Assembly: GCF_900107485.1 (NCBI RefSeq)
Contig: NZ_FNQE01000007.1
Location: 1-64,000, forward strand
Direction of reading: 5' to 3'
Length of the DNA: 64,000 bases
Source of the DNA: Proteiniborus ethanoligenes
GTDB lineage: Bacteria > Bacillota > Clostridia > Tissierellales > Proteiniboraceae
Positions 1 through 64,000 of the stretch are shown one piece after another. Positions within the stretch are counted from its first letter, which is position 1. Every line of letters starts with the position of its first letter. The translations under genes were made by a program, and so were the position numbers. The notes beneath the pieces are model-generated. The model was not told the origin of the DNA. It did not search any database and was given only the letters and a program-made list of their open reading frames with translations.

Positions 1-1
1 G

Positions 2-154
2 AATCTTGAGAATCCTATAGTACGCAATATCAATTCTATTACTAATTTAAATACTTTAGGTCATATTACACTTTTATCCTTGGCTCTTGCGGCTATTGCT
101 GATAATCAAAAGGATAAAATTAGGTCCTTAACTAAGTTTAAAAAAGCTTCATAG
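2..154 (+). CDS. C-terminal fragment of an unrecognised protein (left edge)
   Basis: An open frame runs from the window edge to a TAG at 152-154 and gives 50 residues, ending in a hydrophobic helix-like stretch (LLSLALAAIA) followed by a basic tail (KDKIRSLTKFKKAS). It is on the plus strand, facing away from hsdR. The hydrophobic segment plus basic tail could be the end of a DDE transposase, but no diagnostic motif is visible, so this is a guess. The rest of the gene lies outside the window. Confidence 0.4.
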   Translation, partial: NLENPIVRNINSITNLNTLGHITLLSLALAAIADNQKDKIRSLTKFKKAS

Positions 155-670
155 TAATTTCAGAGCCTACTCTTTTGGTTTTTAGAATTCAGAAATACCA
201 ACCTTAGCTTTGCTATGCACTTTTTGTTTTATTTTCTTTTAAAATTTCCATTTTCAAGACAAAACCTATTATTTTATGTCTGTTCTAGATGAGTATATAT
301 TTGATATTTAATTTTAAAGTTTCTCTAGTCAAATTTTATTAATTATGCTCATCTCTATAAATTTAAATCAACAAAATTATTGCATTTAAATACAATTAGA
401 TTTTATTAAAAGTTTATTATTATTATTTATTTAATAAATAAGTCTTTATGTATAATATACTATTATTGTAAAATGTTGTCAATACGCTTTTCTTGATTTT
501 TTTTATTTTTTCAATTATGATAAATACGTGATACCTATGATATCTATAAGGATTTGAAATTTATTTTTATTTATTTACTAAAAAATTAGATTACCTATAA
601 GGAATAATGCTTGTTTATGAATATTTAATATAACAATAATTTGTTTCATAGTTTATAAAATTGTCCAAGT
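155..670. other. AT-rich intergenic stretch without a gene
   Basis: About 515 bases between the left-edge fragment and the end of hsdR. No frame with a ribosome site was found. There is a weak inverted repeat (TTGGTTTTT ... AAATACCAA, about 175-202) just after the left-edge stop that could serve as a terminator. The rest is T/A-rich sequence of the kind often left between a mobile element and a defence locus. No attachment site or tRNA was seen. Confidence 0.5.
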
Positions 671-3600
671 CTACCTCATCAAATAATCCTGATTCTCCTC
701 TGCCACTTTATCATACTGACTTTCTTCCATATATATATTTCCGCACATTTTTTCTGCTTGTCTCATTACGACTTTTAGGGCGTTTTTTGCTTCTTCTGGT
801 GGATAGTCGTATTTGGCTAGAAGTCTTTTTATGATCCTTCTCATACCTGCTTGGGCACTTCTTCTTATGCTCCAGTCTATGGTAATGTTGTTTCTAATGG
901 CTACAGTTAGTTCTTGGGCTATTTTCTTTAAGGTTTCGTCATCCATGATTTTTTTAACTACTTCGTCTGCTGTTAGTGCATAGTAAAATGCTATTTCATC
1001 TTCATTAAGTCCTAATTCCTTTTCTTCTTCGTTTGATTTTGTTATTTCATGAGCCATTCTGATTAGTTCTTCTATTACTTCTGCATTGGTTATTGCTTGG
1101 TTACGGTATTTATTTAGAGCTTTTTTTAGTTTTTCTGAAAACTTTTCAGATTTTACTAAGTTTCTCTTTTCCATTGATTTTATATTACCTTCTAAGAGTT
1201 TTTTAAGCATTTCTACTGCTAGGTTTTTATGCTTCATTCCTCTGACTTCTTCTAAGAACTCCTCTGATAATATAGATACATCTGGTCTTTTTAGTCCCAT
1301 GGCATCGAATACATCTATTACCTCTTCTGATATAATGGAGCGTTCTAACATTTGATTAATCCTTGCTTCAATTTCTCTTTTTGATTTTTTGGGCAATCCT
1401 TTTTCCTGAAGCTTTGATAAGCTTGCCTTTACTGCTTTAAAATAGCTTACTTCTAATGCTTTTTCTTTTCCTACTTCTGTGGCTGCACATAAGGAATGAG
1501 CTTTTGCCAGTTCTATGGCTATATTTTTAAATTCTTTCTGTTCTTTTTCTGGTTTACCAAGGATAAAATCCATTCCACCTGTAATGGCTCTTATTCTTTC
1601 AACTTGTGAGTCTCCCATGTATTTTGAATAATCATAGCCATGCATCATATCTTGAAGTATCTCTAGCTTTTCTAGCATTATAGATACAGCTACTGATGTG
1701 TCTATTCCTGTATTTTTCTTATCTGAATCTGTATATTGTTTTAAGGCTCTTTTTAGGCTTTCAAAAATACCTATATAATCTACTATTACTCCACCTGATT
1801 TGTCTCTAAATACTCTATTTACTCTTGCTATTGCTTGCATTAGATTATGACCTTTCATTGGCTTGTCTATATACATGGTATGCATGGAAGGTACATCAAA
1901 GCCTGTTAGCCACATGTCGCGAACTATTACTATTTTCAGCTCGTCATTATTGTCCTTCATTCTCTTGGCTAATGTTTCTCTTCTTTGCTTGCCGCCTACA
2001 TGTTTTTGTAGTCTTTCATTATCTGCTGCCGAGCCAGTCATTACGACTTTGATTTTACCTTTATCTAAGTCGTCACTATGCCAATCTGGTCTTAGATTTA
2101 CTATTTCATCATAGAGGTCTACGCATATTCTTCTACTCATGCATACAATCATTGCTTTACCATCTATGGTTTTTGATTTTTCTTCATAATGATTTACTAT
2201 ATCTTCTGCTAGTTTTTTGATTCTGTTAGGTGAGCCAACTACTGCTTCTAGTCTTGACCATTTAGCTTTGCTTTTTTCTCTTTCAAGCTCTTCTTGCCCT
2301 TCTGTAACCTCTTCGAATTCATCATCTATTTTTATTATTTCCTCTTCGTCTGTATCAAGTTTTATGATTCTGTTCTCATAGTAAATCCTTACTGTTGCTT
2401 CATCTTCAACTGCTCTTGTCATATCATATGTATCTATATAGTGTCCAAATACTGCTGTTGTAGAACGATCTTCTAAGTCTATAGGTGTTCCTGTAAATCC
2501 TATAAATGAAGCATTAGGTAGTGCGTCTCTTAAATATTTAGCATAGCCATATTTTACTTCTCCAGTCTTTATATCTGTTTTAGGTTCTAGTCCATATTGG
2601 GACCTATGTGCTTCATCTGCTATAATAATCACATTTTTTCTATCTGTTAAAACTGGCATATCTCCATCTTCTGGTGTGAATTTTTGAATAGTAGTAAATA
2701 TGATCCCACCTGATTCTCTGTCATTTAATAAATCATATAGTCCGTTTATTTCTTTTGAATTGCTGCTTAGCTGTTGGGATTTTTGAAGTTCTGTAAGCTT
2801 TCTCACGTCTGCTTGCTTTGGTGTTTGTCTTAATATATCTTGGGATTTGGAGAAAGTTTCAAATAGTTGGTCATCTAAATCATTTCTATCTGTAATTACT
2901 ACTATGGTTGGATTATTTAGTTCTTTTACTAGACCTGCTGTATAAAATACCATTGAAAGACTCTTTCCTGAGCCTTGAGTATGCCATATAACTCCTATTT
3001 TTCTATCTCCATCTTCGCTGGTGGCTTCTTTTGTTTTTTCTATGGCTTTTTTTACAGCAAAATACTGATGATATGCAGCGAGTATTTTGATTATAGTTTT
3101 TCTATGCCCTATTTTGTTTCCATATGTATCTATTTCTTCTTCCTTTGATTCGTGAAATAATATAAAGTTTTGGATTATATCTAATAGTCTGTCTTTTGCT
3201 AACATACCGCCAAATAAAACTTCATACTGTGGTTTTGAAAATGGCTCAATATTCTCTCCGTCAACGCTTCTCCAATTCATAAATCTTTCTTCCTTTGAAG
3301 TTATGGTACCTGCTTTTGCATTGATTCCATCAGATAATATACAGAAACCATTGTAATTGAATAGTGAAGGAATATCTTTTTTATATGTTTGTATTTGATT
3401 GTATGCCTGTTCTATACCTACATTTTCATCGCTGGCCGATTTTAGTTCTATGACTACTAATGGAATACCATTGACAAATAGTATAAGGTCTGGTCTTCTT
3501 TCTTCCTTTTCTATTATGGTGAATTGATTAGCTACTAAAAATTGATTGTTTTCTGGATTGTGAAAATCTATGACATAGGCTCTTTTTGTTCTAATATGTC

Positions 3601-3910
3601 CTTTTTCCTGATAGGATACCTCTATACCTTCTACTAGAAGCTTGTGAAATGCTCTGTTGTTTTCTTCTAGCATTGGACTATTAAAGGTTATTATTTGTCT
3701 GTATGCATCTTCTAATGCTTCTTCTGGTAGATCTCTATTGATTCTAAACAACGCATCTTTTACTCTTCCTTCTAAGATAACTTCACGATAATCTTTTCTC
3801 TCTGGATATTCTCCATCACAGGATATGTCTGGTGCAAATACATGTTCATATCCTAGTCCGTGTAATATCTCTATAGCAGCTTTCTCTAAATAATCTTCAG
3901 TAAAATTCAA
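671..3910 (-). CDS. hsdR: Type I restriction enzyme R subunit (HsdR)
   Basis: The motor and nuclease subunit of a type I restriction-modification complex; it translocates DNA and cuts when methylation is absent. The 1079-residue length is normal for the family. Residues 1-250 form the HsdR N-terminal domain with a PD-(D/E)xK nuclease core (D141, E155-L-K157). The SF2 helicase follows: Walker A TQGSGKS at 311-317, DEAH at 432-435, the FTGTP motif, and [12 protein letters not shown] near motif VI. The C-terminal 300 residues are the helical region that docks on HsdM/S. The start is a TTG preceded by GGGGG. It is the last gene of the XRE-hsdM-hsdS-small protein-hsdR series. No frameshift or lost motif was seen, so the enzyme looks active. 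Confidence 0.95.
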
Positions 3911-3986
3911 ATGATTTCCCCCTTTCCCTGTTTTCAGTCAGTCGGAATTTCCGAACAACTGATTTTTATTGGATTTAGTTAAATAG

Positions 3987-4190
3987 TTATTTAAACAATT
4001 TCTTAAACAATTTAAAAATATCAAAGGTAGTTCTGTTGTAAACTTTGTTATACATATATTTTTTAGGATTTCTAACCCAGCCATAGCCTTTAGGCATTTT
4101 TAATCCTGCCCTATGGACTACTTGTCTTTTTATGCTTGTTCTTGCTGATATTCGCTTTTTAAGACTTGGTTTTCTAGGTCCGAATTTCAT
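3987..4190 (-). CDS. Small basic protein within the restriction locus
   Basis: Encodes 67 residues starting MKFGPRKPS, chosen over a longer frame because AGAGGTGAT lies correctly before this ATG and the longer frame runs through repeat sequence. The protein is very basic and carries a central NPKKYMYNKVYNRTTF motif. From general knowledge this resembles small proteins seen in mobile elements and beside type I hsdS genes; no function is established that I know of. It sits between hsdS and hsdR in the same direction. A nucleic-acid-binding role or a part in assembly of the R-M complex is possible, but only from charge and position. Confidence 0.7.
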   Translation of the reverse strand: MKFGPRKPSLKKRISARTSIKRQVVHRAGLKMPKGYGWVRNPKKYMYNKVYNRTTFDIFKLFKKLFK

Positions 4191-4208
4191 AGATATCACC
4201 TCTTTTTG

Positions 4209-4264
4209 AATTGAGAATTGAGAATTATGTGAGCTAAGCATTATTAATTCTCAATTCTTAATTG
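4209..4264. repeat. AATTGAGAATT-type repeats forming a hairpin
   Basis: Between the small basic gene and hsdS lies a run of AATTGAGAATTGAGAATT, followed after about 16 bases by its near-complement ATTAATTCTCAATTCTTAATT units. The same unit recurs at about 5563-5585 and 5620-5645 upstream of hsdS. This looks like a simple repeat or miniature palindromic element rather than a terminator. Confidence 0.55.
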
Positions 4265-4271
4265 TTGATTA

Positions 4272-5504
4272 TTAATTATCTATTGGTACTCGTATTTCTC
4301 CTGACATTAGTTTGGGTAGGAGGGTGTCTCGGAGATAATTAAGTTTTTCATTTTCATCACATTTATTTGAATGAAGAAAAAATATACTTCCAATAAGTTT
4401 CTCATATTTTTCTAATATTTCTGATACAGGAATTAAAACACTGTAATTTTTAATATCCGTTTGTGTAATCAATGGTTGCGTAGATCCTCTGTTTAAAGCA
4501 GAATAATCGATTGCGTTAAGTATCTGGTAAATGTACTCATATGCTTTTGATTTAATAATTAATGTGTTGTCAGATGCCCATATCTTTCTATTGAATCTTT
4601 GAACAACGCCATGAGTTCCAACTCTTCCAATGACCAATACTTGTTCATTGAAATTGTAATCTTCAGAATATCCCATAATTGAACTTGCCCCTATTAAAGG
4701 GAAAATAAAACTTTCATCTTTTGATTCAGATTTTTTGGCTGGACGTTTTCCACTTGTAATTTCAATTAAATTGCTTAATATCCCTACTTCCCACCCTTTA
4801 GGAATCATGCCTAATTCGCTCTCTATCATTTCTCCGCCACTGGATTTGTAAGGTTCACCGTTTTCGTTTGGGAATTCAAAGTCTATGAACCAGTGCTTGA
4901 AAATAGTCTGTGCCATTTCCTCTAATTTTTTGTTGATTTGATTGTTTGCCTCTATCTTTTCGTCTAGGGTTGAGAGGATGTTGGCTATGGCTTTTTGTTC
5001 TTCTAGGGGTGGAACTTGTATTTTAAATTCCTTTACAATTTTTCCTGATACCTCCTTGAAAGTTGACCCTCCAGCAATATTTTCAAGTTCGTATCTTTTT
5101 ATCATCATTAAATAATATAAAAATATATTATTTGCTTTTTTTTCATTACAAACTATACTTTTAAATCCTTGATTTGTACACATGTCTTTGCCAGCTATTG
5201 CAAGATATCCTATAGGTGCCCTTGAACTAAACAATATTGTTCCTTTAGGAATTATTTTAGCACTTGAATTATCCAAACCTCTTTTAGTTATACTTCTTTC
5301 GCCTTTAAAAACATATCTTCCTGAATGATTTGATAAATCTTTTGGAGTAATCCACGAAATGTCTCCATTCCAATAATCTTCAATTGTAGTTTTTGGAGTT
5401 CCTCCCCCTACTACATCGCCTATTTCTTGAATTTGATTAACTTCCCAATCCACAGGTATTACGCCAACTTCAGTGTTCTTCCACTCCCTACTCACAAACT
5501 TCAC
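4272..5504 (-). CDS. hsdS: Type I restriction enzyme specificity subunit (HsdS)
   Basis: Sets the DNA target of the methylase and nuclease. The 410 residues show the standard two-lobe layout. Target-recognition domain 1 covers about residues 15-155. It is followed by a conserved helical spacer (PPLEEQKAIANILSTLDEKI ... QTIFKHWFIDFEFP), then domain 2 (about 235-365) and a second conserved end, LRDTLLPKLMSGEIRVP. Both halves begin with the paired motif (T/S)E(V/L)G(V/M)IP. The start is GTG at 5504; a second GTG at 5495 fits the AGGTGA site slightly better. Both TRDs are intact, so the sequence does not suggest a phase-variable or truncated allele. The bipartite target cannot be read from sequence. 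Confidence 0.93.
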   Translation of the reverse strand: MKFVSREWKNTEVGVIPVDWEVNQIQEIGDVVGGGTPKTTIEDYWNGDISWITPKDLSNHSGRYVFKGERSITKRGLDNSSAKIIPKGTILFSSRAPIGYLAIAGKDMCTNQGFKSIVCNEKKANNIFLYYLMMIKRYELENIAGGSTFKEVSGKIVKEFKIQVPPLEEQKAIANILSTLDEKIEANNQINKKLEEMAQTIFKHWFIDFEFPNENGEPYKSSGGEMIESELGMIPKGWEVGILSNLIEITSGKRPAKKSESKDESFIFPLIGASSIMGYSEDYNFNEQVLVIGRVGTHGVVQRFNRKIWASDNTLIIKSKAYEYIYQILNAIDYSALNRGSTQPLITQTDIKNYSVLIPVSEILEKYEKLIGSIFFLHSNKCDENEKLNYLRDTLLPKLMSGEIRVPIDN

Positions 5505-5521
5505 CTACTTCCAAGTCAAAA

Positions 5522-5620
5522 GAGGGATTCTTCGCTTCGCTCAGAATGACAAATTCTTTATGAATTCTCAATTCTCCATTCTCGGTTCTTATTGCTGGAG
5601 AGCAAAGCTCTCCCCTACAT
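5522..5620. repeat. Dispersed palindromic repeat, copy 1
   Basis: Two modules seen elsewhere in the window: GATTCTTCGCTTCGCTCAG followed by AATGAC (about 5526-5550), and the palindrome GAGAGCAAAGCTCTC plus CCCTACAT (5598-5620). Both also occur at 7327-7382 and, in altered form, inside hsdM at 5945-6014. The spacer between hsdS and hsdM consists almost entirely of this repeat material. Confidence 0.75.
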
Positions 5621-5647
5621 AATTCTCCATTGTCAATTCTCAATTTG

Positions 5648-7285
5648 CTATATCCCATACCCAATCCCCCCTAGATTCTTTCTTATTTCTTCTTCTAGGC
5701 GTTTGGATTTGGCGAATAGCTCGGATAGTTCTGATGTCAAATTCTCCATTTTATCTTCAAAAGGTATTCCGTCATCTTCTACTTCTTCTATACCTACATA
5801 TCTGCCTGGTGTTAGGATATATTCATGTTCCCTTATTTCTTCTATGGTTGCACTGTAGCAAAAGCCTTTGATATCTTCGTATCCACCATATATTACCCCA
5901 CCTTCAGCAACCAAAGGCAATTCTTCATTTTCTACCTTTTTCCCTGGAGAGCTAAGCTCTCCTCTACTTGTATAGTAGATAGATTCTTCACTTTGTTCAG
6001 AATGACTGGCTTCGTTTCTCCATCTATGATATGTGTCTGCTATTTTTCTGATGTCTTCATCTGTTAGTTCCCTATGTCTTCTATCTATCATTTCGCCAAG
6101 ATTTCTGGCATCTATGAATAAGACTTTATGTTCTCTTCTTCTGTATTTTGGATTGTCTTTTTTGTTTCTGTTCAATATCCATAATGATACTGGTATTCCT
6201 GTAGAGTAGAACAGTTTATCTGGCAATGCTACTATAGCATCTACTAAATCCGATTCAAGTAAATTCTTTCTTATTTCTCCTTCGTTGGATGTGTTAGAGC
6301 TAAGTGAGCCATTTGCTAGTACTATTCCTGCTACTCCATTTGGTGCTAAATGATAAATCATATGCTGTAGCCATGCATAGTTGGCATTGCCTTCTGGTGG
6401 AACTCCATATTTCCATCTTACATCATCTGTAAGTCTTGCTCCACCCCAATCACTAACGTTAAAAGGGGGATTTGCTAGTATATAATCTGCCTTTAAGGTT
6501 TTATGTAAATCATTATGGAAGGTATCATCATGATGTGGTCCTAAATTAGCATCTAATCCTCTTATGGCAAGGTTCATTTTGCAAAGCTTCCAGGTAGTAG
6601 AATTGAGTTCTTGACCATAAATAGATAAATTCTCTACTCTTCCTTGATGTTCTTCTACGAATTTTTCAGATTGTACAAACATACCGCCTGAGCCACAGCA
6701 AGGGTCGTATATTCTTCCTTCATAGGGTTCTATCATTTCTACTAAGGTTTTAACTACTGATGTAGGTGTATAGAATTCTCCTCCACTTTTGCCTTCTACA
6801 CTGGCAAATTGACCTAGGAAATATTCGTACACTCTACCTAGTAAGTCTTTTTCTCCATTTTTATGAAGCTTGATTGCGGATATTAAGTCTATTAGTTCTC
6901 CTAGTCTTCTTTTATCTAGTTCTGGTCTTGCATATCTTTTATCTAATACTCCCTTTAGTGTTATATTTTCTTTTTCTATTGCTATCATAGCATCATCTAT
7001 ATATTGACCTATTTTAGGGTCCTTTGCATTGTCTTTTATGTAATCCCATCTAGCCTCTTTTGGTACCCAAAATATATTTTCATATGTATATTCATCTCTG
7101 TCTTCTTCGAAACCTTCTCCTTCTTCTACTAGTTCTATGTATTTAGTTTCAAATTTGTCTGAAATATATTTTAAAAATATAAGTCCTAATATTACATGCT
7201 TATAATCACTGGCATCCATACTGCCTCTTAATTTGTCTGCTGCTTTCCACAGGGTTTCTTCAAATCCAATGTTTGCTGTTGTCAT
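5648..7285 (-). CDS. hsdM: Type I restriction-modification methyltransferase (HsdM)
   Basis: N6-adenine methyltransferase of the type I complex. An HsdM N-terminal helical domain (about 10-150) precedes the catalytic domain with the SAM-binding motif [10 protein letters not shown] (194-203) and catalytic NPPF (272-275). The 545 residues exceed a typical homolog because about 25-40 residues starting near N424 ([20 protein letters not shown]) interrupt the usual run from HRWR to YEDIKGFC. This segment is the translation of the dispersed repeat found in flanking spacers. The insert lies outside the catalytic motifs, so activity is plausible. The ATG start has AAAGGAGG at good spacing. Expressed after the XRE regulator. 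Confidence 0.94.
5945..6014. repeat. Dispersed repeat inserted in frame inside hsdM
   Basis: The plus strand holds the stem GAGAGCTAAGCTCTC (5947-5961) and then GATTCTTCACTTTGTTCAG plus AATGAC (5982-6006). These are the same two modules as in the spacers at 5522-5620 and 7327-7382. Read on the minus strand they give [11 protein letters not shown]...RGELSSP with no stop codon. Confidence 0.85.
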
Positions 7286-7326
7286 ATGTTATCCTCCTTT
7301 GTTGGTGTTAATTTTTAAAAACATGA

Positions 7327-7382
7327 GATTCTTCACTAGCGTTCAGAATGACAAGTTCTTCTTCCTTGAGAGCAAAGCTCTC
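7327..7382. repeat. Dispersed palindromic repeat, copy 2
   Basis: GATTCTTCACTAGCGTTCAG plus AATGAC at 7327-7352 and GAGAGCAAAGCTCTC at 7368-7382, in the spacer between hsdM and the XRE regulator. Same module order and orientation as copy 1. Confidence 0.75.
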
Positions 7383-7400
7383 CCCTACATGATCCTCAAT

Positions 7401-7994
7401 TTAAAAGTTATGGTCATCAAATACTTCAAATATTTCTTCTTCAAATTCATCTTGTTCTGGACTACTGGCTACCCAGTCTGGTATTACTTCAAAGTAATGG
7501 GCTAGGGCTTCTATGGTTTTATGAACTATGACTTCATGTTGAACTTTTTCTAATAGCTCTATGATAAGTTTATATGTATCCATATAAGGGTTGTTATCTA
7601 CTACATCTAAAGTTTCTTTAAACCTTGATACTAGTTTTGCCTTTTCTATACTTCTTTCAATAGTGTTTATTTCTTCTTTATCATATATAGGTACTTCTAC
7701 AATGTCATTGATTTCTCCTACCATAAATTGTTGTTCTTGTTTTTTTATTACTGGTTTTAAATCTCTTTTTAGTTTTTCTTTTTGAATTTCTAACTTATCT
7801 ATTTCGTCTAATTCTTTTGTAAAATATTCTTTTTTAAGTCCAAATATTTCTTCAAGGATGGGTATATATTTTTTTGGTATATTTTGCTTGCCTTTAATCC
7901 ACATATTTATATTTTGCTTTCTTATGCCTAATCTTTCTGCTAGTTCTACATGCTGCATATTGTAAAGGTTTAATATATATTCTAATCCTATCAA
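7401..7994 (-). CDS. XRE-family regulator of the restriction locus
   Basis: 197 residues. An N-terminal Cro/CI helix-turn-helix (about 5-60, with ELAERLGIRKQNINMWIKG) is followed by a charged linker (KLEIQKEKLKRDLKPVIKKQEQQ) and an acidic C-terminal part with no recognised domain. It is the first gene of the hsd series and reads in the same direction. The start is TTG at 7994 behind GGGGGTG. Its promoter contains a 19-bp palindrome between the -35 and -10 boxes, suggesting autorepression and timing control of the R-M genes, as with controller proteins. The C-terminal half may instead sense a ligand or partner. Confidence 0.8.
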   Translation of the reverse strand: MIGLEYILNLYNMQHVELAERLGIRKQNINMWIKGKQNIPKKYIPILEEIFGLKKEYFTKELDEIDKLEIQKEKLKRDLKPVIKKQEQQFMVGEINDIVEVPIYDKEEINTIERSIEKAKLVSRFKETLDVVDNNPYMDTYKLIIELLEKVQHEVIVHKTIEALAHYFEVIPDWVASSPEQDEFEEEIFEVFDDHNF

Positions 7995-8041
7995 GCGTCC
8001 ACCCCCAATTTTCTGTCTACTAATTCGGTCAATTTACTTAT

Positions 8042-8073
8042 ATTATACTTTTAAATATTGTCTTAGTCAATAT
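8042..8073 (-). promoter_or_regulatory. Promoter with overlapping operator for the XRE-hsd genes
   Basis: On the minus strand: TTGACT (8065-8070), a 17-base spacer, TATAAT (8042-8047). A palindrome ATATTG-N7-CAATAT (8055-8073) covers the -35 box and half the spacer, an ideal place for the XRE protein to block polymerase. The start codon is about 48 bases downstream. Confidence 0.75.
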
Positions 8074-8120
8074 TGTTGCTAGGAGAATTTGTCTATTTAT
8101 TTAGTTTCTAACTTTAAGGG

Positions 8121-8153
8121 TAAAAAATGCACCTATCTTTATGGATAGATGCA
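8121..8153 (-). terminator. Terminator after carbamate kinase
   Basis: Minus strand: TGCATCTATC, 6-base loop, GATAGGTGCA, then TTTTTT. Ends transcription of the catabolic operon before the restriction locus. Confidence 0.85.
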
Positions 8154-8192
8154 CTTGTTTTTAGATTTTTGATTGTTTTATTACAGTTTAGA

Positions 8193-8250
8193 GATTCCTC
8201 GCTTCGCTCGGAATGACAAAAGTACTTCACTCGAAATGGCAAGAGTACTT
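8193..8250. repeat. Dispersed repeat, copy 3 (partial, doubled)
   Basis: GATTCCTCGCTTCGCTCGG plus AATGAC at 8193-8217 followed by a degenerate second unit (ACTTCACTCGAAATGGCAAG). It lacks the GAGAGC palindrome. Lies just downstream of the carbamate kinase stop. Confidence 0.6.
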
Positions 8251-8268
8251 TGCTTGGTATGATACAAC

Positions 8269-9207
8269 CTACGCCTCTATTATAGTTCCACTCTCACCTT
8301 TTAATGCTTCTTTTGCTTTGTCTAGTGATGCTATTACTGCTTTTCTACCTGGTTTTGATTCTGCGAATTCTATGGCTGCTATTACTTTTGGAAGCATGCT
8401 GCCTGGTGCAAAGTGTCCTTCTGCTGCATATTGTCTCATTTTCTCTGGTGTTACTACGTCTAATTCTTTTTGATCTGGTTTGCCAAAGTTAATAGCTACT
8501 CTTGGTACTCCTGTAAGTATAACTAGTATGTCTGCATCTGTGTCTTCCGCTAATCTTTGTGATGCTAAGTCTTTGTCTATAACTGCAGCTGCACCTGATA
8601 GCTTTCCATCTTCTTCTATTACTGGTATACCGCCGCCACCTACTGTTATAACTATATTGTTGTTATTTACTAGAGTTTTTACCGTTTCTATTTCAACTAT
8701 TCTTTGTGGTGTAGGAGAAGCTACTACTCTTCTATATCCTCTACCTGAGTCTTCTACCATTACATAGCCTTTTTCTTCTGCTATTTTGTCTGCTTCTTCT
8801 TTAGTATAGAATGGACCTATTGGCTTTGTTGGGTTTTTGAAAGCATCGTCATCCTTATCTACTACTACCTGCGTAACTATTGTAGCTACTGGCTTGTTTA
8901 TTCCTCTACTTCTTAGCTCATCCCCTAGTGCTTGTTGCATATGATATCCTATCATTCCTTGACTCATAGCTCCACATACGTCAAATGGCATAGCTGGTGT
9001 TACACTGTCTGCTACTTCGTTTTGAATAACTATTCTGCCTACTTGTGGCCCGTTACCGTGAGCTACGATAAGGTTATAGCCTTCCTCAATTATATCCGCT
9101 AAATACACTGTTGTTGTTTTTATTACCTCCAGCTGTGCCTCTGCTGTAGCTAGGCTGTCTGGTGCTTGTAAAGCATTTCCTCCTAATGCAACTACTACTT
9201 TTTCCAC
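8269..9207 (-). CDS. arcC: Carbamate kinase
   Basis: Transfers phosphate from carbamoyl phosphate to ADP, giving ATP, ammonia and CO2. The 312-residue length fits the family. Visible hallmarks are the N-terminal VVVALGGNAL, the HGNGPQVG loop, SPTPQRIVEIETVKTLV, the GGGGIPV loop and the IDKDLASQRLA segment. The GTG at 9207 is taken as the start because GGGAGG lies 7 bases before it; the upstream in-frame ATG would overlap the ribosome site. No arginine deiminase or ornithine carbamoyltransferase lies nearby. The neighbours are an FdrA/YlbE/YlbF set, so carbamoyl phosphate probably comes from a ureido acid, as in the E. coli allantoin pathway. Confidence 0.95.
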   Translation of the reverse strand: MEKVVVALGGNALQAPDSLATAEAQLEVIKTTTVYLADIIEEGYNLIVAHGNGPQVGRIVIQNEVADSVTPAMPFDVCGAMSQGMIGYHMQQALGDELRSRGINKPVATIVTQVVVDKDDDAFKNPTKPIGPFYTKEEADKIAEEKGYVMVEDSGRGYRRVVASPTPQRIVEIETVKTLVNNNNIVITVGGGGIPVIEEDGKLSGAAAVIDKDLASQRLAEDTDADILVILTGVPRVAINFGKPDQKELDVVTPEKMRQYAAEGHFAPGSMLPKVIAAIEFAESKPGRKAVIASLDKAKEALKGESGTIIEA

Positions 9208-9279
9208 TTGCATCCCTCCCAGAAAATTATACAATATTTTGTAAAATAATACTATTATTTTTTATCTGCTCAGAAATTT

Positions 9280-9301
9280 AGGCTCCCCTTTAGAGGAGCC
9301 T
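9280..9301 (-). terminator. Stem-loop between CoA-transferase and carbamate kinase
   Basis: AGGCTCC, 8-base loop, GGAGCCT in the intercistronic gap. The tail on the minus strand (AAATTTCTGAG) is not a clear U-run, so partial termination or mRNA processing is more likely than full termination. Confidence 0.5.
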
Positions 9302-9306
9302 ATATG

Positions 9307-10494
9307 CTAAAGTGCTTTTTCGTCTCTTAAGCTTTGAATCTTTTCGTCATCATATCCTAATAATTCTTTTAGTATTTCTTCTGTGTGTTGACCTAATAAA
9401 GGTGCTGGTGTTCTTACACTACCTGGTGTATCGCTTAGCTTTATAGGCACTCCAGGCATTTTAAGATTTCCTGCAACAGGATGCTCTACTTCCACTATCA
9501 TTTCTCTAGCTATTACTTGTGGGTCTTGTAAAACTTTATCTATAGTGTTGATTGGTCCATTTGGCACCCCTGCTTTATCTAAGATCTCAAGCCACTCTTC
9601 TGTTGTTTTTTCCTTCATTGGCTCTGCTATTAATGGTCTTAATTGGTCATAGTTTTCATTTCTTAGTGGGTTTGTTGCAAATCTTTCATCATTTATTAGT
9701 TCTTCTTTTCCTAATACTTCACAGAACTTAGCCCATAAAACATCGTTTCCTGCTGCTACTACTACTTCTCCATTCTTTGTATCAAATGGTTCAAAAGGTA
9801 CTATAGAAGGATGTCTGTTTCCTCCTGGTTTTGGTGCTTCACCTGTTACTACATAACGTGCAACTGCATTTTCAAGTATTGCTACTAGAGAATCTAGCAT
9901 AGCTACATCAACTTTTTGTCCTTTTCCTGTCTCATGTCTGTTGTTTAGTGCTGCTAGTATACCTATTGCAGTAAATAAGCCTGAGTTTATATCTGCTATA
10001 GATGAGCCTACTCTAACTGGCTTGCCACCTTTTTCTCCTGTTATGCTCATGATACCGCCCATTGCCTGTACTACTGAGTCATATGCTGCTCTTTGACTAT
10101 AAGGTCCTGTATGGCCAAAGCCTGAGGATGCTGCATATATTATCTTTGGATTTACTTGGGATAGGTAGTCATAGCCTAGGCCTAGCTTTTCCATAGTTCC
10201 AGGTCTAAAATTTTCTACTACTACGTCAGCTTTTTTAACCATTTCTAAAAAGGTTTCTTTACCTTTTTCTGATTTTAGGTTAAGTGTTATACTTCTTTTA
10301 TTTCTATTAAGGCTCATAAAATATGCACTTTCATCTTTTACATAAGGGCCAAAAGCTCTTGAATCGTCTCCTGTACCTGGCATTTCTATTTTAATTATAT
10401 CTGCTCCTAGGTCACCTAGTATCATAGTTGCATAAGGCCCTGCTAATACCCTGGTCAAGTCTAGTACTTTTATATTATCTAAAGCTAGTTTCAA
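9307..10494 (-). CDS. CaiB/BaiF-family (class III) CoA-transferase
   Basis: Moves CoA between acyl-CoA and a free carboxylic acid. 395 residues with the family N-terminus (VLDLTRVLAGPYATMILGDLGADIIKIE), an ENFRPG segment (94-99) and an aspartate in GSSIADINSG (D168) at the position of the catalytic Asp of formyl-CoA transferase. The start is TTG with GGAGGG upstream. It sits between a cyclase-family hydrolase and carbamate kinase in the same direction. The likely job is to activate the carboxylic acid left after carbamoyl removal. Oxalate, oxamate or a short hydroxy acid are options suggested by the family; none is proven. Annotators often label such genes formyl-CoA:oxalate transferase without support. 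Confidence 0.9.
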   Translation of the reverse strand: MKLALDNIKVLDLTRVLAGPYATMILGDLGADIIKIEMPGTGDDSRAFGPYVKDESAYFMSLNRNKRSITLNLKSEKGKETFLEMVKKADVVVENFRPGTMEKLGLGYDYLSQVNPKIIYAASSGFGHTGPYSQRAAYDSVVQAMGGIMSITGEKGGKPVRVGSSIADINSGLFTAIGILAALNNRHETGKGQKVDVAMLDSLVAILENAVARYVVTGEAPKPGGNRHPSIVPFEPFDTKNGEVVVAAGNDVLWAKFCEVLGKEELINDERFATNPLRNENYDQLRPLIAEPMKEKTTEEWLEILDKAGVPNGPINTIDKVLQDPQVIAREMIVEVEHPVAGNLKMPGVPIKLSDTPGSVRTPAPLLGQHTEEILKELLGYDDEKIQSLRDEKAL

Positions 10495-10525
10495 TATGTT
10501 CGCCCTCCTTACTTAATAGTATTTT

Positions 10526-10545
10526 AGATTCTTCGCTCATAATGA
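10526..10545. repeat. Degenerate dispersed repeat remnant
   Basis: GATTCTTCGCTCATAATGA in the 5' leader of the CoA-transferase gene; matches the first module of the repeat family with the middle deleted. Confidence 0.4.
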
Positions 10546-10580
10546 AATGAAGAATAAATAATATATACTTAATTAAATAG

Positions 10581-10601
10581 CTACCCGCCAAAGGCGGGTA
10601 G
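10581..10601 (-). terminator. GC-rich stem-loop after the cyclase gene
   Basis: CTACCCGCC, loop of three, GGCGGGTAG: a perfect 9-bp stem about 27 bases beyond the cyclase stop. The following minus-strand bases (CTATTTAATTAAG) are a weak U-tract. Probably an attenuating or stabilising hairpin within the operon. Confidence 0.6.
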
Positions 10602-10627
10602 TCCATTTAGTCTATATTTCTAGTTAA

Positions 10628-11422
10628 TTATTCAGCGTCAAAAGCTACGATACGGCAGAATGCTGATTCTCCACCTTCAAATTTCCAAGGGAAGCAACCG
10701 ATGATTAGACGTTTGTTAAGTACCTTATCGATTTCTCCACCTAGGTTTTCAGCATGGATTATTTCATGTGGTTTTGGGAATACTTGAATATGCATTGCTT
10801 GGTATACATCTGGCCAAGGATACATTTCGTTTAATGTTTTACCATATTTTGCTTGCATGTATCTGTCTGCTGCTTCTGCTTCTTTTGGTTCCCAATCACG
10901 AATCTTAGTGTTCATTGGATGGTCTGCTGAACCACAGTCTACTCCGATCCAAGCGATTTCCATTTCTTTTACCCAATCAACAAAGTCCATTGATGGTCCT
11001 GGATGTCTTAACATATATCTTTTTTCGTCTGCTTCTGGGCTTTCCCAGCCATATTTATGGTACCCAGTATTGATAATAAGGATGTCTCCTTTTTTAACTT
11101 CTACTCTATCCATAATATCTTGTGGAGTGTAAATTCCATAATCTTCAGCTATATCTGATAGGTCAACTACTACTCCAGGTCCTACTAATTTAGTTAATTC
11201 TAATGATGCAATATCTCTTCCTGCTGTATCAAAATGTAATGGACCATCTAAGTGTGTTCCTACGTGATTTGATGTAGTGATTAATTGTCCATTAGCACCA
11301 TTTGGTGATAATCTTTTAAAGAATTTAACTTGAAGTGGCTCATAAGTTGGCCATGGTGGTGTTAAATGACTTGTGTTTTGAGTTAAATCATACATTTTTA
11401 CCTTATCCCAATTTTGTAACAT
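10628..11422 (-). CDS. Cyclase-family metal-dependent hydrolase
   Basis: 264 residues of the cyclase/kynurenine-formamidase-like family, which hydrolyses amide or imide bonds in small molecules. The signature HVGTHLDGPLHF gives metal ligands H53, H57, D59 and H63; a second conserved block GVDCGSADHP lies mid-protein. Family members include bacterial kynurenine formamidase and isatin hydrolase. Here it lies between YlbE and a CoA-transferase with carbamate kinase downstream, so a role in opening a cyclic ureide or imide, or deamidating the product acid, is an inference from context. The ATG start follows GGAGG at good spacing. Cytosolic; no signal peptide. Confidence 0.85.
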   Translation of the reverse strand: MLQNWDKVKMYDLTQNTSHLTPPWPTYEPLQVKFFKRLSPNGANGQLITTSNHVGTHLDGPLHFDTAGRDIASLELTKLVGPGVVVDLSDIAEDYGIYTPQDIMDRVEVKKGDILIINTGYHKYGWESPEADEKRYMLRHPGPSMDFVDWVKEMEIAWIGVDCGSADHPMNTKIRDWEPKEAEAADRYMQAKYGKTLNEMYPWPDVYQAMHIQVFPKPHEIIHAENLGGEIDKVLNKRLIIGCFPWKFEGGESAFCRIVAFDAE

Positions 11423-11455
11423 GATAAATTCCTCCTTGTATTTTAAGTATTTTTT

Positions 11456-11489
11456 CTATAGACTCTACCTCTGTGGATAGAGTCTATAG
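11456..11489 (-). other. 12-bp perfect stem-loop between ylbE-like and cyclase genes
   Basis: CTATAGACTCTA (11456-11467) and TAGAGTCTATAG (11478-11489). On the minus strand it is followed by A-runs, not U-runs, so it is not an ordinary terminator. It may protect or process the mRNA between cistrons. Confidence 0.65.
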
Positions 11490-11507
11490 TATGTTTATTT
11501 AAAAAGG

Positions 11508-12770
11508 TTATATTGCACCTTCTGCTTCCAACATTTCAACAAAAGCTTCTAATGCATCCTCGAAGCATTTCATAGGTGGATGAACTAAACCTGCTCCAAC
11601 TTGACCTACTCCTGCATCTTTGTGTGCAATACCTGTGTTGATTATTGGGCGAATGCCAGTTTCAACTACCTTTTGTATATCTATACCCGTTGCTGACCCT
11701 CTGAAATCAAGAACTGGTATTTTATATGCATTATTTTCTGCTTCAGTTATTTCATACATTGATTTTGAGTAGTTTAATGCGTCTTGTGGTGTTCCTCCAA
11801 CGAATTGAACTATTGGTATAGCAGCTGCCATAGCAAATCCGCCTATTCCACATGTTTCAGTTATAGCACTGTCTCCTATATCTGGGTTTGCATCTTCTGT
11901 TGAGTATCCTGGGAAGTATAGTCCATCTATTATTTCTGCTGGAGCTGTGAACCATCTGTTTCCTAATCCTGCTACTCTTATACCAAACTCAGTACCATTT
12001 CTAGCCATAGTATATAAAAGAGTACTGTACTTAGTGTTTGCCATTGGCTCTAATGAACATTTAGCTGCTGGCATTGTTAAGTTTAGGAAGAAGTGGTCAT
12101 TACTATGCATGAACTTAAGTACTTCTACCTTGTCAGCTTCTGAGAAACTAGTTTGTACTATATATGGTGCTAATTCTCTTATTAATAATGATGTACCTGC
12201 TTTATTTCTATTATGTCCTTCATCGCCCATTTGAATTACTTGAGCTATCATTGTTTTTAGGTCTATTTCGCCTGAAAGCTCTAGAGCTGCTTTAAGAACT
12301 GGTCCTAATACTGTTTCCATCCATTTAAGTCTAGTGATTACTTCTTCGCCATATGCTCCATAACGAAGAACTTTTCCTAAGCCTTCATTTAATGTACAGT
12401 AAGCGTAGTTTCCAAAAGTTTTGTTTTGTACTATCCATACAGGCATTGAGTAAGTAGTTACTCCTGCCATTGGACCTACTGAATCATGATGGTGGCAAGA
12501 ATCAAATGTAATTTCTCCTGATTCTGCTAGTTTTACAGCTTCTTCTTCATTTGCTGCAAGTCCTTCATAAATAAGTCCACCTATTACTGCTCCTCTCATT
12601 GGACCACTCATATTTTCCCATTTTACTGGTGGTCCTGAGTGCAATACAGTTTTTTTAGTCATTCCTGGTACGTTTTCACCTACTGTTCCTATACCAACAA
12701 GTGTAGGTTGAGCACTTAACAGCTTTTCTATAGCTTCCTTGTTAGCTTGCGCAATTTTTTCAGCTATCAT
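11508..12770 (-). CDS. ylbE: YlbE/AllG-like protein (DUF1116), carbamoyltransferase component
   Basis: 420 residues of the DUF1116 family, with typical blocks WENMSGPMRGAVIGGLIYEG, SCHHHDSVGPMAGVTTYSMP, GDEGHNRNKAGTSLL, LFxxMARNGTEFGI and GAGLVHPPMKCFEDAL. In E. coli the fdrA, ylbE and ylbF products (renamed AllF, AllG, AllH) have been reported to form oxamate carbamoyltransferase, which splits oxalurate with phosphate into oxamate and carbamoyl phosphate. All three partners occur here in consecutive genes, with carbamate kinase downstream. The ATG follows GAGGAG. The sequence shows the family clearly; the actual ureido substrate is unknown. Confidence 0.88.
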   Translation of the reverse strand: MIAEKIAQANKEAIEKLLSAQPTLVGIGTVGENVPGMTKKTVLHSGPPVKWENMSGPMRGAVIGGLIYEGLAANEEEAVKLAESGEITFDSCHHHDSVGPMAGVTTYSMPVWIVQNKTFGNYAYCTLNEGLGKVLRYGAYGEEVITRLKWMETVLGPVLKAALELSGEIDLKTMIAQVIQMGDEGHNRNKAGTSLLIRELAPYIVQTSFSEADKVEVLKFMHSNDHFFLNLTMPAAKCSLEPMANTKYSTLLYTMARNGTEFGIRVAGLGNRWFTAPAEIIDGLYFPGYSTEDANPDIGDSAITETCGIGGFAMAAAIPIVQFVGGTPQDALNYSKSMYEITEAENNAYKIPVLDFRGSATGIDIQKVVETGIRPIINTGIAHKDAGVGQVGAGLVHPPMKCFEDALEAFVEMLEAEGAI

Positions 12771-12806
12771 TTATATCACTCCTCTTGATTTGTTAGTTTT
12801 TATTAT

Positions 12807-12977
12807 CTATTTCAATCTTGATAAAAGTGAAGCCAGTTTTTTATTTCCTCCTGCAGCTGGTCTCCAATTCACATGAATTGCAGAAACCTTTTGCTTTTTC
12901 AAATCATTATAGAAGGATTCGAGTCCTATATTGACTACTTTAAGTTCTTCTTTGAATAGTTTATTTATATTTGACAT
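12807..12977 (-). CDS. 56-residue free-standing module between FdrA and YlbE
   Basis: A short gene in the 225-base gap between fdrA and ylbE. The ATG at 12977 is chosen because GGAGG lies 8 bases before it; upstream in-frame starts overlap the ribosome site. The product has the pattern LKVVNIGLESFYNDLKKQK followed by HVNWRPAAGGNKKL. From memory, a similar NVGLxxFxxxLxxQGxxVxxVxWRPPAGG stretch occurs at a terminus of larger FdrA or DUF1116 proteins, so this appears to be that module encoded separately. Strict operon position and conservation of the motif suggest a subunit or linker of the carbamoyltransferase complex. Confidence 0.75.
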   Translation of the reverse strand: MSNINKLFKEELKVVNIGLESFYNDLKKQKVSAIHVNWRPAAGGNKKLASLLSRLK

Positions 12978-12994
12978 TTTCATACCCTCCAAAC

Positions 12995-14551
12995 CTATTT
13001 AATTTTGTTAAGGATAAGTCCTGTTAATCTTACAGCTTGAGCATTTGAAGGCATTACTATTACTCCTGCTTCTTCTAATCTTCTTTGTGATTCTTCAAGA
13101 CCTTGTGGATCATTTTCTGTACCACAGATTGAGCCTACTACACAAAGATGTCTCCCTTTACTTGCCATTCTTTCTTTGGCTGCTTTTATTGCTGGAAGCA
13201 TTTCTCCTACTGGATCTTCGTGTGATCCATATCCTAATACAAAGTCCATAAGAACTACTGCTACCTCTTCGTCATCTTCTTTTGTAAGACGCTCTACTCT
13301 CGCTACTGGATCTATCATTGGGTGAGGTCTTCCTTTTGTAAATTCATCATCACCAAAGTCTATACATGTATGCTCTTTGCTTACTTTTGCATCTTCTAGC
13401 TTGTATTCAGGTGATAATGGTATGTTTGAGTATATGTTTTCTATATCTGCACTAAGTAGCTTCATTGCTTCATCTGTTAATGTTCCACCTGTGTAGAAGC
13501 CTCTTAGATATTTTTGATCCTTGTGGAGTTTGCTAACTTCTCCAGCTACTATTTTTTCAATTTCTTCATCTGATAAGTCAAAGCCTTCAAAATCTTTAGC
13601 TTCTTCTCCTCTTAATAGAGCAACTGCTTTTCTTGCAGCATCTTCAAGAGATACACAAGCATGTGCACCATATTTTTCTATTAGCTCTCTATCTCCACCT
13701 ATGAAATCTACTACTACTGGCTTTGGTGAATTTTCAATAGCCTTCATTACTTTTTCAGCTACTTCTTCTGCTGGTGGCTTTGATATAAGAACTATTACTT
13801 TTGTTTCTGGGTCGTTCTTTAATGCTTCTATTCCTTGTAGCATCATAAGTCCGCCTATTTCTGATTTAAGGTCTCTACCGCCAGTTCCAATTACTTGAGA
13901 TACTCCTTCTCCTAGCTTGTCTATTATAACTGTTACTTCTTGTGTTCCTGTACCTGATGCTCCTACTACTCCTATATTACCTTTTCTAATTACGTTTGCA
14001 AATGCTAATGGAACATTATTTATTATAGCTGTTCCACAGTCTGGACCCATCATTAGCAGGCCTTTTTCACAAGCTAATTCTTTTAATTCTTTTTCTTGCT
14101 CTACTGTTACGTTATCACTAAACAGCATTACATGTAAATTGTTGTTTAGTGCTTTTTTTGCTTCTGCAGCTGCATATTCTCCTGCTACTGAGATAACTAC
14201 TATATTAGAATCTGGGCTGTGGTTTATAGCAGACTCTAATGTTGGTGGCATATAGTCTGAATCACTGCTTTGCTTCTTTTGGCTAAGTAATCTGTCTACT
14301 TCACCAGATATTGTTTCGATTTGTACGTTATCATCTGCAAGAACACTTACAAAGAAGTCATTTGGAGTAAGCTCTTTAATTTCATCATTTGTTATTGCAA
14401 GATTTTCAGCTAATTCTTTGTTTAAATCTGTACCCATACCTACAAGTGCTTCTTGAACTCCGTCTATTTTTTTAATTTCTTTTGAAATAAGCATCAATGT
14501 AACTGAATCATAGTATGAATTTTTTCTTATTTCAAATTTAACACTACTCAT
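12995..14551 (-). CDS. fdrA: FdrA/AllF: acyl-CoA-synthetase-like carbamoyltransferase subunit
   Basis: 518 residues. The first 320 resemble the alpha subunit of ADP-forming acyl-CoA/succinyl-CoA synthetases, with a nucleotide-binding loop (NIGVVGASGTGTQEV) and GTGGRDLKSEIGG. The second half carries the FdrA-specific blocks LRGFYTGGTLTDEA, GRPHPMIDPVAR, DFVLGYGSHEDP and VVGSICGTENDPQ. The ATG at 14551 is preferred because AGGAGG sits 9 bases upstream; it overlaps the ylbF-like stop by 8 bases, indicating translational coupling. In E. coli FdrA (AllF) acts with YlbE and YlbF in oxamate carbamoyl transfer. Whether this protein also binds CoA is unknown. Confidence 0.9.
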   Translation of the reverse strand: MSSVKFEIRKNSYYDSVTLMLISKEIKKIDGVQEALVGMGTDLNKELAENLAITNDEIKELTPNDFFVSVLADDNVQIETISGEVDRLLSQKKQSSDSDYMPPTLESAINHSPDSNIVVISVAGEYAAAEAKKALNNNLHVMLFSDNVTVEQEKELKELACEKGLLMMGPDCGTAIINNVPLAFANVIRKGNIGVVGASGTGTQEVTVIIDKLGEGVSQVIGTGGRDLKSEIGGLMMLQGIEALKNDPETKVIVLISKPPAEEVAEKVMKAIENSPKPVVVDFIGGDRELIEKYGAHACVSLEDAARKAVALLRGEEAKDFEGFDLSDEEIEKIVAGEVSKLHKDQKYLRGFYTGGTLTDEAMKLLSADIENIYSNIPLSPEYKLEDAKVSKEHTCIDFGDDEFTKGRPHPMIDPVARVERLTKEDDEEVAVVLMDFVLGYGSHEDPVGEMLPAIKAAKERMASKGRHLCVVGSICGTENDPQGLEESQRRLEEAGVIVMPSNAQAVRLTGLILNKIK

Positions 14552-15515
14552 TACTATCAACCTCCTGTTGTATTAGATTAAATATTATACAGCTACCAAC
14601 ATATATACCTGATATGATATCTGTCCCCGAAGTAGCTCCAAAGCTAGCAACTTTTCTTAAGTTATTGTATAGCTCATCTATGGGGCTATTAGTTAATAAG
14701 GAAAGCATTAAGTTCCTTACATCCTCATTGACTTCGCCTAAGGAAGCAAACATAAGCATTTCTTCACTAACTAATGTGGTTTTGTTTTTTATATGTTTAA
14801 CAATAGCTTTGTTAAGCTTTAAAGCTTTTTCTGTTTGTTGATTAAAATAAGAAAAAAGATATATTCTGGAGACCATCATTCCTGATATAAAGTCATCCAT
14901 AGAAGGAGTTAATCCTACACCAAACCCAACTATTCTTTGAGCTCTTGAGGAAATATTGTCTATATCCTCTTTAATATAGCTGTCCATAAAGTCTAAAAAC
15001 CGTTCTTTAATAAATTCTTCATTTCTTCCAAGGGTGATATTATCTGCTAGAATTGTATCTATTCCTTTTATTTTTCCCCTAAGGACCTGCAGCAACGGAT
15101 AGATTCCTTCTTTACTGCCTTCATTCAATAGAAATTCACCTATTTTTTTGATTTTAATGGAAACGTTTTCTGTTAAATCTTTTCTCAATTTCTCATTTGT
15201 AAACAATATTGGTTTTTTATCCCATAGAAAAGCTTTTCCATAATTAATCTTTTTATTTAAATCTTTAATCAAAACATAATCTTGGTGAAATTCAAGCTCT
15301 TGACCTCTTTCAAGTCCTACATCTATAAATGAAATCTGGTCTTTTAGCTTTATTGAATGAGGTGCCATAGGCTTATTTGAGCTTAGAAAAGAAATAAGCC
15401 TGTTGTCTCCATCTAATACATTAAAGCTATTTTCAAATACAGAATGCACCTTGCCTTTTACATAATGCTCTTGTATTTCTTTATATAGATATTGACAAAT
15501 ATGTGATGAGTTCAT
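14544..15515 (-). CDS. YlbF/AllH-like protein (DUF2877)
   Basis: 323 residues of the DUF2877 family, first gene of the carbamoyltransferase transcript. The diagnostic glycine-rich blocks are GFGVGLTPSMDDFISG (197-212) and, near the C-terminus, FGATSGTDIISGIYVG. The partner genes fdrA and ylbE follow immediately, and the family's E. coli member (YlbF, renamed AllH) is reported as the third subunit of oxamate carbamoyltransferase. Soluble; no signal or membrane segment. The ATG has GAGG about 10 bases upstream. The N-terminal 130 residues diverge most and may carry substrate specificity. Confidence 0.85.
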   Translation of the reverse strand: MNSSHICQYLYKEIQEHYVKGKVHSVFENSFNVLDGDNRLISFLSSNKPMAPHSIKLKDQISFIDVGLERGQELEFHQDYVLIKDLNKKINYGKAFLWDKKPILFTNEKLRKDLTENVSIKIKKIGEFLLNEGSKEGIYPLLQVLRGKIKGIDTILADNITLGRNEEFIKERFLDFMDSYIKEDIDNISSRAQRIVGFGVGLTPSMDDFISGMMVSRIYLFSYFNQQTEKALKLNKAIVKHIKNKTTLVSEEMLMFASLGEVNEDVRNLMLSLLTNSPIDELYNNLRKVASFGATSGTDIISGIYVGSCIIFNLIQQEVDSNE

Positions 15516-15586
15516 TAAATCATATCCTCTAACAAATGAGTTTTTTATACTCTATTAACATGATACCCTATTTTGGTCATTTATTC

Positions 15587-15614
15587 ATTATATAGTCTAC
15601 CTAAATATTGACCC
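15587..15614 (-). promoter_or_regulatory. Possible promoter of the carbamoyltransferase operon
   Basis: Minus strand TATAAT (15587-15592), 16 bases from a weak -35 (GGGTCA, 15609-15614), about 70 bases before the ylbF-like start. A strong terminator lies just upstream, so a promoter is expected in this gap. The poor -35 suggests an activator, with PucR from the adjacent gene as the obvious candidate. Confidence 0.4.
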
Positions 15615-15660
15615 TATCTTTTGTTACAAATTTATAAACAACGCATATATTATAAGTATT

Positions 15661-15692
15661 GGCAAAAAACTTCCTCAAGGGATAGAGGAAGT
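15661..15692 (-). terminator. Terminator after the PucR gene
   Basis: Minus strand ACTTCCTC, 8-base loop, GAGGAAGT, then TTTTTT. Separates the LacI-PreA-PucR transcript from the carbamoyltransferase operon. Confidence 0.9.
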
Positions 15693-15696
15693 CTGA

Positions 15697-17400
15697 CTAT
15701 TTCTTGTTGCATCTTTCATTTTCTTGCATTTCTAATATCTTTAAGGATATCTGGAAATTTAATCTGTCATTATAATTCTCAAAATCAATACCTGTAATCT
15801 CTTTTATTCTCTGGATTCTATAGATAACTGTATTGTAGTGAGTATACATTTCTTCTGATATCTTTTTTAAATTTCCTGCACATTCAAAGTATTTATTAAG
15901 AGTTTCTATTAGTTCTGTTCCTTTTTCCTTGTCGTATTTTACTAAAGGCTCAAGTATTTCTTTATAAAACTGATTTAGCTCTGGCTGAAGCTCTTCATAG
16001 GAAAGAATTCTATATATACCTAAGTCATCATAGTGAGTTATTATCTTGTCACTAGAATGTTTTTGACATTCTACAGCTCTAGTAGCCTCTCTATAGCCCT
16101 TCCAAAGCTCATTTGAGTTTTTATAATTTCTCCCTATTCCGATGGAAATTTTATCGTTTATATACTCATATTCTGCATATCTTAAAAGCTCATTGCAGAA
16201 GGAGTTAATTTCTTGCTTTATCTTTGAGTTTTTCGCTTCAGGATCTGTGCCAAAAAGTAATATTATGCTATTGCTTTTATTTCCACATATAATCCTTTCT
16301 TTTCTAGTCTTTGATATTCTTTTAATAATACTCAATAATCTAACATTTATCTGCTGCAAATAAGCATTAGAATCAACATTATAGTGACTAAAGATTTCAT
16401 TGTTACTTACAGATATAACTATTACTGAGTAGCCTAGCTTTGTATCAAAATCAAAATAAGAAGCTCTTTCTAATGCTTTTTTATGTCTAATCTCTTCACT
16501 TGAAAATAAATCCTCAAAAAACTCCACCTTATGTTTGCTTTCTATTTCAAAGATTGATATCTTCTTAAATAGGTCTAAGGCTATCATAGGTGTAGAAGCT
16601 TCTATAACCTTCAGTTCTACTGGAGTCAATGGTTTTTTGTCCTCCCAGATATATATGCAGCCATATTCTCTGTCCTTTGTAAAAATAGGAATAGTAATTC
16701 TTTGGATTTCTTCATTTCCTAATATATCTATATCCTTAGTATGAAGTAATTTTTCGTTATATTTGTCTTTTGTTTTTTCCCTCTTTAAAGTCTCTGCTTC
16801 AATTATTGCTTCAATATATTTTTTCTTCTCTGGCTCACATAGTATTACACTTGTTTCAAATATATATTCTTTTATTGCCATTGAATTTCTATCTATACTT
16901 TCATAAAATGCCCCTGCTATTTCCTTTAGGCTTCCTCCGTTTAGCATTACATTTATTAGCTTATTATGAATGCTGTCTATTCTACATAAAATATTAGTCT
17001 GATTGTTGACAATTTCTGTTAGAGCTTCACCTATGATACTAGAATAAGAAGAATCAAAGGGTATTTCTATTAATGGAAAGCCCATTTCATTTGCCTTTCT
17101 AAGTATATCATCAGGAATATCATTAATATATCTTCTAGTCTTTATACCTAAGCCTGCCAAGCCTTTTTTATTTAATTCAATAATAAGCTCTTCTAAAACT
17201 GTTAAATTATTTCTAATAGGGTAGGCTGTCGTAAGGAGAAACTCACCTTCTTCAACCCAGTCTACTATGTCCGGTACTTCCATAACATTTAATTTTGTTA
17301 TTTTCCTATTTAATCCAGTTACTCCTGCTAATACCTTAGCTTCTTTCATAGTTTCAAGCTCTAACAGCTCATTTACTGTAATCCCTGAATATCTGTACAT
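15697..17400 (-). CDS. PucR-family transcriptional regulator
   Basis: 567 residues. An N-terminal PucR domain (about 5-125, ITVNELLELETMKEAKVLAG...) is followed by a central GAF/CdaR-like region and a C-terminal PucR helix-turn-helix (about 500-560, NLKKISEEMYTHYNTVIYRI). The B. subtilis prototype activates purine and allantoin catabolic genes. This one is the last gene of a LacI-PreA-PucR series and ends just before the carbamoyltransferase operon, its likely target. The start ATG follows GGTGA. The effector is not deducible; a ureide or purine intermediate is the natural guess. Confidence 0.88.
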   Translation of the reverse strand: MYRYSGITVNELLELETMKEAKVLAGVTGLNRKITKLNVMEVPDIVDWVEEGEFLLTTAYPIRNNLTVLEELIIELNKKGLAGLGIKTRRYINDIPDDILRKANEMGFPLIEIPFDSSYSSIIGEALTEIVNNQTNILCRIDSIHNKLINVMLNGGSLKEIAGAFYESIDRNSMAIKEYIFETSVILCEPEKKKYIEAIIEAETLKREKTKDKYNEKLLHTKDIDILGNEEIQRITIPIFTKDREYGCIYIWEDKKPLTPVELKVIEASTPMIALDLFKKISIFEIESKHKVEFFEDLFSSEEIRHKKALERASYFDFDTKLGYSVIVISVSNNEIFSHYNVDSNAYLQQINVRLLSIIKRISKTRKERIICGNKSNSIILLFGTDPEAKNSKIKQEINSFCNELLRYAEYEYINDKISIGIGRNYKNSNELWKGYREATRAVECQKHSSDKIITHYDDLGIYRILSYEELQPELNQFYKEILEPLVKYDKEKGTELIETLNKYFECAGNLKKISEEMYTHYNTVIYRIQRIKEITGIDFENYNDRLNFQISLKILEMQENERCNKK

Positions 17401-17443
17401 ATTTTCACCAACCTTACAACATAATCATACCCAAAATATAGGA

Positions 17444-18556
17444 TTACCAATCTAAATAAATATTACCTTTTTTGCATAAGCTAACACACAAGCCACATCC
17501 TGTGCATTTATGAGGGTCTATTACAATTATGCCATCCCTAGAGGAAATAGCATCATAAATACACGCCTTCAAGCATTCACCACATTCATCAACAGTGCAT
17601 TTACCTAGTACTTTGGCAACGTATGGCTCTACTGATATTTCTTCAAAGGATTTTAATGATGCTAATGCTACTCCTTTTATTTCTTCTAAAGAAGAATATC
17701 CTTTATATTCCATCCACTTTTCTAGATCGTTTAATATTTCTCCTATCCTGCCATATCCATTCATCATTAATGATGTGCAAATCTGAACTGTACTCGCGCC
17801 TAGCATCATATATTCAAGAACATTTTCATAGTTATCTATCCCACCTATGCCAGAAACAGGAATCTTAACTGCTTGACAAATTCCTGCAACTGCAGCTAGG
17901 GCTATTGGTCTAATGCCCTCTCCTGAGTATCCTCCATAGGTCGGCAGAAGAGCCTTTCCTTTATCAATATCCACTCCTAATATGCATCTTACGGTGTCTA
18001 TAGCACTTATGGCGGAAGCACCTGCTTTTTCTACGGCTTTTGCTAATATCGTTATATTACTTACATTAACAGAAGACTTTACCATAACCGGTATCTTTAC
18101 TGAATCTACTGCCATTTTAGTCAGGCTATAGAGCCTGTCTACATTACTTGGAATAACTTCTATTCCTCCTCCATGAGGAATGGCTATTCCAAGCTCTATA
18201 GCATCTACTCCAAACTTTTCTACCTTTTTAGCCAAATATGCCATTTCAGAAGGTGTATGCGCAAGTATGTTTGCAATAACTACTGCTTCTTTTTCTTTAG
18301 CATGATAAATTTCTCTTTCCCATTGTTCTAATGTAAGATTACTATATAATTCAATGTTTTGCATTCCAAGATGATTAGCTGCTATTCTAGGTCTGACGTT
18401 ATATCTTACTTCATTAGCTATTGTCTGAGTGACCACAGCACCGGCTCCTGCTTCTATAGCTTTCCTCATCATGCTGCCATTTCCAGTAAGAGGACTAGCC
18501 GCAACAATAACAGGATTTTTAAGTTTGATTCCCATGAAATTAACTGACAGACTCAT
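17444..18556 (-). CDS. PreA-like flavin oxidoreductase with ferredoxin domain
   Basis: 370 residues. A dihydroorotate/dihydropyrimidine dehydrogenase-like TIM barrel (1-300) with the FMN region YGGYSGEGIRPIAL (207-220) and SGIGGIDNYENVLEYMMLGA is followed by a two-cluster ferredoxin tail (Cys 320/325/328/332 and 351/354/357/361). In dihydropyrimidine dehydrogenases an active-site cysteine lies in SCPHG; here the equivalent reads AIPHGG (125-130), so that Cys is replaced by Ile. The protein therefore probably works on another substrate or as an electron-transfer flavoprotein. Operon with LacI (11-base gap) and PucR. No PreT-like partner is adjacent. Confidence 0.82.
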   Translation of the reverse strand: MSLSVNFMGIKLKNPVIVAASPLTGNGSMMRKAIEAGAGAVVTQTIANEVRYNVRPRIAANHLGMQNIELYSNLTLEQWEREIYHAKEKEAVVIANILAHTPSEMAYLAKKVEKFGVDAIELGIAIPHGGGIEVIPSNVDRLYSLTKMAVDSVKIPVMVKSSVNVSNITILAKAVEKAGASAISAIDTVRCILGVDIDKGKALLPTYGGYSGEGIRPIALAAVAGICQAVKIPVSGIGGIDNYENVLEYMMLGASTVQICTSLMMNGYGRIGEILNDLEKWMEYKGYSSLEEIKGVALASLKSFEEISVEPYVAKVLGKCTVDECGECLKACIYDAISSRDGIIVIDPHKCTGCGLCVSLCKKGNIYLDW

Positions 18557-18567
18557 ATAATCACCCT

Positions 18568-19596
18568 TTAACTAAATATTTCTTTAATTCTATTATCATG
18601 TCCACAAGATTTTCTGATTTTAAGTGTAGGCTGAATAAATATCTGCTGCTTAAAGATTTCTTCCTCTTCATTTGTAATGTTGTCATACAATAATCTTGCT
18701 GCTGTTAAGCCCATTCTATACACTGGATGAGTAACTGTTGTTAGCTTTGGTTCTACTAAAGACGCTACGTCTATGTCATCAAAGCCTACTATGGCTATAT
18801 CTTTTGGCACGCTATAGCCTGCTACCTTTATTGCCTCCATAGCACCAAAGGCCATTAAATCGTTGGCTACAAAAATAGCATCTGGCTTTCCTCTTTTCTT
18901 TAGTAGCTTTTTAAGTGCAAGATGTCCTCCGTCTATTTGATTGTCTCCTTCTACTATATAGCTTTCATCGTATTTGTATCCCGCATCTAATAAGGCCTTT
19001 TTATACCCTTCTAGCTTGCCTATACTAGATTTTATATCCATAGGTCCCGATACATGAGCTATTTTTTTGTATCCCGTGTTTATTAGATGATTTGTTGCTA
19101 AATAAGCTCCCATAAAATAGTCAGTATATACTATATTAATATCTACATCCTCTACATAGTCACCTAAAAGTACTAAGGGTACTTTTTGCTTAATTATAAT
19201 ATCTATATCTTTTCTTTCTAAAATACTGGAGCATACAATGATTCCGTCAACTTTTTTACTTAGGAGCATTTCAATTGAATCTCTTTCTCTTTTTGCATTG
19301 TTCTCCGTATTGCTTAAAAGCATATTATAGCCTTTTTGATAAAACACATCCTCTACGCCCTTTGCCACATTAGGGTAAAGTGGATTTAATATATTAGGTA
19401 TTATAAGCCCTATGGTGCTTGTCCTCTTTGTGGTTAGGCTCCTTGCCATATTATTAGGTACATAGTTCATTTCCTTCATAACCTTGAGTATTCTATTTCT
19501 TGTTTTTTCAGAAACAGTTTCAGGATGATTCAGTACTCTAGATACTGTAGCCACAGACACCTTAGCCACTTCTGATACTTTCTTTATATTTGCCAT
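18568..19596 (-). CDS. LacI-family transcriptional repressor
   Basis: 342 residues. An N-terminal LacI helix-turn-helix (KKVSEVAKVSVATVSRVLNHPETVSEKTR) and hinge (NNMARSLTTKRTSTIGLI) are followed by a periplasmic-binding-protein-like effector domain (60-335, ending IFIQPTLKIRKSC). First gene of the LacI-PreA-PucR series. ATG with GGAGTGG upstream. A palindromic GAAATCGTTTG element lies between its -10 box and start codon, and similar AAACG-centred elements lie upstream of the first chemoreceptor and the second hydroxylase operon. I infer autoregulation and control of the purine island. CcpA is another LacI-family protein that could use such sites. Confidence 0.92.
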   Translation of the reverse strand: MANIKKVSEVAKVSVATVSRVLNHPETVSEKTRNRILKVMKEMNYVPNNMARSLTTKRTSTIGLIIPNILNPLYPNVAKGVEDVFYQKGYNMLLSNTENNAKRERDSIEMLLSKKVDGIIVCSSILERKDIDIIIKQKVPLVLLGDYVEDVDINIVYTDYFMGAYLATNHLINTGYKKIAHVSGPMDIKSSIGKLEGYKKALLDAGYKYDESYIVEGDNQIDGGHLALKKLLKKRGKPDAIFVANDLMAFGAMEAIKVAGYSVPKDIAIVGFDDIDVASLVEPKLTTVTHPVYRMGLTAARLLYDNITNEEEEIFKQQIFIQPTLKIRKSCGHDNRIKEIFS

Positions 19597-19610
19597 AATA
19601 CCACTCCATA

Positions 19611-19634
19611 ATGAAATCGTTTGATAATATTATA
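19611..19634 (-). promoter_or_regulatory. Promoter -10 with LacI-type operator before the LacI gene
   Basis: Minus-strand TATAAT (19629-19634). An element ATGAAATCGTTTGAT (plus strand, 19611-19625) covers the likely transcription start. The match to the LacI/cre consensus is imperfect at its outer edge. Autorepression is the natural reading. Confidence 0.5.
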
Positions 19635-19694
19635 TCACTTATTTCTTTTAAAAGGAACAAATTAGGTAGACTAAGTAATTTTGTATGCTTTATG

Positions 19695-19771
19695 GCTGTT
19701 AAAATAACAGCAGACCCTTTCTTTGCTCAGATAACTAAATGATTGTTATCTACTGATTAGGAAAGGATCTG
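19695..19771 (-). terminator. Compound stem-loops after the first chemoreceptor gene
   Basis: Three nested or adjacent inverted repeats follow the chemoreceptor stop. An outer stem CAGACCCTTTC/GAAAGGATCTG encloses AGATAAC/GTTATCT, and next to it lies the perfect GCTGTTA-AAA-TAACAGC. There is no clear U-run, so factor-dependent or structural termination is more likely than a simple intrinsic terminator. Confidence 0.45.
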
Positions 19772-19780
19772 ATAAGCATA

Positions 19781-21355
19781 TTACATATTAAGTAAGGATT
19801 CTAAAGAAAGAGATACAGTTAATACACCGCCATTATAGGGCACATGTAGAAATTTATACATTTGGTTATCTTCCACTCTTTTTCTAATAGGTGTTGCTAA
19901 GTATGGTGCTTTCCCTCCTGCTGCTTCTTTAGATACAGGGTCTATTTTAAATGAATCTAAGTTTATTGCTTGGCTTTCGCTAGAATTTACTATAATACCT
20001 CTTTTATCAACTATATATATATCATCTATTTTAAAGCTTTTAGCTAATTCTTTTAGTTTAGCACTATCTAAGGCTTTTGAACCGATGACATCTATTAACT
20101 CTAGGGCTTTATGATACATATACCCTTCCATAGCTGTTGATGCCGAGCTTTGTTGAAGTAGGTTAGCCTCTTCCAATAAGGATTCAGTACTAGATACTAT
20201 ATCCTTAAAAGAAGCACTTATCTCCTGAATCATAGCACTAAGCTGTTGGCTTCCTGCTGCGTTGGCTTCTGATACAGATTGAATGCCACTTGTGGAGGAA
20301 ATAATAGCTTCACCGCTTTTCTTAATTTTATTTACATAGTCACTTATATTTCTTACACCCTCTTTTGTTATGAAGGCACTTGATTCAATGTTTTCAAATG
20401 AGCTGTTAGTTTTTTTGACTATTTCCATGCTTTTTGATACTTCTTCTGCATTATCCTTTAAAATTGTAGATAACTCCCTTAGCTTTGTACCTGTACTGTT
20501 TAGTATATTTTCAATATCCTTAGAAGCTCTTTGGGATTCTTCCGCAAGACTGCCTATTTCTCTGGCAACTACTGCAAAACCTTTTCCATGCTCTCCTGCT
20601 CTAGCAGCTTCTATTGATGAATTTAATGCTAATAGGTTTGTGCTATCAGAAATATCAGAAATAGTATTTACAAAATTGGCAATACTAGCAGTTTGAGTAT
20701 TTAAATCAGTAATTAGACTCAGCAAGGTTGTAGTTAACTGGTTTACTTTTTCTATTGTCTTTTTAGTTTCACCCATTAAGGCTTTACCTTCTTGAGCATT
20801 TTTAAAGGAGTCTTCTGCATTTTCTACACTTTCTAGTGATTTGTTAGCTATACTTTCTAAATCATTGTATATAATGTCTAAGGAGTTTATTATTTCGTTT
20901 AAGGATTGTATTTGCTCTGTTGCTCCTTCTGCTAGATTTTCTGTTGAAGATGCTATTTGCTCTGTCGCTACTTCCATTTCTTTAATAGTTTCATTTAGGT
21001 ATTCCATTGATTGAGCAACTTGAACACTGGTTTTTAAAGTGCTTTTATATGATTCCTTAGATGTATTAAAAAGCTTTGATAAATTATGATTTACTCTGTG
21101 AATATCCTTTGACGCTCCTGAGCCCGAAATAGATACATCATATCTATCCTTTTCTATTACATCACAGCAGTTTTCTAATAAAGCTAATTTATTCTTCCAT
21201 ATTAATCTTGAAATTAAATAACCAACTAGAATAGATAAGGCTATACTAACTATTTTATCAGTCCCTAATGGTAAATTCTTAGAAAATACTAGGCTTAGAA
21301 TCAATAAAGTTATAGTAAGTAATAAAGCTATTAAGGTAGTATTTTTTTTCTTCAT
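19781..21355 (-). CDS. Chemoreceptor with C-terminal cytoplasmic sensor domain
   Basis: 524 residues. Two N-terminal membrane helices (about 7-24 and 33-50) are joined by a very short loop, so there is no extracellular ligand domain. A methyl-accepting signalling domain follows (about 80-390; tip region [35 protein letters not shown]). The last 130 residues form a Cache/PAS-like domain ([17 protein letters not shown] ... [23 protein letters not shown]), predicted to be in the cytoplasm. The receptor probably senses an internal metabolite or redox state. It lies beside the first xanthine-dehydrogenase-like operon; a receptor of the same layout lies beyond the second one. Confidence 0.88.
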
Positions 21356-21476
21356 ATATACACTCCTTTGGAATAAAAGTTGATATTTTGTGTAATTGGT
21401 TACATTTTGTCTTTCTTACTATATAGCCATTTATAAATAATGCTCTGATTATTTGCCTGGGATAAACCACTTCAAA

Positions 21477-21491
21477 ATGTAAACGGTTTAA
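21477..21491 (-). promoter_or_regulatory. LacI/cre-type operator upstream of the chemoreceptor
   Basis: ATGTAAACGGTTTAA matches the LacI/CcpA consensus WTGWAANCGNTNWCA at all but one position. It lies about 120 bases before the chemoreceptor start and just after the hydroxylase operon terminator. Either the local LacI protein or CcpA could bind. Confidence 0.6.
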
Positions 21492-21547
21492 ATCTTATTA
21501 TTCTTCAAATTTTTCTTTTTTCCTTCTTTAATTGACAAAATATATTT

Positions 21548-21576
21548 AAAGCCACCAGATTATTTCTGATGGCTTT
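21548..21576 (-). terminator. Terminator after the first hydroxylase operon
   Basis: Minus strand: AAAGCCATCAGA, 5-base loop, TCTGGTGGCTTT, then TAAATATATTTT. Follows the iron-sulfur subunit stop by about 10 bases. Confidence 0.8.
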
Positions 21577-21585
21577 AGTATCTGT

Positions 21586-22062
21586 CTATCTTTCTTTAAT
21601 TTTTTCTTTTGCTGAATAAACTGCATTTTTTATTCCTTCATAGCCTGTACACCTACAAAGATTGCTTTTCAACCATTCCTTTATCTCTTCATCCTCAGCA
21701 TCTGGTTTTTCCTCAAGCAATGCATATGAATTCAGCAAAAATCCTGGCGTACAATATCCACACTGGAAGCCTCCTTCTTCGTAGAAGGCTTGTTGAATCT
21801 CTGTATTATTTAAACCTTCTATAGTTATGATTTCCATGCCAATAGCTTCTACTGCTAACATCATACATGACTTAACTGGCTTGCCATCTAGGAGTATCGT
21901 ACAAGCACCACAATCTCCATTTTCGCAGCCTGGCTTTGCACCTGTAAGACCTAGCTCTTCTCTAAGTACTCTTAGAAGAGTATCTGAAGGCTTGATTATA
22001 GCCTTTCTTTTTTCGCCATTTACATTTAATATTACAGATGTATAATCCTTATAAGCTATCAT
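21586..22062 (-). CDS. Xanthine-dehydrogenase-family 2Fe-2S subunit (set 1)
   Basis: 158 residues carrying both [2Fe-2S] clusters of a molybdenum hydroxylase. The plant-type ferredoxin motif CENGDCGACTILLDG...C is near residues 42-64. The C-terminal four-helix cluster motif is CGYCTPGF ... CRCTGYEG. Passes electrons from the molybdenum site to FAD. The start ATG overlaps the FAD-subunit stop (ATGA), indicating coupling. Last gene of set 1, which runs Mo subunit-FAD-FeS, unlike set 2. The substrate cannot be told from this subunit. Confidence 0.93.
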   Translation of the reverse strand: MIAYKDYTSVILNVNGEKRKAIIKPSDTLLRVLREELGLTGAKPGCENGDCGACTILLDGKPVKSCMMLAVEAIGMEIITIEGLNNTEIQQAFYEEGGFQCGYCTPGFLLNSYALLEEKPDAEDEEIKEWLKSNLCRCTGYEGIKNAVYSAKEKIKER

Positions 22063-22898
22063 TTTAGCCCTCCTTCCAGCTTCTTTAGAGCATTTACTAT
22101 AGAGTTTTTAAGCAAGTACTTTCTAAAGTCTCCTGATGCAAACATATCATTTCTTGCATTACTAGGTAAGTTTTCTATTACATATGATGCTCTATCTTCA
22201 AAGCTCTTTTCTTTATCATTTAAGACAGCTTCTAGCTCTAAAGATCTAAATGGATAAGCACATATCCCTGAAAAAGCAAATCTTATATTCTGGTCTGTTT
22301 TCATAGCTGCTAAGTGAAAAAGTGGATAGTCTATTTCACTTTGCTTTTCTTTTCTTTCGTTATAGTGTGAAAAACTAGCATGTTTTTTATCTATTTCTAT
22401 TTGGAGCAAAAGCTCTCCATTTTTTAGATTAACTTTTTTATCGAAAAACTTTAATACGGGAACCCTTATTATTCCTTCATTTGTAGCTATAATAGCTGTT
22501 CCCTCTGCCAGCATTATTGGTAATATAGCTTCTCTGTAAAATAATCTTCCACAGATATTGCCTCCTAGACTTAGCTTGTTTCTCACTGTATGATCAGCTA
22601 TTTTTCTAGATACATCTCCCATAAGCTTAAAGCTGCTTTTTTCAATTATATAGTTTAAATCTAGTGCTGAACCATATACTATCTTGTCTCCATCTTCTGA
22701 AAAAGCTGTACATTCAGGTATGGATTTTATGTCTATTAAAGCCCCTGTATTTACTAGCTTTTTACGGGCATAAGTAACTGTTTCTGTTCCTCCATTATAG
22801 TACAATGGGTTTTTACCTTCTTTATGCTTTTCACTAAATACTGATAAAGCCTCCTCATAGGTTTCTGGTCTATAGTATTCAAAGTCGTAGGATATCAT
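22059..22898 (-). CDS. Xanthine-dehydrogenase-family FAD subunit (set 1)
   Basis: 279 residues of the CO-dehydrogenase/xanthine-dehydrogenase flavoprotein fold. N-terminal FAD-binding block YNGGTETVTYARKK, second block VRNKLSLGGNICGRLFYREA, and a C-terminal CO_deh_flav_C region. The GGT segments that hold FAD are present but the sequence is divergent (NICGR in place of the common GNI..ASP). It overlaps both neighbours by 4 bases, so the three subunits are probably made in fixed ratio. Transfers electrons from the iron-sulfur subunit to NAD or ferredoxin. Confidence 0.88.
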   Translation of the reverse strand: MISYDFEYYRPETYEEALSVFSEKHKEGKNPLYYNGGTETVTYARKKLVNTGALIDIKSIPECTAFSEDGDKIVYGSALDLNYIIEKSSFKLMGDVSRKIADHTVRNKLSLGGNICGRLFYREAILPIMLAEGTAIIATNEGIIRVPVLKFFDKKVNLKNGELLLQIEIDKKHASFSHYNERKEKQSEIDYPLFHLAAMKTDQNIRFAFSGICAYPFRSLELEAVLNDKEKSFEDRASYVIENLPSNARNDMFASGDFRKYLLKNSIVNALKKLEGGLK

Positions 22899-25225
22899 TG
22901 GCTTACCTCCTTTTTAGCTTTCCAAAGAGCCTCTGGAGTTAGAGGCAATGATTTTAGTTGAGCTCCCAATCCTCTTGATAATGCATTTGCTAGAGCTCCA
23001 GGCATGCTTATTATTGCCTGCTCTCCTATACCCCTTGCTCCAAATGGCCCATCACCTTGAGGTGTTTCTATAAAATCAACTAGGTATTCAGGCTGCTCAT
23101 TGTATCTCATTATTTTAAAGCTTCTTAGATCATCATTAGTTACTTGCCCTCTACTGTTAAATAAAAACCCTTCACTTGCAGCAAAACTAAGTCCCATTGC
23201 CATTGCTCCTACAATTTGTCCCCTAGCTATTGCTGGGTTAATTATTTTACCTACATCCATTACACATGCAGCTTTAAGTACTTTATAGCTATAATCCTTT
23301 AGATTTAGCTCTACTTCTACTCCTTGTGCTGCCAATGTCCACTCAAGAGCAGGACTTCCTTTGCCTGTTTCCTTGTCTATATCGCTTAATCTTCTAGAAA
23401 TATATTTACCTCTACCTATTACTTGACCTACTATTGCATTACCATTTTCGTAAACATAGCCTAAAACCACATCTTTAAGTGCTAGTCCTATATGAGGCTC
23501 ATCTTTTATATAAACTTTTTCCTCCGCTACCTCTAAATCTTCTGGTGGGCATCTTAAAACAATGGAAGCTGTGTGCTTTATTTGCCTTATAGCATCATCT
23601 GCAGCTTCTATCGTTGCTCTACCTGGCATGAATAATCCACGACTAGCAGCAGTTGCCCAATCATGTGGTGAAACCTTAGTGTTTACTTCAAAGGTTACGT
23701 GAACCTTATCTATGCCAACCTTAAATTTTTCAGCTAATATTTGTGCTAATCCTGTTTTTGTAGCTTGTCCTATTTCTACTATTGATATATGCAGGTTCAT
23801 GCTGCCATCTTCGTTAAAGGTTATGATTGCGCCAGCATCAGTATTAGTAGGCATAGCAGGTGCTTTCCAAAGGCAGGTTAAGCTTTTAGCCCTTACTGTA
23901 TTTTCGTCTACCTGGATAAGGGTTCCCTCATCCCAATTTAAAAACTCCTTAACCTTATCTATACATGCAACAAGGTCTCCAGTATTTTTATTCATTAGGC
24001 TGCCTGTTGGAGATGTGTCTCCTTCTCTAATAGCATTAAGCCTTCTAAGCTCTGCAGGGTCCATAGATAGCTTCTCTGCCATAACATCTAAGGCTCTTTC
24101 TATAGCCCAAGCTAATTCTATATGCCCAAAGCCTCTAAATGCATTGGTAAAAGGATGATTAGTATATAAGCATAAAGAGTCACAGTTTACATTTTCTACT
24201 CTATAAGGACCTGTACAAGCTATGGCAGCTGCTCTACTTATGTTTACTGAGTAGTCTGCATATGCTCCTGCATCGAATAGGTATAGAAGATCTAGGGCTT
24301 TAATTTTTCCATCCTTTGTACAGCCCATTTTGACCTTACCCTTAAAGCCTATTTTACCTGGAGAAGCTGTTAAATCCTGTTCTCTAGTATTTACTACCTT
24401 GACAGGCCTCCCCCCTACGGCTTTAGATAATAAGTAAGCTAAAGCCTCTAGCTGAATTCCTGCCTTACCACCAAAACCGCCTCCTATTGGTGGAGCTATC
24501 ACTGTAATTTTGCCAGTAGGAATCTCAAAGAATTCACTCATAAGGCTCCTGACAACAAAGGGAGCTTGACTTGCTGTTGTAATTACTATTTGTCCGTCTT
24601 CTTTGATCTCTGCTATAGATGCTCTAGTTTCCATTGCAACATGATCACTTGTTGGCGAAAAGAACTCGTCCTCTATGATTATGTCAGATTCTTCAAAGCC
24701 CTCGACTATATTTCCTTTTCTAATCTTTGTCTTGTTAGCAATATTTGTTCCTGGCTCTGGATGTATTGCAGATATATGCTGATATTTTCCCAATTCCTCA
24801 TGAACTAAAAGAGAATCCTCTTTCAATGCTTCTTCTACAGAGAGAACTGGTGTTAGCTGCTCATAATTTACTTTTATCAAATCTAATGCTTCTCTAGCTT
24901 CTGCCTCACTGTCTGCTACTACTGCTGCTACTGCTTCTCCATAGTGTCTTACCTTGCCTCGGGCTAATGGATATTTGTCTCCTAGATACAGTCCAACTAC
25001 ATAGGGTAAGTCTTCTCCTGTTATTACTGCCCTTACTCCAGGAGCTTTTTTTGCCTCTTCTGTACTGATAGAAACAATTTTAGCATGGGCATGAGGGCTA
25101 GTTTTAAAGGCCGCATGAAGAAGCCCAGGATAGTTTAAATCATTTACATACTTTATCTTACCCTTAACCTTATCCCTACCTTCTAATCTAAGGTAGCTTT
25201 GCCCAACTACTTTATAATTCCCCAC
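22895..25225 (-). CDS. Xanthine-dehydrogenase-family molybdopterin subunit (set 1)
   Basis: 776 residues from a GTG at 25225. This start is chosen because AAAGGAGAG lies 7 bases before it, whereas the longer frame to 25264 has no ribosome site and an atypical N-terminus. Molybdenum-cofactor blocks: GGGFGGKAG, AFRGFG (substrate-side arginine), GQATKTGLAQI and the catalytic-glutamate block GARGIGEQAI near the C-terminus. Hydroxylates a heterocycle using water oxygen. The nearby purine/pyrimidine permeases suggest xanthine, hypoxanthine or another nucleobase, but nicotinate-type substrates cannot be excluded. First gene of its operon. Confidence 0.92.
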   Translation of the reverse strand: MGNYKVVGQSYLRLEGRDKVKGKIKYVNDLNYPGLLHAAFKTSPHAHAKIVSISTEEAKKAPGVRAVITGEDLPYVVGLYLGDKYPLARGKVRHYGEAVAAVVADSEAEAREALDLIKVNYEQLTPVLSVEEALKEDSLLVHEELGKYQHISAIHPEPGTNIANKTKIRKGNIVEGFEESDIIIEDEFFSPTSDHVAMETRASIAEIKEDGQIVITTASQAPFVVRSLMSEFFEIPTGKITVIAPPIGGGFGGKAGIQLEALAYLLSKAVGGRPVKVVNTREQDLTASPGKIGFKGKVKMGCTKDGKIKALDLLYLFDAGAYADYSVNISRAAAIACTGPYRVENVNCDSLCLYTNHPFTNAFRGFGHIELAWAIERALDVMAEKLSMDPAELRRLNAIREGDTSPTGSLMNKNTGDLVACIDKVKEFLNWDEGTLIQVDENTVRAKSLTCLWKAPAMPTNTDAGAIITFNEDGSMNLHISIVEIGQATKTGLAQILAEKFKVGIDKVHVTFEVNTKVSPHDWATAASRGLFMPGRATIEAADDAIRQIKHTASIVLRCPPEDLEVAEEKVYIKDEPHIGLALKDVVLGYVYENGNAIVGQVIGRGKYISRRLSDIDKETGKGSPALEWTLAAQGVEVELNLKDYSYKVLKAACVMDVGKIINPAIARGQIVGAMAMGLSFAASEGFLFNSRGQVTNDDLRSFKIMRYNEQPEYLVDFIETPQGDGPFGARGIGEQAIISMPGALANALSRGLGAQLKSLPLTPEALWKAKKEVSQ

Positions 25226-25275
25226 TTTACCACTCTCCTTTGTACTTTCTAAATTATAAGCCATATGGAAAGCTA

Positions 25276-25300
25276 GATTCTTCGCTAACCCTAAGAATGA
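25276..25300. repeat. Dispersed repeat remnant before hydroxylase set 1
   Basis: GATTCTTCGCTAACCCTAAG plus AATGA resembles the first module of the repeat family seen around hsdM. It lies in the leader of the molybdopterin-subunit gene. Confidence 0.4.
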
Positions 25301-25367
25301 TGATTTAATGCTAAATTAATCCCATATTATTATATTTACCATAAAACATACTGTGTTAAACTATTAT

Positions 25368-26510
25368 TTACATTTCTTCTCTAATTAAAGTGTAGCTTAG
25401 TATAGGAGATAATATATTGTAGACAAGTAGTGCTTTAAATATGAAAGAGCTACTATCTACATAAAAAAGAAGTATCAGTATATAAAATATGGATCTACTA
25501 ATAGTAAGCAATGAGACTCTAAAAACTAAATTGCCTAAAAGCTCTTCATCATTACTGCCATATTTTTTAGCCGAATATACTTGTATACCTGTTAATGGTT
25601 TGTTAAAAAAAGCATCTCCCATGCTTATAGTCATGCTAAATAACACAAAGGTCATAAAGCTAGGCTTAAACAATAAAGATACGGATGATGCCAATGCTAC
25701 AGCACCTACCATCATTAGCTTTTTTCTTGGATATCTTCTTTGCATTTTCATATATATATAGTAAAAGAGTATTGCAGACACTGCAAAGGCTGAGTTTAAT
25801 ACTCCCATTAAGGATTCGCTTTTAGCAAAGGAATAAAGGAATACACTATTTGCCATTATTATAAATTGTCCAAAAGGAGTATGTATCAGATGTGTACTCA
25901 GAACTTTTTTATAATCCTTTTCTTTAAATATTTTTTTAAGATTAACTTTAGCTAGATATTCTATTTTTCTATTAGGTAAGGATATTGCATTTATTATCTG
26001 CAATATCAATAGTCCAATAAGTACATATGTCATATGTGCAAAGCCAAATTTTTCTATTATCAATCCAGATATTATAGGAGTTATTATTGAAGATAGTTTG
26101 CTAACTATTCCAACTGCGCTCATAAAACTATCTACTTGATTTCTTTTTAGCTCGCTTGCTTGAAAAAAGTTTAAGTTAAAATAAAATAATCCATCTCCAA
26201 AGCCTCCCAATATTCCTATAAGAACCGCATATTTAGATATTTCATCTCCCATAATTGCTGTTATAGCAAATAGCATAATGAAAAATGAGGATGATAATAA
26301 ATAATTTAATTTAGAGCTCTTTAAGGCTATTACATTGCCTATATAAAAGGATATAAAAGCAGCTATATAATTAAATATGTTAAATATGGCTACAGCTTTA
26401 ATGCTCTTGCCTGTTTTCCAAAGATATATATTTACGAATATTAGTACGAAGCTTTTAAAAATCGAGAAAATCAGCTCCATCAATATCATTTTTTTAGTGT
26501 TTTTATCCAT
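25368..26510 (-). CDS. MFS-type membrane transporter
   Basis: 380 residues with 11-12 predicted hydrophobic helices and short basic loops (e.g. KMQRRYPRKK), the pattern of major-facilitator transporters. A family-like loop GGFGDGLFYF lies after helix 4. It stands alone between the first hydroxylase operon and the first NCS2 permease, on the same strand, with a strong terminator upstream and GGAGG before the ATG. The substrate is unknown. Export or import of a purine-derived product is possible purely from position. Confidence 0.75.
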   Translation of the reverse strand: MDKNTKKMILMELIFSIFKSFVLIFVNIYLWKTGKSIKAVAIFNIFNYIAAFISFYIGNVIALKSSKLNYLLSSSFFIMLFAITAIMGDEISKYAVLIGILGGFGDGLFYFNLNFFQASELKRNQVDSFMSAVGIVSKLSSIITPIISGLIIEKFGFAHMTYVLIGLLILQIINAISLPNRKIEYLAKVNLKKIFKEKDYKKVLSTHLIHTPFGQFIIMANSVFLYSFAKSESLMGVLNSAFAVSAILFYYIYMKMQRRYPRKKLMMVGAVALASSVSLLFKPSFMTFVLFSMTISMGDAFFNKPLTGIQVYSAKKYGSNDEELLGNLVFRVSLLTISRSIFYILILLFYVDSSSFIFKALLVYNILSPILSYTLIREEM

Positions 26511-26580
26511 AGTAATCCTCCGTCAAAATATATTGTTAAATATATACTATATCAATTATAATATATTTGAGCAAGAAAAT

Positions 26581-26631
26581 AAAAATCCCTAATGCTTGTC
26601 TTTAATAAAAAGACTTTGCATAGGGATTTTT
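26581..26631 (-). terminator. Terminator after the first NCS2 permease
   Basis: Outer stem AAAAATCCCTATGC/GCATTAGGGATTTTT around an inner GTCTTT/AAAGAC hairpin, flanked by A- and T-runs on both sides. Ends the permease transcript before the MFS gene. Confidence 0.85.
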
Positions 26632-26693
26632 GTTATCTATCTTCTATTATTTTATTTCTTCAAATATTTCTTCAAATAGTTTATGAGTTCTAG

Positions 26694-27944
26694 TTATTTA
26701 GGTTCTGGTAATAATTTATTTAATATAATTCCTACTATTGCTGCTAGAGCCATTCCTTGTAGAGAGATGTCAAGTATACCAAATTTAATAGGTAATACTG
26801 CTCCACCAATACCTAATACTAATATAGTTGCTGCTATTATTAGGTTTCTTGATTTTGTAAAGTCAACCTGATTTTCAACTACTGTTCTAAGACCAATAGC
26901 TGCTATCATTCCGAATAGTACTATTGATATACCACCGATTATTGAGCCTGGTATTGTACTAATTAGTGCTGCTATTTTAGGAATTCCTCCTAGGAAAATT
27001 GCGAAAACTGCAGCTATTTTCATTACTAATGGGTCCCATACTCTAGTTAGTGCTAAAACTCCTGTGTTTTCTGAATAAGTTGTATTAGCTGGTCCACCAA
27101 AGAATGCAGAAAGTGAAGTCATTAATCCATCAGCTAACATTGTTCTATGAAGACCTGGATCTTTTGTGAAGTCATCTTCAACTGTAGCTCCTATAGCTAT
27201 AACGTCTCCTATATGCTCAACTATTGTAGCAAGTGCTACTGGTGCAATTACCATGATGTATTGAAGATCAAATTTAGCCATAGTAAATTTAGGTAGTCCA
27301 AACCATGCTGCTTCAGCAACAGGTGTAAGGTCCACGTTACCTGTCACAAGAGCTACTATATAACCAATAATAAGTCCTGTGATTACAGGGATAATTTGTA
27401 GAAATCCTCTTGCAAAAATGTTAACTAGTACAACTATTAAGAATGCTACTATTGCTAAAAACCAGTTGTCAGAAGCCATGCCTACTGCAGTTGGTGCTAA
27501 ATTAAGTCCTATAACCATAATCATAGGTCCAGTTACTATTGGTGGGAAGAAGCTTACTATCTTCTCAACACCAAACAAGTGCACAAGTATGGCAACTACA
27601 ACATAAATAAGACCAGCTACGACTATACCACCAGTTGCATATGCAATTGGATTGTCAAGACCAGCATCAGCTGCCATGGTAGTTACTGTAATAATAGGTG
27701 CAATGAATGCAAAGGATGAACCTAGGAATACTGGAACTCTGTTTTTCATGATGAAATGGCCTATTAAGGTACATATGCCAGCCATAAACAGAGCAACTGA
27801 TACGTTAAGTCCAGTTAGAATCGGAACTAATACTGTTGCACCAAACATTGTGAATGCATGCTGAGCTCCTAAAAGAATTGTTTTACCTGTACCAAGCTGT
27901 TCCAGGGCATTTCTGATTGGCTCTTGTTGTTTTACATTTTCCAT
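26694..27944 (-). CDS. NCS2-family uracil/xanthine permease 1
   Basis: 416 residues, about 14 membrane segments. Characteristic NCS2 blocks are GAQHAFTMFGATVLVPILTG, VFLGSSFAFIAPI, VEHIGDVIAIG (conserved Glu) and NTTYSENTGVLALTRV. The QHxFxMFGATVLVP opening and TTYxEN motif match the UraA (uracil) branch more than xanthine-only PbuX, but annotation pipelines call both uracil-xanthine permeases. Imports a nucleobase with a proton. Closely similar to permease 2 next door, so a tandem duplication. It has its own promoter (TTGCAT-17-TATAAT) and a structured leader of about 130 bases. Confidence 0.92.
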   Translation of the reverse strand: MENVKQQEPIRNALEQLGTGKTILLGAQHAFTMFGATVLVPILTGLNVSVALFMAGICTLIGHFIMKNRVPVFLGSSFAFIAPIITVTTMAADAGLDNPIAYATGGIVVAGLIYVVVAILVHLFGVEKIVSFFPPIVTGPMIMVIGLNLAPTAVGMASDNWFLAIVAFLIVVLVNIFARGFLQIIPVITGLIIGYIVALVTGNVDLTPVAEAAWFGLPKFTMAKFDLQYIMVIAPVALATIVEHIGDVIAIGATVEDDFTKDPGLHRTMLADGLMTSLSAFFGGPANTTYSENTGVLALTRVWDPLVMKIAAVFAIFLGGIPKIAALISTIPGSIIGGISIVLFGMIAAIGLRTVVENQVDFTKSRNLIIAATILVLGIGGAVLPIKFGILDISLQGMALAAIVGIILNKLLPEPK

Positions 27945-27972
27945 TCTTTAAACTCCCCCTTATTATTTTTTT

Positions 27973-28035
27973 CTAGCTAGTTGTTTAGCTAGTATATATG
28001 CATCATCTAGCTGTTGGCTCATTAACAGCTAGATG
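27973..28035 (-). promoter_or_regulatory. Structured leader of permease 1
   Basis: Two hairpins built from related sequence: CATCTAGCTGTT/AACAGCTAGATG (28004-28035) and CTAGCTAG/CTAGCTAG-like arms (27973-27993), ending about 20 bases before the GGGGGAG ribosome site. Because arms share CTAGCT/AGCTAG, alternative pairing is possible, as in an attenuator or riboswitch-like leader. No known ligand motif is recognised. Confidence 0.5.
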
Positions 28036-28084
28036 TATACATCACTGATTTTTTGAAGAAGTTTTTTGCATTCTGGTTCTTCTA

Positions 28085-28113
28085 ATTATACTATTAAGAC
28101 CGAAAAAATGCAA
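28085..28113 (-). promoter_or_regulatory. Promoter of permease 1
   Basis: Minus strand TTGCAT (28108-28113), 17-base spacer, TATAAT (28085-28090). Transcription would begin near 28078 and give a leader of about 130 bases. Confidence 0.75.
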
Positions 28114-28216
28114 ATGTTTTCCCTAAACTGTGTTTTGTTCCATTATTTGTTATTTTTTTGTTCTTTTATCGATAATTTCTAGAGTATATGAGTACAACAA
28201 ACTATCATATATGTAG

Positions 28217-28248
28217 CACCTAGCTGTTATTTTAATAACAGCTAGGTG
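28217..28248 (-). terminator. 15-bp perfect stem-loop after permease 2
   Basis: CACCTAGCTGTTATT and AATAACAGCTAGGTG separated by two bases. It shares the CTAGCTGTT core with the permease 1 leader hairpin. The U-tract is poor on the minus strand, so this is a stability or termination element of uncertain strength. Confidence 0.6.
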
Positions 28249-28302
28249 GTTATTTCATTTTTAATATAAATACTATAAAAACTTTTATAAATATATAGAT
28301 AT

Positions 28303-29547
28303 TTATTCTGGAAAAACTTTATTGGAAACAATACCAATAATTGCAGCTAGTGCCATTCCTTCTATAGTAAAGCTTACAGAGCCAATATTTACTGGGAATG
28401 CAGCTCCTCCAAGACCTAAGACAAGAATTGTCGCGGCTATAATTAAATTTCTTGATTTAGTAAAATCAACTTGATTTTCTACTAAGGTTCTAACTCCAAT
28501 AGAGGCTATCATACCAAATAGAATAATTGATATTCCTCCTACTATTGATGTTGGTATTGTTCTAATAACTGCTGCTAGTTTAGGAACTCCTCCTAGTATT
28601 ATTGCAAATACAGCTGCAATTCTCATAATTACTGGATCCCATACTTTAGTTAGGGCTAACACTCCAGTATTTTCTGAATAAGTGGTGTGTGCTCCCCCAC
28701 CAAACATTGTAGAAAGCATAGTCATACCACCATCAGCGGCCATAGTCCTATGAAGGCCTGGATCCTTTAAGAAATCATCATCTACTGTAGCTCCTATAGC
28801 TATCATATCACCTATATGCTCAACTATTGTAGCTACAGCTATTGGTGCAATCATCATTATACTTTGCAGGTCAAACTTAGCCAATTGAAATTTAGGTATG
28901 CCTATCCAAGCTGCATCAGCTATTGGTGTAAAATCCACATTGCCTGTTAAAATAGCTACTCCATATCCAGCTAATAAGCCAATAAGTACAGGCACTACCT
29001 GTAAAAATCCTTTTCCAGCTACTGATACTGCAATAACAACTGCCACTGCAACAAGAGCTAATAGCCAGTTTCCTGATGCCATATCTATTGCTGTAGGTGC
29101 TAGCTTAAGCCCAATAACTAATATGATTGGTCCTGTTACTATTGGTGGGAAAAAGTTTACTATCTTTTCAACTCCAAATATATAGATAAGTCCTGCTACT
29201 ATTAAGTACATAGACCCAGCTACAAACATCCCGCCCCTAGCATATGCAAGTCCATCTGTGCCACCATTGTTTGCAACTATTTCTACAACTGCTAAAACAG
29301 GTGCTATAAAAGCGAATGATGACCCTAAAAATACTGGTACTCTTTTTTTCGTAATGAGATGGCTTATTATAGTACATACTCCAGCCATAAATAATGATAA
29401 TGATACGTCTAATCCTGTAATTAGTGGAACTAGCACTGTAGCTCCAAACATAGTAAATGTGTGTTGCATCCCTAAAAGAATTCTCTTCCCTACTGAAAGC
29501 ACTGATGCATCTCGAATGGGTTCTTGTAGTTTTATCATTGTGTCCAT
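28303..29547 (-). CDS. NCS2-family uracil/xanthine permease 2
   Basis: 414 residues, very similar along its whole length to permease 1 (GMQHTFTMFGATVLVPLITG, VFLGSSFAFIAPV, VEHIGDMIAIGATVDDDF, HTTYSENTGVLALTKV). Differences cluster in membrane segments facing the substrate site (GGGAHTTY versus GGPANTTY), so the pair may prefer different bases. It follows the second hydroxylase operon by about 100 bases on the same strand and may be read from it. The ATG has AAAGGAGA upstream. Confidence 0.92.
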   Translation of the reverse strand: MDTMIKLQEPIRDASVLSVGKRILLGMQHTFTMFGATVLVPLITGLDVSLSLFMAGVCTIISHLITKKRVPVFLGSSFAFIAPVLAVVEIVANNGGTDGLAYARGGMFVAGSMYLIVAGLIYIFGVEKIVNFFPPIVTGPIILVIGLKLAPTAIDMASGNWLLALVAVAVVIAVSVAGKGFLQVVPVLIGLLAGYGVAILTGNVDFTPIADAAWIGIPKFQLAKFDLQSIMMIAPIAVATIVEHIGDMIAIGATVDDDFLKDPGLHRTMAADGGMTMLSTMFGGGAHTTYSENTGVLALTKVWDPVIMRIAAVFAIILGGVPKLAAVIRTIPTSIVGGISIILFGMIASIGVRTLVENQVDFTKSRNLIIAATILVLGLGGAAFPVNIGSVSFTIEGMALAAIIGIVSNKVFPE

Positions 29548-29592
29548 TATTATTGTAATCTCCTTTGTTTATTAGCAGTTTCCTGCTTTTTA

Positions 29593-29627
29593 TGTGCTCA
29601 CCTAGCTATTTATCCTAGGCGAGCACA
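29593..29627 (-). other. Stem-loop between hydroxylase set 2 and permease 2
   Basis: TGTGCTC-CCTAG paired with CTAGG-GAGCACA, each arm interrupted by one base, followed toward the permease by a small AGCAG-GAAA-CTGCT hairpin. No U-run on the minus strand. Likely an intercistronic stability element setting permease versus enzyme levels. Confidence 0.5.
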
Positions 29628-29645
29628 TTTGTTTTCATTAGTATA

Positions 29646-31964
29646 TTATTTATTTTCTTTTTCTTTTAATGCATTTAATACTCTCTCTGGAGTAAGTGGC
29701 ATTCTATTTATTCTTATGCCAAGAGCATTGTATAAAGCATTTGCAATAGCTGGTGCTGATGGAATCATTGCAGGCTCTGCAATTGCTCTAGCTCCAAAAG
29801 GCCCATCATGCTGAGGATTTTCTATGAATGTTAGCTTCATATCAGGCATATCTCCAACAGCTGGTATCTTATAATCCATAAAGGATTTATTAAGGAATTT
29901 ACCATTGTCAAGCTTTATTTCTTCAAATAAAGCTGAGCCTATACCTTGTACTATTGCGCCTTCAATCTGGCCTTCAATAAGTGTAGGGTTAACTACTCTA
30001 CCTACGTCCCAGCATGCAGCTACTTTTAATACTTCAATATGCCCTGTTTCTGTATCTACTTCTATCTCAACTCCATTAGCTCCATAAGTCCAGAATGTAA
30101 CTGGATTGTCGCTAAGTCCTGTTTCTAAATCAAAGTTTAAAATATTTGCAGGTATAAATACTCCTCTACCAATAAGTGGACCATGTACAGCTGAACCATC
30201 TGGGAAATTTAATCCTAATGCTAGCTCTGCTATACTAACCTTTTTGTCAGGATATATTTTAGATACTACATAACCATCTTCAAGCTTTAAATCTCTTTCA
30301 AATATGCCTAGCTTAATGCTTGACAGCTTTAATAGCTGCTCTTTAACATCTTCACAGGCTTTTATAACTGCATTTCCTGCTGAGTAAGTTATACGGCTAG
30401 CAACTGTTTGCCACTCATAAGGTGTATTTTGTGTGTCACCTGTGTTTATAGTAATTTTTTCAGGTGGTATTGACAATACTTCTGCAGCTATCTGTGTTAG
30501 AACCGTATCAGAACCCTGTCCAATATCTTGAGCACTTACTGAAAGATAAGCTGTTCCGTCTTCGTTGATTCTAACTATAGCTGAAGATGCTGCGTTTGTA
30601 GGCATTGATGGTGCCTTCATACCACTAGCTATTCCCTTACCTCTTACCTTTTTAGAATCTTTAGGCTGCTCTGGTTGTTTAAAGTAATCTATATCCTCAG
30701 CAACCTTTTCGATACACTGTACTAGAGAGCATGCATCATCAACTCTTGCTCCTGTTGCAGTAGTACCACCTGGCTTCTGAGCATTAATTCTTCTTATTTC
30801 TACTGGGTCTATTCCAAGCTTATGGGCTATAACATCTAGGTTTTGCTCTATTCCAAAATGAATCTCAGCCATACCAAAGCCTCTGTATGGTCCTCCTACA
30901 GGATGATTTGTATATACACAGTAAGAATCGCACCAGATATTTGGTATATCATATGGCCCTACAGCAGCAAAGCCCGCTGACTTAGCTATGTTTACACCAT
31001 ATTCTGTAAATGCTCCTCCATCCCAAACAAATTCATTTTTGATAGCTACTATTCTACCATCATTCATTACACCAGTTTTAAACTTAGAATGCATTGCCTG
31101 TCTTACGTATGAGCTAGTGAATTCTTCTTCTCTAGAATAAGCTAGCTTAACAGGCCTACCATTAGCTCTCATTGAAAGTGGTATTACTATACCCTCTAGA
31201 GTAGTACCTGCTTTTGCTCCAAAGCCTCCACCTACTGCTGGAGATATTACTCTCAATTTGTGAAGAGGTACATCAAAAGCATCTGATAGAGCTGCTCTAA
31301 CTGCATAAGGCGATTGACAGCTTGCCCATACTGTTAAAGTTCCATCCTTATCGTATTTTGCCATAGCAACATGGTTTTCAATAGGTGCGTGTTGTATATG
31401 TGGAACATAAAACTCTGTATCAAAAACAAAGTCTGCCTCTTCAAAGGCTTTATCTACATCACCTTTTCTAAGCTTAAAGTGCTCACTAACATTAGTACCA
31501 GGAATTATCTGAAAAACAGGAGCAATCCTATAGTTCTCTAATTCTGGGTGAATTAATGGAGCACCAGGCTTCATACCTTCTACTGCATTAGTTACTGCTG
31601 GTATTTCTTCGTACTCAACTTCAATAAGCTCTATAGCTTCTTGAGCTATTTCTAAAGTTTCAGCTGCAACTGCTGCTACTCCTTCACCATAAAATCTAAC
31701 TTTCTCTATAGCTAAAAAAGTTTTATCAGTAAGATATAGTCCTGCTCTCTTAGGTAAATCTTTTCCTATAATAACTGCTCTAACGCCAGGAAGTTTCTCT
31801 GCTTTGCTTGTATCTATGCTAATAATATTAGCATGAGCGTACGGACTTCTTTTAACAGCCGCATGAAGCATTCCTGGTAATTTTATATCATCAACATATT
31901 TCAAATCTCCCGTAACTTTCTTGATACCATCTACTCTCGAAACTCTTTGACCAACATATTTCAT
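29646..31964 (-). CDS. Xanthine-dehydrogenase-family molybdopterin subunit (set 2)
   Basis: 772 residues. Molybdenum-cofactor blocks: GGGFGAKAGTTLEG, GPYRGFGMAEIHFG, QDIGQGSDTVLTQIAAEVL and the catalytic-glutamate block GARAIAEPAM. About half the residues differ from the set 1 protein, including around the active site (PYRGFG versus AFRGFG, AEPAM versus GEQAI), so the substrate probably differs. Last of a FAD-FeS-Mo series and followed by permease 2, pointing to a nucleobase. The ATG has GGGAGG upstream. No XdhC-type maturation gene is in the window. Confidence 0.93.
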   Translation of the reverse strand: MKYVGQRVSRVDGIKKVTGDLKYVDDIKLPGMLHAAVKRSPYAHANIISIDTSKAEKLPGVRAVIIGKDLPKRAGLYLTDKTFLAIEKVRFYGEGVAAVAAETLEIAQEAIELIEVEYEEIPAVTNAVEGMKPGAPLIHPELENYRIAPVFQIIPGTNVSEHFKLRKGDVDKAFEEADFVFDTEFYVPHIQHAPIENHVAMAKYDKDGTLTVWASCQSPYAVRAALSDAFDVPLHKLRVISPAVGGGFGAKAGTTLEGIVIPLSMRANGRPVKLAYSREEEFTSSYVRQAMHSKFKTGVMNDGRIVAIKNEFVWDGGAFTEYGVNIAKSAGFAAVGPYDIPNIWCDSYCVYTNHPVGGPYRGFGMAEIHFGIEQNLDVIAHKLGIDPVEIRRINAQKPGGTTATGARVDDACSLVQCIEKVAEDIDYFKQPEQPKDSKKVRGKGIASGMKAPSMPTNAASSAIVRINEDGTAYLSVSAQDIGQGSDTVLTQIAAEVLSIPPEKITINTGDTQNTPYEWQTVASRITYSAGNAVIKACEDVKEQLLKLSSIKLGIFERDLKLEDGYVVSKIYPDKKVSIAELALGLNFPDGSAVHGPLIGRGVFIPANILNFDLETGLSDNPVTFWTYGANGVEIEVDTETGHIEVLKVAACWDVGRVVNPTLIEGQIEGAIVQGIGSALFEEIKLDNGKFLNKSFMDYKIPAVGDMPDMKLTFIENPQHDGPFGARAIAEPAMIPSAPAIANALYNALGIRINRMPLTPERVLNALKEKENK

Positions 31965-31995
31965 AATAATACTGACCTCCCTTCAAAGAATGATT

Positions 31996-32457
31996 CTATC
32001 TTTCTGCTACATCCATAATTGCTTCTATAATTTTTTTGTATCCTGTACATCTGCAAAGGTTTCCACTAATAGCTTCTTTAACCTCTTCTTCAGTTGGATG
32101 AGGATTTTCTGCTAATAGACCTTTTGCTGCCATTACCATTCCAGGAGTACAATACCCACATTGCAATGCTCCATGTGTAATAAATGAAGCTTGAAGATTA
32201 TCTAGCTCTGTTCCGTTGGATAATCCTTCTATAGTCAATATGTCTCTACCATCAGCATCTACTGCTAGTACAAGACATGAATTTACTGGTTTCCCATCTA
32301 ACAAGATAGTACAAGCACCACATTCCCCTTGTCCACAGCCTTCCTTAGCTCCTGTAAGGTCAAAATCTTCTCTTAGCATTTTAAGAAGAGTTTTGTGTGG
32401 CTCAACCTCATGTTGAATTTTTTCATTATTTAAAGTAAAGCTAATTTTATATTTCAT
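31996..32457 (-). CDS. Xanthine-dehydrogenase-family 2Fe-2S subunit (set 2)
   Basis: 153 residues with both cluster motifs: CGQGECGACTILLDG...C and CGYCTPGM ... CRCTGYKK. Standard small subunit of a molybdenum hydroxylase. Middle gene of the set 2 operon, 13 bases after the FAD subunit and 31 before the molybdopterin subunit. The ATG follows GGAGGG. Distinct from the set 1 protein, which indicates two separately evolved complexes rather than a recent duplication. Confidence 0.93.
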   Translation of the reverse strand: MKYKISFTLNNEKIQHEVEPHKTLLKMLREDFDLTGAKEGCGQGECGACTILLDGKPVNSCLVLAVDADGRDILTIEGLSNGTELDNLQASFITHGALQCGYCTPGMVMAAKGLLAENPHPTEEEVKEAISGNLCRCTGYKKIIEAIMDVAER

Positions 32458-32470
32458 CTTTTTCCCTCCT

Positions 32471-33307
32471 TTAGCCTCTTAACTGCTCAAGACTTCTGCG
32501 TACCATTACTCTAACCATTTCTTTTCTATATTCTTTAGATGCTCTAACATCATCAATTGGCTTTGCTTCAGAGGCTGCCATATCAGCAACTTGGCTAATA
32601 AGCTCATCTGTAAGTTCTTTTCCCTTAGCAAGCTTTTCTGCTTCCCAGGCTCTTATAGGTGTCGGTGCTACAGCACCCATAGCTATCTTTATTTCATCTC
32701 CTATCTTTACTACTGTAGTACACACTGTAGATAGGTCTACCTCTTTTCTTCTGGAGTTTTTTATAAATACTCCCTTTAAATCTTTATTAGCAGGAATTTG
32801 TATTCCTGTTACAATTTCACCATGAGCTAAGCAAGTTTTTCTTACTCCTTTAAAAAATTCATGAATAGATACTTTTCTTTCCCCATTAGGCCCATAAATA
32901 TGAACTACAGCATCTGTAGCTACAAGGGGAGTTGAAGTATCAGCTAATGGTGATGCATTACAGTTGTTGCCAGCCATTGTAGCAAGGTTTCTAACTTGAC
33001 CTGATCCTACTGTCTCAGCTGAGTCTGCTAAAAAGCTATAGTTTTCAACAACAGCCTTGTTATGTGCCATATCGCTTAGTTTTACACATGCACCTACAAA
33101 AAGTCCTTCTTTTTCATCATAGTTTAAATCGTAAAGCTCTTTAATCCCTTTAATGTCTACTACAACTTCTGGTGTAGTTAAATTTTCTCTCATCCTTACT
33201 ACTAGGTCTGTTCCACCATTTAGTATATGGGCATTTTCTCCATACTTTATTAGTAGTTCACTAGCTTCTTTTAAGGATTCTGGTTTGAAGTATTCAAAAG
33301 ACTTCAT
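32471..33307 (-). CDS. Xanthine-dehydrogenase-family FAD subunit (set 2)
   Basis: 278 residues from ATG 33307, which has GGAGG 7 bases upstream; a longer frame to 33337 lacks one. FAD-binding blocks LNGGTDLVVRMREN and RNLATMAGNNCNASPLADTSTP are canonical, and the C-terminal RRSLEQL ends the flav_C domain. First gene of set 2 and therefore next to the promoter, where a palindromic LacI-type operator lies about 80 bases upstream. Cytosolic electron-transfer subunit. Confidence 0.92.
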   Translation of the reverse strand: MKSFEYFKPESLKEASELLIKYGENAHILNGGTDLVVRMRENLTTPEVVVDIKGIKELYDLNYDEKEGLFVGACVKLSDMAHNKAVVENYSFLADSAETVGSGQVRNLATMAGNNCNASPLADTSTPLVATDAVVHIYGPNGERKVSIHEFFKGVRKTCLAHGEIVTGIQIPANKDLKGVFIKNSRRKEVDLSTVCTTVVKIGDEIKIAMGAVAPTPIRAWEAEKLAKGKELTDELISQVADMAASEAKPIDDVRASKEYRKEMVRVMVRRSLEQLRG

Positions 33308-33384
33308 GGTTTCACCTCCAAATATATTGAAAAACAACTGTTTTTATGTTAAAAAAGTAGAGCATGTATACATAGTTTGCTTTG

Positions 33385-33400
33385 TTGAAAACGTTTTACA
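33385..33400 (-). promoter_or_regulatory. LacI-type operator before hydroxylase set 2
   Basis: TTGAAAACGTTTTACA contains the fully symmetric core AAAACGTTTT typical of LacI-family sites. It lies 78-93 bases before the first start codon, where it would overlap or adjoin the promoter. The same core appears before dctP (43438-43447). Confidence 0.6.
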
Positions 33401-33471
33401 TGTCTTAAAATAAATATAGCACGAAAATATTTGTAATATACTTACAAAGTTGAATGCTTTTTATGTTGCTT

Positions 33472-33491
33472 TTTTGTGATATATCACAAAA
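33472..33491. promoter_or_regulatory. 20-bp perfect palindrome
   Basis: TTGTGATATATCACAA within TTTT/AAAA flanks, between the end of the second chemoreceptor gene and the hydroxylase set 2 promoter. It resembles CRP/FNR-family or Rex-like sites, though the spacing fits neither exactly. It could also fold as a hairpin after the chemoreceptor transcript, but there is no U-tract. Confidence 0.5.
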
Positions 33492-33505
33492 GAAGCTTTA
33501 GGTCA

Positions 33506-35143
33506 TTAGTCTATGGCATATTGTCCTCTAAAATCAAGTAAATCATCTATGAATAACCCTACTTGAATAACACCTTTTTTACCCTTCTTAGATACTCCAG
33601 CAAACTTATAATACTTGCCATCTATGTCTCTTATTTTCATTTCTTGACATACCTTAAGGCTTGGGTCTAATAGTATTTTGTAAAAATCGTATGCCTGTGT
33701 AGTAGGGTCATCACTTATTTTAAACCCAATACCTTGAGGATTGTTACAGTATTCAGTCACTCCTTGAGAGTCAGTAATATAAAATTCAGATATACCAGTC
33801 TTTTTAGATAGCTCTACAAGATATGAATTGTTTATAATACCCCTTTGCTCAAGGTCTGCAATCTTCTCACATGCAGCAATAAGCTCTTTATTTATTTCAT
33901 CCTCAAAGGTTTTAGTGAATTCATTAAAGTTTTTAGCTATATCAGCTATGCTACTAGAAGTATCTAAGCTTTCTCTTTCCATCTCTACTTGCACTGAAAT
34001 GTTATCATCTATTTCCTTTATGGTTTTATTTAAATCTCCAATAAAGCTTGCTGCATTTTCAACATTTTTAGCTAGTGATTCTGTAGCTCTATTTTGTTCA
34101 TCAATATTTTTTGATATATCGTTTATAAAATTAGCAATTTCATTTATCTGTAATGTAATGTCATTTAGATTTTTGCTAGCCTCATTGCTTTTTTCTTTGA
34201 TTTCTACAGATTTATCAGCCCCTTGCTTGATTTCTTCTATGACTCTACCTATGCTTAAATCTATTAAAGACACATTATTCTTTATTTCAGTTGTAGTTTT
34301 AGCACTTTCCTCAGCCAATTTTTTAATTTCCTCAGCTACTACAGAAAAGCCTCTACCAGCTTCCCCTGCTCTTGCTGCTTCTATAGACGCATTTAGTGAT
34401 AATAAATTTGTTTGATCGGCTATTTCAGATATTGCGTCACTCATTTGGAAAATAGAGTTTAAATGAACCTTTAATCTATCTATTTCCTCAGATGCCTTAA
34501 CCATAATATTTTCTATTTCAGAAACATCTTCTAGGGTTTTTTCTATTTCTCTACTATCCCTCATTATTTTTTCAGTAGCATCGTGGGTGAAGGTACTAAA
34601 CTTCAAAGCATTTTCGGTTATTTCAGTATTTGAGCTTAATAATTGTTCAGCTATTGCAGCATTTTCAGCTGTATCTTCTGTAGCCTTAGTTGAGCTAAAA
34701 TTAATTGAATTTATAGCTTCTGATATTTCACTTATGTTATCTAGGGTTTCGCGTGTATTTCTTAAAAGAATAACTGAATAGTCATCGATTTTGACCTTGG
34801 AAAGAAGTAAATTATAGAGCCAACTCTGCATTTGCGTCCTTAAGGTGTTTAATGAGTTCACTATATTATCTTGGTCTTTTAGGTCTCTTCTTCCTGTATA
34901 TTCTGCAAGAAAGTTTCCCTGTGAATATTCATCCATAATATTTTTAATGTCCTTAAGCAATAGGGTAGAATCATTTTTGTTACTTTTATAATATATACCC
35001 CATACAATCAGAATGATAACAGATGGTGCTATGGTTTTTGTTAACATTCCTAGGCCATTTTTATCTAATAGATAAACAGCCAGACCATTTAATACTATAT
35101 TAGATAATAGAGCTAAATAAAAAAAACGATTTCTTTTAAGCAT
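33506..35143 (-). CDS. Second chemoreceptor with C-terminal sensor domain
   Basis: 545 residues with the same layout as the receptor at 19781-21355. Two close N-terminal membrane helices (about 6-24 and 33-50) are followed by a methyl-accepting signalling domain (tip [35 protein letters not shown]) and a C-terminal Cache/PAS-like domain ([17 protein letters not shown] ... [15 protein letters not shown]). There is no extracellular domain, so the stimulus is probably intracellular. It abuts the second hydroxylase operon. The two receptors differ strongly outside the tip, so they likely sense different cues. Confidence 0.88.
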
Positions 35144-35390
35144 TTAATCAACCCCCTATAATTATAACATGCTTGTCCATTTTACAGTTCTTCCAATAAA
35201 TATAATTCTATCTAAATTATAGCATAGAAATATTTTATGGTGTATAGTCTTAAAGCATGAATAAAATCAGTACTTTAACTACTAACTGAGAGATTCTATT
35301 TTTATTCTGTATTACCTTTGTATCTATTGTACAAATGATTAATCTCATTTAAATGATTCATTGTGTTTTTTTCATAAACTAATGGGCTTA

Positions 35391-35436
35391 GAAAAAAATA
35401 ACGCTAATATACTATAGTATTAGCGTCATTTTTTAA
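35391..35436 (-). terminator. Terminator after ileS
   Basis: ACGCTAATA, 8-base loop, TATTAGCGT with T-runs on both strands (minus tail TATTTTTTTC). The rest of the 300-base spacer up to 35143 holds no gene or other clear signal. Confidence 0.85.
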
Positions 35437-35443
35437 AATATTT

Positions 35444-38400
35444 TTATAGTTTTTCCAGCTTTAAGCCCGTTTCATGATCATTCAAATTATGTTTTTCAAA
35501 GCTATTATCCTGTACTTTTTCAATGCTCAAAGCTAATGTTTCTTTCATAATATATTCTCTGTAAATATTTACAGCCTTTTCTATTTCATCATCACCATGG
35601 TAATAGATTTTTATATTGTCCATCATTTCATATCCATTGTTTTTTCTCATCTGCTGCACCTTTGAAATAAACTCTCTAGCAAAGCCTTCATTTACCAGCT
35701 CTTCTGTTAATGTGGTATCTAATATTACAAAGTGATTATTTTCCATAGAGACTGTAAAGCCTTCTTTTGCTGTTATGGTAATCATTACAAGATCCTTTGT
35801 AACCTGGAAGTCCTCTCCTGAAATATTTAGGATTATACTTTCTCCAGCTTCTATTTTCGGAGCTACTACTGAACCGTCAAGCTCTATCAATGCTTTCCCA
35901 AAGTCTTTTATCTTTGGTCCTAGTATTGGACCTGCTACTTTAAAGTTAGGCTTTAAGCTAAAGTTCATATATTCGTTTAAGTCCTTAGCAAAAACTACTT
36001 CCTTAAGATTTAATTCTTCTTTAATCAATGGAACTAAGTCCTGGATTTCATCTTCATGCTTCCCATCTAGTAAAACCTTTTGTATTGGCTGACGAACCTT
36101 AATCCTAACAGATTCTCTAGCTGCTCTTCCTAAGCCTACCAAATCTCTTACAAGATCCATTTTATGCTCTATCTTAAGTTCTATATAGGCTTCATTAGCC
36201 ACAGGATAATCGCTTAGATGAACTGATAATTCTCCTGTTAGGTTTCTGTATATTTCTTCAGAAATATATGGAGCAAAAGGAGCTATCATTTGGGATATAC
36301 CAACTAGTATTTCAAAGGTTGTATTGTAAACAGCTTTTTTGTCATCTGTTAACTCTGCTTCCCAAAATCTTCTTCTTGAGCGTCTAATATACCAGTTAGA
36401 TAAATCTTCATTTGCAAAATCCTGAATCTTTCTAACGGCCTTTGTTAAATCATAAGCCTCTAAATCTTCTTCTACTGCCTTTAATAAGCTATTGTATTTT
36501 GAAATAATCCATCTATCTAGCTCAGGTCTATCTTTAACCTCTATATGGAAATCCTTTGGATCTATTTCATCAGTATTTGCATATAATGTGAAGAAATTAT
36601 ATACATTCTTAATTGTTCCAAAGAATTTGCTCAGTACTTCCTTAAGTCCATCCTCGTCAAATTTTGTTGGTGTCCAGGCAGGAGATACATAAAGGAGATA
36701 CCATCTCAATGCATCTGCACCATACTTATCAAATAATTCAAATGGATCTACAGTATTTCCCCTTGACTTAGACATTTTCTTTCCTTCTTTATCTAATATC
36801 AAGTCATTTACTAAAACTCTTTTATAAGGTGATTTACCTGTTACAAATGTGGATATGGCTAAAAGTGAATAGAACCAGCCCCTAGTTTGATCGATACCTT
36901 CGCAGATGAAATCTGCTGGGAATAGCTCATGAAAATTATCCTTGTTTTCAAATGGATAATGATGCTGTGCAAAAGGCATTGACCCGCTATCAAACCAGCA
37001 ATCTATAACATCTAATACCCTTGTCATAGTACCGCCACATTTATCACATTTAATATGAACATCATCTACATATGGTCTGTGTAATTCTATGCTTTCGTCA
37101 ATATTTTCTATAGCTCTTTCAACTAGCTCTTTTCTTGAGCCTATGCTATCTATGTGTCCACAATCGCATCTCCATATATTTAAAGGTGTTCCCCAGTATC
37201 TGCTTCTAGATATTGCCCAGTCATTTAGATTCTCTAGCCAGTTTCCAAAGCGTTTTTCACCTACATAGTCTGGGTACCATTTAACTGAATTGTTATTTTC
37301 TATAAGCTTATCTTTAAGCTTTGTCATCTCTATATACCAGCTTGGCTTAGCATAGTATAATAGTGGTGTTTTACATCTCCAGCAATGTGGATAATTATGT
37401 GCCAGTTTTTCTTTTTTAAATAGTTTACCTTCGCTGTGAAGCCATTTAATTATCTCTATGTCTGCATCCATTACAAACATACCCTTCCATGGTGTATCCA
37501 CGTATTTTCCGTCTTCATTAACAGGCTGTAATACTGGAAGGTTATATCTTTTACCCGTATTGTAATCGTCCTCTCCAAAGGCAGGAGCGGTATGAACTAT
37601 ACCAGTACCATCTTCAGTAGTTACATAATCAGCAACAGTAATAAAGAAGGCTTTTTTATCTGCTTTGACAAATGGCATTAGCTGCTCATACTCTATATAT
37701 TCTAGCTCTTTACCATTAACCTCTTCTAATACTTCAAATTCCTGATCTCCAAAAACTTTTTTTGCTAATGTTTTTTCAACATAGTATATTGTTTCTTCTG
37801 ATTTTACCTTTAAATATGTGGCATCTGGACTCACTGTAAGAGCAACGTTTGATGCTAGTGTCCAAGGTGTTGTTGTCCATACAAGAAAATATTCGTCTAA
37901 GTCTTTTCTCTTAAATTTAACTATTACTGTATTAGATTTAATTTCCTCGTAGCCTTGAGCCACCTCATGGGAGGCTAAACCAGTACCACATCTTGAGCAA
38001 TATGGTAGTATTTTATGCCCTTCGTAAATTAAGCCTTCCTTGAAAAATTTGTCTAGTATCCACCATACAGATTCGATATAATTATTGTCTAATGTTATAT
38101 ATGGGTTATCTAAGTCGATTTCATAAGCCATTCTCTTTGTCATTTCTCTCCAAAGACTTTCATACTTAAATACTGATTCTCTACACTTTTCATTAAACTG
38201 GGCTAGACCGAAGTTTTCTATATCTTGCTTGTTATTGAGCCTAAGCTCTTTTTCTACTTCAATCTCTACAGGTAGTCCGTGAGTATCCCACCCAGCTTTT
38301 CTTTTAACTTGAAATCCTTTCATAGTCATGTATCTACATACTGAATCCTTTAATGTTCTAGAGATAACATGGTGTATTCCAGGCCTACCATTAGCTGTTG

Positions 38401-38545
38401 GAGGTCCTTCATAAAACACAAAGGGCTTGCTCCCATTTCTGTTTTCCACTGATTTAGTTAAAATATCAATCTCTTCCCAAAAATTAGAAATCACTTTTTC
38501 GTTTTGAGCTATTGACAAATTAGATAGTTCTTTAAACTTTTGCAT
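35444..38545 (-). CDS. ileS: Isoleucyl-tRNA synthetase, IleS2 (eukaryote-like) type
   Basis: 1033 residues; attaches isoleucine to tRNA-Ile. The HIGH region reads GPPTANGRPGIHHV and KMSKS reads GKKMSKSRGN. The CP1 editing domain and the anticodon-binding domain follow in order. The PPTANGRPGIHH form and the long C-terminal region place it in the IleS2 group, whose members tolerate mupirocin better than the IleS1 type. Two CxxC pairs (CSRCG, CRC...C) are consistent with zinc sites. Controlled by a T-box leader (38688-38921) reading isoleucine tRNA charging. Monocistronic, with a strong terminator. Confidence 0.97.
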   Translation of the reverse strand: MQKFKELSNLSIAQNEKVISNFWEEIDILTKSVENRNGSKPFVFYEGPPTANGRPGIHHVISRTLKDSVCRYMTMKGFQVKRKAGWDTHGLPVEIEVEKELRLNNKQDIENFGLAQFNEKCRESVFKYESLWREMTKRMAYEIDLDNPYITLDNNYIESVWWILDKFFKEGLIYEGHKILPYCSRCGTGLASHEVAQGYEEIKSNTVIVKFKRKDLDEYFLVWTTTPWTLASNVALTVSPDATYLKVKSEETIYYVEKTLAKKVFGDQEFEVLEEVNGKELEYIEYEQLMPFVKADKKAFFITVADYVTTEDGTGIVHTAPAFGEDDYNTGKRYNLPVLQPVNEDGKYVDTPWKGMFVMDADIEIIKWLHSEGKLFKKEKLAHNYPHCWRCKTPLLYYAKPSWYIEMTKLKDKLIENNNSVKWYPDYVGEKRFGNWLENLNDWAISRSRYWGTPLNIWRCDCGHIDSIGSRKELVERAIENIDESIELHRPYVDDVHIKCDKCGGTMTRVLDVIDCWFDSGSMPFAQHHYPFENKDNFHELFPADFICEGIDQTRGWFYSLLAISTFVTGKSPYKRVLVNDLILDKEGKKMSKSRGNTVDPFELFDKYGADALRWYLLYVSPAWTPTKFDEDGLKEVLSKFFGTIKNVYNFFTLYANTDEIDPKDFHIEVKDRPELDRWIISKYNSLLKAVEEDLEAYDLTKAVRKIQDFANEDLSNWYIRRSRRRFWEAELTDDKKAVYNTTFEILVGISQMIAPFAPYISEEIYRNLTGELSVHLSDYPVANEAYIELKIEHKMDLVRDLVGLGRAARESVRIKVRQPIQKVLLDGKHEDEIQDLVPLIKEELNLKEVVFAKDLNEYMNFSLKPNFKVAGPILGPKIKDFGKALIELDGSVVAPKIEAGESIILNISGEDFQVTKDLVMITITAKEGFTVSMENNHFVILDTTLTEELVNEGFAREFISKVQQMRKNNGYEMMDNIKIYYHGDDEIEKAVNIYREYIMKETLALSIEKVQDNSFEKHNLNDHETGLKLEKL

Positions 38546-38570
38546 TTTTTCACCCTTTCATTTTTTAAAC

Positions 38571-38636
38571 AATAGTTTAACGATTGTTTAACGATTGTTT
38601 AACTACTGCTCAACTCCTGTTAAACCATCGCTAAAC
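38571..38636. repeat. Six tandem 11-bp repeats in the ileS leader
   Basis: Contiguous units on the plus strand: AATAGTTTAAC, GATTGTTTAAC, GATTGTTTAAC, TACTGCTCAAC, TCCTGTTAAAC, CATCGCTAAAC. All end in AAC and keep exact 11-base spacing, about one helical turn. They lie between the T-box terminator and the ileS start, within the transcribed leader. Confidence 0.75.
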
Positions 38637-38687
38637 AAGACATACTTTTACTTACGAACAGTATGACAAAGCAATACATAATAATAA

Positions 38688-38921
38688 GTCCCTAGGTCAA
38701 AAACCTAGGGACGATTATAAACCGTGTTACCACCCAAATTATAGGAAAGCAAGGCTAACCTATCTCTCATTGCAATTTAACGCATTTAACGTAATGCCTT
38801 ACTCCCTTTCAGGCATTAAGCTCCTAGGTGATATTAATAAAGGCTTTTACAATAATCTCTCACCAATGATTATCTCTCTGTATGCAAAGCTCCTTTACTA
38901 CTGTCCTCATCATAGCTTTTG
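38688..38921 (-). promoter_or_regulatory. T-box riboswitch controlling ileS
   Basis: The minus-strand leader starts GATGAGGACAGTAGT and carries AGAGAG and GGTGAGAG stem I elements. The candidate specifier ATC (38830-38832, within AATATCACC) precedes GGAGC. The T-box motif is GGGTGGTAACACGG (38722-38735). It ends in a terminator stem GTCCCTAGGT/ACCTAGGGAC (38688-38712) followed by TTATTATTAT. Uncharged tRNA-Ile would favour the antiterminator and allow ileS expression. Confidence 0.93.
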
Positions 38922-38955
38922 TATATAGTTTATAACAATTATATCAATATTTAAT

Positions 38956-38983
38956 AATATACCATATTATCAATATTTGTCAA
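38956..38983 (-). promoter_or_regulatory. Promoter of ileS
   Basis: Minus strand TTGACA (38978-38983), 16-base spacer, TATATT (38956-38961). It sits just after the HAD phosphatase stop at 38987 and about 35 bases before the T-box stem I. Confidence 0.7.
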
Positions 38984-38986
38984 TAG

Positions 38987-39727
38987 CTAATCATATAGAC
39001 CCCTAACTATCTCTACATCTGGGTTCAGCTTATAAACAATATCCTTTCTTTCTACTATTATAGTAGTTTTATTTGACAGGTCTGGATCATTTTTTATACA
39101 GTTAAATAGGTCTCTATTTGGATTGATAGCTACTGGGTTACCTACCATGCGGAGCATGGACAAATCTCCCTTAGTATCTCCATAGGCAAAGCTATTTGGT
39201 AAATCCACATCGTATTTTTCTACGAATTCATCTATAACCCTTTGCTTGTTTTCTGAATCCCACATTCTTAGTATTTCACCTGTAAAATTGTTTTTTTCAT
39301 CAACCTCATAGATTGTACCTTTAAATTCAGTTACCCCATATTTTTCAGCCATTTTGGATACTAGAAAATCTGGACTGCCAGATATGAAAAAAACCTTATG
39401 ACCTTGTTTTTTATGCCAATCTATTCTAGTTCTAGAGTATTTATATACCTTATCACCATTTAGATTAATTACCTGACTAGCAATGAATTCTATATAAGAT
39501 TTATTAACACCTTTTAATTCCTTAATATAGACAGCCGCAAGCTCCTCTAAATAATCCTCAAAATCTCCGAATCTTTTTTCCCACTCATCATAAGTGTGTT
39601 TTACACTGCTATGCCATATTAAAGGATCTATTACCTCGTATTTTAACATTTTTTTAAAATGCTGAATCATCAGTGAGTTCCTATAAAGAGTACCATCAAT
39701 GTCGAAAAAAGCAGCTACATTACCCAT
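38987..39727 (-). CDS. HAD-superfamily (subfamily IB) phosphatase
   Basis: 246 residues from ATG 39727 (GAGGGG upstream). HAD motifs: I FFDIDGTLY, II FISGSPD, III region K(M)AEKYG, IV AYGDTKGDLSML. The layout matches SerB/CicA-like HAD-IB hydrolases that release phosphate from small molecules or lipids. No neighbour suggests a substrate. It is followed directly by the ileS promoter. Confidence 0.85.
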   Translation of the reverse strand: MGNVAAFFDIDGTLYRNSLMIQHFKKMLKYEVIDPLIWHSSVKHTYDEWEKRFGDFEDYLEELAAVYIKELKGVNKSYIEFIASQVINLNGDKVYKYSRTRIDWHKKQGHKVFFISGSPDFLVSKMAEKYGVTEFKGTIYEVDEKNNFTGEILRMWDSENKQRVIDEFVEKYDVDLPNSFAYGDTKGDLSMLRMVGNPVAINPNRDLFNCIKNDPDLSNKTTIIVERKDIVYKLNPDVEIVRGLYD

Positions 39728-39926
39728 GCTAATCACCCCTCGTATTTCTGTAAGTATAGATTATTAATACTATATTATATTCCTATAATTATGTAAATAC
39801 AAATAATTATTGTTTCTTATATACCCAATATATTCATAAAAATCATTTTTTCTCTTGTATTCATAACAAAGTATGTTTTTAAAAATACATTTTCTTTTAT
39901 TGTAAAAAATATTCCATATCCCTTTC

Positions 39927-39952
39927 ACCAAAAAAACTACATTTCATATAAT
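39927..39952 (+). promoter_or_regulatory. Possible sporulation (sigma-K-like) promoter for the microproteins
   Basis: AC at 39927-39928, 16 bases, then CATATAAT (39945-39952), fitting the sigma-K pattern AC-N16-CATANNNT known from Bacillus. It lies 50 bases before the first microprotein. A short pattern like this can occur by chance in AT-rich DNA. Confidence 0.35.
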
Positions 39953-40001
39953 GTAGTAACAAATAAAATGTTTTCCTCATTAATCTAAAGGAGGCTTTAG
40001 T

Positions 40002-40121
40002 ATGTCTGAAGTAGATAAACAAAAATGTGGCTGCCATGGTGGAATAGATATATGGTGGATAATCATTATTATCTTTATCTTCTTCCTCTGCAGCGATGAT
40101 TGTAGGTTTGGTAAGTGGTAA
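40002..40121 (+). CDS. Microprotein 1 of a tandem triplet
   Basis: 39 residues. A polar N-terminus with cysteines (KCGCHGG) is followed by one very hydrophobic helix (WWIIIIIFIFFL) and a C-terminal DDCRFGKW. AAAGGAGG lies at ideal spacing before the ATG. Not a family I recognise. Single-span membrane microprotein; the size and the possible sigma-K promoter recall small hydrophobic spore proteins, but this is inference. Confidence 0.75.
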   Translation: MSEVDKQKCGCHGGIDIWWIIIIIFIFFLCSDDCRFGKW

Positions 40122-40169
40122 TAGTTAAAATTACATTTTATTAATTATTTTAATAAAGGAGGTTATTAC

Positions 40170-40295
40170 ATGACAGATGCAGCTAGCAAACAAGGATGTG
40201 GCTTTTTTGATGGAGAAATAATTTGGTTAATTATTATAATCTTAATTATTTTCTTCTGCTTCTCAGGTTCAAATTGTGGATTTGGTAAATGGTAA
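40170..40295 (+). CDS. Microprotein 2 of a tandem triplet
   Basis: 41 residues with the same plan as its neighbour: GCGFFDG, then hydrophobic IIWLIIIILIIFFCF, then SNCGFGKW. AAAGGAGG precedes the ATG. The shared CG start and the C-terminal GFGKW ending indicate paralogy and selection at the protein level. Confidence 0.75.
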   Translation: MTDAASKQGCGFFDGEIIWLIIIILIIFFCFSGSNCGFGKW

Positions 40296-40324
40296 TTTGC
40301 AAATAAAATAAAGGAGGATTTCCT

Positions 40325-40447
40325 ATGGTAGAAAGTAATTGGGGACGTGAGTGTGGCGGAATGGGAAGCGAATTATTATTTTTCTTCCTAATATTAGTCA
40401 TTCTATTCTGTTCTTGTGGTAGCGGAAGAGGATTTGGTAAGTTTTAA
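40325..40447 (+). CDS. Microprotein 3 of a tandem triplet
   Basis: 40 residues: N-terminal WGRECGGMGS, hydrophobic LLFFFLILVILFC, and C-terminal SGRGFGKF. AAAGGAGG precedes the ATG. More glycine-rich than the other two, but with the same CG-helix-GFGK(W/F) plan. A strong terminator follows. Confidence 0.75.
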   Translation: MVESNWGRECGGMGSELLFFFLILVILFCSCGSGRGFGKF

Positions 40448-40483
40448 TCATAAAATACACACTTATATATATTAACAGAATAT

Positions 40484-40531
40484 AAAAACCATTAAAGGAG
40501 AGAGGTAATTCTCTCTTCTTTAATGGTTTTT
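40484..40531. terminator. Bidirectional terminator between microproteins and TRAP operon
   Basis: Long stem starting AAAAACCATTAAAGG and ending CTTTAATGGTTTTT with an inner GAGAG/CTCTC, A- and T-runs on each side. Serves converging transcripts. Confidence 0.9.
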
Positions 40532-40556
40532 GGGGGTAGGGTGTGTTCTTTTAAAT

Positions 40557-41831
40557 TTATTTAAGCACTGATGGCAACCATAAGGATATTTGAGGAATAA
40601 AGGTTATGATAGCCATAGTGATTAAGCTCAAAATAATAAACGGTACTACGCCTCTAATTATTTTACTTATTGATAAATCAGATATGCCAGTAGCCACAAA
40701 GAGATTTAGTCCAAATGGTGGCGTAAACATGCCTATAGCGCCATTAACTACCATAATAATCCCTAAATGTACTGGGTCTATACCAAAGCTTAGTGCCAGT
40801 GGAAGGAATAATGGAGCTAATATTGTAGTTGATGATGCAGGGTCTATAAACATACCTACTATTAGAAGTATTGCATTTATCATAAGAAGTATTGCAACCT
40901 TTGAATTGCTTATACTCATTAGAGCTTCTGCTAAGGCTTGAGGTACTTGCTGTCTAGTGAGTATCCAGCTAAATACAGAGGCAGCTGCTAAAAGTATCAT
41001 AACTTGCGCTGTACCTACTGCTGAATTTATAGTCTCGTTTATTAAACCTTTAAAATCTAAATCCCTATAAACGAATATAGATATAAAAATTGAATATACT
41101 GCAGCCACTGCTGCTGCTTCAGTAGGAGTGAAAATTCCTCCATAAATTCCCCCCAGAATAAGAACTGGTATGCCTAATGCCCATACTGCATCTACAAAGG
41201 CCAACCAAATCTCTCTTAAGCTAGCTTTTTTTTCTGTTTGGAGTTTGTTTTTCTTAGCATAATAATAGCTATATAACATAAAAACTGCACCGTATACTAT
41301 TCCAGGTCCTAAGCCTGCCATGAAAAGCTCTCCAACTGAAACTCCTGTTACTGAGCCATAAACAATCATACCTATACTTGGCGGAATAATAACTGCTACT
41401 GCTGCACTAGAAGTTATAAGTCCTACTGAAAAGTCTTCCCCATAATGGGCTTCCTTTAAAGCTGGGAGCATAAGAGCTCCTATAGCAATAACAGTTGCTG
41501 GTGAAGAGCCTGAAACAGCTCCAAAGAACATACAGGAAAGTACAACTGTCATGGCAAGTCCACCTTTTTTATGTCCAATCAAAGCCTTTGCAAAGTTCAG
41601 TATTCTTTTAGATAGTCCACCACCATTCATTACATTTGCTGCAAGTATGAAAAATGGAACTGCCATAAGAGAAAACTTATCTATACCTGCAAACATACGT
41701 TGAGGTAAAATTTCTAATGGAATATTTGTGAAAAATGCAATTGCTACTACTGTTGATAGGGCTAAAGCTATATAAACTTGAACGCTTCCCATAAGAAGCA
41801 CCATAAGAATAGCAAATAATACTAGTGTCAT
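40557..41831 (-). CDS. dctM: TRAP transporter large permease (DctM)
   Basis: 424 residues, about 12 membrane helices. Family blocks include FSLMAVPFFILAANVMNGGG, FGAVSGSSPATVIAIGALMLPAL, SSAAVAVIIPPSIGMIVYG and NGAIGMFTPPFGLNLFVA. Couples sodium entry to uptake of the acid delivered by DctP. Its start overlaps the dctQ stop (TAATG), so the two membrane parts are coupled. Last gene of the dctPQM operon. Confidence 0.95.
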   Translation of the reverse strand: MTLVLFAILMVLLMGSVQVYIALALSTVVAIAFFTNIPLEILPQRMFAGIDKFSLMAVPFFILAANVMNGGGLSKRILNFAKALIGHKKGGLAMTVVLSCMFFGAVSGSSPATVIAIGALMLPALKEAHYGEDFSVGLITSSAAVAVIIPPSIGMIVYGSVTGVSVGELFMAGLGPGIVYGAVFMLYSYYYAKKNKLQTEKKASLREIWLAFVDAVWALGIPVLILGGIYGGIFTPTEAAAVAAVYSIFISIFVYRDLDFKGLINETINSAVGTAQVMILLAAASVFSWILTRQQVPQALAEALMSISNSKVAILLMINAILLIVGMFIDPASSTTILAPLFLPLALSFGIDPVHLGIIMVVNGAIGMFTPPFGLNLFVATGISDLSISKIIRGVVPFIILSLITMAIITFIPQISLWLPSVLK

Positions 41832-42304
41832 TATTCCTCAACCTCCCTTAAAGCCTTTACAGAGGAGATTATCTCTTGAATATATCTAATCCCCATTAAG
41901 ACTCCACCTACTGGCATAGCAGCATATACATAGGCCATAGGAAGTTCTAGTGTGGAGCTAAGCTGTTTAGTTTCAATTACCCTCATTGTTATTAAAAAAG
42001 ATTGATGTGTAAATATAACCGTAAAAATAATTGCAATAAGGTATACAATTAATGATAAAATTTTCTTTCCTTTTTGAGATAGAATCATAGTTATAGCATC
42101 TACTCCTATATGAGCTCCTTTGTATATACATACACTTGAGCCAATAAAAGTAACCCATACTATCCCATATCTTGCAACCTCTTCTGCCCACTCAAAGGAA
42201 AGTCCAAAAATTCTTAACACTACATTTATGAACAATATAAAAGTAATTGCCAATAGTAGAGTGCCAATAAGATACTGCTCAATTTTTCGTAATATATTAT
42301 CCAT
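41831..42304 (-). CDS. dctQ: TRAP transporter small permease (DctQ)
   Basis: 157 residues, four membrane helices, with the family blocks FEWAEEVARYGIVWVTFIGSS and the C-terminal region around VGGVLMGIRYI. Partner of DctM in the membrane complex. Lies after dctP, separated by a 14-bp stem-loop that probably lowers its expression relative to the binding protein. Confidence 0.92.
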   Translation of the reverse strand: MDNILRKIEQYLIGTLLLAITFILFINVVLRIFGLSFEWAEEVARYGIVWVTFIGSSVCIYKGAHIGVDAITMILSQKGKKILSLIVYLIAIIFTVIFTHQSFLITMRVIETKQLSSTLELPMAYVYAAMPVGGVLMGIRYIQEIISSVKALREVEE

Positions 42305-42340
42305 TGTTGATTCTGGCCTCCTTAAGCTATGGTTTATATA

Positions 42341-42376
42341 TGAGGAAAATTAGATAATACAATCTAATTTTCCTCA
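42341..42376 (-). terminator. Attenuating stem-loop between dctP and dctQ
   Basis: TGAGGAAAATTAGA, 8-base loop, TCTAATTTTCCTCA: a perfect 14-bp stem. Without a strong U-run it would act as partial terminator or mRNA stabiliser, giving more binding protein than permease. Confidence 0.7.
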
Positions 42377-42390
42377 TATTATAGGGGGTA

Positions 42391-43437
42391 CTACTTACTT
42401 AATTTTTCTATTTCCGAATAAACCTTATTTAATATCTCATCGCCAAATAGCTTTACATATTCTTGATGAACTGAAAGTGTAGCTTCTTTAAGAGCTTCTC
42501 TTTCAGCCTCTGTTAGCTCAACTATACTTGTGCCTGATGCTTTAATAGTTTCAAGATATTTAACTTCTTCATCCTGTACTGCTTGTCTTTGCCATTTTGC
42601 TATTTCTCTTCCCTTTGTATAAAGAATTTCTTGAATATCTTCTGGTAATTTATTGAACCAATCACTACCAAATATTAATACGTGACCTAAGTATGCATGC
42701 TCACTAAGCATTAAATATTTTTGAACCTCATAAAACTTCATGTTTTCAATAGTAACTAAAGGATTCTCTTGTCCTTCTACAACTCCTAGCTGAAGAGAGT
42801 TGTAAAGCTCACCAAAGTCTATAGGTACTGGATTAGCTCCTAGTGACTTGAATTGAGCCATAATTATTGGACTTTCCATTGTTCTAAACTTAACACCTTT
42901 GAAATCATCTAAAGTTCTAGTTTCTTTATTTGCAGTAAAATGCTTAAATCCATCTTCGTAGAAAGCTACACCTTTTATTTTTTGCTTGTCTAATATATTT
43001 AGTAACTCAGTACCTATTTCTCCATCCATTAAGTCATAAGCTATTTCTCTAGTAGGGAAAAGGAATGGCAGGTCAAACAATTGAAGTTCTGGAGCAAAGC
43101 CACTTATTCTTGCTGTAGGAACTAGAGCAATTTCTTGTGTTCCCATTTGAAGTCCTTCAAACATTTCTCTTGCACTACCTAATTGACCAGCTGGGAAAAG
43201 GTTTACTTTTACTCTGCCATTAGTTGCCGCTTCAACTTCTTCCTTAAACTTTATTGCAGCTTTGTGATGTGGAGTTTCTGGCATGAATCCATGACCATAA
43301 TTTATTTCAATAACCTCTTTAGGATCAACCTTCTGTTCATTTGAAGGCGTGCTGCTTCCATTTGAACAGCCAACTAAATAAATATTAAGAATTAGTACAG
43401 AAATTAATAACAATGCTATTTTTCTAGTTTTTTTCAT
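42391..43437 (-). CDS. dctP: TRAP transporter solute-binding lipoprotein (DctP)
   Basis: 348 residues with a lipoprotein signal ending LVGC. The mature domain has the DctP blocks YGHGFMPETPHHKAA, GQLGSAREMFEGLQMGT and GVKFRTMESPIIMAQFKSLGANP, whose arginine normally binds a carboxylate. It is followed by SLQLGVVEGQENP. Binds a C4-dicarboxylate or other organic acid outside the cell and hands it to DctQM. First gene of the operon, preceded by a sigma-54-type promoter. Lactate, pyruvate-like or sugar-acid ligands are equally possible. Confidence 0.94.
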   Translation of the reverse strand: MKKTRKIALLLISVLILNIYLVGCSNGSSTPSNEQKVDPKEVIEINYGHGFMPETPHHKAAIKFKEEVEAATNGRVKVNLFPAGQLGSAREMFEGLQMGTQEIALVPTARISGFAPELQLFDLPFLFPTREIAYDLMDGEIGTELLNILDKQKIKGVAFYEDGFKHFTANKETRTLDDFKGVKFRTMESPIIMAQFKSLGANPVPIDFGELYNSLQLGVVEGQENPLVTIENMKFYEVQKYLMLSEHAYLGHVLIFGSDWFNKLPEDIQEILYTKGREIAKWQRQAVQDEEVKYLETIKASGTSIVELTEAEREALKEATLSVHQEYVKLFGDEILNKVYSEIEKLSK

Positions 43438-43447
43438 AAAACGTTTT
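43438..43447 (-). promoter_or_regulatory. LacI-type palindrome in the dctP ribosome-site spacer
   Basis: AAAACGTTTT fills the gap between GGAGG and the dctP ATG. Same core as the operator at 33388-33397. It could bind the LacI protein or CcpA and block elongation, or may be chance. Confidence 0.4.
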
Positions 43448-43533
43448 CCTCCTCTATATAATTAAAATTTAGTTAAAGCAATAATAAAATCTAAAAATCC
43501 TTATTGCACCTCCTTTGCTTACTATATTAACTA

Positions 43534-43549
43534 TGCAAAAGCGATGCCA
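43534..43549 (-). promoter_or_regulatory. Sigma-54 promoter of the TRAP operon
   Basis: Minus strand TGGCATCGCTTTTGCA matches TGGCAC-N5-TTGCA with one difference and exact GG-N10-GC spacing. Located about 97-112 bases before dctP. The adjacent NtrC-like regulator requires such a promoter. Confidence 0.85.
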
Positions 43550-43610
43550 AAAATAAACTTGTCGATTTTTAGGTTAATATAATAATTCCTTAGATTTATT
43601 ATCACATAAT

Positions 43611-43652
43611 ACTACCTGCAAAAATTGCAAGTATGCAAAATTTGCAGGTAGT
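43611..43652 (-). promoter_or_regulatory. Large inverted repeat, probable enhancer site for the NtrC-like regulator
   Basis: ACTACCTGCAAAAATTGCA, four bases, then its near-complement TGCAAAATTTGCAGGTAGT. Ends one base before the regulator's stop codon region and lies about 62 bases upstream of the sigma-54 -24 box, a normal distance for an activator site. A role as terminator of the regulator gene is less likely as no U-run follows. Confidence 0.65.
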
Positions 43653-43653
43653 A

Positions 43654-45009
43654 TTAATTACCCTTTTCGTATTCTTTAATTTTATAATGAAGATTTCTTT
43701 CACTTATATTTAAGCATTCAGCTGTTTGCCTACGGTTCCCATTAAAATATTTCAGTGTATTCAAAATCAGCTTTTTTTCTGCTTCCTTTAGAGTTGTTCC
43801 CATATTTATGACCATGAACTCGTCACTTTCTATTATTATCTTGCTTTGTCTATACTTTAATGGCAAATCATCTAATGTTATTAGTTCCTCATCAGATAAA
43901 GCTACCAGTCTTTCTATAAGATTCTCAAGCTCCCTTACATTTCCCGGGTAATTATAAGATTCAAGTGCTTTTACTACAGCTTTTTCAAATCCTTTAATAC
44001 TTTTATTTAATTTTTTATTATATTTTTTTAAAAAATAATCTAAAAATATAGGTATATCTCCTTTACGTTCTCTTAGAGGTGGGAGCTTTATAGTTATTAC
44101 ATTTAGTCTATAATACAAATCCTCTCTAAACCTGCCAGCATTTACTTCTTCCTCTAAGTCCTTATTAGTGGCTGCAATTATTCTAACATCTACATGAACT
44201 CCCTTTTCTCCGCCTAAGGGTACAACCTGCATATCTTCTACTACTCTCAATATTTTAGCTTGTAGCTGCAGATCCATCTCTCCTATTTCATCTAAAAACA
44301 ATGTACCCTTATGTGCTAGCTGAATTTTCCCTAGCTTCTTTTTTTCTGCTCCAGTAAAGGCTCCTTTTTCGTATCCAAACAACTCACTTTCCAGTAAATT
44401 GCTTGGTATAGCTGCACAGTTAACTACTTGAAAATTTTCATCCCTTCTTATACCTTGAAAGTGTAGGGCCTTAGCAATTAAATCCTTTCCTGTTCCACTT
44501 TCCCCTGTTATCAAAACAGTTGAATCTATATCCTTTATTTTAATTACTCGTTTCAATACTTGCTGCAATGCTTCAGATTGCCCTATTATTCCTTCTATTC
44601 CATATTCTCTATTTACAACTTCCTTCAAATTAGTTAGGGAGCCACTTAACTTTTTATATTCTAGGGCCTTTTGGATATAAATCAATAATTCCTCCATATC
44701 TAGTGGCTTTGTAATATAGTGAAAGGCTCCTTCCTTAATAGCATTTACCGAAGATTTAATGCTCCCAAAGGCAGTCATTATAATTACCTGGATATCATCA
44801 TTAATGCTCTTAATGGTTTTTAATACTTCAATACCATCCACATTTCCTAGCTTTAAGTCTAATAGAATAACGTCTACAATGTTTGAAGAAACTATTTCAT
44901 ATGCCTTTTCTACTTCTTGGGTACTAAAGACTTCGTATTCATCTTCTAAAGCAAAGGTCAATGAATCACAAATAGATATTTCATCATCAATTATCAAAAT
45001 CTTGTTCAT
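43654..45009 (-). CDS. NtrC-family sigma-54-dependent response regulator
   Basis: 451 residues from ATG 45009 (GGAGGGGGG upstream). Receiver domain (1-120) with IIDDE, phosphorylation site LLDLKLG and conserved ITKPLD. AAA+ domain (140-375) with Walker A GESGTGKD, the sigma-54 contact loop GAFTGA, LFLDEIGEM and FREDLYYRLNV. C-terminal Fis-type helix-turn-helix (KYFNGNRRQTAECLNISERNLHYKI). Overlaps the kinase gene end by 23 bases. Its obvious target is the sigma-54 promoter before dctP. Confidence 0.96.
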   Translation of the reverse strand: MNKILIIDDEISICDSLTFALEDEYEVFSTQEVEKAYEIVSSNIVDVILLDLKLGNVDGIEVLKTIKSINDDIQVIIMTAFGSIKSSVNAIKEGAFHYITKPLDMEELLIYIQKALEYKKLSGSLTNLKEVVNREYGIEGIIGQSEALQQVLKRVIKIKDIDSTVLITGESGTGKDLIAKALHFQGIRRDENFQVVNCAAIPSNLLESELFGYEKGAFTGAEKKKLGKIQLAHKGTLFLDEIGEMDLQLQAKILRVVEDMQVVPLGGEKGVHVDVRIIAATNKDLEEEVNAGRFREDLYYRLNVITIKLPPLRERKGDIPIFLDYFLKKYNKKLNKSIKGFEKAVVKALESYNYPGNVRELENLIERLVALSDEELITLDDLPLKYRQSKIIIESDEFMVINMGTTLKEAEKKLILNTLKYFNGNRRQTAECLNISERNLHYKIKEYEKGN

Positions 45010-47011
45010 TGTATCCCCCCTCCTCTGCATCTTCCTCAAAATTGTTTTTAAATACAAGCTCTATTGTGGTACCTATATTTTCTTTACTTCTAATATTAAT
45101 TTGACCATTGTTTTCCTTAACATATTGATAGCAAATGGATAAGCCCAACCCCGTGCCATCTGCCTTTGTAGTAAAGAATGGCTCAAACAGATTATCCATA
45201 TCTTCCTCTGAAATACCTTTACCGTTATCAACAATTTCCATAATGATTTTATCTTCATCCTGTTTTATACTAAAGGATATTTCTCCACTTTCTTCTATTG
45301 ATTCAATACTATTGATAAGCAAATTGATTATTATTTGCCTTATCTGCTGCTTGTCTGCATAAATATTTACATTGTCTTCAATATTATATTTTAGAATTAT
45401 ACCTTTTTTATCTAGCTCAGCAGTAAACAGCTCAACGGTTTGAACTATAATATCCTTTAAATAGAAAGCTTCCTTTTTCATTTTTTTAGGCTTTGAATAA
45501 TCAATTAAGTCTGATAAAAGAGAATTTAATCTTGTAATTTCAGCAGGTACCTGCTGTGTCATCTTTTCTCTAAAATCCTTATTATCATATTTAATAGGCA
45601 TTAGTTCAATATATGTTTTTATTGAGGTCAAAGGATTCCTGATTTCATGTGCAATACCCGCAACAAGTCTTCCTAATGATTGCATTTTATCTTTTTCTGC
45701 CAGTTTGTTTCTTAGCATTATTACTTCTGTAATATCTCTATAAGTCAATACTGCACCTATATGAACATCCTCATCTCCCTTTAAAGGAGAAAGAGTGTAA
45801 GAAAAGGTAATATTTCTATGGTTGTGGTAAAAGGTCTTTTCTTCTAATGAATATACTGTTCCAAAAGTAATGCAATCTTTTAACTTTTCCATATCAAAAT
45901 ATTCGTCTAAGCCTATTTCATTGTATTTCCTGCCTAATGCCCCTGTTTTCTTAATCCCTATTAAGGATTCAGAATTTTTATTTATAGTTGTAATAGTTCC
46001 ATCTTTGTCAAATGTTATAAGTCCGTTGCCTAAGCTATCTAGTACCTGTTCTTTAAATCTATTGCTTTCATTTATCATTAGCTGTTTAGCTTCTAATTCT
46101 TTATTTATCATTTCTAGCTCGTGAGTTCTTTTCTCTACTTCTCTCTTCAATACAAGATTTAGCCTAGTAATAAATAGGATAATTAGTATGGTCAAAAGTA
46201 TAATAAAAGAAAGAAAATAAAGAGTATATTTTAAGCTTTTCCACTCAGGCTTTATTTCTTTTCCGAACCATTTTTCATAAATCTTTTGATAGGTTCCGTT
46301 TTTCTTTAGGTTTTCTAGTCCAATATTAGCCTCTTTAACAAGCTGTTGATTCCCTTTTTTAAAGGCTATTCCATAAGGAGTTTGATTTAATTCGTATCCT
46401 ACTATTTTAATTTTATCTTCTATTCTTTTTTTCTGTATATTATATAATCCTGTTAATCTATTTCCTACTACTGCATCTACATCATTATTGATTAGCTTTG
46501 AAAATGCTTCATCTAGATCTGAGAAAAATACTACTTCTATTTCTCCAATTTCTGCTAAGGTATAAGCAGCAAAATCACTTCTCTGTACTGCCACTCTTCT
46601 ACCCTTTAAATCTTCTAAACCAAATATAATTGAATTATCCTTTTTTACAAAGCAGACTTGTGAATTTACAAGATATTCGTTTGAAAAATCATATATTTCG
46701 GCCCTATTTTCGTTAAAGCTCATTCCCTGTATAGCATCAATTTCCCCATTAATTAGTGCTGCATGAGCTCCCATCCAGTCCATGGGAACTAGCTTTATCT
46801 CTACTCCTAGTTCAATTGCTAAAGCTCTCATTAAGTCTACATTGAATCCTCTGTATTCTCCATCATCATCAATAAACTCATATGGTGGATAATTTTTGTC
46901 GCCTGCGATTATAAGCACATCCTTGTCATCATTAATAGCAACCGACGCTGCCATACTAAATATAGTTATCAAAATAAGGAGCATAGTTATTATTCTTATA
47001 ATATTTTTCAA
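44987..47011 (-). CDS. Sensor histidine kinase with periplasmic-binding sensor domain
   Basis: 674 residues. Signal peptide (1-25) and a family-3 solute-binding domain (about 32-255, NYPPYEFIDDDGEYRGFNVDLM) that should bind a small ligand outside the cell. Then a membrane helix (about 262-283), a coiled coil, a PAS domain (about 315-430), HisKA with AHEIRNPLTS, and HATPase with NLLINSIESI, DNGKGIS and GTGLGLSI. Works with the NtrC-like regulator downstream. Using an amino-acid-type binding domain to control a TRAP acid transporter is notable. Confidence 0.94.
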   Translation of the reverse strand: MKNIIRIITMLLILITIFSMAASVAINDDKDVLIIAGDKNYPPYEFIDDDGEYRGFNVDLMRALAIELGVEIKLVPMDWMGAHAALINGEIDAIQGMSFNENRAEIYDFSNEYLVNSQVCFVKKDNSIIFGLEDLKGRRVAVQRSDFAAYTLAEIGEIEVVFFSDLDEAFSKLINNDVDAVVGNRLTGLYNIQKKRIEDKIKIVGYELNQTPYGIAFKKGNQQLVKEANIGLENLKKNGTYQKIYEKWFGKEIKPEWKSLKYTLYFLSFIILLTILIILFITRLNLVLKREVEKRTHELEMINKELEAKQLMINESNRFKEQVLDSLGNGLITFDKDGTITTINKNSESLIGIKKTGALGRKYNEIGLDEYFDMEKLKDCITFGTVYSLEEKTFYHNHRNITFSYTLSPLKGDEDVHIGAVLTYRDITEVIMLRNKLAEKDKMQSLGRLVAGIAHEIRNPLTSIKTYIELMPIKYDNKDFREKMTQQVPAEITRLNSLLSDLIDYSKPKKMKKEAFYLKDIIVQTVELFTAELDKKGIILKYNIEDNVNIYADKQQIRQIIINLLINSIESIEESGEISFSIKQDEDKIIMEIVDNGKGISEEDMDNLFEPFFTTKADGTGLGLSICYQYVKENNGQINIRSKENIGTTIELVFKNNFEEDAEEGGYNEQDFDN

Positions 47012-47106
47012 TAGATATCTCCTCTCTTATCTATTATTTAAATACGCCTATATATTTCATTCTACATTTTTCAACTTTTTCCTTTGTGTAGTTTTTAGGA
47101 AAAATA

Positions 47107-47132
47107 GAAAAAGACTCATTTTTTAATGAGTC
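47107..47132 (-). terminator. Terminator after the 49-residue gene
   Basis: Minus strand GACTCATT, short A-rich loop, ATGAGTC, then TTTTTC. Separates the LexA-controlled genes from the kinase gene. Confidence 0.8.
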
Positions 47133-47159
47133 TCTATTTGGAAAAACTATTTTGAAGCC

Positions 47160-47309
47160 CTATGCATTTATTTTTAAAGGCATGCCTAAGCTTTTATTTC
47201 TTTTAATATGATTAGTATCTTTGTCTATTATTCTAATCCTTCTGGATTTGTTGTCATCTATATAGGCAATAACCGCTTTAATTATTTCTATTTCTCTTTT
47301 AGTAAGCAT
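47160..47309 (-). CDS. 49-residue basic protein downstream of the WYL-like gene
   Basis: Starts MLTKREIEIIKAVIAYIDD and ends KRNKSLGMPLKINA; highly basic in its second half (KSRRIRIIDKD). AGGAAGGTG precedes the ATG. It is the second gene after a LexA-controlled promoter and is followed by a terminator. No family recognised. Possibly a DNA-damage-induced small nucleic-acid-binding protein, from context and charge only. Confidence 0.55.
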   Translation of the reverse strand: MLTKREIEIIKAVIAYIDDNKSRRIRIIDKDTNHIKRNKSLGMPLKINA

Positions 47310-47381
47310 ACGAATTCACCTTCCTGCTAAGGGATTAAGCTATCATTTATGGATTAGACGAAAACTAGTTAAAAAAGTTCC

Positions 47382-47651
47382 TTAATTATGACTTTCTAGT
47401 TGTAGGTTTCTGCGTTTAATATTCCTTGTACTAATATCTGAGTAATTGAAAAATTTCACCTGCATAGCTGATAATATGGAGTCTTTTTTAAAATTCCTTA
47501 TGGCACCTTTTTCTAAGTCAATAGCTTTTATTATATTATTGTCAATTTTAAATACCTTTATTCTTCTTTGTGTTATATCCATACCCTTCATGTATATAAT
47601 GTCTATAGGCTTGTGCTTTTCTAGTGAATAATTAATGACATTATCTATCAT
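47382..47651 (-). CDS. Small WYL-like protein under LexA control
   Basis: 89 residues. The core IDIIYMKGMDITQRRIKVFKI followed by NNIIKAIDLEKGAIRNFKKDSI resembles the five-strand WYL fold (usual pattern I.Y...g..t.R.v.P......yl.ay....g..R.F....I), here without an HTH. The start ATG has GAGGTGAG upstream. A promoter with an embedded LexA box lies 31-59 bases before the start. A YolD-like SOS accessory protein has a similar strand pattern and is the main alternative. No polymerase gene follows. Confidence 0.65.
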   Translation of the reverse strand: MIDNVINYSLEKHKPIDIIYMKGMDITQRRIKVFKIDNNIIKAIDLEKGAIRNFKKDSILSAMQVKFFNYSDISTRNIKRRNLQLESHN

Positions 47652-47681
47652 ACTCTCACCTCACAGTTAACCTTTGATTTT

Positions 47682-47710
47682 ATTTTATCAGAACATACGT
47701 TCGTTGTAAA
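47682..47710 (-). promoter_or_regulatory. SOS promoter with LexA box
   Basis: Minus strand TTTACA (47705-47710), 17-base spacer, TAAAAT (47682-47687). The spacer contains CGAACGTATGTTC (47691-47703), a full match to the Gram-positive LexA core CGAAC-RNRY-GTTC. LexA bound here would block polymerase directly. Confidence 0.88.
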
Positions 47711-47744
47711 GCGTGAAAATATATTTGAATTTATTATAAAATCA

Positions 47745-47774
47745 TTCAATGACAAAATATAGTTGTGATATAAT
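47745..47774 (+). promoter_or_regulatory. Promoter of the beta-CASP gene
   Basis: TTCAAT (47745-47750), 18-base spacer, TATAAT (47769-47774), then GGGGG before the ATG at 47828. Confidence 0.6.
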
Positions 47775-47827
47775 AAGGATAATACTTCAAATATTTAAAC
47801 AATTCTAATAGTACAAGGGGGATAACT

Positions 47828-49459
47828 ATGAAAATTCAGTTTTTGGGTGCTGCTAGGGTAGTAACTGGTTCTTGTTTTTTATTGACGACTTCAAGCTATA
47901 AAATACTTATAGACTGTGGTCTATTTCAAGGAAGTAATAGTCTTGAAAAGCTAAATTATGAGGAATTTCAGTTTAACCCTGCTGAAATAGATTTTTTGAT
48001 TTTAAGCCATGCCCATATAGATCATAGTGGTAGAATTCCAAAGCTAGTCAAGGAAGGCTTTGAAGGTCAAATAATATGTACTCAAGCAACTAGTGACCTA
48101 TGTGAGCTAATGCTAGTAGATAGTGGGCATATACAAGAAGCTGATGCTAAATGGGAAAACAAAAAAAGAAATAGAGCTGGAAAACCATTAGTTGAGCCTT
48201 TATATACTGCCAAAGATGCCACTGCAAGCTTAAGATATTTTAAGCCTGTATTATATAATCAGAAAATCCATATTAACGATGAAGTGTCAGTTAGATTTAA
48301 AGATGCTGGACATATACTAGGATCTTCAATTGTAGAACTTTGGATAATGGAAAAAGGCAAATGGGTTAAATTAGTTTTCTCTGGCGATTTAGGCTTACCT
48401 AATAAACCTATAATAAAAGACCCTGAGTTTATTGAAGAGGCAGATTATCTGATAGTAGAATCTACTTATGGAAATAGAGAGCATGAAAATATAGAAGATA
48501 GAGTAAATGATCTAACTAATATAATTAATACTACTGTTACAAGAGGTGGTACCGTTATAATTCCTTCTTTTGCTGTTGGTAGAACTCAAGAACTTATTTA
48601 CGAGCTTAATAAATACTACGAATATAATAACGATATTGAAACCTTTATGAGAATTCCAATATATATTGATAGTCCTATGGCTGTATCTGCTACTAAAATC
48701 TTTCAAAATAACTCCTACTGCTTTAATGAGGAAGCAAAGAAGCTAATATTAAAAGGTGACAATCCATTTGAATTTGCTAATCTTCACTATATAAGCTCAC
48801 AAGAAGAATCTATGAGATTAAATAGCTATACATTTCCTAAGGTTATTATCTCAGCTAGTGGAATGTGTAATGCCGGAAGAATACGCCACCATCTTAAATA
48901 CAACCTTTGGAAAAAATCTAATAGCTTAGTATTTGTAGGATATCAAGCGGAGGGTACCTTAGGCAGAAGATTGAAGGATGGAGAAAAAAATGTAAAGATA
49001 TTAGGAGATCAAATAGCAGTAGAAGCTGAAGTTCATAGTATAGAAGGTTTTTCTGGCCATACTGACAGAAGAGGTCTGATTAATTGGATAAAAGGCTTTA
49101 ATAAAATTCCTAAACATATTTTTATAGTTCATGGGGAAGATGAGTCTTCATTAGGCTTAGCAGAAGCAATAAAAGATAATTTTAGCATAAATCCTATAAT
49201 CCCTAATATGAACACAGTATATGAATTAGATACAGATTTGATAGAGGATAGCACCTTTGATTTGGTAGAAACTATTAAGCTAAGAGATAATATTAAGTCA
49301 GAGCTACAGCAAGTATATGATCAATTTGAGGGTCTTGTAACTAAAACAGAAAAGATGATAGATGAAGAAACTCTCAAAAAAGATTATAACCTACTTAAAA
49401 ATAATCTTATAGATCTTCAAAAGAAACTGATGGATTTAAATATATTAATTAGTGAATAG
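47828..49459 (+). CDS. MBL-fold beta-CASP ribonuclease-like protein
   Basis: 543 residues. Metallo-beta-lactamase core with HAHIDHSG (H61, H63, D65, H66) and further ligands in DAGHILGSS and FSGDLG. Then the beta-CASP insertion and RNA-specificity region (ISASGMCNAGRIRHHL, GYQAEGTLGRRL, FSGHTDRRGL). Related to CPSF-73/YshF-type RNA hydrolases. The last 80 residues form a helical, probably coiled-coil extension (KLRDNIKSELQQVYDQFEG...). Divergent from the LexA-controlled gene. Likely an RNA-processing enzyme, monocistronic. Confidence 0.9.
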   Translation: MKIQFLGAARVVTGSCFLLTTSSYKILIDCGLFQGSNSLEKLNYEEFQFNPAEIDFLILSHAHIDHSGRIPKLVKEGFEGQIICTQATSDLCELMLVDSGHIQEADAKWENKKRNRAGKPLVEPLYTAKDATASLRYFKPVLYNQKIHINDEVSVRFKDAGHILGSSIVELWIMEKGKWVKLVFSGDLGLPNKPIIKDPEFIEEADYLIVESTYGNREHENIEDRVNDLTNIINTTVTRGGTVIIPSFAVGRTQELIYELNKYYEYNNDIETFMRIPIYIDSPMAVSATKIFQNNSYCFNEEAKKLILKGDNPFEFANLHYISSQEESMRLNSYTFPKVIISASGMCNAGRIRHHLKYNLWKKSNSLVFVGYQAEGTLGRRLKDGEKNVKILGDQIAVEAEVHSIEGFSGHTDRRGLINWIKGFNKIPKHIFIVHGEDESSLGLAEAIKDNFSINPIIPNMNTVYELDTDLIEDSTFDLVETIKLRDNIKSELQQVYDQFEGLVTKTEKMIDEETLKKDYNLLKNNLIDLQKKLMDLNILISE

Positions 49460-49468
49460 TAAATAACT

Positions 49469-49490
49469 AAGGACACCTAATGGTGTCCTT
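49469..49490. terminator. Bidirectional terminator
   Basis: AAGGACACC-TAAT-GGTGTCCTT between the beta-CASP gene and the converging stomatin gene. Confidence 0.8.
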
Positions 49491-49495
49491 AAATC

Positions 49496-50431
49496 TTATT
49501 TTTCATTATCAGTATTCATTATTTCCTTTAATGAAGTAGCTAATCCAGCTAGGTTTTGAATTTCAGAAGGTATAATGATTTTTGTAGCCTTACCATCTGC
49601 CACCTTTGCAAGTGTTTCTAAGCTCTTAAGTGAAATTACAGATTGATCTGCTCCAGCACCCTTAATCATCTTTAATCCTTCAGCAGTTGCTTGTTGAACC
49701 TTTAAAATAGCCTCAGCCTGACCTTCTGCTTCTCTAACAGCTGCTTCTTTCTTAGCCTCTGCCCTTAATATTGCAGCCTGCTTTTCAGCTTCAGCTTCGA
49801 GAATTGCAGATTCTTTTCTTCCTTCTGATACTAGGATTGCAGATTTCTTTTCCCCTTCTGCCCTTAGTATAGCTTCTCTTCTTTCTCTTTCTGCCTTCAT
49901 TTGTCTTTCCATTGCATCCTGAATCTCTCTTGGTGGAATTATGTTCTTTAATTCAACTCTATTTACTTTAATTCCCCAAGGATCAGTTGCAACATCTAGT
50001 ATAGAGCGCATTTTAGTGTTGATAGTGTCACGGCTAGTTAATGTCTCATCTAGCTCTAAATCACCTATTATATTTCTTAATGTAGTAGCAGTAAGATTTT
50101 CTATAGCCGCCATTGGATATTCAACTCCATATGTGAATAGCTTTGGATCAGTTATTTGGAAAAACACCACTGTGTCTATCTGCATAGTTACATTGTCCTT
50201 AGTGATAACAGGCTGTGGTGGAAAATCTGCAACTTGCTCTTTTAAGGAAACTTTTTTTGCAATTCTATCTATTAGAGGTATTTTAACATGAAGACCTACT
50301 TTCCATGTATCCTGATATGCTCCAAGTCTTTCAACTACAAAAGCATAAGCCTGTGGTACTATTCTAATATTAGTGATTATTAACAACAACGCAATAAAAG
50401 CTAAAATAATTAACGCTATAAAACCTGGCAT
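49496..50431 (-). CDS. SPFH/stomatin-family membrane scaffold protein
   Basis: 311 residues. An N-terminal membrane anchor (3-22) is followed by the SPFH domain (VVERLGAYQDTWKVGLHVKIPLIDRI ... VEYPMAAIENLTATTLRNIIGDLELDETLTSR) and a long alanine/glutamate-rich coiled coil (190-260, repeated AILxAEGE/AEAEK). Ends with a short conserved C-terminal region. Organises membrane microdomains and may control a membrane protease. Overlaps the NfeD gene by 16 bases, the standard operon partner. Confidence 0.93.
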   Translation of the reverse strand: MPGFIALIILAFIALLLIITNIRIVPQAYAFVVERLGAYQDTWKVGLHVKIPLIDRIAKKVSLKEQVADFPPQPVITKDNVTMQIDTVVFFQITDPKLFTYGVEYPMAAIENLTATTLRNIIGDLELDETLTSRDTINTKMRSILDVATDPWGIKVNRVELKNIIPPREIQDAMERQMKAERERREAILRAEGEKKSAILVSEGRKESAILEAEAEKQAAILRAEAKKEAAVREAEGQAEAILKVQQATAEGLKMIKGAGADQSVISLKSLETLAKVADGKATKIIIPSEIQNLAGLATSLKEIMNTDNEK

Positions 50432-50889
50432 TCTAACTCCTCCCCTTTATTTATTTTTTGAACAACTAGTTTTACACCCTGTATGTCTAATATTTCTATT
50501 TGTGTCCCTTCATCTATCTTCTCATTATAGGCAGTTTTTGCAGACCATATCTGCCCTCCTACATTTACTTGACCAGTACCTTGTATATTGTCTATATTTT
50601 CTATTACAATTCCTGTTTTTCCCTTTAGGGTATCAGCATTAGTTTTAGTATGCCCTATTTTCAAAAACTTTTGTGCAATTGGTCTTGTAAAGTAAAGCAG
50701 TATTCCAGATGATAATAAGAATGCAAGTATTTGGACTATTAACGGTGCATCAAATGCTGCAAAAATCCAAGCTACTAATGCGCCTAATGCAAACCATATG
50801 GTTGCAATTCCTAATGTAACTGCTTCAATAATACCAAAGGCTACAGCTAATATTAGCCATAACATAGTATTAGTTAGCTGGAAATCCAT
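50416..50889 (-). CDS. NfeD-family membrane protein
   Basis: 157 residues from ATG 50889 (GGGGGAATAT upstream). Three N-terminal membrane helices (about 8-75) are followed by a C-terminal OB-fold domain (90-155, LKGKTGIVIENIDNIQGTGQVNVGGQIW ... VQKI). Short form of NfeD without the ClpP-like protease. Functions with the stomatin gene that overlaps its end. Confidence 0.9.
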   Translation of the reverse strand: MDFQLTNTMLWLILAVAFGIIEAVTLGIATIWFALGALVAWIFAAFDAPLIVQILAFLLSSGILLYFTRPIAQKFLKIGHTKTNADTLKGKTGIVIENIDNIQGTGQVNVGGQIWSAKTAYNEKIDEGTQIEILDIQGVKLVVQKINKGEELECQVL

Positions 50890-51112
50890 ATATATTCCCC
50901 CTTTCAACTCAATATGGATATTAAAATTAATCCTATATTAATAATATACCACATTTTCACCTGTTTAAATACACATTGCTAAAATATTAACTACTTTCAT
51001 GAAAAAAAATCAAAATTATCAATTATTTATAATATATATAAACACTTTTATTGCAGATAATAATATATGTAAGTGAACAACTTACTAAAACTATAATTGG
51101 AGGTTTGAGCTT

Positions 51113-51415
51113 ATGAAAAATTCTATGGGTAGAGTTCCAAGCTTGAAAAATTCTAGTTCTGTAAGTTATAAGGAGCTACAAAATACAAATCAAAAGTTAA
51201 GCTCTAATTCAAGCACAATGTCAGGATTATATACAGGTTTGACTTCAAGTACTATGCCAAATCTGAATAATTCTATGAATAGCTTTACTACAGGGATGAC
51301 TTCTGGCACAGTGCCAAGTCTTACTAATTCTACCTCAATAGATCAATACGAAAAGCAAAAAGTAAAAGAAAAAATTCAAAACTCTAATAGCTCAAACTCT
51401 AATAGACTTTATTAA
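51113..51415 (+). CDS. Low-complexity Ser/Asn/Thr-rich small protein with internal repeats
   Basis: 100 residues with no recognised domain. Three degenerate repeats are visible: GRVPSLKNSSSVS, TSSTMPNLNNSMNSF and TSGTVPSLTNSTSID, consensus TSxT(M/V)P(S/N)LxNSxS, followed by a charged tail KQKVKEKIQ. GGAGG precedes the ATG. No signal peptide. Disordered, possibly an envelope or spore-related protein, but nothing in the neighbourhood supports a role. Confidence 0.6.
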   Translation: MKNSMGRVPSLKNSSSVSYKELQNTNQKLSSNSSTMSGLYTGLTSSTMPNLNNSMNSFTTGMTSGTVPSLTNSTSIDQYEKQKVKEKIQNSNSSNSNRLY

Positions 51416-51416
51416 T

Positions 51417-51451
51417 AAGGCTTTTGTGAAAGTCTATAGTCAAAAAGCCTT
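51417..51451 (+). terminator. Terminator of the Ser/Asn-rich gene
   Basis: AAGGCTTTT ... AAAAGCCTT directly after the stop codon. Confidence 0.6.
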
Positions 51452-51520
51452 TGTCAAAACTCACTCTAGGAAAATTCTATACAAATAGTAGTCCTTCCTA
51501 TGAGTAAAAAATACTCTTCT

Positions 51521-51544
51521 AGCCCTCTAGCTTCTTAGAGGGCT
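51521..51544. terminator. Stem-loop between converging small genes
   Basis: AGCCCTCTA, 6-base loop, TAGAGGGCT, followed on the plus strand by TCAATTTTG. It lies just after the stop of the minus-strand membrane protein gene. Confidence 0.6.
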
Positions 51545-51554
51545 TCAATTTTGT

Positions 51555-51839
51555 CTAAAATGCTGAGCATGCAGCAAGGAGAATTCCTAATAATATACTA
51601 ATGCCTATTATAATAAGTGCAGCTTTGCCATAATTTTTTATATTTTTATTACCTGAACCAAAGGCCATAACAAGAACTGCAATAATATTTATTATTGGGA
51701 TTCCTGTTAGTATTAGTACCATAACCCATGTCCCCATTGAAACAACATCATCGCTGTCTCCACTACTTCCACTATAATAATTTGGTTTATGATGGTCATT
51801 AGAATATTTTCCTGGATCATAATAATTATTAAATTCCAT
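51555..51839 (-). CDS. Small two-helix membrane protein
   Basis: 94 residues from ATG 51839 (GGGAGGAG upstream). A tyrosine/asparagine-rich polar head (NNYYDPGKYSNDHHKPNYYSG) is followed by two membrane helices (about 40-60 and 72-92) separated by GSGNKNIKNYGKA. It resembles DUF4190-like or generic membrane proteins of Firmicutes; function unknown. Single gene. Confidence 0.7.
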   Translation of the reverse strand: MEFNNYYDPGKYSNDHHKPNYYSGSSGDSDDVVSMGTWVMVLILTGIPIINIIAVLVMAFGSGNKNIKNYGKAALIIIGISILLGILLAACSAF

Positions 51840-52058
51840 TTTGTACTCCTCCCTCAAAAAACTTCCTCATTATTTCTTATTCTATATTATTATAAATATT
51901 CCCTCCTAAAATCAGTATCTTTTATTTATGCTATTCAAAATACGTATATGATATTAGTTTATCTCTTTCTAAAAATACTTTATAATAATATAAAATATGT
52001 GATATTATGAAATGAGATTAAACTATGTTTGCTCTGTTTAAAATTGGAGGTTTTTCAC

Positions 52059-52286
52059 ATGATAAAAGATGAGCAATTAACCCTATTTCCCTTAATGGAA
52101 AGGGCTAAAAATGTTAAGACAAAAAGTATCCCTAAAAATGTTACTTTGAAGCGTGGACAGCTTTGGTGTCCATATTGTAGTAATGTAGTAATATTTGTTA
52201 AGGACAAAAGGTTAAATGTCAAAAGATGCCCTTTTTGTGGGATTTCTGATAATGACTTTTGGGTTAAAAAGGTTAATGAAATATAG
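52059..52286 (+). CDS. Small zinc-ribbon protein
   Basis: 75 residues from ATG 52061 region (start 52059; GGAGG upstream). It has a CPYC ... CPFC pair 23 residues apart, typical of a rubredoxin-like zinc ribbon, and ends DNDFWVKKVNEI. A longer in-frame start lacks a ribosome site. Possibly nucleic-acid or protein binding; no neighbour gives a clue. Confidence 0.7.
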   Translation: MIKDEQLTLFPLMERAKNVKTKSIPKNVTLKRGQLWCPYCSNVVIFVKDKRLNVKRCPFCGISDNDFWVKKVNEI

Positions 52287-52353
52287 AATAACCTATGGAA
52301 CTCATAAAGGAATAATTTGCATGTGTTTTTTTGTAAAAAATACTACTATTCTA

Positions 52354-52382
52354 TAGACAACATCTTATAATAGTAGTATAAT
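52354..52382 (+). promoter_or_regulatory. Promoter of tRNA-Lys
   Basis: TAGACA (52354-52359), 17 bases, TATAAT (52377-52382), 18 bases before the mature tRNA 5' end. The region also has 11-bp inverted arms ATACTACTATT/AATAGTAGTAT. Confidence 0.65.
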
Positions 52383-52400
52383 ATTTTCTATAATTATTTT

Positions 52401-52476
52401 GCATCTTTAGCTCAGTTGGTAGAGCAACTGACTCTTAATCAGTGGGCCCAGGGTTCGAGTCCCTGAAGATGCACCA
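52401..52476 (+). tRNA. tRNA-Lys (anticodon CTT)
   Basis: Full cloverleaf: acceptor GCATCTT/AAGATGC with encoded ACCA, D-arm TAGCTCAGTTGGTAGAGCA, anticodon stem ACTGA/TCAGT around loop CTCTTAA (anticodon CTT), T-arm CAGGGTTCGAGTCCCTG. Stand-alone gene with its own promoter and terminator; reads AAG codons. Confidence 0.96.
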
Positions 52477-52513
52477 ATTTTATGATACGAGTACTGTAAG
52501 ACCATGTTAAATC

Positions 52514-52550
52514 AAGACTTTCAGAATTATATCTGGAAGTCTTTTATTAT
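52514..52550 (+). terminator. Terminator after tRNA-Lys
   Basis: AAGACTTTCAG, 8-base loop, CTGGAAGTCTT, then TTATTATTTT. Confidence 0.8.
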
Positions 52551-52621
52551 TTTATCCCTACCTTGCATTCTTGATATTATTGGTAATTTAAATTGTTTTC
52601 AAAAAACAATAGTTTATAAGC

Positions 52622-52648
52622 AAGAAAAAAGGAGGTTATGCCTCCTTT
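52622..52648 (-). terminator. Terminator of the oligopeptide transporter operon
   Basis: Minus strand AAAGGAGG-CATAA-CCTCCTTT then TTTTTC, after the 58-residue gene. Confidence 0.85.
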
Positions 52649-52687
52649 CTATTCTATTTATATTTTTTAAGTTTTATTATATATGTT

Positions 52688-52864
52688 CTAAAATATAATC
52701 CAAACTATTAAAGCAATTAGTGCAAATACACCTATAAGAGCTGGGACCATATAAAAGCTAAGAGCTATTGCTATAGCTAAAAAATCTCCTTTTTCCAGCC
52801 TTACATCTTTTTTGCTTTCATCTAGTTCAACTTTTTTAAATAATTCTTTTTTTTTCTTAAACAT
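52688..52864 (-). CDS. 58-residue membrane protein at the end of the opp operon
   Basis: A lysine-rich head (MFKKKKELFKKVELDESKKD) is followed by one or two hydrophobic helices (FLAIAIALSFYMVPALIG, VFALIALIVWIIF). An AGGA site precedes the ATG by about 11 bases. It lies 33 bases after oppF and before the operon terminator, so it is co-transcribed. Too short for the usual annotation cut-offs. Possibly an accessory membrane subunit, by position only. Confidence 0.6.
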   Translation of the reverse strand: MFKKKKELFKKVELDESKKDVRLEKGDFLAIAIALSFYMVPALIGVFALIALIVWIIF

Positions 52865-52897
52865 ATTAACTCACTTTCCTTTGATAAGATATATATA

Positions 52898-53872
52898 TTA
52901 TATCTCACCAGCGAAATGACATGCAACAAAATGTTCAGGTTTAATCTCCTTATATTCAGGAACTTGCTCTTTACATATATCTTTTGCATATACACATCTT
53001 GTATGGAACTTACAACCAGTCGGAACATTTACGTTACTTGGAATTTCTCCAATAATTGGCTCCATCTTTCTAATGTTTGTTGGGTCTGCTACCGGAATAG
53101 CAGAAAGCAATGCACGTGTATATGGATGTAGTGGATCTGAATACAGAGTATGCTTATCAGCTAACTCAATAATAGAACCTAAATACATAACACCTATTCT
53201 ATCACTAATATGTTTAACAACGGATAAATCATGTGATATAAATAAATATGAAAGTCCCATTTTTTCTTGCAAATCCATCATTAGATTTAATATCTGTGAT
53301 TGTATAGAAACGTCCAAGGCTGATACTGGCTCATCACAAACGATAAACTCAGGGTTAAGTGCTAATGCCCTTGCAATACCAATTCTCTGTCTTTGACCAC
53401 CTGAGAATTGATGAGGATATCTGTAAATGTGGTAGTCTGATAGCCCACAATTTTCAACTACTTGTAAAACTCTAGCATTAAATTCTGCTCCTTTTTTAAC
53501 CATTCCATGAGCTAGCATAGCCTCACCAACTATAGTGCTAACATTCATCCTTGGATTTAAGGAGCTATAAGGATCCTGAAAAATAATTTGCATTTTTCTT
53601 CTTAAATTTTTTAATTCCTGTCCTTTTAATCCTGCAATATCTATACCGTCATATATGATTTCACCTTCAGTTGGCTCATATAATCTAGCTATTGTTCTTC
53701 CCAGAGTGGATTTTCCACAACCAGACTCACCAACAAGCCCTAATGTTTCACCTCTGCGAATATATAAGGATACTCCATCAACTGCTTTAACATGTCCTAT
53801 GGTTTTTTTGAAAAAACCACCTTGTACAGGGAAATATTTCTTTACATCTCTTACTTCTAATAATTTATCCAT
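52898..53872 (-). CDS. oppF: Oligopeptide ABC transporter ATP-binding protein (OppF)
   Basis: 324 residues. ABC ATPase with Walker [10 protein letters not shown], signature FSGGQRQRIGIARAL, Walker B FIVCDEPVSALD and the switch HDLS. The C-terminal oligopeptide/dipeptide transporter extension has the cysteine motif CKFHTRCVYAKDIC, which may bind an iron-sulfur cluster. Its start overlaps the oppD stop by one base. Powers peptide import with OppD. Confidence 0.95.
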   Translation of the reverse strand: MDKLLEVRDVKKYFPVQGGFFKKTIGHVKAVDGVSLYIRRGETLGLVGESGCGKSTLGRTIARLYEPTEGEIIYDGIDIAGLKGQELKNLRRKMQIIFQDPYSSLNPRMNVSTIVGEAMLAHGMVKKGAEFNARVLQVVENCGLSDYHIYRYPHQFSGGQRQRIGIARALALNPEFIVCDEPVSALDVSIQSQILNLMMDLQEKMGLSYLFISHDLSVVKHISDRIGVMYLGSIIELADKHTLYSDPLHPYTRALLSAIPVADPTNIRKMEPIIGEIPSNVNVPTGCKFHTRCVYAKDICKEQVPEYKEIKPEHFVACHFAGEI

Positions 53873-54852
53873 TACATATCTCCCCCCTCTTTCGAGTATA
53901 AGAAGCAGCTAGCAGTATGCTCACTATTTATATCGTAAGTGCTAGGCTGCTTTTTAAGACATATATCCATTGCATGCTTACATCTAGGAGCAAAATAGCA
54001 TCCTTCTGGTAATTCAAATGGATTTGGTACAACACCATCTATACTATTAAGTCTCGATTTTTCTTCTTTTAAATCAGGAATAGATGCTAACAAACCTTGT
54101 GTATAAGGGTGCTTAGGATTTTTAAACAACTCCACAACGGGAGCAGACTCTACAACTTTTCCTGAATACATTACTAAAACATGATGAGCCATTTGAGCTA
54201 CAACACCCAAATCATGAGTAATCAGCATTATAGCAGTATTTGTTTCTCTTTGCAGATCATTCATCAAGGATAAAATCTGCGCCTGAATAGTAACGTCTAA
54301 TGCAGTTGTTGGCTCATCTGCAATTAATATCTTTGGATCACAAGCAAGGGCCATAGCTATCATAACTCTCTGTCTCATACCACCTGATAATTGGTGTGGA
54401 TAATCAGTTGCTACCTTTTCAGCCCTTGGAATTCCTACTAGTTTTAGAAGTTCAACTGATTTTTCATAAGCTTCTTCTTTTTTCATGTTTTGATGTAGCA
54501 TTAAAGATTCGGAAATTTGATCTCTTATTCTAAATACTGGGTTTAATGATGTCATAGGCTCTTGGAATATCATAGATATTTCATTACCCCTATAATGTCT
54601 CATCTTAGCTGGGTCTACACCAACTAACTCTTCTCCATTAAATTTAATGGAACCACTAACGATTTTACCTGGTCTTTCTATTAAGTTTAAAATACTCATG
54701 GCATTAATACTTTTGCCACATCCAGATTCTCCAACTATGCCTAAGGTTTGGCCTTCCCTCATAGTATAAGATACACCATCTACTGCCTTTACTGTACCTT
54801 TGTCAGTAAAGAAATATGTGGCAAGATCTTTAACTTCTAATATGTTTTTCAT
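53872..54852 (-). CDS. oppD: Oligopeptide ABC transporter ATP-binding protein (OppD)
   Basis: 326 residues. Walker A GESGCGKS, signature [15 protein letters not shown], Walker [13 protein letters not shown] and C-terminal [14 protein letters not shown]. Pairs with OppF. Follows oppC by 5 bases and has AGGTAGAG before the ATG. Confidence 0.95.
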
Positions 54853-54857
54853 ATTCT

Positions 54858-55775
54858 CTACCTACTTTCCTTAGGATCAAAGGCATCTCTTAGCCCTTCA
54901 CCCAATAAATTTATACTAACAACGGTAAGCATTATCATTGCTCCTGGTGGAATCCATAACCAAGGCATGGTAGTAAATACTTTTGTGTTTCTTGCTCTTT
55001 CAACCATATTTCCCCAAGTAGGAACTGGTGGTGCAACACCTAGGCCTAAAAATGAAAGTCCTGCTTCAGTTAATATAGCTCCAGCCATACCTAGGGTAGC
55101 ACTGATTATAATAAACGCTAATGTATTAGGTAGTAAATGACGTACTATCTTAGAAGTAGCTGAAAGCCCTAGAGCTTCTGTAGCTTGCATAAACTCTTGC
55201 TCTCTTAAGGATAATATTTGACCTCTAACTATACGGGCTAAGCCAGGCCAGCTTAATATACCTATAAGAAACATAACAGCAAACATTTTCTTCTCAGAGG
55301 AGACCTTAAACATTAATGCTGCAGATATTGATATTACAGTAGGTGTAAATGGAATAGCATTAACTATTTCAGCAAACCTCATGAGGAAGTTATCTATTCT
55401 CCCACCATAGTATCCTGCTATACCTCCAACTAATGAGCCTAAAATTACTGTTACTCCTGCTGCCATAAGACCAACCATTATAGAAATTCTACCACCTAAA
55501 AATATTCTTAAGAAAACATCTCTGCCTTGTTCATCTGTACCTAGCCAGTGTTGTTTAGAAGGTGGTTGGTTTTTGTTGTCAAGTTCAAACTCTGACATTT
55601 GATATGGCGAAAGCATTGGAACAATTATTACTGATAATGCAATTATAATGAATAGTATTGCTCCAGCTACTGCAACTTTATTTTTTCTAAATCTTTCCCA
55701 AGCTAGTTGCCAAGGTCCTACAGCCTTTGATTTGATTTTTATGTTTTTATCTAAATCATCTACTTTTACAGACAT
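54858..55775 (-). CDS. oppC: Oligopeptide ABC transporter permease (OppC)
   Basis: 305 residues with an N-terminal OppC domain, six membrane helices, and the EAA loop (EATEALGLSATSKIVRHLLPN). Contains HWLGTDEQGRDVFLRIFLGGR, a family hallmark. GGAGG precedes the ATG. Confidence 0.95.
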   Translation of the reverse strand: MSVKVDDLDKNIKIKSKAVGPWQLAWERFRKNKVAVAGAILFIIIALSVIIVPMLSPYQMSEFELDNKNQPPSKQHWLGTDEQGRDVFLRIFLGGRISIMVGLMAAGVTVILGSLVGGIAGYYGGRIDNFLMRFAEIVNAIPFTPTVISISAALMFKVSSEKKMFAVMFLIGILSWPGLARIVRGQILSLREQEFMQATEALGLSATSKIVRHLLPNTLAFIIISATLGMAGAILTEAGLSFLGLGVAPPVPTWGNMVERARNTKVFTTMPWLWIPPGAMIMLTVVSINLLGEGLRDAFDPKESR

Positions 55776-55788
55776 ATCACCATACCTC

Positions 55789-56769
55789 CTATTCTACCTT
55801 GACTCTAGGATCTACCAATGCATATGATACATCTGCCAGCAAATTGCCTGTTACAGTCAATATTGCATAGAAAACATTGGCAGCCATAAGCATAGAGAAG
55901 TCTCTATCACCAATTGATTTGAATAATATGTTACCAATTCCTGGCCAAATAAATACTGTTTCTAGTAGTATTGAACCACCAAACAAACCAGGTAGGTACA
56001 TACCTAATAGTGTAACAATAGGTAAAAGTGCATTTCTAAATGCATGCTTATAAATAACAACCTTTTCAGTAAGTCCTTTTGATCTAGCTGTTCTAATATA
56101 ATCTTGGTTAATTACCTCAACTACAGAGTTTCTTACATATCTTGTAAGGCTTGCTAAGCTTGAAATAGTCAATACGGTAACAGGCAATATCATGTGCTTT
56201 AAAACGTCTAATATCTCTGCCCATTTACTTGGGTATCCCTTTGCAGCAAGCAGAACAGTTCTCATACCATTTAAAGGTATCCATTTAATAGGGACTGCTA
56301 TAAAAAATATAAGTATAAGTGCAAAGAAAAAGGACGGCATAGAAACCCCTGTTAATGAAAATACTGTCCAGAAATTGTCAAACAAACCATATTTTTTAAC
56401 TGCTGACCTTATGCCTACAGGAATAGCAATAGCAAAAGCCAACGTCATAGCCACTACATTTAACAGGAAGGAATTCCATATAAACGTGCCTATAACCTCA
56501 TTTACAGGCTTCCTATATTTAAGCGATGTCCCAAAATCTCCTGTAAGTGTTCTACCTAACCACTTTAAATATCTAACAGGTGCAGGCTGGTCTAATCCTA
56601 ATTTTGCTCTCATCATCTGCTGTTGTTCAACAGTTACTGCAGAGCCTTCTCCTAAATATGCATTAACAGGATCTCCTGGCATCTGCTCTAGAATCGTGAA
56701 TATTACTATTGAAATAATTATTAGTACAGGTATTAGGTGCAATAATCTACGTCCAATATATTTTAACAT
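55789..56769 (-). CDS. oppB: Oligopeptide ABC transporter permease (OppB)
   Basis: 326 residues with six membrane helices, N-terminal RRLLHLIPVLIIISIVIF, the block MPGDPVNAYLG and the EAA loop (RTARSKGLTEKVVIYKHAFRN). Separated from oppA by a 10-bp stem-loop. Confidence 0.95.
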   Translation of the reverse strand: MLKYIGRRLLHLIPVLIIISIVIFTILEQMPGDPVNAYLGEGSAVTVEQQQMMRAKLGLDQPAPVRYLKWLGRTLTGDFGTSLKYRKPVNEVIGTFIWNSFLLNVVAMTLAFAIAIPVGIRSAVKKYGLFDNFWTVFSLTGVSMPSFFFALILIFFIAVPIKWIPLNGMRTVLLAAKGYPSKWAEILDVLKHMILPVTVLTISSLASLTRYVRNSVVEVINQDYIRTARSKGLTEKVVIYKHAFRNALLPIVTLLGMYLPGLFGGSILLETVFIWPGIGNILFKSIGDRDFSMLMAANVFYAILTVTGNLLADVSYALVDPRVKVE

Positions 56770-56811
56770 GCCTTCACTCCTTCCTTTAGTTGTAAATATA
56801 GAATGAAATAG

Positions 56812-56838
56812 TAGAGGCAGCTATGGAGGCTGCCTCTA
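56812..56838 (-). terminator. Attenuating stem-loop between oppA and oppB
   Basis: TAGAGGCAGC, 7-base loop, GCTGCCTCTA, no long U-run. Probably limits read-through so the binding protein is made in excess. Confidence 0.7.
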
Positions 56839-56864
56839 TATTAATTATTTTAATGATTAATAGT

Positions 56865-58616
56865 CTATTCTGCTACTTTTGCATCCTTTAATGCAGCTAC
56901 CCAGTTATATAGTGAGCTTGTTGTGAAATTAGTTAATTTTGCATCGTATAGGTCAAAGTATGTGTTAACATATACTGGCATCATAACAGCTTCTTCGTTT
57001 AATATCTTAACTACTTCTTGGTAAACTGGTTTAGCTTCTTCTATATCCATTATAGTCTTACCTTTGTCAAGTAGTTCGTCTACCTTAGGATTCTTATATC
57101 TAGATGTATTGTCTTTTCCACTTCCTACATAGTCTGAATGGAATGATGAATATAGAGTATGTGGATCTGGAGAATTTATTGAAGTAGCTAAGAAGAATAA
57201 GCTCCATTTGTCATAGTTAGCATCTGAGTTATAGATTACATAGTCAAGTATAGTGTTGAACTCTAGGTATGCAATATTAAGCTTAACTCCTAATCCTTTA
57301 CCCCAGTCTCTTTCCCACATAGGGATTAATGTAGCTAATATATCATGGTCTGGCATTGCAGCTATGTTCATTTCCATAACTTTACCATCTTTTTCACGGA
57401 AGCCTTGTGAATTTAATTTCCAGCCAGCTTCTTCTAGAAGTGTTTTAGCTTTTTCAAGATCAAAGTCATAGTTGTTTAATTCAGCTTTAATCTTGTCATC
57501 TAATGCCCATGAAATTTGTGAAAATGGATGAGCTTGAGTTCCAGCTATAACGATGCCTGTTTCTTCATCTTTAAAGTAGCTGTTTACAAACTCTTCTCTA
57601 TTGAATGCATAGTATAGAGCTTGACGAACTTTAGGATCTGCTGTTGGTCCCCACTCACAGTTTAGCTTAACATATCCGTATCCACTTCTAGGATATGAGT
57701 TAAATTGCTTACCAGCGTTTTTAGCTTGGTTAATTTTGTCTGGCTCAATCATACCAGCTAATAAATCTACTTCGCCAGTAGTTAATTCAACTATATCAGT
57801 AGTTTGGTCAACGAATTTAAGGATAATATCTTTGATTAAGTATCCTTCTCCTACATAATTTTCATTACGAGTTAAAGATACGAATTCTTTTTCTTGGAAT
57901 AATTCAACTTTGTATGGTCCTGAACCCATTACATCACCAGTAATTGCTTCAACACCAGCTGTGTTGTTATAAGCAAAGTCTTTACCATAGTGATGTCTTG
58001 GCATTGCTGGATAACCACAGTTAGCAAAGTTAGTTCTTAATGGTAATTCAAAGTTAAACTCAACAGTGTAATCATCTAGTGCTTTAGCGCCTTCGAATAC
58101 CTCTGTTTTTCCTTCAACATAGTCTGTATAGCCCTTCATGTCTTTAACAGCTGCTCCGTATCTTCCTGTGTAGGATGGGTCAGCTAACACTTGGTAAGCA
58201 AATACTATGTCATGCGCAGTTACAGGAGTTCCGTCTGAGAACTTTTTGTCTTGACGCATTTTGAAAGTAATAGTTGTATCATTGTTTGAGTATTCCCATG
58301 ACTCAGCTAGTACACCTTCGTATTCCCCATCGAAGTTTCTAGCAATAAGTCCTTCAAATACCATATCTACTACGTATCCATCATAAGCTGATGAATAATA
58401 TAGTGGGTTAAAGTTACCTGATGCTTCAGTAATACCTACAACTAAAGTACCACTTGGTTCTTCTACTACTACTGGATCTTCTGTTTTTTCACCAGTATCA
58501 GCTGGTTGATCATTTTTTGGTTGATCAACTGGTTGCTCTTTTGGTGTACAGCCAACTAAAAATGCTGAAAATGCTAATGTTAGCACTAGTAAAAAGATAA
58601 TACTTTTTTTCATCAT
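56865..58616 (-). CDS. oppA: Oligopeptide-binding lipoprotein (OppA)
   Basis: 583 residues. Lipoprotein signal ending AFLVGCTPKE, a proline/glutamate-rich linker, and a family-5 solute-binding domain (QDKKFSDGTPVTAHDIVFAYQVL, VRQALYYAFNREEFV, YKNPKVDELLDKGKTIMD). Captures peptides outside the cell. First gene of the opp operon, with GGGGG at the ribosome site. Nickel or other ligands used by this family cannot be fully excluded. Confidence 0.94.
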   Translation of the reverse strand: MMKKSIIFLLVLTLAFSAFLVGCTPKEQPVDQPKNDQPADTGEKTEDPVVVEEPSGTLVVGITEASGNFNPLYYSSAYDGYVVDMVFEGLIARNFDGEYEGVLAESWEYSNNDTTITFKMRQDKKFSDGTPVTAHDIVFAYQVLADPSYTGRYGAAVKDMKGYTDYVEGKTEVFEGAKALDDYTVEFNFELPLRTNFANCGYPAMPRHHYGKDFAYNNTAGVEAITGDVMGSGPYKVELFQEKEFVSLTRNENYVGEGYLIKDIILKFVDQTTDIVELTTGEVDLLAGMIEPDKINQAKNAGKQFNSYPRSGYGYVKLNCEWGPTADPKVRQALYYAFNREEFVNSYFKDEETGIVIAGTQAHPFSQISWALDDKIKAELNNYDFDLEKAKTLLEEAGWKLNSQGFREKDGKVMEMNIAAMPDHDILATLIPMWERDWGKGLGVKLNIAYLEFNTILDYVIYNSDANYDKWSLFFLATSINSPDPHTLYSSFHSDYVGSGKDNTSRYKNPKVDELLDKGKTIMDIEEAKPVYQEVVKILNEEAVMMPVYVNTYFDLYDAKLTNFTTSSLYNWVAALKDAKVAE

Positions 58617-59270
58617 TCTTTTTTTTCCCCCTTATATAAATTATTATTATTTTAAAAGTGATATGATATATCATACCTCTTCTAAAAGCCAATTATATGT
58701 ATTGTTGAATATGATAATACATAAGGCTAACAAAAAGCAAGTCCTTTTATTGAATAATATATTTTATCATATACTATTCTATATAATTTAAAATTATGTT
58801 TCTCAAATAGTGTTTATAACTACTTGTCCACGGAAATGCTTTGTTTACATTCTAATATATATTTTTGAAAATTTCAACTTATTTTTAGCAAAAAAACAGA
58901 AACATAGGATTAAACACTGATATTGACTATGTTCTTATCCTTTCAACAACTAAGCCTAATAATTATATATAATATTATATTATTTTTATTGAATAGTCAA
59001 TCAATTCTGCTTTCTTATCGTATGCATGTATTATTACCCTCATTTTTGGCAATTGTTAATAATCTGTAACAAGTTAACAAGGTATTTTAATTAGATATTC
59101 TATTAGTCTACACTCTAAAAGTCAATTCTTTTATTCTATCTTTTATATTTTGGTTGAATATAATTAAGTATGCTATATAATTATATTCTAAAGACAAGCT
59201 AGGTATTCGTTTATATGTGCATGATTTGGTGCAGGGGGAAGTAATGTGATAAAAGATAGGGGGTAATAAT
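58617..59270. other. AT-rich divergent control region between oppA and the esterase-like gene
   Basis: 654 bases, no gene. Toward oppA there is a palindrome TATGATATATCATA (58662-58675) in the leader and a possible promoter near 58714-58740. A CodY-like motif ATATTTTTGAAAATT (58859-58873, 12 of 15 matches to AATTTTCWGAAAATT) lies in the middle, fitting a peptide transporter. Toward the plus strand lies the promoter listed separately. Confidence 0.4.
59154..59181 (+). promoter_or_regulatory. Promoter of the esterase-like gene
   Basis: TTGAAT (59154-59159), 16 bases, TATAAT (59176-59181), about 90 bases before the TTG start. Confidence 0.6.
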
Positions 59271-60908
59271 TTGAACAACAATAGAAAACTAACTATGTTA
59301 TTAACTTTTGCTTTGTCTATAGCCATCATATTCTCTAACTTTGGGTTAATTAAAGCTTATGGAGCTAGTGATTTAAATGGAGATTTAAAAGAAAGTCTTA
59401 TTTCTATAGAGACTACAAAATCTGAAGATTATATGGAGGATCTTAAACCTCTGAAGGAGGTACTGAAGGATAAAAAAGTAATTGGTATAGGTGAATCTAC
59501 CTTAGGGTCAAAGGAATTTGTTGAGATTAAGCATCGTTTAGCTCAATTCTTGGTTGAGGAAATGGATTTTAGATTATTTGCTATAGACGCAGAATTTGCA
59601 GATGTTAAGGTGGTAAATGATTATATTTTAAACGGTAATGGGAGTAAGGATGATGTTCTTTGGGCATTGAGACATTTTATATGGTCTACCTCAAAGGTAG
59701 AAGGAGATATTTCAATAATTGAACCCTATGCTTATTTGGCATCCTGGACTACAAGGGAAATGTGGGATATGATTGAATGGATGAAAACATATAACCATAA
59801 TGCCTTAGATGATGCCAAGATAAAGTTTTATGGCATAGACATGGAACTACCTGAAAACAGTATTGATGATTTATTTGAATACTTGTACATTGTAGATGCT
59901 GGAGCAGGATCAAAATATAGCAGAAGATTATCAGATTTAGTCTCTATTCATGGATTTAATTTTAAGCATCCTCAGCATAGACCAATAGGCTTGTTTTCAG
60001 GCATGATGGAGGAACTATCTAAAGAGTTTAAAGCCAACAAACAACAATATATTAATGCTTCTTCGGAAACAGAGTATATTATTGCTAATCAGGATTTAAA
60101 TTCTATTTTGCAATGGATTGACTATAGGGGCACAAACTTAAATTCTGGAGCAAATGAAGCTCTAAGCCGCCGAAGCTATCATATGGCTGAAAATATAAAA
60201 TGGATACTCGATTTTGAAGAGCAGTTCCATAATCAGCAGATTGTAATACTATCACACAATAGCCATATATCTAAGAAGGTCAACAATTATAAATCTTTAG
60301 GAGAACACCTTAATAATATATATGAAGATAAATATTATGCTATAGGTCTTGATTTTTATGAAGGAAGATTTAGGGCTTTCCCTGTTAATTTATGGGGTAC
60401 TCCTATATCTCATTATCTTGCAAAATTCAACATAAATTCATCATCAAAGAATACATTGGCATATAATTTAGAAAAAACAGGCTTACCTATTTCTTTTTTA
60501 GATTTTAATACTGCTTCAAAGAATGAAAATATACTTAAGCTTTTATCCAAGGAGCAATCAATACATAATATTGGTATTATGTATCCTGGAAAATATGTTC
60601 CATCTAAATATGTTCCTGAGCTCTCCAATCCTTTTTCTAATGTAGTGCCTTTAGAAGCTTATAATGGCTTTTTATTTGTTAAGACAATATCTGAGACTAC
60701 TGGTGTTTATGATTTAAGAGATACAAGAGTAGAAGATGGTGATAATGAATTAGTTAGTCATTACTTACATATAGTCTTTGGCCAAATATATTTTTTAATA
60801 GGGGTTATCATAGTTGTATTATTGATAATTTTATTCGTTAGAAGGAAAATCAAAGTCAAAAAATCAGGTCGAGGTGCAAGATATCCTAATTCTAGTAGAT
60901 GGGATTAG
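59271..60908 (+). CDS. Secreted erythromycin-esterase-like protein with altered active site
   Basis: 545 residues. Signal peptide or anchor (1-30), an Ere/EreA-like domain (about 55-470) and a C-terminal membrane helix with a basic tail (VFGQIYFLIGVIIVVLLIIL, RRKIKVKK), so it is probably anchored outside the cell. The family motif GEATHGTxEF is GESTLGSKEF here, replacing the catalytic His by Leu, and the ALEAxF block reads AIDAEF. The later histidine motif SHNSHIS is kept. Drug esterase activity is therefore doubtful. Starts at TTG after GGGGG. Monocistronic. Confidence 0.8.
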   Translation: MNNNRKLTMLLTFALSIAIIFSNFGLIKAYGASDLNGDLKESLISIETTKSEDYMEDLKPLKEVLKDKKVIGIGESTLGSKEFVEIKHRLAQFLVEEMDFRLFAIDAEFADVKVVNDYILNGNGSKDDVLWALRHFIWSTSKVEGDISIIEPYAYLASWTTREMWDMIEWMKTYNHNALDDAKIKFYGIDMELPENSIDDLFEYLYIVDAGAGSKYSRRLSDLVSIHGFNFKHPQHRPIGLFSGMMEELSKEFKANKQQYINASSETEYIIANQDLNSILQWIDYRGTNLNSGANEALSRRSYHMAENIKWILDFEEQFHNQQIVILSHNSHISKKVNNYKSLGEHLNNIYEDKYYAIGLDFYEGRFRAFPVNLWGTPISHYLAKFNINSSSKNTLAYNLEKTGLPISFLDFNTASKNENILKLLSKEQSIHNIGIMYPGKYVPSKYVPELSNPFSNVVPLEAYNGFLFVKTISETTGVYDLRDTRVEDGDNELVSHYLHIVFGQIYFLIGVIIVVLLIILFVRRKIKVKKSGRGARYPNSSRWD

Positions 60909-60935
60909 TTTATATTAATAAAAAGTATGATAGGA

Positions 60936-60977
60936 GAAATGCAGGGAATAGATTGTACAATCTATATCCTGCATTTC
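60936..60977. terminator. Bidirectional terminator
   Basis: Long stem from GAAATGCAGG to CCTGCATTTC with inner ATAGATTG/CAATCTAT, between converging genes. Confidence 0.85.
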
Positions 60978-61005
60978 CTTTAGCTAATAGGAAAGTTTAC
61001 TTTTA

Positions 61006-61542
61006 TCATATTGATTTAATGTAATTTTCTCTTAGAATAGCCATTACTATTTCATCATGGTACTCCCCATTTCTATATACTGCTTGCTTCATTCTACCTT
61101 CTTCAATAAAACCATTTTTCTTATATGAGCTAATAGCTCTTTCATTAAATGAAAAAACAAAAAGCTGAATTCTATTAATATTCATCTGATTAAATATAAA
61201 ATGGATTAAAAGTCTCATGGCTTCTGTTCCATAGCCCTTATCTCTAAAGTCCCTATCACCAATATAAATACCCACTGTGGCAATACTGTTTTTCCAATCA
61301 ATTTTGTTTATCCCACAGCCACCTATATAAAGACCTGTCTCTATATCTTCTATGGAAAAGTTATAGGTATCCTTCATTTCAATCTGGCTCTCAAACCATT
61401 GCCTTTCTCTTTCTAAAGTCATTGGATATGGTATTCCAGGACTTAGATTAAGTAATACTTCTGGATCTGACATATATTCATATGCTCGCTCTACATCCTC
61501 CATTTTCAAACCTCTCAACTTCACTTTTTTGCCTACAAACAT
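61006..61542 (-). CDS. GNAT-family N-acetyltransferase (RimJ/RimL-like)
   Basis: 178 residues. N-terminal GKKVKLRGLKMEDVERAYEYM, acetyl-CoA loop IGDRDFRDKGYGTEAMRLL, and C-terminal NERAISSYKKNGFIEEGRMKQAVY. Transfers an acetyl group from acetyl-CoA to an amine, target unknown. Cotranscribed with the TetR gene 16 bases upstream. Confidence 0.9.
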   Translation of the reverse strand: MFVGKKVKLRGLKMEDVERAYEYMSDPEVLLNLSPGIPYPMTLERERQWFESQIEMKDTYNFSIEDIETGLYIGGCGINKIDWKNSIATVGIYIGDRDFRDKGYGTEAMRLLIHFIFNQMNINRIQLFVFSFNERAISSYKKNGFIEEGRMKQAVYRNGEYHDEIVMAILRENYIKSI

Positions 61543-61557
61543 ATTTCCACCCCTAAT

Positions 61558-62208
61558 TTAGTAAAATCTATCTTCTACATCTTTAGTATATCTTTTTTTA
61601 AGCTTGATACCATCCTTAAATAAGTTTATTATACCATCTAAATATTCCATAGTTTTACTAAAATCACAGTTTACTTCATTTATATAGTATTCTAATATAG
61701 ACATACTTAAGTGAATAAGTAAAAATACACGTTTTTTTTCATCAGCTTCAGCATCTATATCTTTGTTTTCTATACCCTTTAAAATTAATTTTTCAAATAC
61801 TTCTCTGTATTTTTGATTACTCTTTAGTATTTCTCCATTAAATTCAGCTGGGCTGCACTTTGTATAATTATGTATTACTGTGGAAAATTTTGAGGATTCT
61901 AATGCGAAATTTATCTCTGCCGTATAAAGCTCTTTTAAGGAACTAAAAAAATCATTATACTTCATATTTTCAATAGCATCTAACATAAATAGGAGCTTTT
62001 TACTATAGGCCTCTTCAATTATATATCCATATAAATCCTTTTTATCTTCAAAGTATTGATAAAAGCTTCCTTTAGCTATTTCTGCTCTCTCTACTATTCT
62101 ATTGATGCTTGCATTTTCATATGAATAATTTACAAACTCTTCTAGAGCTACTTCTATTATTTTTTCCATTTTGTTTTTGGGTAAATTAAAAAATGTGTTC
62201 TTTGGCAA
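61558..62208 (-). CDS. TetR-family transcriptional regulator
   Basis: 216 residues. N-terminal TetR helix-turn-helix (NRIVERAEIAKGSFYQYFEDKKDLYGYII) and a helical ligand domain. TTG start behind GGGGGAG. A palindromic operator TATGAC-N6-GTCATA lies 30 bases upstream, indicating autorepression together with the GNAT gene. Confidence 0.9.
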   Translation of the reverse strand: MPKNTFFNLPKNKMEKIIEVALEEFVNYSYENASINRIVERAEIAKGSFYQYFEDKKDLYGYIIEEAYSKKLLFMLDAIENMKYNDFFSSLKELYTAEINFALESSKFSTVIHNYTKCSPAEFNGEILKSNQKYREVFEKLILKGIENKDIDAEADEKKRVFLLIHLSMSILEYYINEVNCDFSKTMEYLDGIINLFKDGIKLKKRYTKDVEDRFY

Positions 62209-62237
62209 TTTAACTCCCCCTTTTTATATAAATGATT

Positions 62238-62255
62238 TATGACCTATCAGTCATA
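62238..62255 (-). promoter_or_regulatory. Likely TetR operator
   Basis: TATGAC-CTATCA-GTCATA, an 18-bp palindrome 30 bases before the TetR start codon. Confidence 0.65.
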
Positions 62256-62334
62256 TCATAGCACAATTCAAGCATTTAAAAAAGGGGAACTAAGACAATT
62301 ATATATTTAAAAGTATATGGAATAAGCTATTTCT

Positions 62335-63699
62335 TTACCTAAGTCTTTTTTCATATTTCTCTATATACTCATTTAAGGATTTTACAACAAGGGATGATAA
62401 TCCTATTAAGCCTATAAGGTTCGGGATTACCATAAGGGCGTTAAACATATCTGCTAAGTTCCAAACAAGCTCTACTTCTAGTGTGGCTCCTATAATTATT
62501 CCTGCTAAAACTAAAATTCTATAATATTTAATCCCTTTGTTACCGAATAGATATTTTATATTTTGTTCTCCAAAAAAATACCAGCCTATTATAGTAGAAA
62601 AAGCAAAGAAAAACAAACAGACTGCTATAAATTGAATACCAAAGTTACTAGTAATACCACTTAAGCCTACACGAAAGCCTTCCTGTGTCAGTGCAGCACC
62701 TGTTAAGCCTGAGCCTAGCACCCCTGTAGTTAATACAACTAAAGCTGTAATAGTACACACTATTCCAGTATCTACTATTACTCCAATTATAGATACTAAT
62801 CCTTGCTGTACTGGATGCTCTACTTTTGCTACTGCATGAGCATGAGGAGTTGAGCCCATGCCTGCTTCATTTGAAAATAAGCCTCTGGCTATTCCATATC
62901 TAAGACTTTCCTTTACTGTTACTCCTATTAGACCGCCAGTAGCAGCTCTTGGGTTAAAAGCACCATAGATTATCATCTTTAGTGCTGGTAAAAGCATGTT
63001 TATATTAATGAATACTATTACTAATCCTCCTAGTATATATAGAGCTGCCATTATAGGTACTACCTTCTCTGTAAATGAACCTATACGCCCTATTCCTCCT
63101 ATGAAAATCAATCCTGCTAATATTGCTATCCCTATTCCTATAACTATAGCAGGTACTCTAGGAGCTGCATTTATTATTGCTGTAGCTATTGAATTTGATT
63201 GCACAATATTTCCCATTATTCCAAGAGCAATAATTATAGTAACTGCAAAAAATCCTGCTAAAAATTTATTTTTTAATCCTTTACTTATGTAGTATGCTGG
63301 TCCTCCGGTAAGGACACCATCCTTACTTTCATTAAACAGCTGTGCTAATACTGCTTCTGCAAATATAGTTCCCATACCTAAGAAGCCGCTTACCCACATC
63401 CAAAATATAGCCCCAGGCCCTCCTGAAGCTATAGCTGTGGCAACTCCAGCAAGATTTCCTGTACCTACTTGAGCAGCTATTGCTGTTGTAAGGGACTGAA
63501 ATGAAGACAGGCCCTCTGCATCTGATTTGTTTTCTCCTTTGCCAAATATCTCTTTTATTGCTGTTCCTAGCTTTGTCACCTGTAAAAATCTTAGTCTTAT
63601 GGTGAACATCAAGCCTGTTCCTAATAATATAAACATCATTATTGGTCCCCACAAGACTCCATTTATTTTATTAACAATATTCATTATAGTTGCAGTCAT
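62335..63699 (-). CDS. Alanine/glycine:cation symporter (AGCS family)
   Basis: 454 residues, about 11 membrane helices. Family blocks: LSSFQSLTTAIAAQVGTGNLAGVATAIASGGPGAIFWMW, GGPAYYISKG, GLFSNEAGMGSTPHAHA and a C-terminal FNALMVIPNLIGL. Sodium-driven uptake of alanine or glycine. GGAGG precedes the ATG. Monocistronic between the TetR unit and the hydrogenase-like gene. Confidence 0.94.
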   Translation of the reverse strand: MTATIMNIVNKINGVLWGPIMMFILLGTGLMFTIRLRFLQVTKLGTAIKEIFGKGENKSDAEGLSSFQSLTTAIAAQVGTGNLAGVATAIASGGPGAIFWMWVSGFLGMGTIFAEAVLAQLFNESKDGVLTGGPAYYISKGLKNKFLAGFFAVTIIIALGIMGNIVQSNSIATAIINAAPRVPAIVIGIGIAILAGLIFIGGIGRIGSFTEKVVPIMAALYILGGLVIVFININMLLPALKMIIYGAFNPRAATGGLIGVTVKESLRYGIARGLFSNEAGMGSTPHAHAVAKVEHPVQQGLVSIIGVIVDTGIVCTITALVVLTTGVLGSGLTGAALTQEGFRVGLSGITSNFGIQFIAVCLFFFAFSTIIGWYFFGEQNIKYLFGNKGIKYYRILVLAGIIIGATLEVELVWNLADMFNALMVIPNLIGLIGLSSLVVKSLNEYIEKYEKRLR

Positions 63700-63742
63700 A
63701 TATTTGCCTCCTAATTTAATTTGTTATCATTAGTTTTTCTAT

Positions 63743-63783
63743 AAAGGGCAAATGAACATATTTTCCTTTTGTTCATGCCCTTT
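63743..63783. terminator. Inverted repeat after the hydrogenase-like gene
   Basis: AAAGGGC..ATGAACA paired with TGTTCATGCCCTTT, one bulge, AT-rich flanks. Confidence 0.65.
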
Positions 63784-63801
63784 TAGTTTTGTAATATATA
63801 T

Positions 63802-64000
63802 TTATATATTTCTTTCGAGTTGTAGATTATTCATATGGAAAATTCTCAAACTGTCATTAACTCCTTTTTCTATTGCAAGCTTTCCGTATTTATCAACTTC
63901 ATTTCTATCCTTCGGACCGTGATGAAGCGAAGCAGCACCACCAATACATCCTCCTACACAAGCCATACCCTCGATAAAATTTGCATCTAGCTTGTTTGCT
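63802..64000 (-). CDS. [FeFe]-hydrogenase-like large subunit, C-terminal part (right edge)
   Basis: Partial; 66 codons before the stop at 63802. The sequence ANFIEGMACVGGCIGG followed by HHGPKDRNEVDKYGK matches the C-terminal end of [FeFe]-hydrogenase large-subunit proteins, where EGMACxGGC holds an H-cluster cysteine. VGG in place of the classical PGG suggests a sensory or group-D-type hydrogenase-like protein, not a standard catalytic one. The 5' part is outside the window. Confidence 0.8.
   Translation of the reverse strand, partial: ANKLDANFIEGMACVGGCIGGAASLHHGPKDRNEVDKYGKLAIEKGVNDSLRIFHMNNLQLERNI

Follow-up and report, generated by a model that had tools for sequence, protein, structure and literature searches.

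Genes at the locus

The window, meaning the whole stretch of DNA analysed here, comprises positions 1 to 64,000 of the forward strand of contig NZ_FNQE01000007.1 from Proteiniborus ethanoligenes (assembly GCF_900107485.1). Its genes of interest are the following.

8269..9213, minus strand: catabolic carbamate kinase, arcC (TIGR00746, 430.7 bits, cut-off 358)
9307..10494, minus strand: family III CoA-transferase (CaiB type), proposed malonate CoA-transferase (CoA_transf_3, PF02515, 473.5 bits)
10628..11422, minus strand: metal-dependent hydrolase of the cyclase family, proposed to open the barbiturate ring (PF04199, 122.9 bits)
11508..12770, minus strand: AllG-like subunit, YlbE/DUF1116 (PF06545, 341.6 bits)
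12807..12977, minus strand: free-standing 56-residue FdrA C-terminal module (NF004760 positions 505-555)
12995..14551, minus strand: FdrA/AllF-like core subunit lacking the C-terminal module (NF004760 positions 6-491, 525 bits, cut-off 433)
14544..15515, minus strand: AllH-like subunit, YlbF/DUF2877 (PF11392, 83.5 bits, cut-off 25)
15697..17400, minus strand: PucR-family regulator, heading the run (PF07905, PF13556)
17444..18556, minus strand: PreA-like FMN/4Fe-4S protein (NF006183, 252.5 bits, below the cut-off of 335)
18568..19596, minus strand: LacI-family regulator (PF00356, PF00532)
21586..25264, minus strand: molybdenum hydroxylase 1, three subunits (FeS, FAD, Mo), candidate uracil dehydrogenase (PF01799, PF00941, PF02738)
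25368..26510, minus strand: MFS-type transporter (PF07690)
26694..27944, minus strand: NCS2 permease, uracil type (NF007995, uracil permease, 368 bits, cut-off 477; xanthine pbuX 226)
28303..29547, minus strand: NCS2 permease, uracil type (NF007995, uracil permease, 355 bits, cut-off 477; xanthine pbuX 229)
29646..33337, minus strand: molybdenum hydroxylase 2, three subunits, candidate uracil dehydrogenase (PF20256, PF01799, PF00941)

The seven genes from the AllH-like subunit to carbamate kinase are confirmed as genuine, and they form an operon-like run behind the PucR-type regulator. The original prediction had named them as seven consecutive minus-strand genes, and so they are: all are open reading frames in the same direction, and the Pfam and NCBIfam assignments concur with the names. 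The intergenic distances range from -8 bp, where AllH overlaps FdrA (FdrA ATG at 14551), to 133 bp, and a Shine-Dalgarno-like stretch precedes the majority of the starts. A terminator-like hairpin (10601-10581) lies between the hydrolase and CaiB genes; such hairpins are not enriched relative to shuffled sequences (3 observed, 6.0 expected). A Pfam scan of 30 window proteins returned no allantoinase, allantoate hydrolase or ureidoglycolate dehydrogenase domains.

A cluster conserved in three phyla

Around the hydrolase lies a gene cluster that is conserved in Clostridia, Anaerolineae and Coriobacteriales; its carriers include Anaerotruncus, Flavonifractor, Alkaliphilus and Anaerolineaceae. The gene order is not random, as it recurs in three phyla. 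The survey read 80 hydrolase loci, 55 of them long, alongside genome sets of 35 carriers and of 391 genomes; the controls were 22 AllFGH loci (17 long) that lack the hydrolase. AllG is found at 76 of the 80 hydrolase loci. Among the 391 genomes it is present in all 13 that bear the hydrolase and in 11 of the 378 others, which upholds the view that the hydrolase is part of the system.

A molybdenum hydroxylase accompanies the operon genes at 40 of the 55 long loci and at 0 of the 22 control loci, and an NCS2 permease is present at 37 of the 55, so both neighbours singled out by the original prediction are recurrent partners. Family III CoA-transferase is linked at 34 of the 55 long loci (controls, 0/22), always on the hydrolase's strand (34/34) and at a median gap of 89 bp, and a PucR-like gene is linked at 45. 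Within the stretch covered, 15 of the 55 loci have no molybdenum hydroxylase and 40 have no carbamate kinase. The partners can also sit close by in other genomes. For example, a relative of molybdenum hydroxylase 1 lies immediately upstream of the operon in L015, relatives of molybdenum hydroxylase 2 lie upstream of it in L005 (1442 bits) and other loci, and a relative of the window's MFS-type transporter adjoins PucR and CPK in L135.

The AllFGH-like complex and the hydrolase

The AllF, AllG and AllH subunits and the FdrA C-terminal module are all present in the window by Pfam and NCBIfam. The 56-residue module had been taken for a component in its own right; the open reading frame is real, but it is a mobile FdrA/AllG domain (NF004760 positions 505-555) rather than an extra component, and the same domain ends E. 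coli FdrA and begins 23 AllG proteins. In a tree of AllG sequences, in which long branches are flagged, the window AllG falls inside a 66-row hydrolase-linked clade (support 100/100), apart from E. coli AllG, which clusters with L003, the second AllG of this genome, and with two further rows (also 100/100). The hydrolase-linked sequences do not form a single clade in this tree. The parallel drawn earlier with E. coli AllFGH holds for the subunit families, but in this genome it is the other AllG copy that resembles the one in E. coli.

The closest solved sequence relatives of the hydrolase are kynurenine formamidase and isatin hydrolase, and its structure model matches isatin hydrolases; these isatin hydrolase and formamidase structural matches share 15-21% identity with it. 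The PF04199 fold and metal motif are borne out, with the motif region modelled at low confidence, and the metal-motif residues (HxGTHxD-type) are invariant across 44 sequences. The window hydrolase does not reach the arylformamidase NCBIfam cut-off. At four loci, a hydrolase of a second clade, sharing 44-48% identity with the window protein, is accompanied by an AllG of its own, and the 6.7-19.9 kb covered there contain no molybdenum hydroxylase, suggesting that the module is able to change substrate.

Clues to the substrate

Several observations point toward pyrimidines. Both window NCS2 permeases score highest on the uracil permease model, though below its cut-off. In L007, a cytosine permease (520 bits, cut-off 326) and a cytosine deaminase (541 bits, cut-off 483) adjoin the operon; cytosine-deaminase-like genes also occur at 4 of the 22 control loci and are therefore not specific to hydrolase clusters. 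Neither window molybdenum hydroxylase reaches a curated cut-off. No genome in either set (35 and 391) matched the AtzD-family barbiturase (PF09663), but the control for this search likewise gave no match.

Genes for malonate or (methyl)malonyl-CoA decarboxylases are linked at 7 of the 55 loci, none of them adjoining the operon in P. ethanoligenes. MadB exceeds its cut-off in 3 of 35 genomes, each time about 8 kb from the hydrolase and on the opposite strand; the three share near-identical AllG, and so count as one event, and their loci lack CaiB. The scan was carried further along the cluster in one MadB genome, L108, and there MdcA, ACP, beta, gamma and MdcG also exceed their cut-offs. Carboxydothermus islandicus has mmdA, a biotin carrier and a Na+-pump beta subunit within the cluster, and two Anaerotruncus have CaiB, amidase and mmdA immediately upstream of it. 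In all, mmdA is linked at four loci, one of which (L039) adjoins a methylmalonyl-CoA mutase gene, and the linked mmdA and biotin-carrier scores fall below the NCBIfam cut-offs. The mmd genes of P. ethanoligenes itself are located in a methylmalonyl-CoA mutase/epimerase operon, which means that the malonyl-CoA route in this organism remains putative.

Amidases are present at 28 of the 55 long loci, 13 of the nitrilase type and 15 of the amidase-signature type, and never both together. This alternation of two unrelated amidases is expected if phosphorolysis leaves an amide. The amidase-signature genes lie on the hydrolase's strand in only 7 of 15 cases, their median gap is 5.9 kb, and one of the 22 control loci has such a gene too. 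P. ethanoligenes carries a 62%-identical amidase on another contig, beside an XdhC-like gene.

Proposed pathway

From the gene identities, the conserved linkage, the alternative amidases and the malonate genes linked in some other genomes, we infer that the operon probably supplies the middle and final steps of an anaerobic, oxidative route for pyrimidine (uracil) breakdown via malonate. Uracil would be converted to barbiturate by one of the two molybdenum hydroxylases, and the cyclase-family hydrolase, acting as a non-homologous barbiturase, would open the ring to give 3-oxo-3-ureidopropionate (ureidomalonate). This compound is an N-acylurea and the one-CH2 homologue of oxalurate, and the AllF-module-AllG-AllH complex may phosphorolyse it to malonamate and carbamoyl phosphate. 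Carbamate kinase would then use the carbamoyl phosphate and ADP to make ATP, NH3 and CO2. Malonamate would be converted to malonate by an amidase, whose gene is linked in other genomes but not in P. ethanoligenes, and the CaiB-type enzyme could activate the malonate to malonyl-CoA for decarboxylation to acetyl-CoA. Thymine could enter the same route via methylmalonate.

Much of the reasoning in the original prediction stands. It had proposed ring opening, phosphorolysis, carbamate kinase and CoA activation; the order fits, but CoA activation has to be preceded by an amidase (28/55 loci). It had also left the substrate as a purine or pyrimidine ureide; the choice now narrows to a pyrimidine, with ureidomalonate favored from its list of acids, given that some other genomes have genes for malonate handling and cytosine use linked to the operon. 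The chances are about even that Bacillota, Chloroflexota and Actinomycetota hold a complete ATP-conserving pathway of this kind, with three enzyme activities that would be new: a barbiturase of the cyclase fold, a carbamoyltransferase of the AllFGH type acting on ureidomalonate, and a malonate CoA-transferase dedicated to the pathway.

Alternative explanations

A route through oxalurate and parabanate is unlikely. Here, the molybdenum hydroxylase would oxidise a hydantoin-like ring, the hydrolase would open parabanate to oxalurate, AllFGH would be a true oxamate carbamoyltransferase, and amidase and CaiB would lead to oxalyl-CoA. E. coli AllFGH is reported to act on oxalurate (PMC11326118), and the linked amidases would be compatible with oxamate too. 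The window CaiB, a full-length CoA_transf_3 match (366 positions) that misses all seven listed NCBIfam cut-offs, scores 385.8 on CoA:oxalate CoA-transferase, near its best model (391.8) and below the cut-off of 522. However, the window AllG lies outside the E. coli AllG group, which holds the genome's other copy. None of 35 genomes has an oxalyl-CoA decarboxylase over the cut-off, against 1 of 14 control genomes, and such a route would leave the linked malonate decarboxylase and mmd genes without a role.

It is also improbable that the hydrolase opens products of xanthine or urate ahead of phosphorolysis, with the regulator, hydroxylases and NCS2 permeases serving purine catabolism. The PucR regulator and the xanthine-dehydrogenase-like enzymes would suit this, as would the selenium-dependent cofactor gene YqeB (15/55 loci) and an 8-oxoguanine-deaminase-like gene (4/55), near one of which an NCS2 fragment scores as xanthine type. 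To our knowledge, malonate is not expected among purine products. The cytosine genes of L007 and the uracil-type window permeases also speak against purines, as does the Pfam scan of 30 window proteins, in which YgeW-family transcarbamylase, amidohydrolase and M20 peptidase domains were lacking.

A reductive pyrimidine route is very unlikely. In it, uracil would be reduced by the PreA-like protein, the hydrolase would serve as a dihydropyrimidinase, and AllFGH would split 3-ureidopropionate phosphorolytically into beta-alanine and carbamoyl phosphate. With a ureido-amino acid as the substrate, phosphorolysis should be energetically unfavourable. The PreA-like gene adjoins the operon in P. ethanoligenes, L007 and L070, but a relative is present at just 2 of the 55 long loci, and the window protein has GIAIPH where E. 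coli PreA has its NFSCPQ cysteine loop. Such a route produces no amide, yet amidases alternate at 28 loci. The highest D-hydantoinase/dihydropyrimidinase score in P. ethanoligenes (TIGR02033) is 296.4 bits, short of the cut-off of 393.25, although such an enzyme is present in 15 of 35 carriers. A ferredoxin-dependent PydAc is known from Clostridium (PMC7332683).

That the substrate is a different cyclic imide or N-acylurea, natural or xenobiotic, with the malonate genes as incidental neighbours, is highly improbable: the second hydrolase clade and the reported linkage of allFGHK to biuret genes in nitrifiers (PMC12625717) would allow it, but the recurring molybdenum hydroxylase, uracil-type permease, hydrolase, amidase and CoA-transferase, with malonate genes in some genomes, fit a single pathway.

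Implications

If the uracil pathway is correct, many anaerobes carry an ATP-saving variant of oxidative uracil breakdown, in which pyrimidines feed ATP by substrate-level phosphorylation and, in some carriers, a Na+ gradient as well. FdrA, AllG and AllH would make up a broad family that phosphorolyses N-acylureas and carries a movable module, with the AllFGH transcarbamylase, itself recognised only recently, as one of its branches, and several enzymes so far known by family alone would gain functions.

Comparison with known systems

The closest parallel to the complex is the E. coli AllFGH-AllK oxamic transcarbamylase (fdrA-ylbE-ylbF-ybcF). Both have the three subunit families and carbamate kinase, and N-acylurea phosphorolysis is proposed for both. 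In the window, however, the FdrA C-terminal module is a gene of its own, AllG belongs to a different clade, and the E. coli genes allB, allC, allD and allE are replaced by the hydrolase, CaiB, molybdenum hydroxylase and uracil-type permease. Another E. coli locus, yahE-yahF-yahG-yahI-yahJ, shares relatives of AllH, FdrA, AllG and carbamate kinase; its genes are annotated as uncharacterised or putative, YahG has the module at its N-terminus like 22 other AllG proteins, and no hydrolase, CoA-transferase or molybdenum hydroxylase lies within the 11 kb region.

The hydrolase shares its fold and HxGTHxD-type motif with isatin hydrolase and kynurenine formamidase (PF04199), while its family has conserved residues of its own. 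With the ferredoxin-dependent reductive Pyd pathway of Clostridium (PydAc), the window would have in common anaerobic uracil use by Clostridia and a PreA-like gene nearby, but the Pyd pathway reduces the ring, whereas the proposed pathway would oxidise it, and the window PreA-like protein is without the cysteine loop.

The known oxidative route runs from uracil through barbiturate and 3-oxo-3-ureidopropionate to malonate and is described as rare and confined to some bacteria (PMC3758960, PMC7662398). A malonate-forming anaerobic version with an ATP-yielding split was not found in the literature searched. The proposed intermediates barbiturate, ureidomalonate and malonate are identical to those of the aerobic pathway. 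The aerobic pathway opens the ring with an AtzD/Bar-fold barbiturase and hydrolyses ureidomalonate to urea by ureidomalonase, whereas the pathway proposed here would open it with a cyclase-family hydrolase and phosphorolyse ureidomalonate to carbamoyl phosphate, thereby gaining ATP.

The operon and its neighbors

The gene run of the original prediction is confirmed: a PucR-family regulator heads seven open, co-directional and tightly spaced genes, all on the minus strand. The identities of AllH, FdrA, AllG, the Cyclase-family hydrolase, the family III CoA-transferase (CaiB) and carbamate kinase agree with both Pfam and NCBIfam, and FdrA and carbamate kinase exceed their NCBIfam cut-offs. The features that matter here are these:

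671-7285: R, S and M genes of a type I restriction-modification system, immediately downstream of the operon
8269-15515, minus strand: AllH, FdrA, a 56-residue module, AllG, hydrolase, CaiB and carbamate kinase
17444-18556, minus strand: PreA-like FMN/4Fe-4S flavoprotein, which with a LacI regulator adjoins the operon here and in Maledivibacter halophilus
upstream of the operon, minus strand: LacI regulator, two three-subunit molybdenum hydroxylases, an MFS transporter and two NCS2 permeases
47828-49459: beta-CASP nuclease

The molybdenum hydroxylases and uracil-type permeases that the original prediction placed next door are present, two of each. Both permeases score highest against the uracil permease model (368 and 355 bits, cut-off 477), with xanthine permease at 226 and 229. 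The top NCBIfam model for the beta-CASP nuclease is the type VII CRISPR protein Cas14, but its 469.9 bits fall below the cut-off of 800, so the protein is probably an ordinary family member.

A cluster conserved across genomes

Scanning one genome per species found 370 relatives of the hydrolase, and the loci of the best 80 of these were analyzed. AllG is present at 76 of the 80, being absent at L014, L052, L054 and L077. The 55 hydrolase-bearing loci of at least 13 kb carry AllG (53), PucR (45), NCS2 permeases (37), CaiB (34), carbamate kinase (15), an amidase-signature enzyme (15), a nitrilase-type amidase (13), a cytosine-deaminase-like gene (9), the beta subunit of a Na+-pump decarboxylase (5) and the (methyl)malonyl-CoA decarboxylase gene mmdA (4). 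Molybdenum hydroxylase is present at 40 of these long loci, versus none of 22 control AllFGH loci without the hydrolase; CaiB and the nitrilase-type amidase are likewise over threshold at 0 of the 22. Among long loci, the difference between the two sets gives p = 4e-8 for molybdenum hydroxylase and 2e-6 for CaiB, values not corrected for relatedness. Cytosine-deaminase-like genes, NCS2 permeases and amidase-signature enzymes are not exclusive to the hydrolase-bearing loci, since they occur at four, four and one of the control loci. Within the stretches examined, molybdenum hydroxylase was not seen at 15 and carbamate kinase at 40 of the 55.

Spacing is closest for CaiB (median gap to the hydrolase 89 bp, same strand at 34 of 34 loci) and the nitrilase-type amidase (100 bp, 13 of 13), followed by the amidase-signature enzyme (5.9 kb, 7 of 15) and molybdenum hydroxylase (7.4 kb, 30 of 41). 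The cluster occurs in Clostridia, Anaerolineae and Coriobacteriales; Acidaminobacter hydrogenoformans DSM 2784 and Anaerosolibacter carboniphilus DSM 103526 are among its carriers. Among 391 genomes of the class, P. ethanoligenes included, the hydrolase (E <= 1e-30) is found in 13 and AllG in 24, and all 13 fall within the 24 (Fisher p = 4e-18, relatedness not corrected).

Some loci show further variation. The selenium-dependent molybdenum hydroxylase accessory gene YqeB is found at 15 of the 55 long loci (matched for L006), suggesting that these carriers have a selenium-dependent hydroxylase. A thiolase-like gene lies beside the operon in one Desulfosporosinus and two Coriobacteriales (L061, L068 and L073), with a model match for L073 and the same protein cluster in the others. 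At a third type of locus (L152, L154 and L155), AllFGH lacks the hydrolase and is accompanied by an NCS2 permease and by a cytosine-deaminase-like gene, an arrangement reminiscent of E. coli yahFGIJ.

In the AllG tree, in which several long branches are flagged, the window protein falls among 66 hydrolase-linked rows that form one clade (100/100). E. coli AllG groups instead with a second P. ethanoligenes copy (100/100), which belongs to an AllG-FdrA-carbamate kinase set on another contig. Ten further hydrolase-linked rows share a separate clade with YahG, so the linkage arose or moved at least twice.

The proposed pathway

The reasoning of the original prediction stands up well. It left the substrate as a purine or pyrimidine ureide; the pyrimidine side of that proposal is now favored. 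The best-supported branch runs through barbiturate and ureidomalonate (3-oxo-3-ureidopropionate), and would make the cluster an anaerobic, ATP-saving oxidative pyrimidine pathway. Molybdenum hydroxylase would convert uracil to barbiturate, which the hydrolase would open to 3-oxo-3-ureidopropionate. The AllF-module-AllG-AllH complex would then use phosphate to yield malonamate and carbamoyl phosphate, from which carbamate kinase, with ADP, would form ATP, NH3 and CO2. An amidase would release NH3 from malonamate to give malonate, CaiB would activate the malonate to malonyl-CoA, and the final step would yield acetyl-CoA and CO2. As phosphorolysis leaves an amide, the scheme predicts the alternation of two unrelated amidases, and the two types occur together at none of the 55 long loci. 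P. ethanoligenes itself has a relative of the linked amidase-signature type (62% identical) next to an XdhC-like gene on a different contig, and a search of the genome, run without a positive control, gave no match to the nitrilase type.

Four lines of gene-content evidence appear to meet on malonate and pyrimidine, namely linkage to MadB, linkage to mmdA-type genes, the cytosine genes and the uracil-type permeases. MadB, a subunit of Na+ malonate decarboxylase, exceeds its cut-off in 3 of the 35 carrier genomes, all close Flavonifractor-type relatives; in these its gene is on the strand opposite the hydrolase, at a distance of about 8 kb. In one of them (L108), a scan of further genes placed MdcA, the ACP, the beta and gamma subunits and MdcG over cut-off, with a CitG/MdcB-like gene alone under it. 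All three loci have an amidase and lack CaiB, as expected if the decarboxylase itself activates malonate. Carboxydothermus islandicus carries mmdA, a biotin carrier and the Na+-pump beta subunit within the cluster, and two Anaerotruncus genomes have CaiB, the amidase and mmdA immediately upstream; the linked mmdA and biotin carrier score under cut-off and the Na+-pump beta over it. Malonate-type linkage is seen at 7 of 55 loci, counted as three or four independent cases. In Maledivibacter halophilus, two cytosine genes come after CaiB: a permease scoring 520 bits against a cut-off of 326, and a deaminase scoring 541 against 483.

Two candidate markers were discarded. Genome-wide presence of mmdA is uninformative, as matches at E <= 0.001 occur in 34 of 35 genomes while cut-off is reached in 0 of 35, and linkage alone was therefore used. 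Cytosine deaminase is not a specific marker, its relatives being those found at control loci. At L039 a methylmalonyl-CoA mutase gene precedes the mmdA-type genes, which may have no connection with the cluster; the mmd genes of P. ethanoligenes are part of a methylmalonyl-CoA mutase/epimerase operon.

Purine input is possible in some carriers, since an 8-oxoguanine-deaminase-like gene occurs at four loci and a permease fragment at L108 scores as the xanthine type. The reductive pyrimidine pathway is downgraded: the PreA-like gene adjoining the operon would fit it, but sequence comparison shows that the cysteine loop present in E. coli PreA is missing from this protein, and no hydantoinase is over cut-off in the P. 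ethanoligenes genome. A branch through oxalyl-CoA is considered unlikely, oxalyl-CoA decarboxylase (TIGR03254) being over cut-off in 0 of 35 carrier genomes and 1 of 14 control genomes, with weaker matches below cut-off in 28 of the 35.

The hydrolase and the 56-residue module

By sequence, the hydrolase matches kynurenine formamidases in the PDB (best E 4e-10) and, more weakly, isatin hydrolase (E 2e-4). Residues N52, H53, G55, T56, H57, L58, D59 and H63 are invariant in 44 homologues. The AlphaFold model has a mean pLDDT of 79.8 and is low around residues 33-62, a stretch that takes in the metal motif. Its top structural match is the small metal-dependent hydrolase 3krv, and isatin hydrolases come next, with TM 0.60-0.66 by model length. 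Since a ring amide is what isatin hydrolase opens, the opening of barbiturate by the window enzyme is plausible by analogy.

A second hydrolase clade (L130-L133) is 44-48% identical to the window hydrolase. Its loci have their own AllG (4/4), FdrA and the module (3/4), a nitrilase-type amidase (2/4) and a CaiB-like gene (1/4), and no molybdenum hydroxylase was seen within the 6.7-19.9 kb examined. These enzymes probably act on a related substrate, and given this clade, hydrolase-AllFGH pairs need not all share one.

The 56-residue ORF aligns to positions 505-555 of the NCBIfam FdrA model. With an HMM built from the stand-alone copies, this domain is also detected in FdrA, at the C terminus, both in E. 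coli (residues 510-555) and at the second P. ethanoligenes locus, and at the N terminus of 23 AllG proteins, including E. coli YahG. The module is thus a single domain that occurs as part of FdrA, on its own or as part of AllG. AllG-matching ORFs of about 1000 residues adjoin carbamate kinase in two genomes (L138 in G207 and L139 in G439) and suggest FdrA-AllG fusions. We infer that the module occupies the interface between FdrA and AllG.

Comparison with known systems

Among the open-access literature matches listed, judged by title and opening of the abstract, there is no description of the cluster, of a cyclase-family barbiturase or of a ureidomalonate carbamoyltransferase. Two genome searches for AtzD-type barbiturase gave zero matches anywhere, the control likewise giving zero. 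PMC11326118 gives oxalurate as the substrate of E. coli AllFGH, and oxalurate is ureidomalonate minus one CH2. The known oxidative pathway, as described in PMC3758960 and PMC7662398, runs via barbiturate, a ureido acid and malonate, all of which the proposed scheme would share. It differs in its enzymes, using an AtzD-family barbiturase and a urea-yielding ureidomalonase where the proposed scheme would employ the hydrolase and the AllF-module-AllG-AllH complex.
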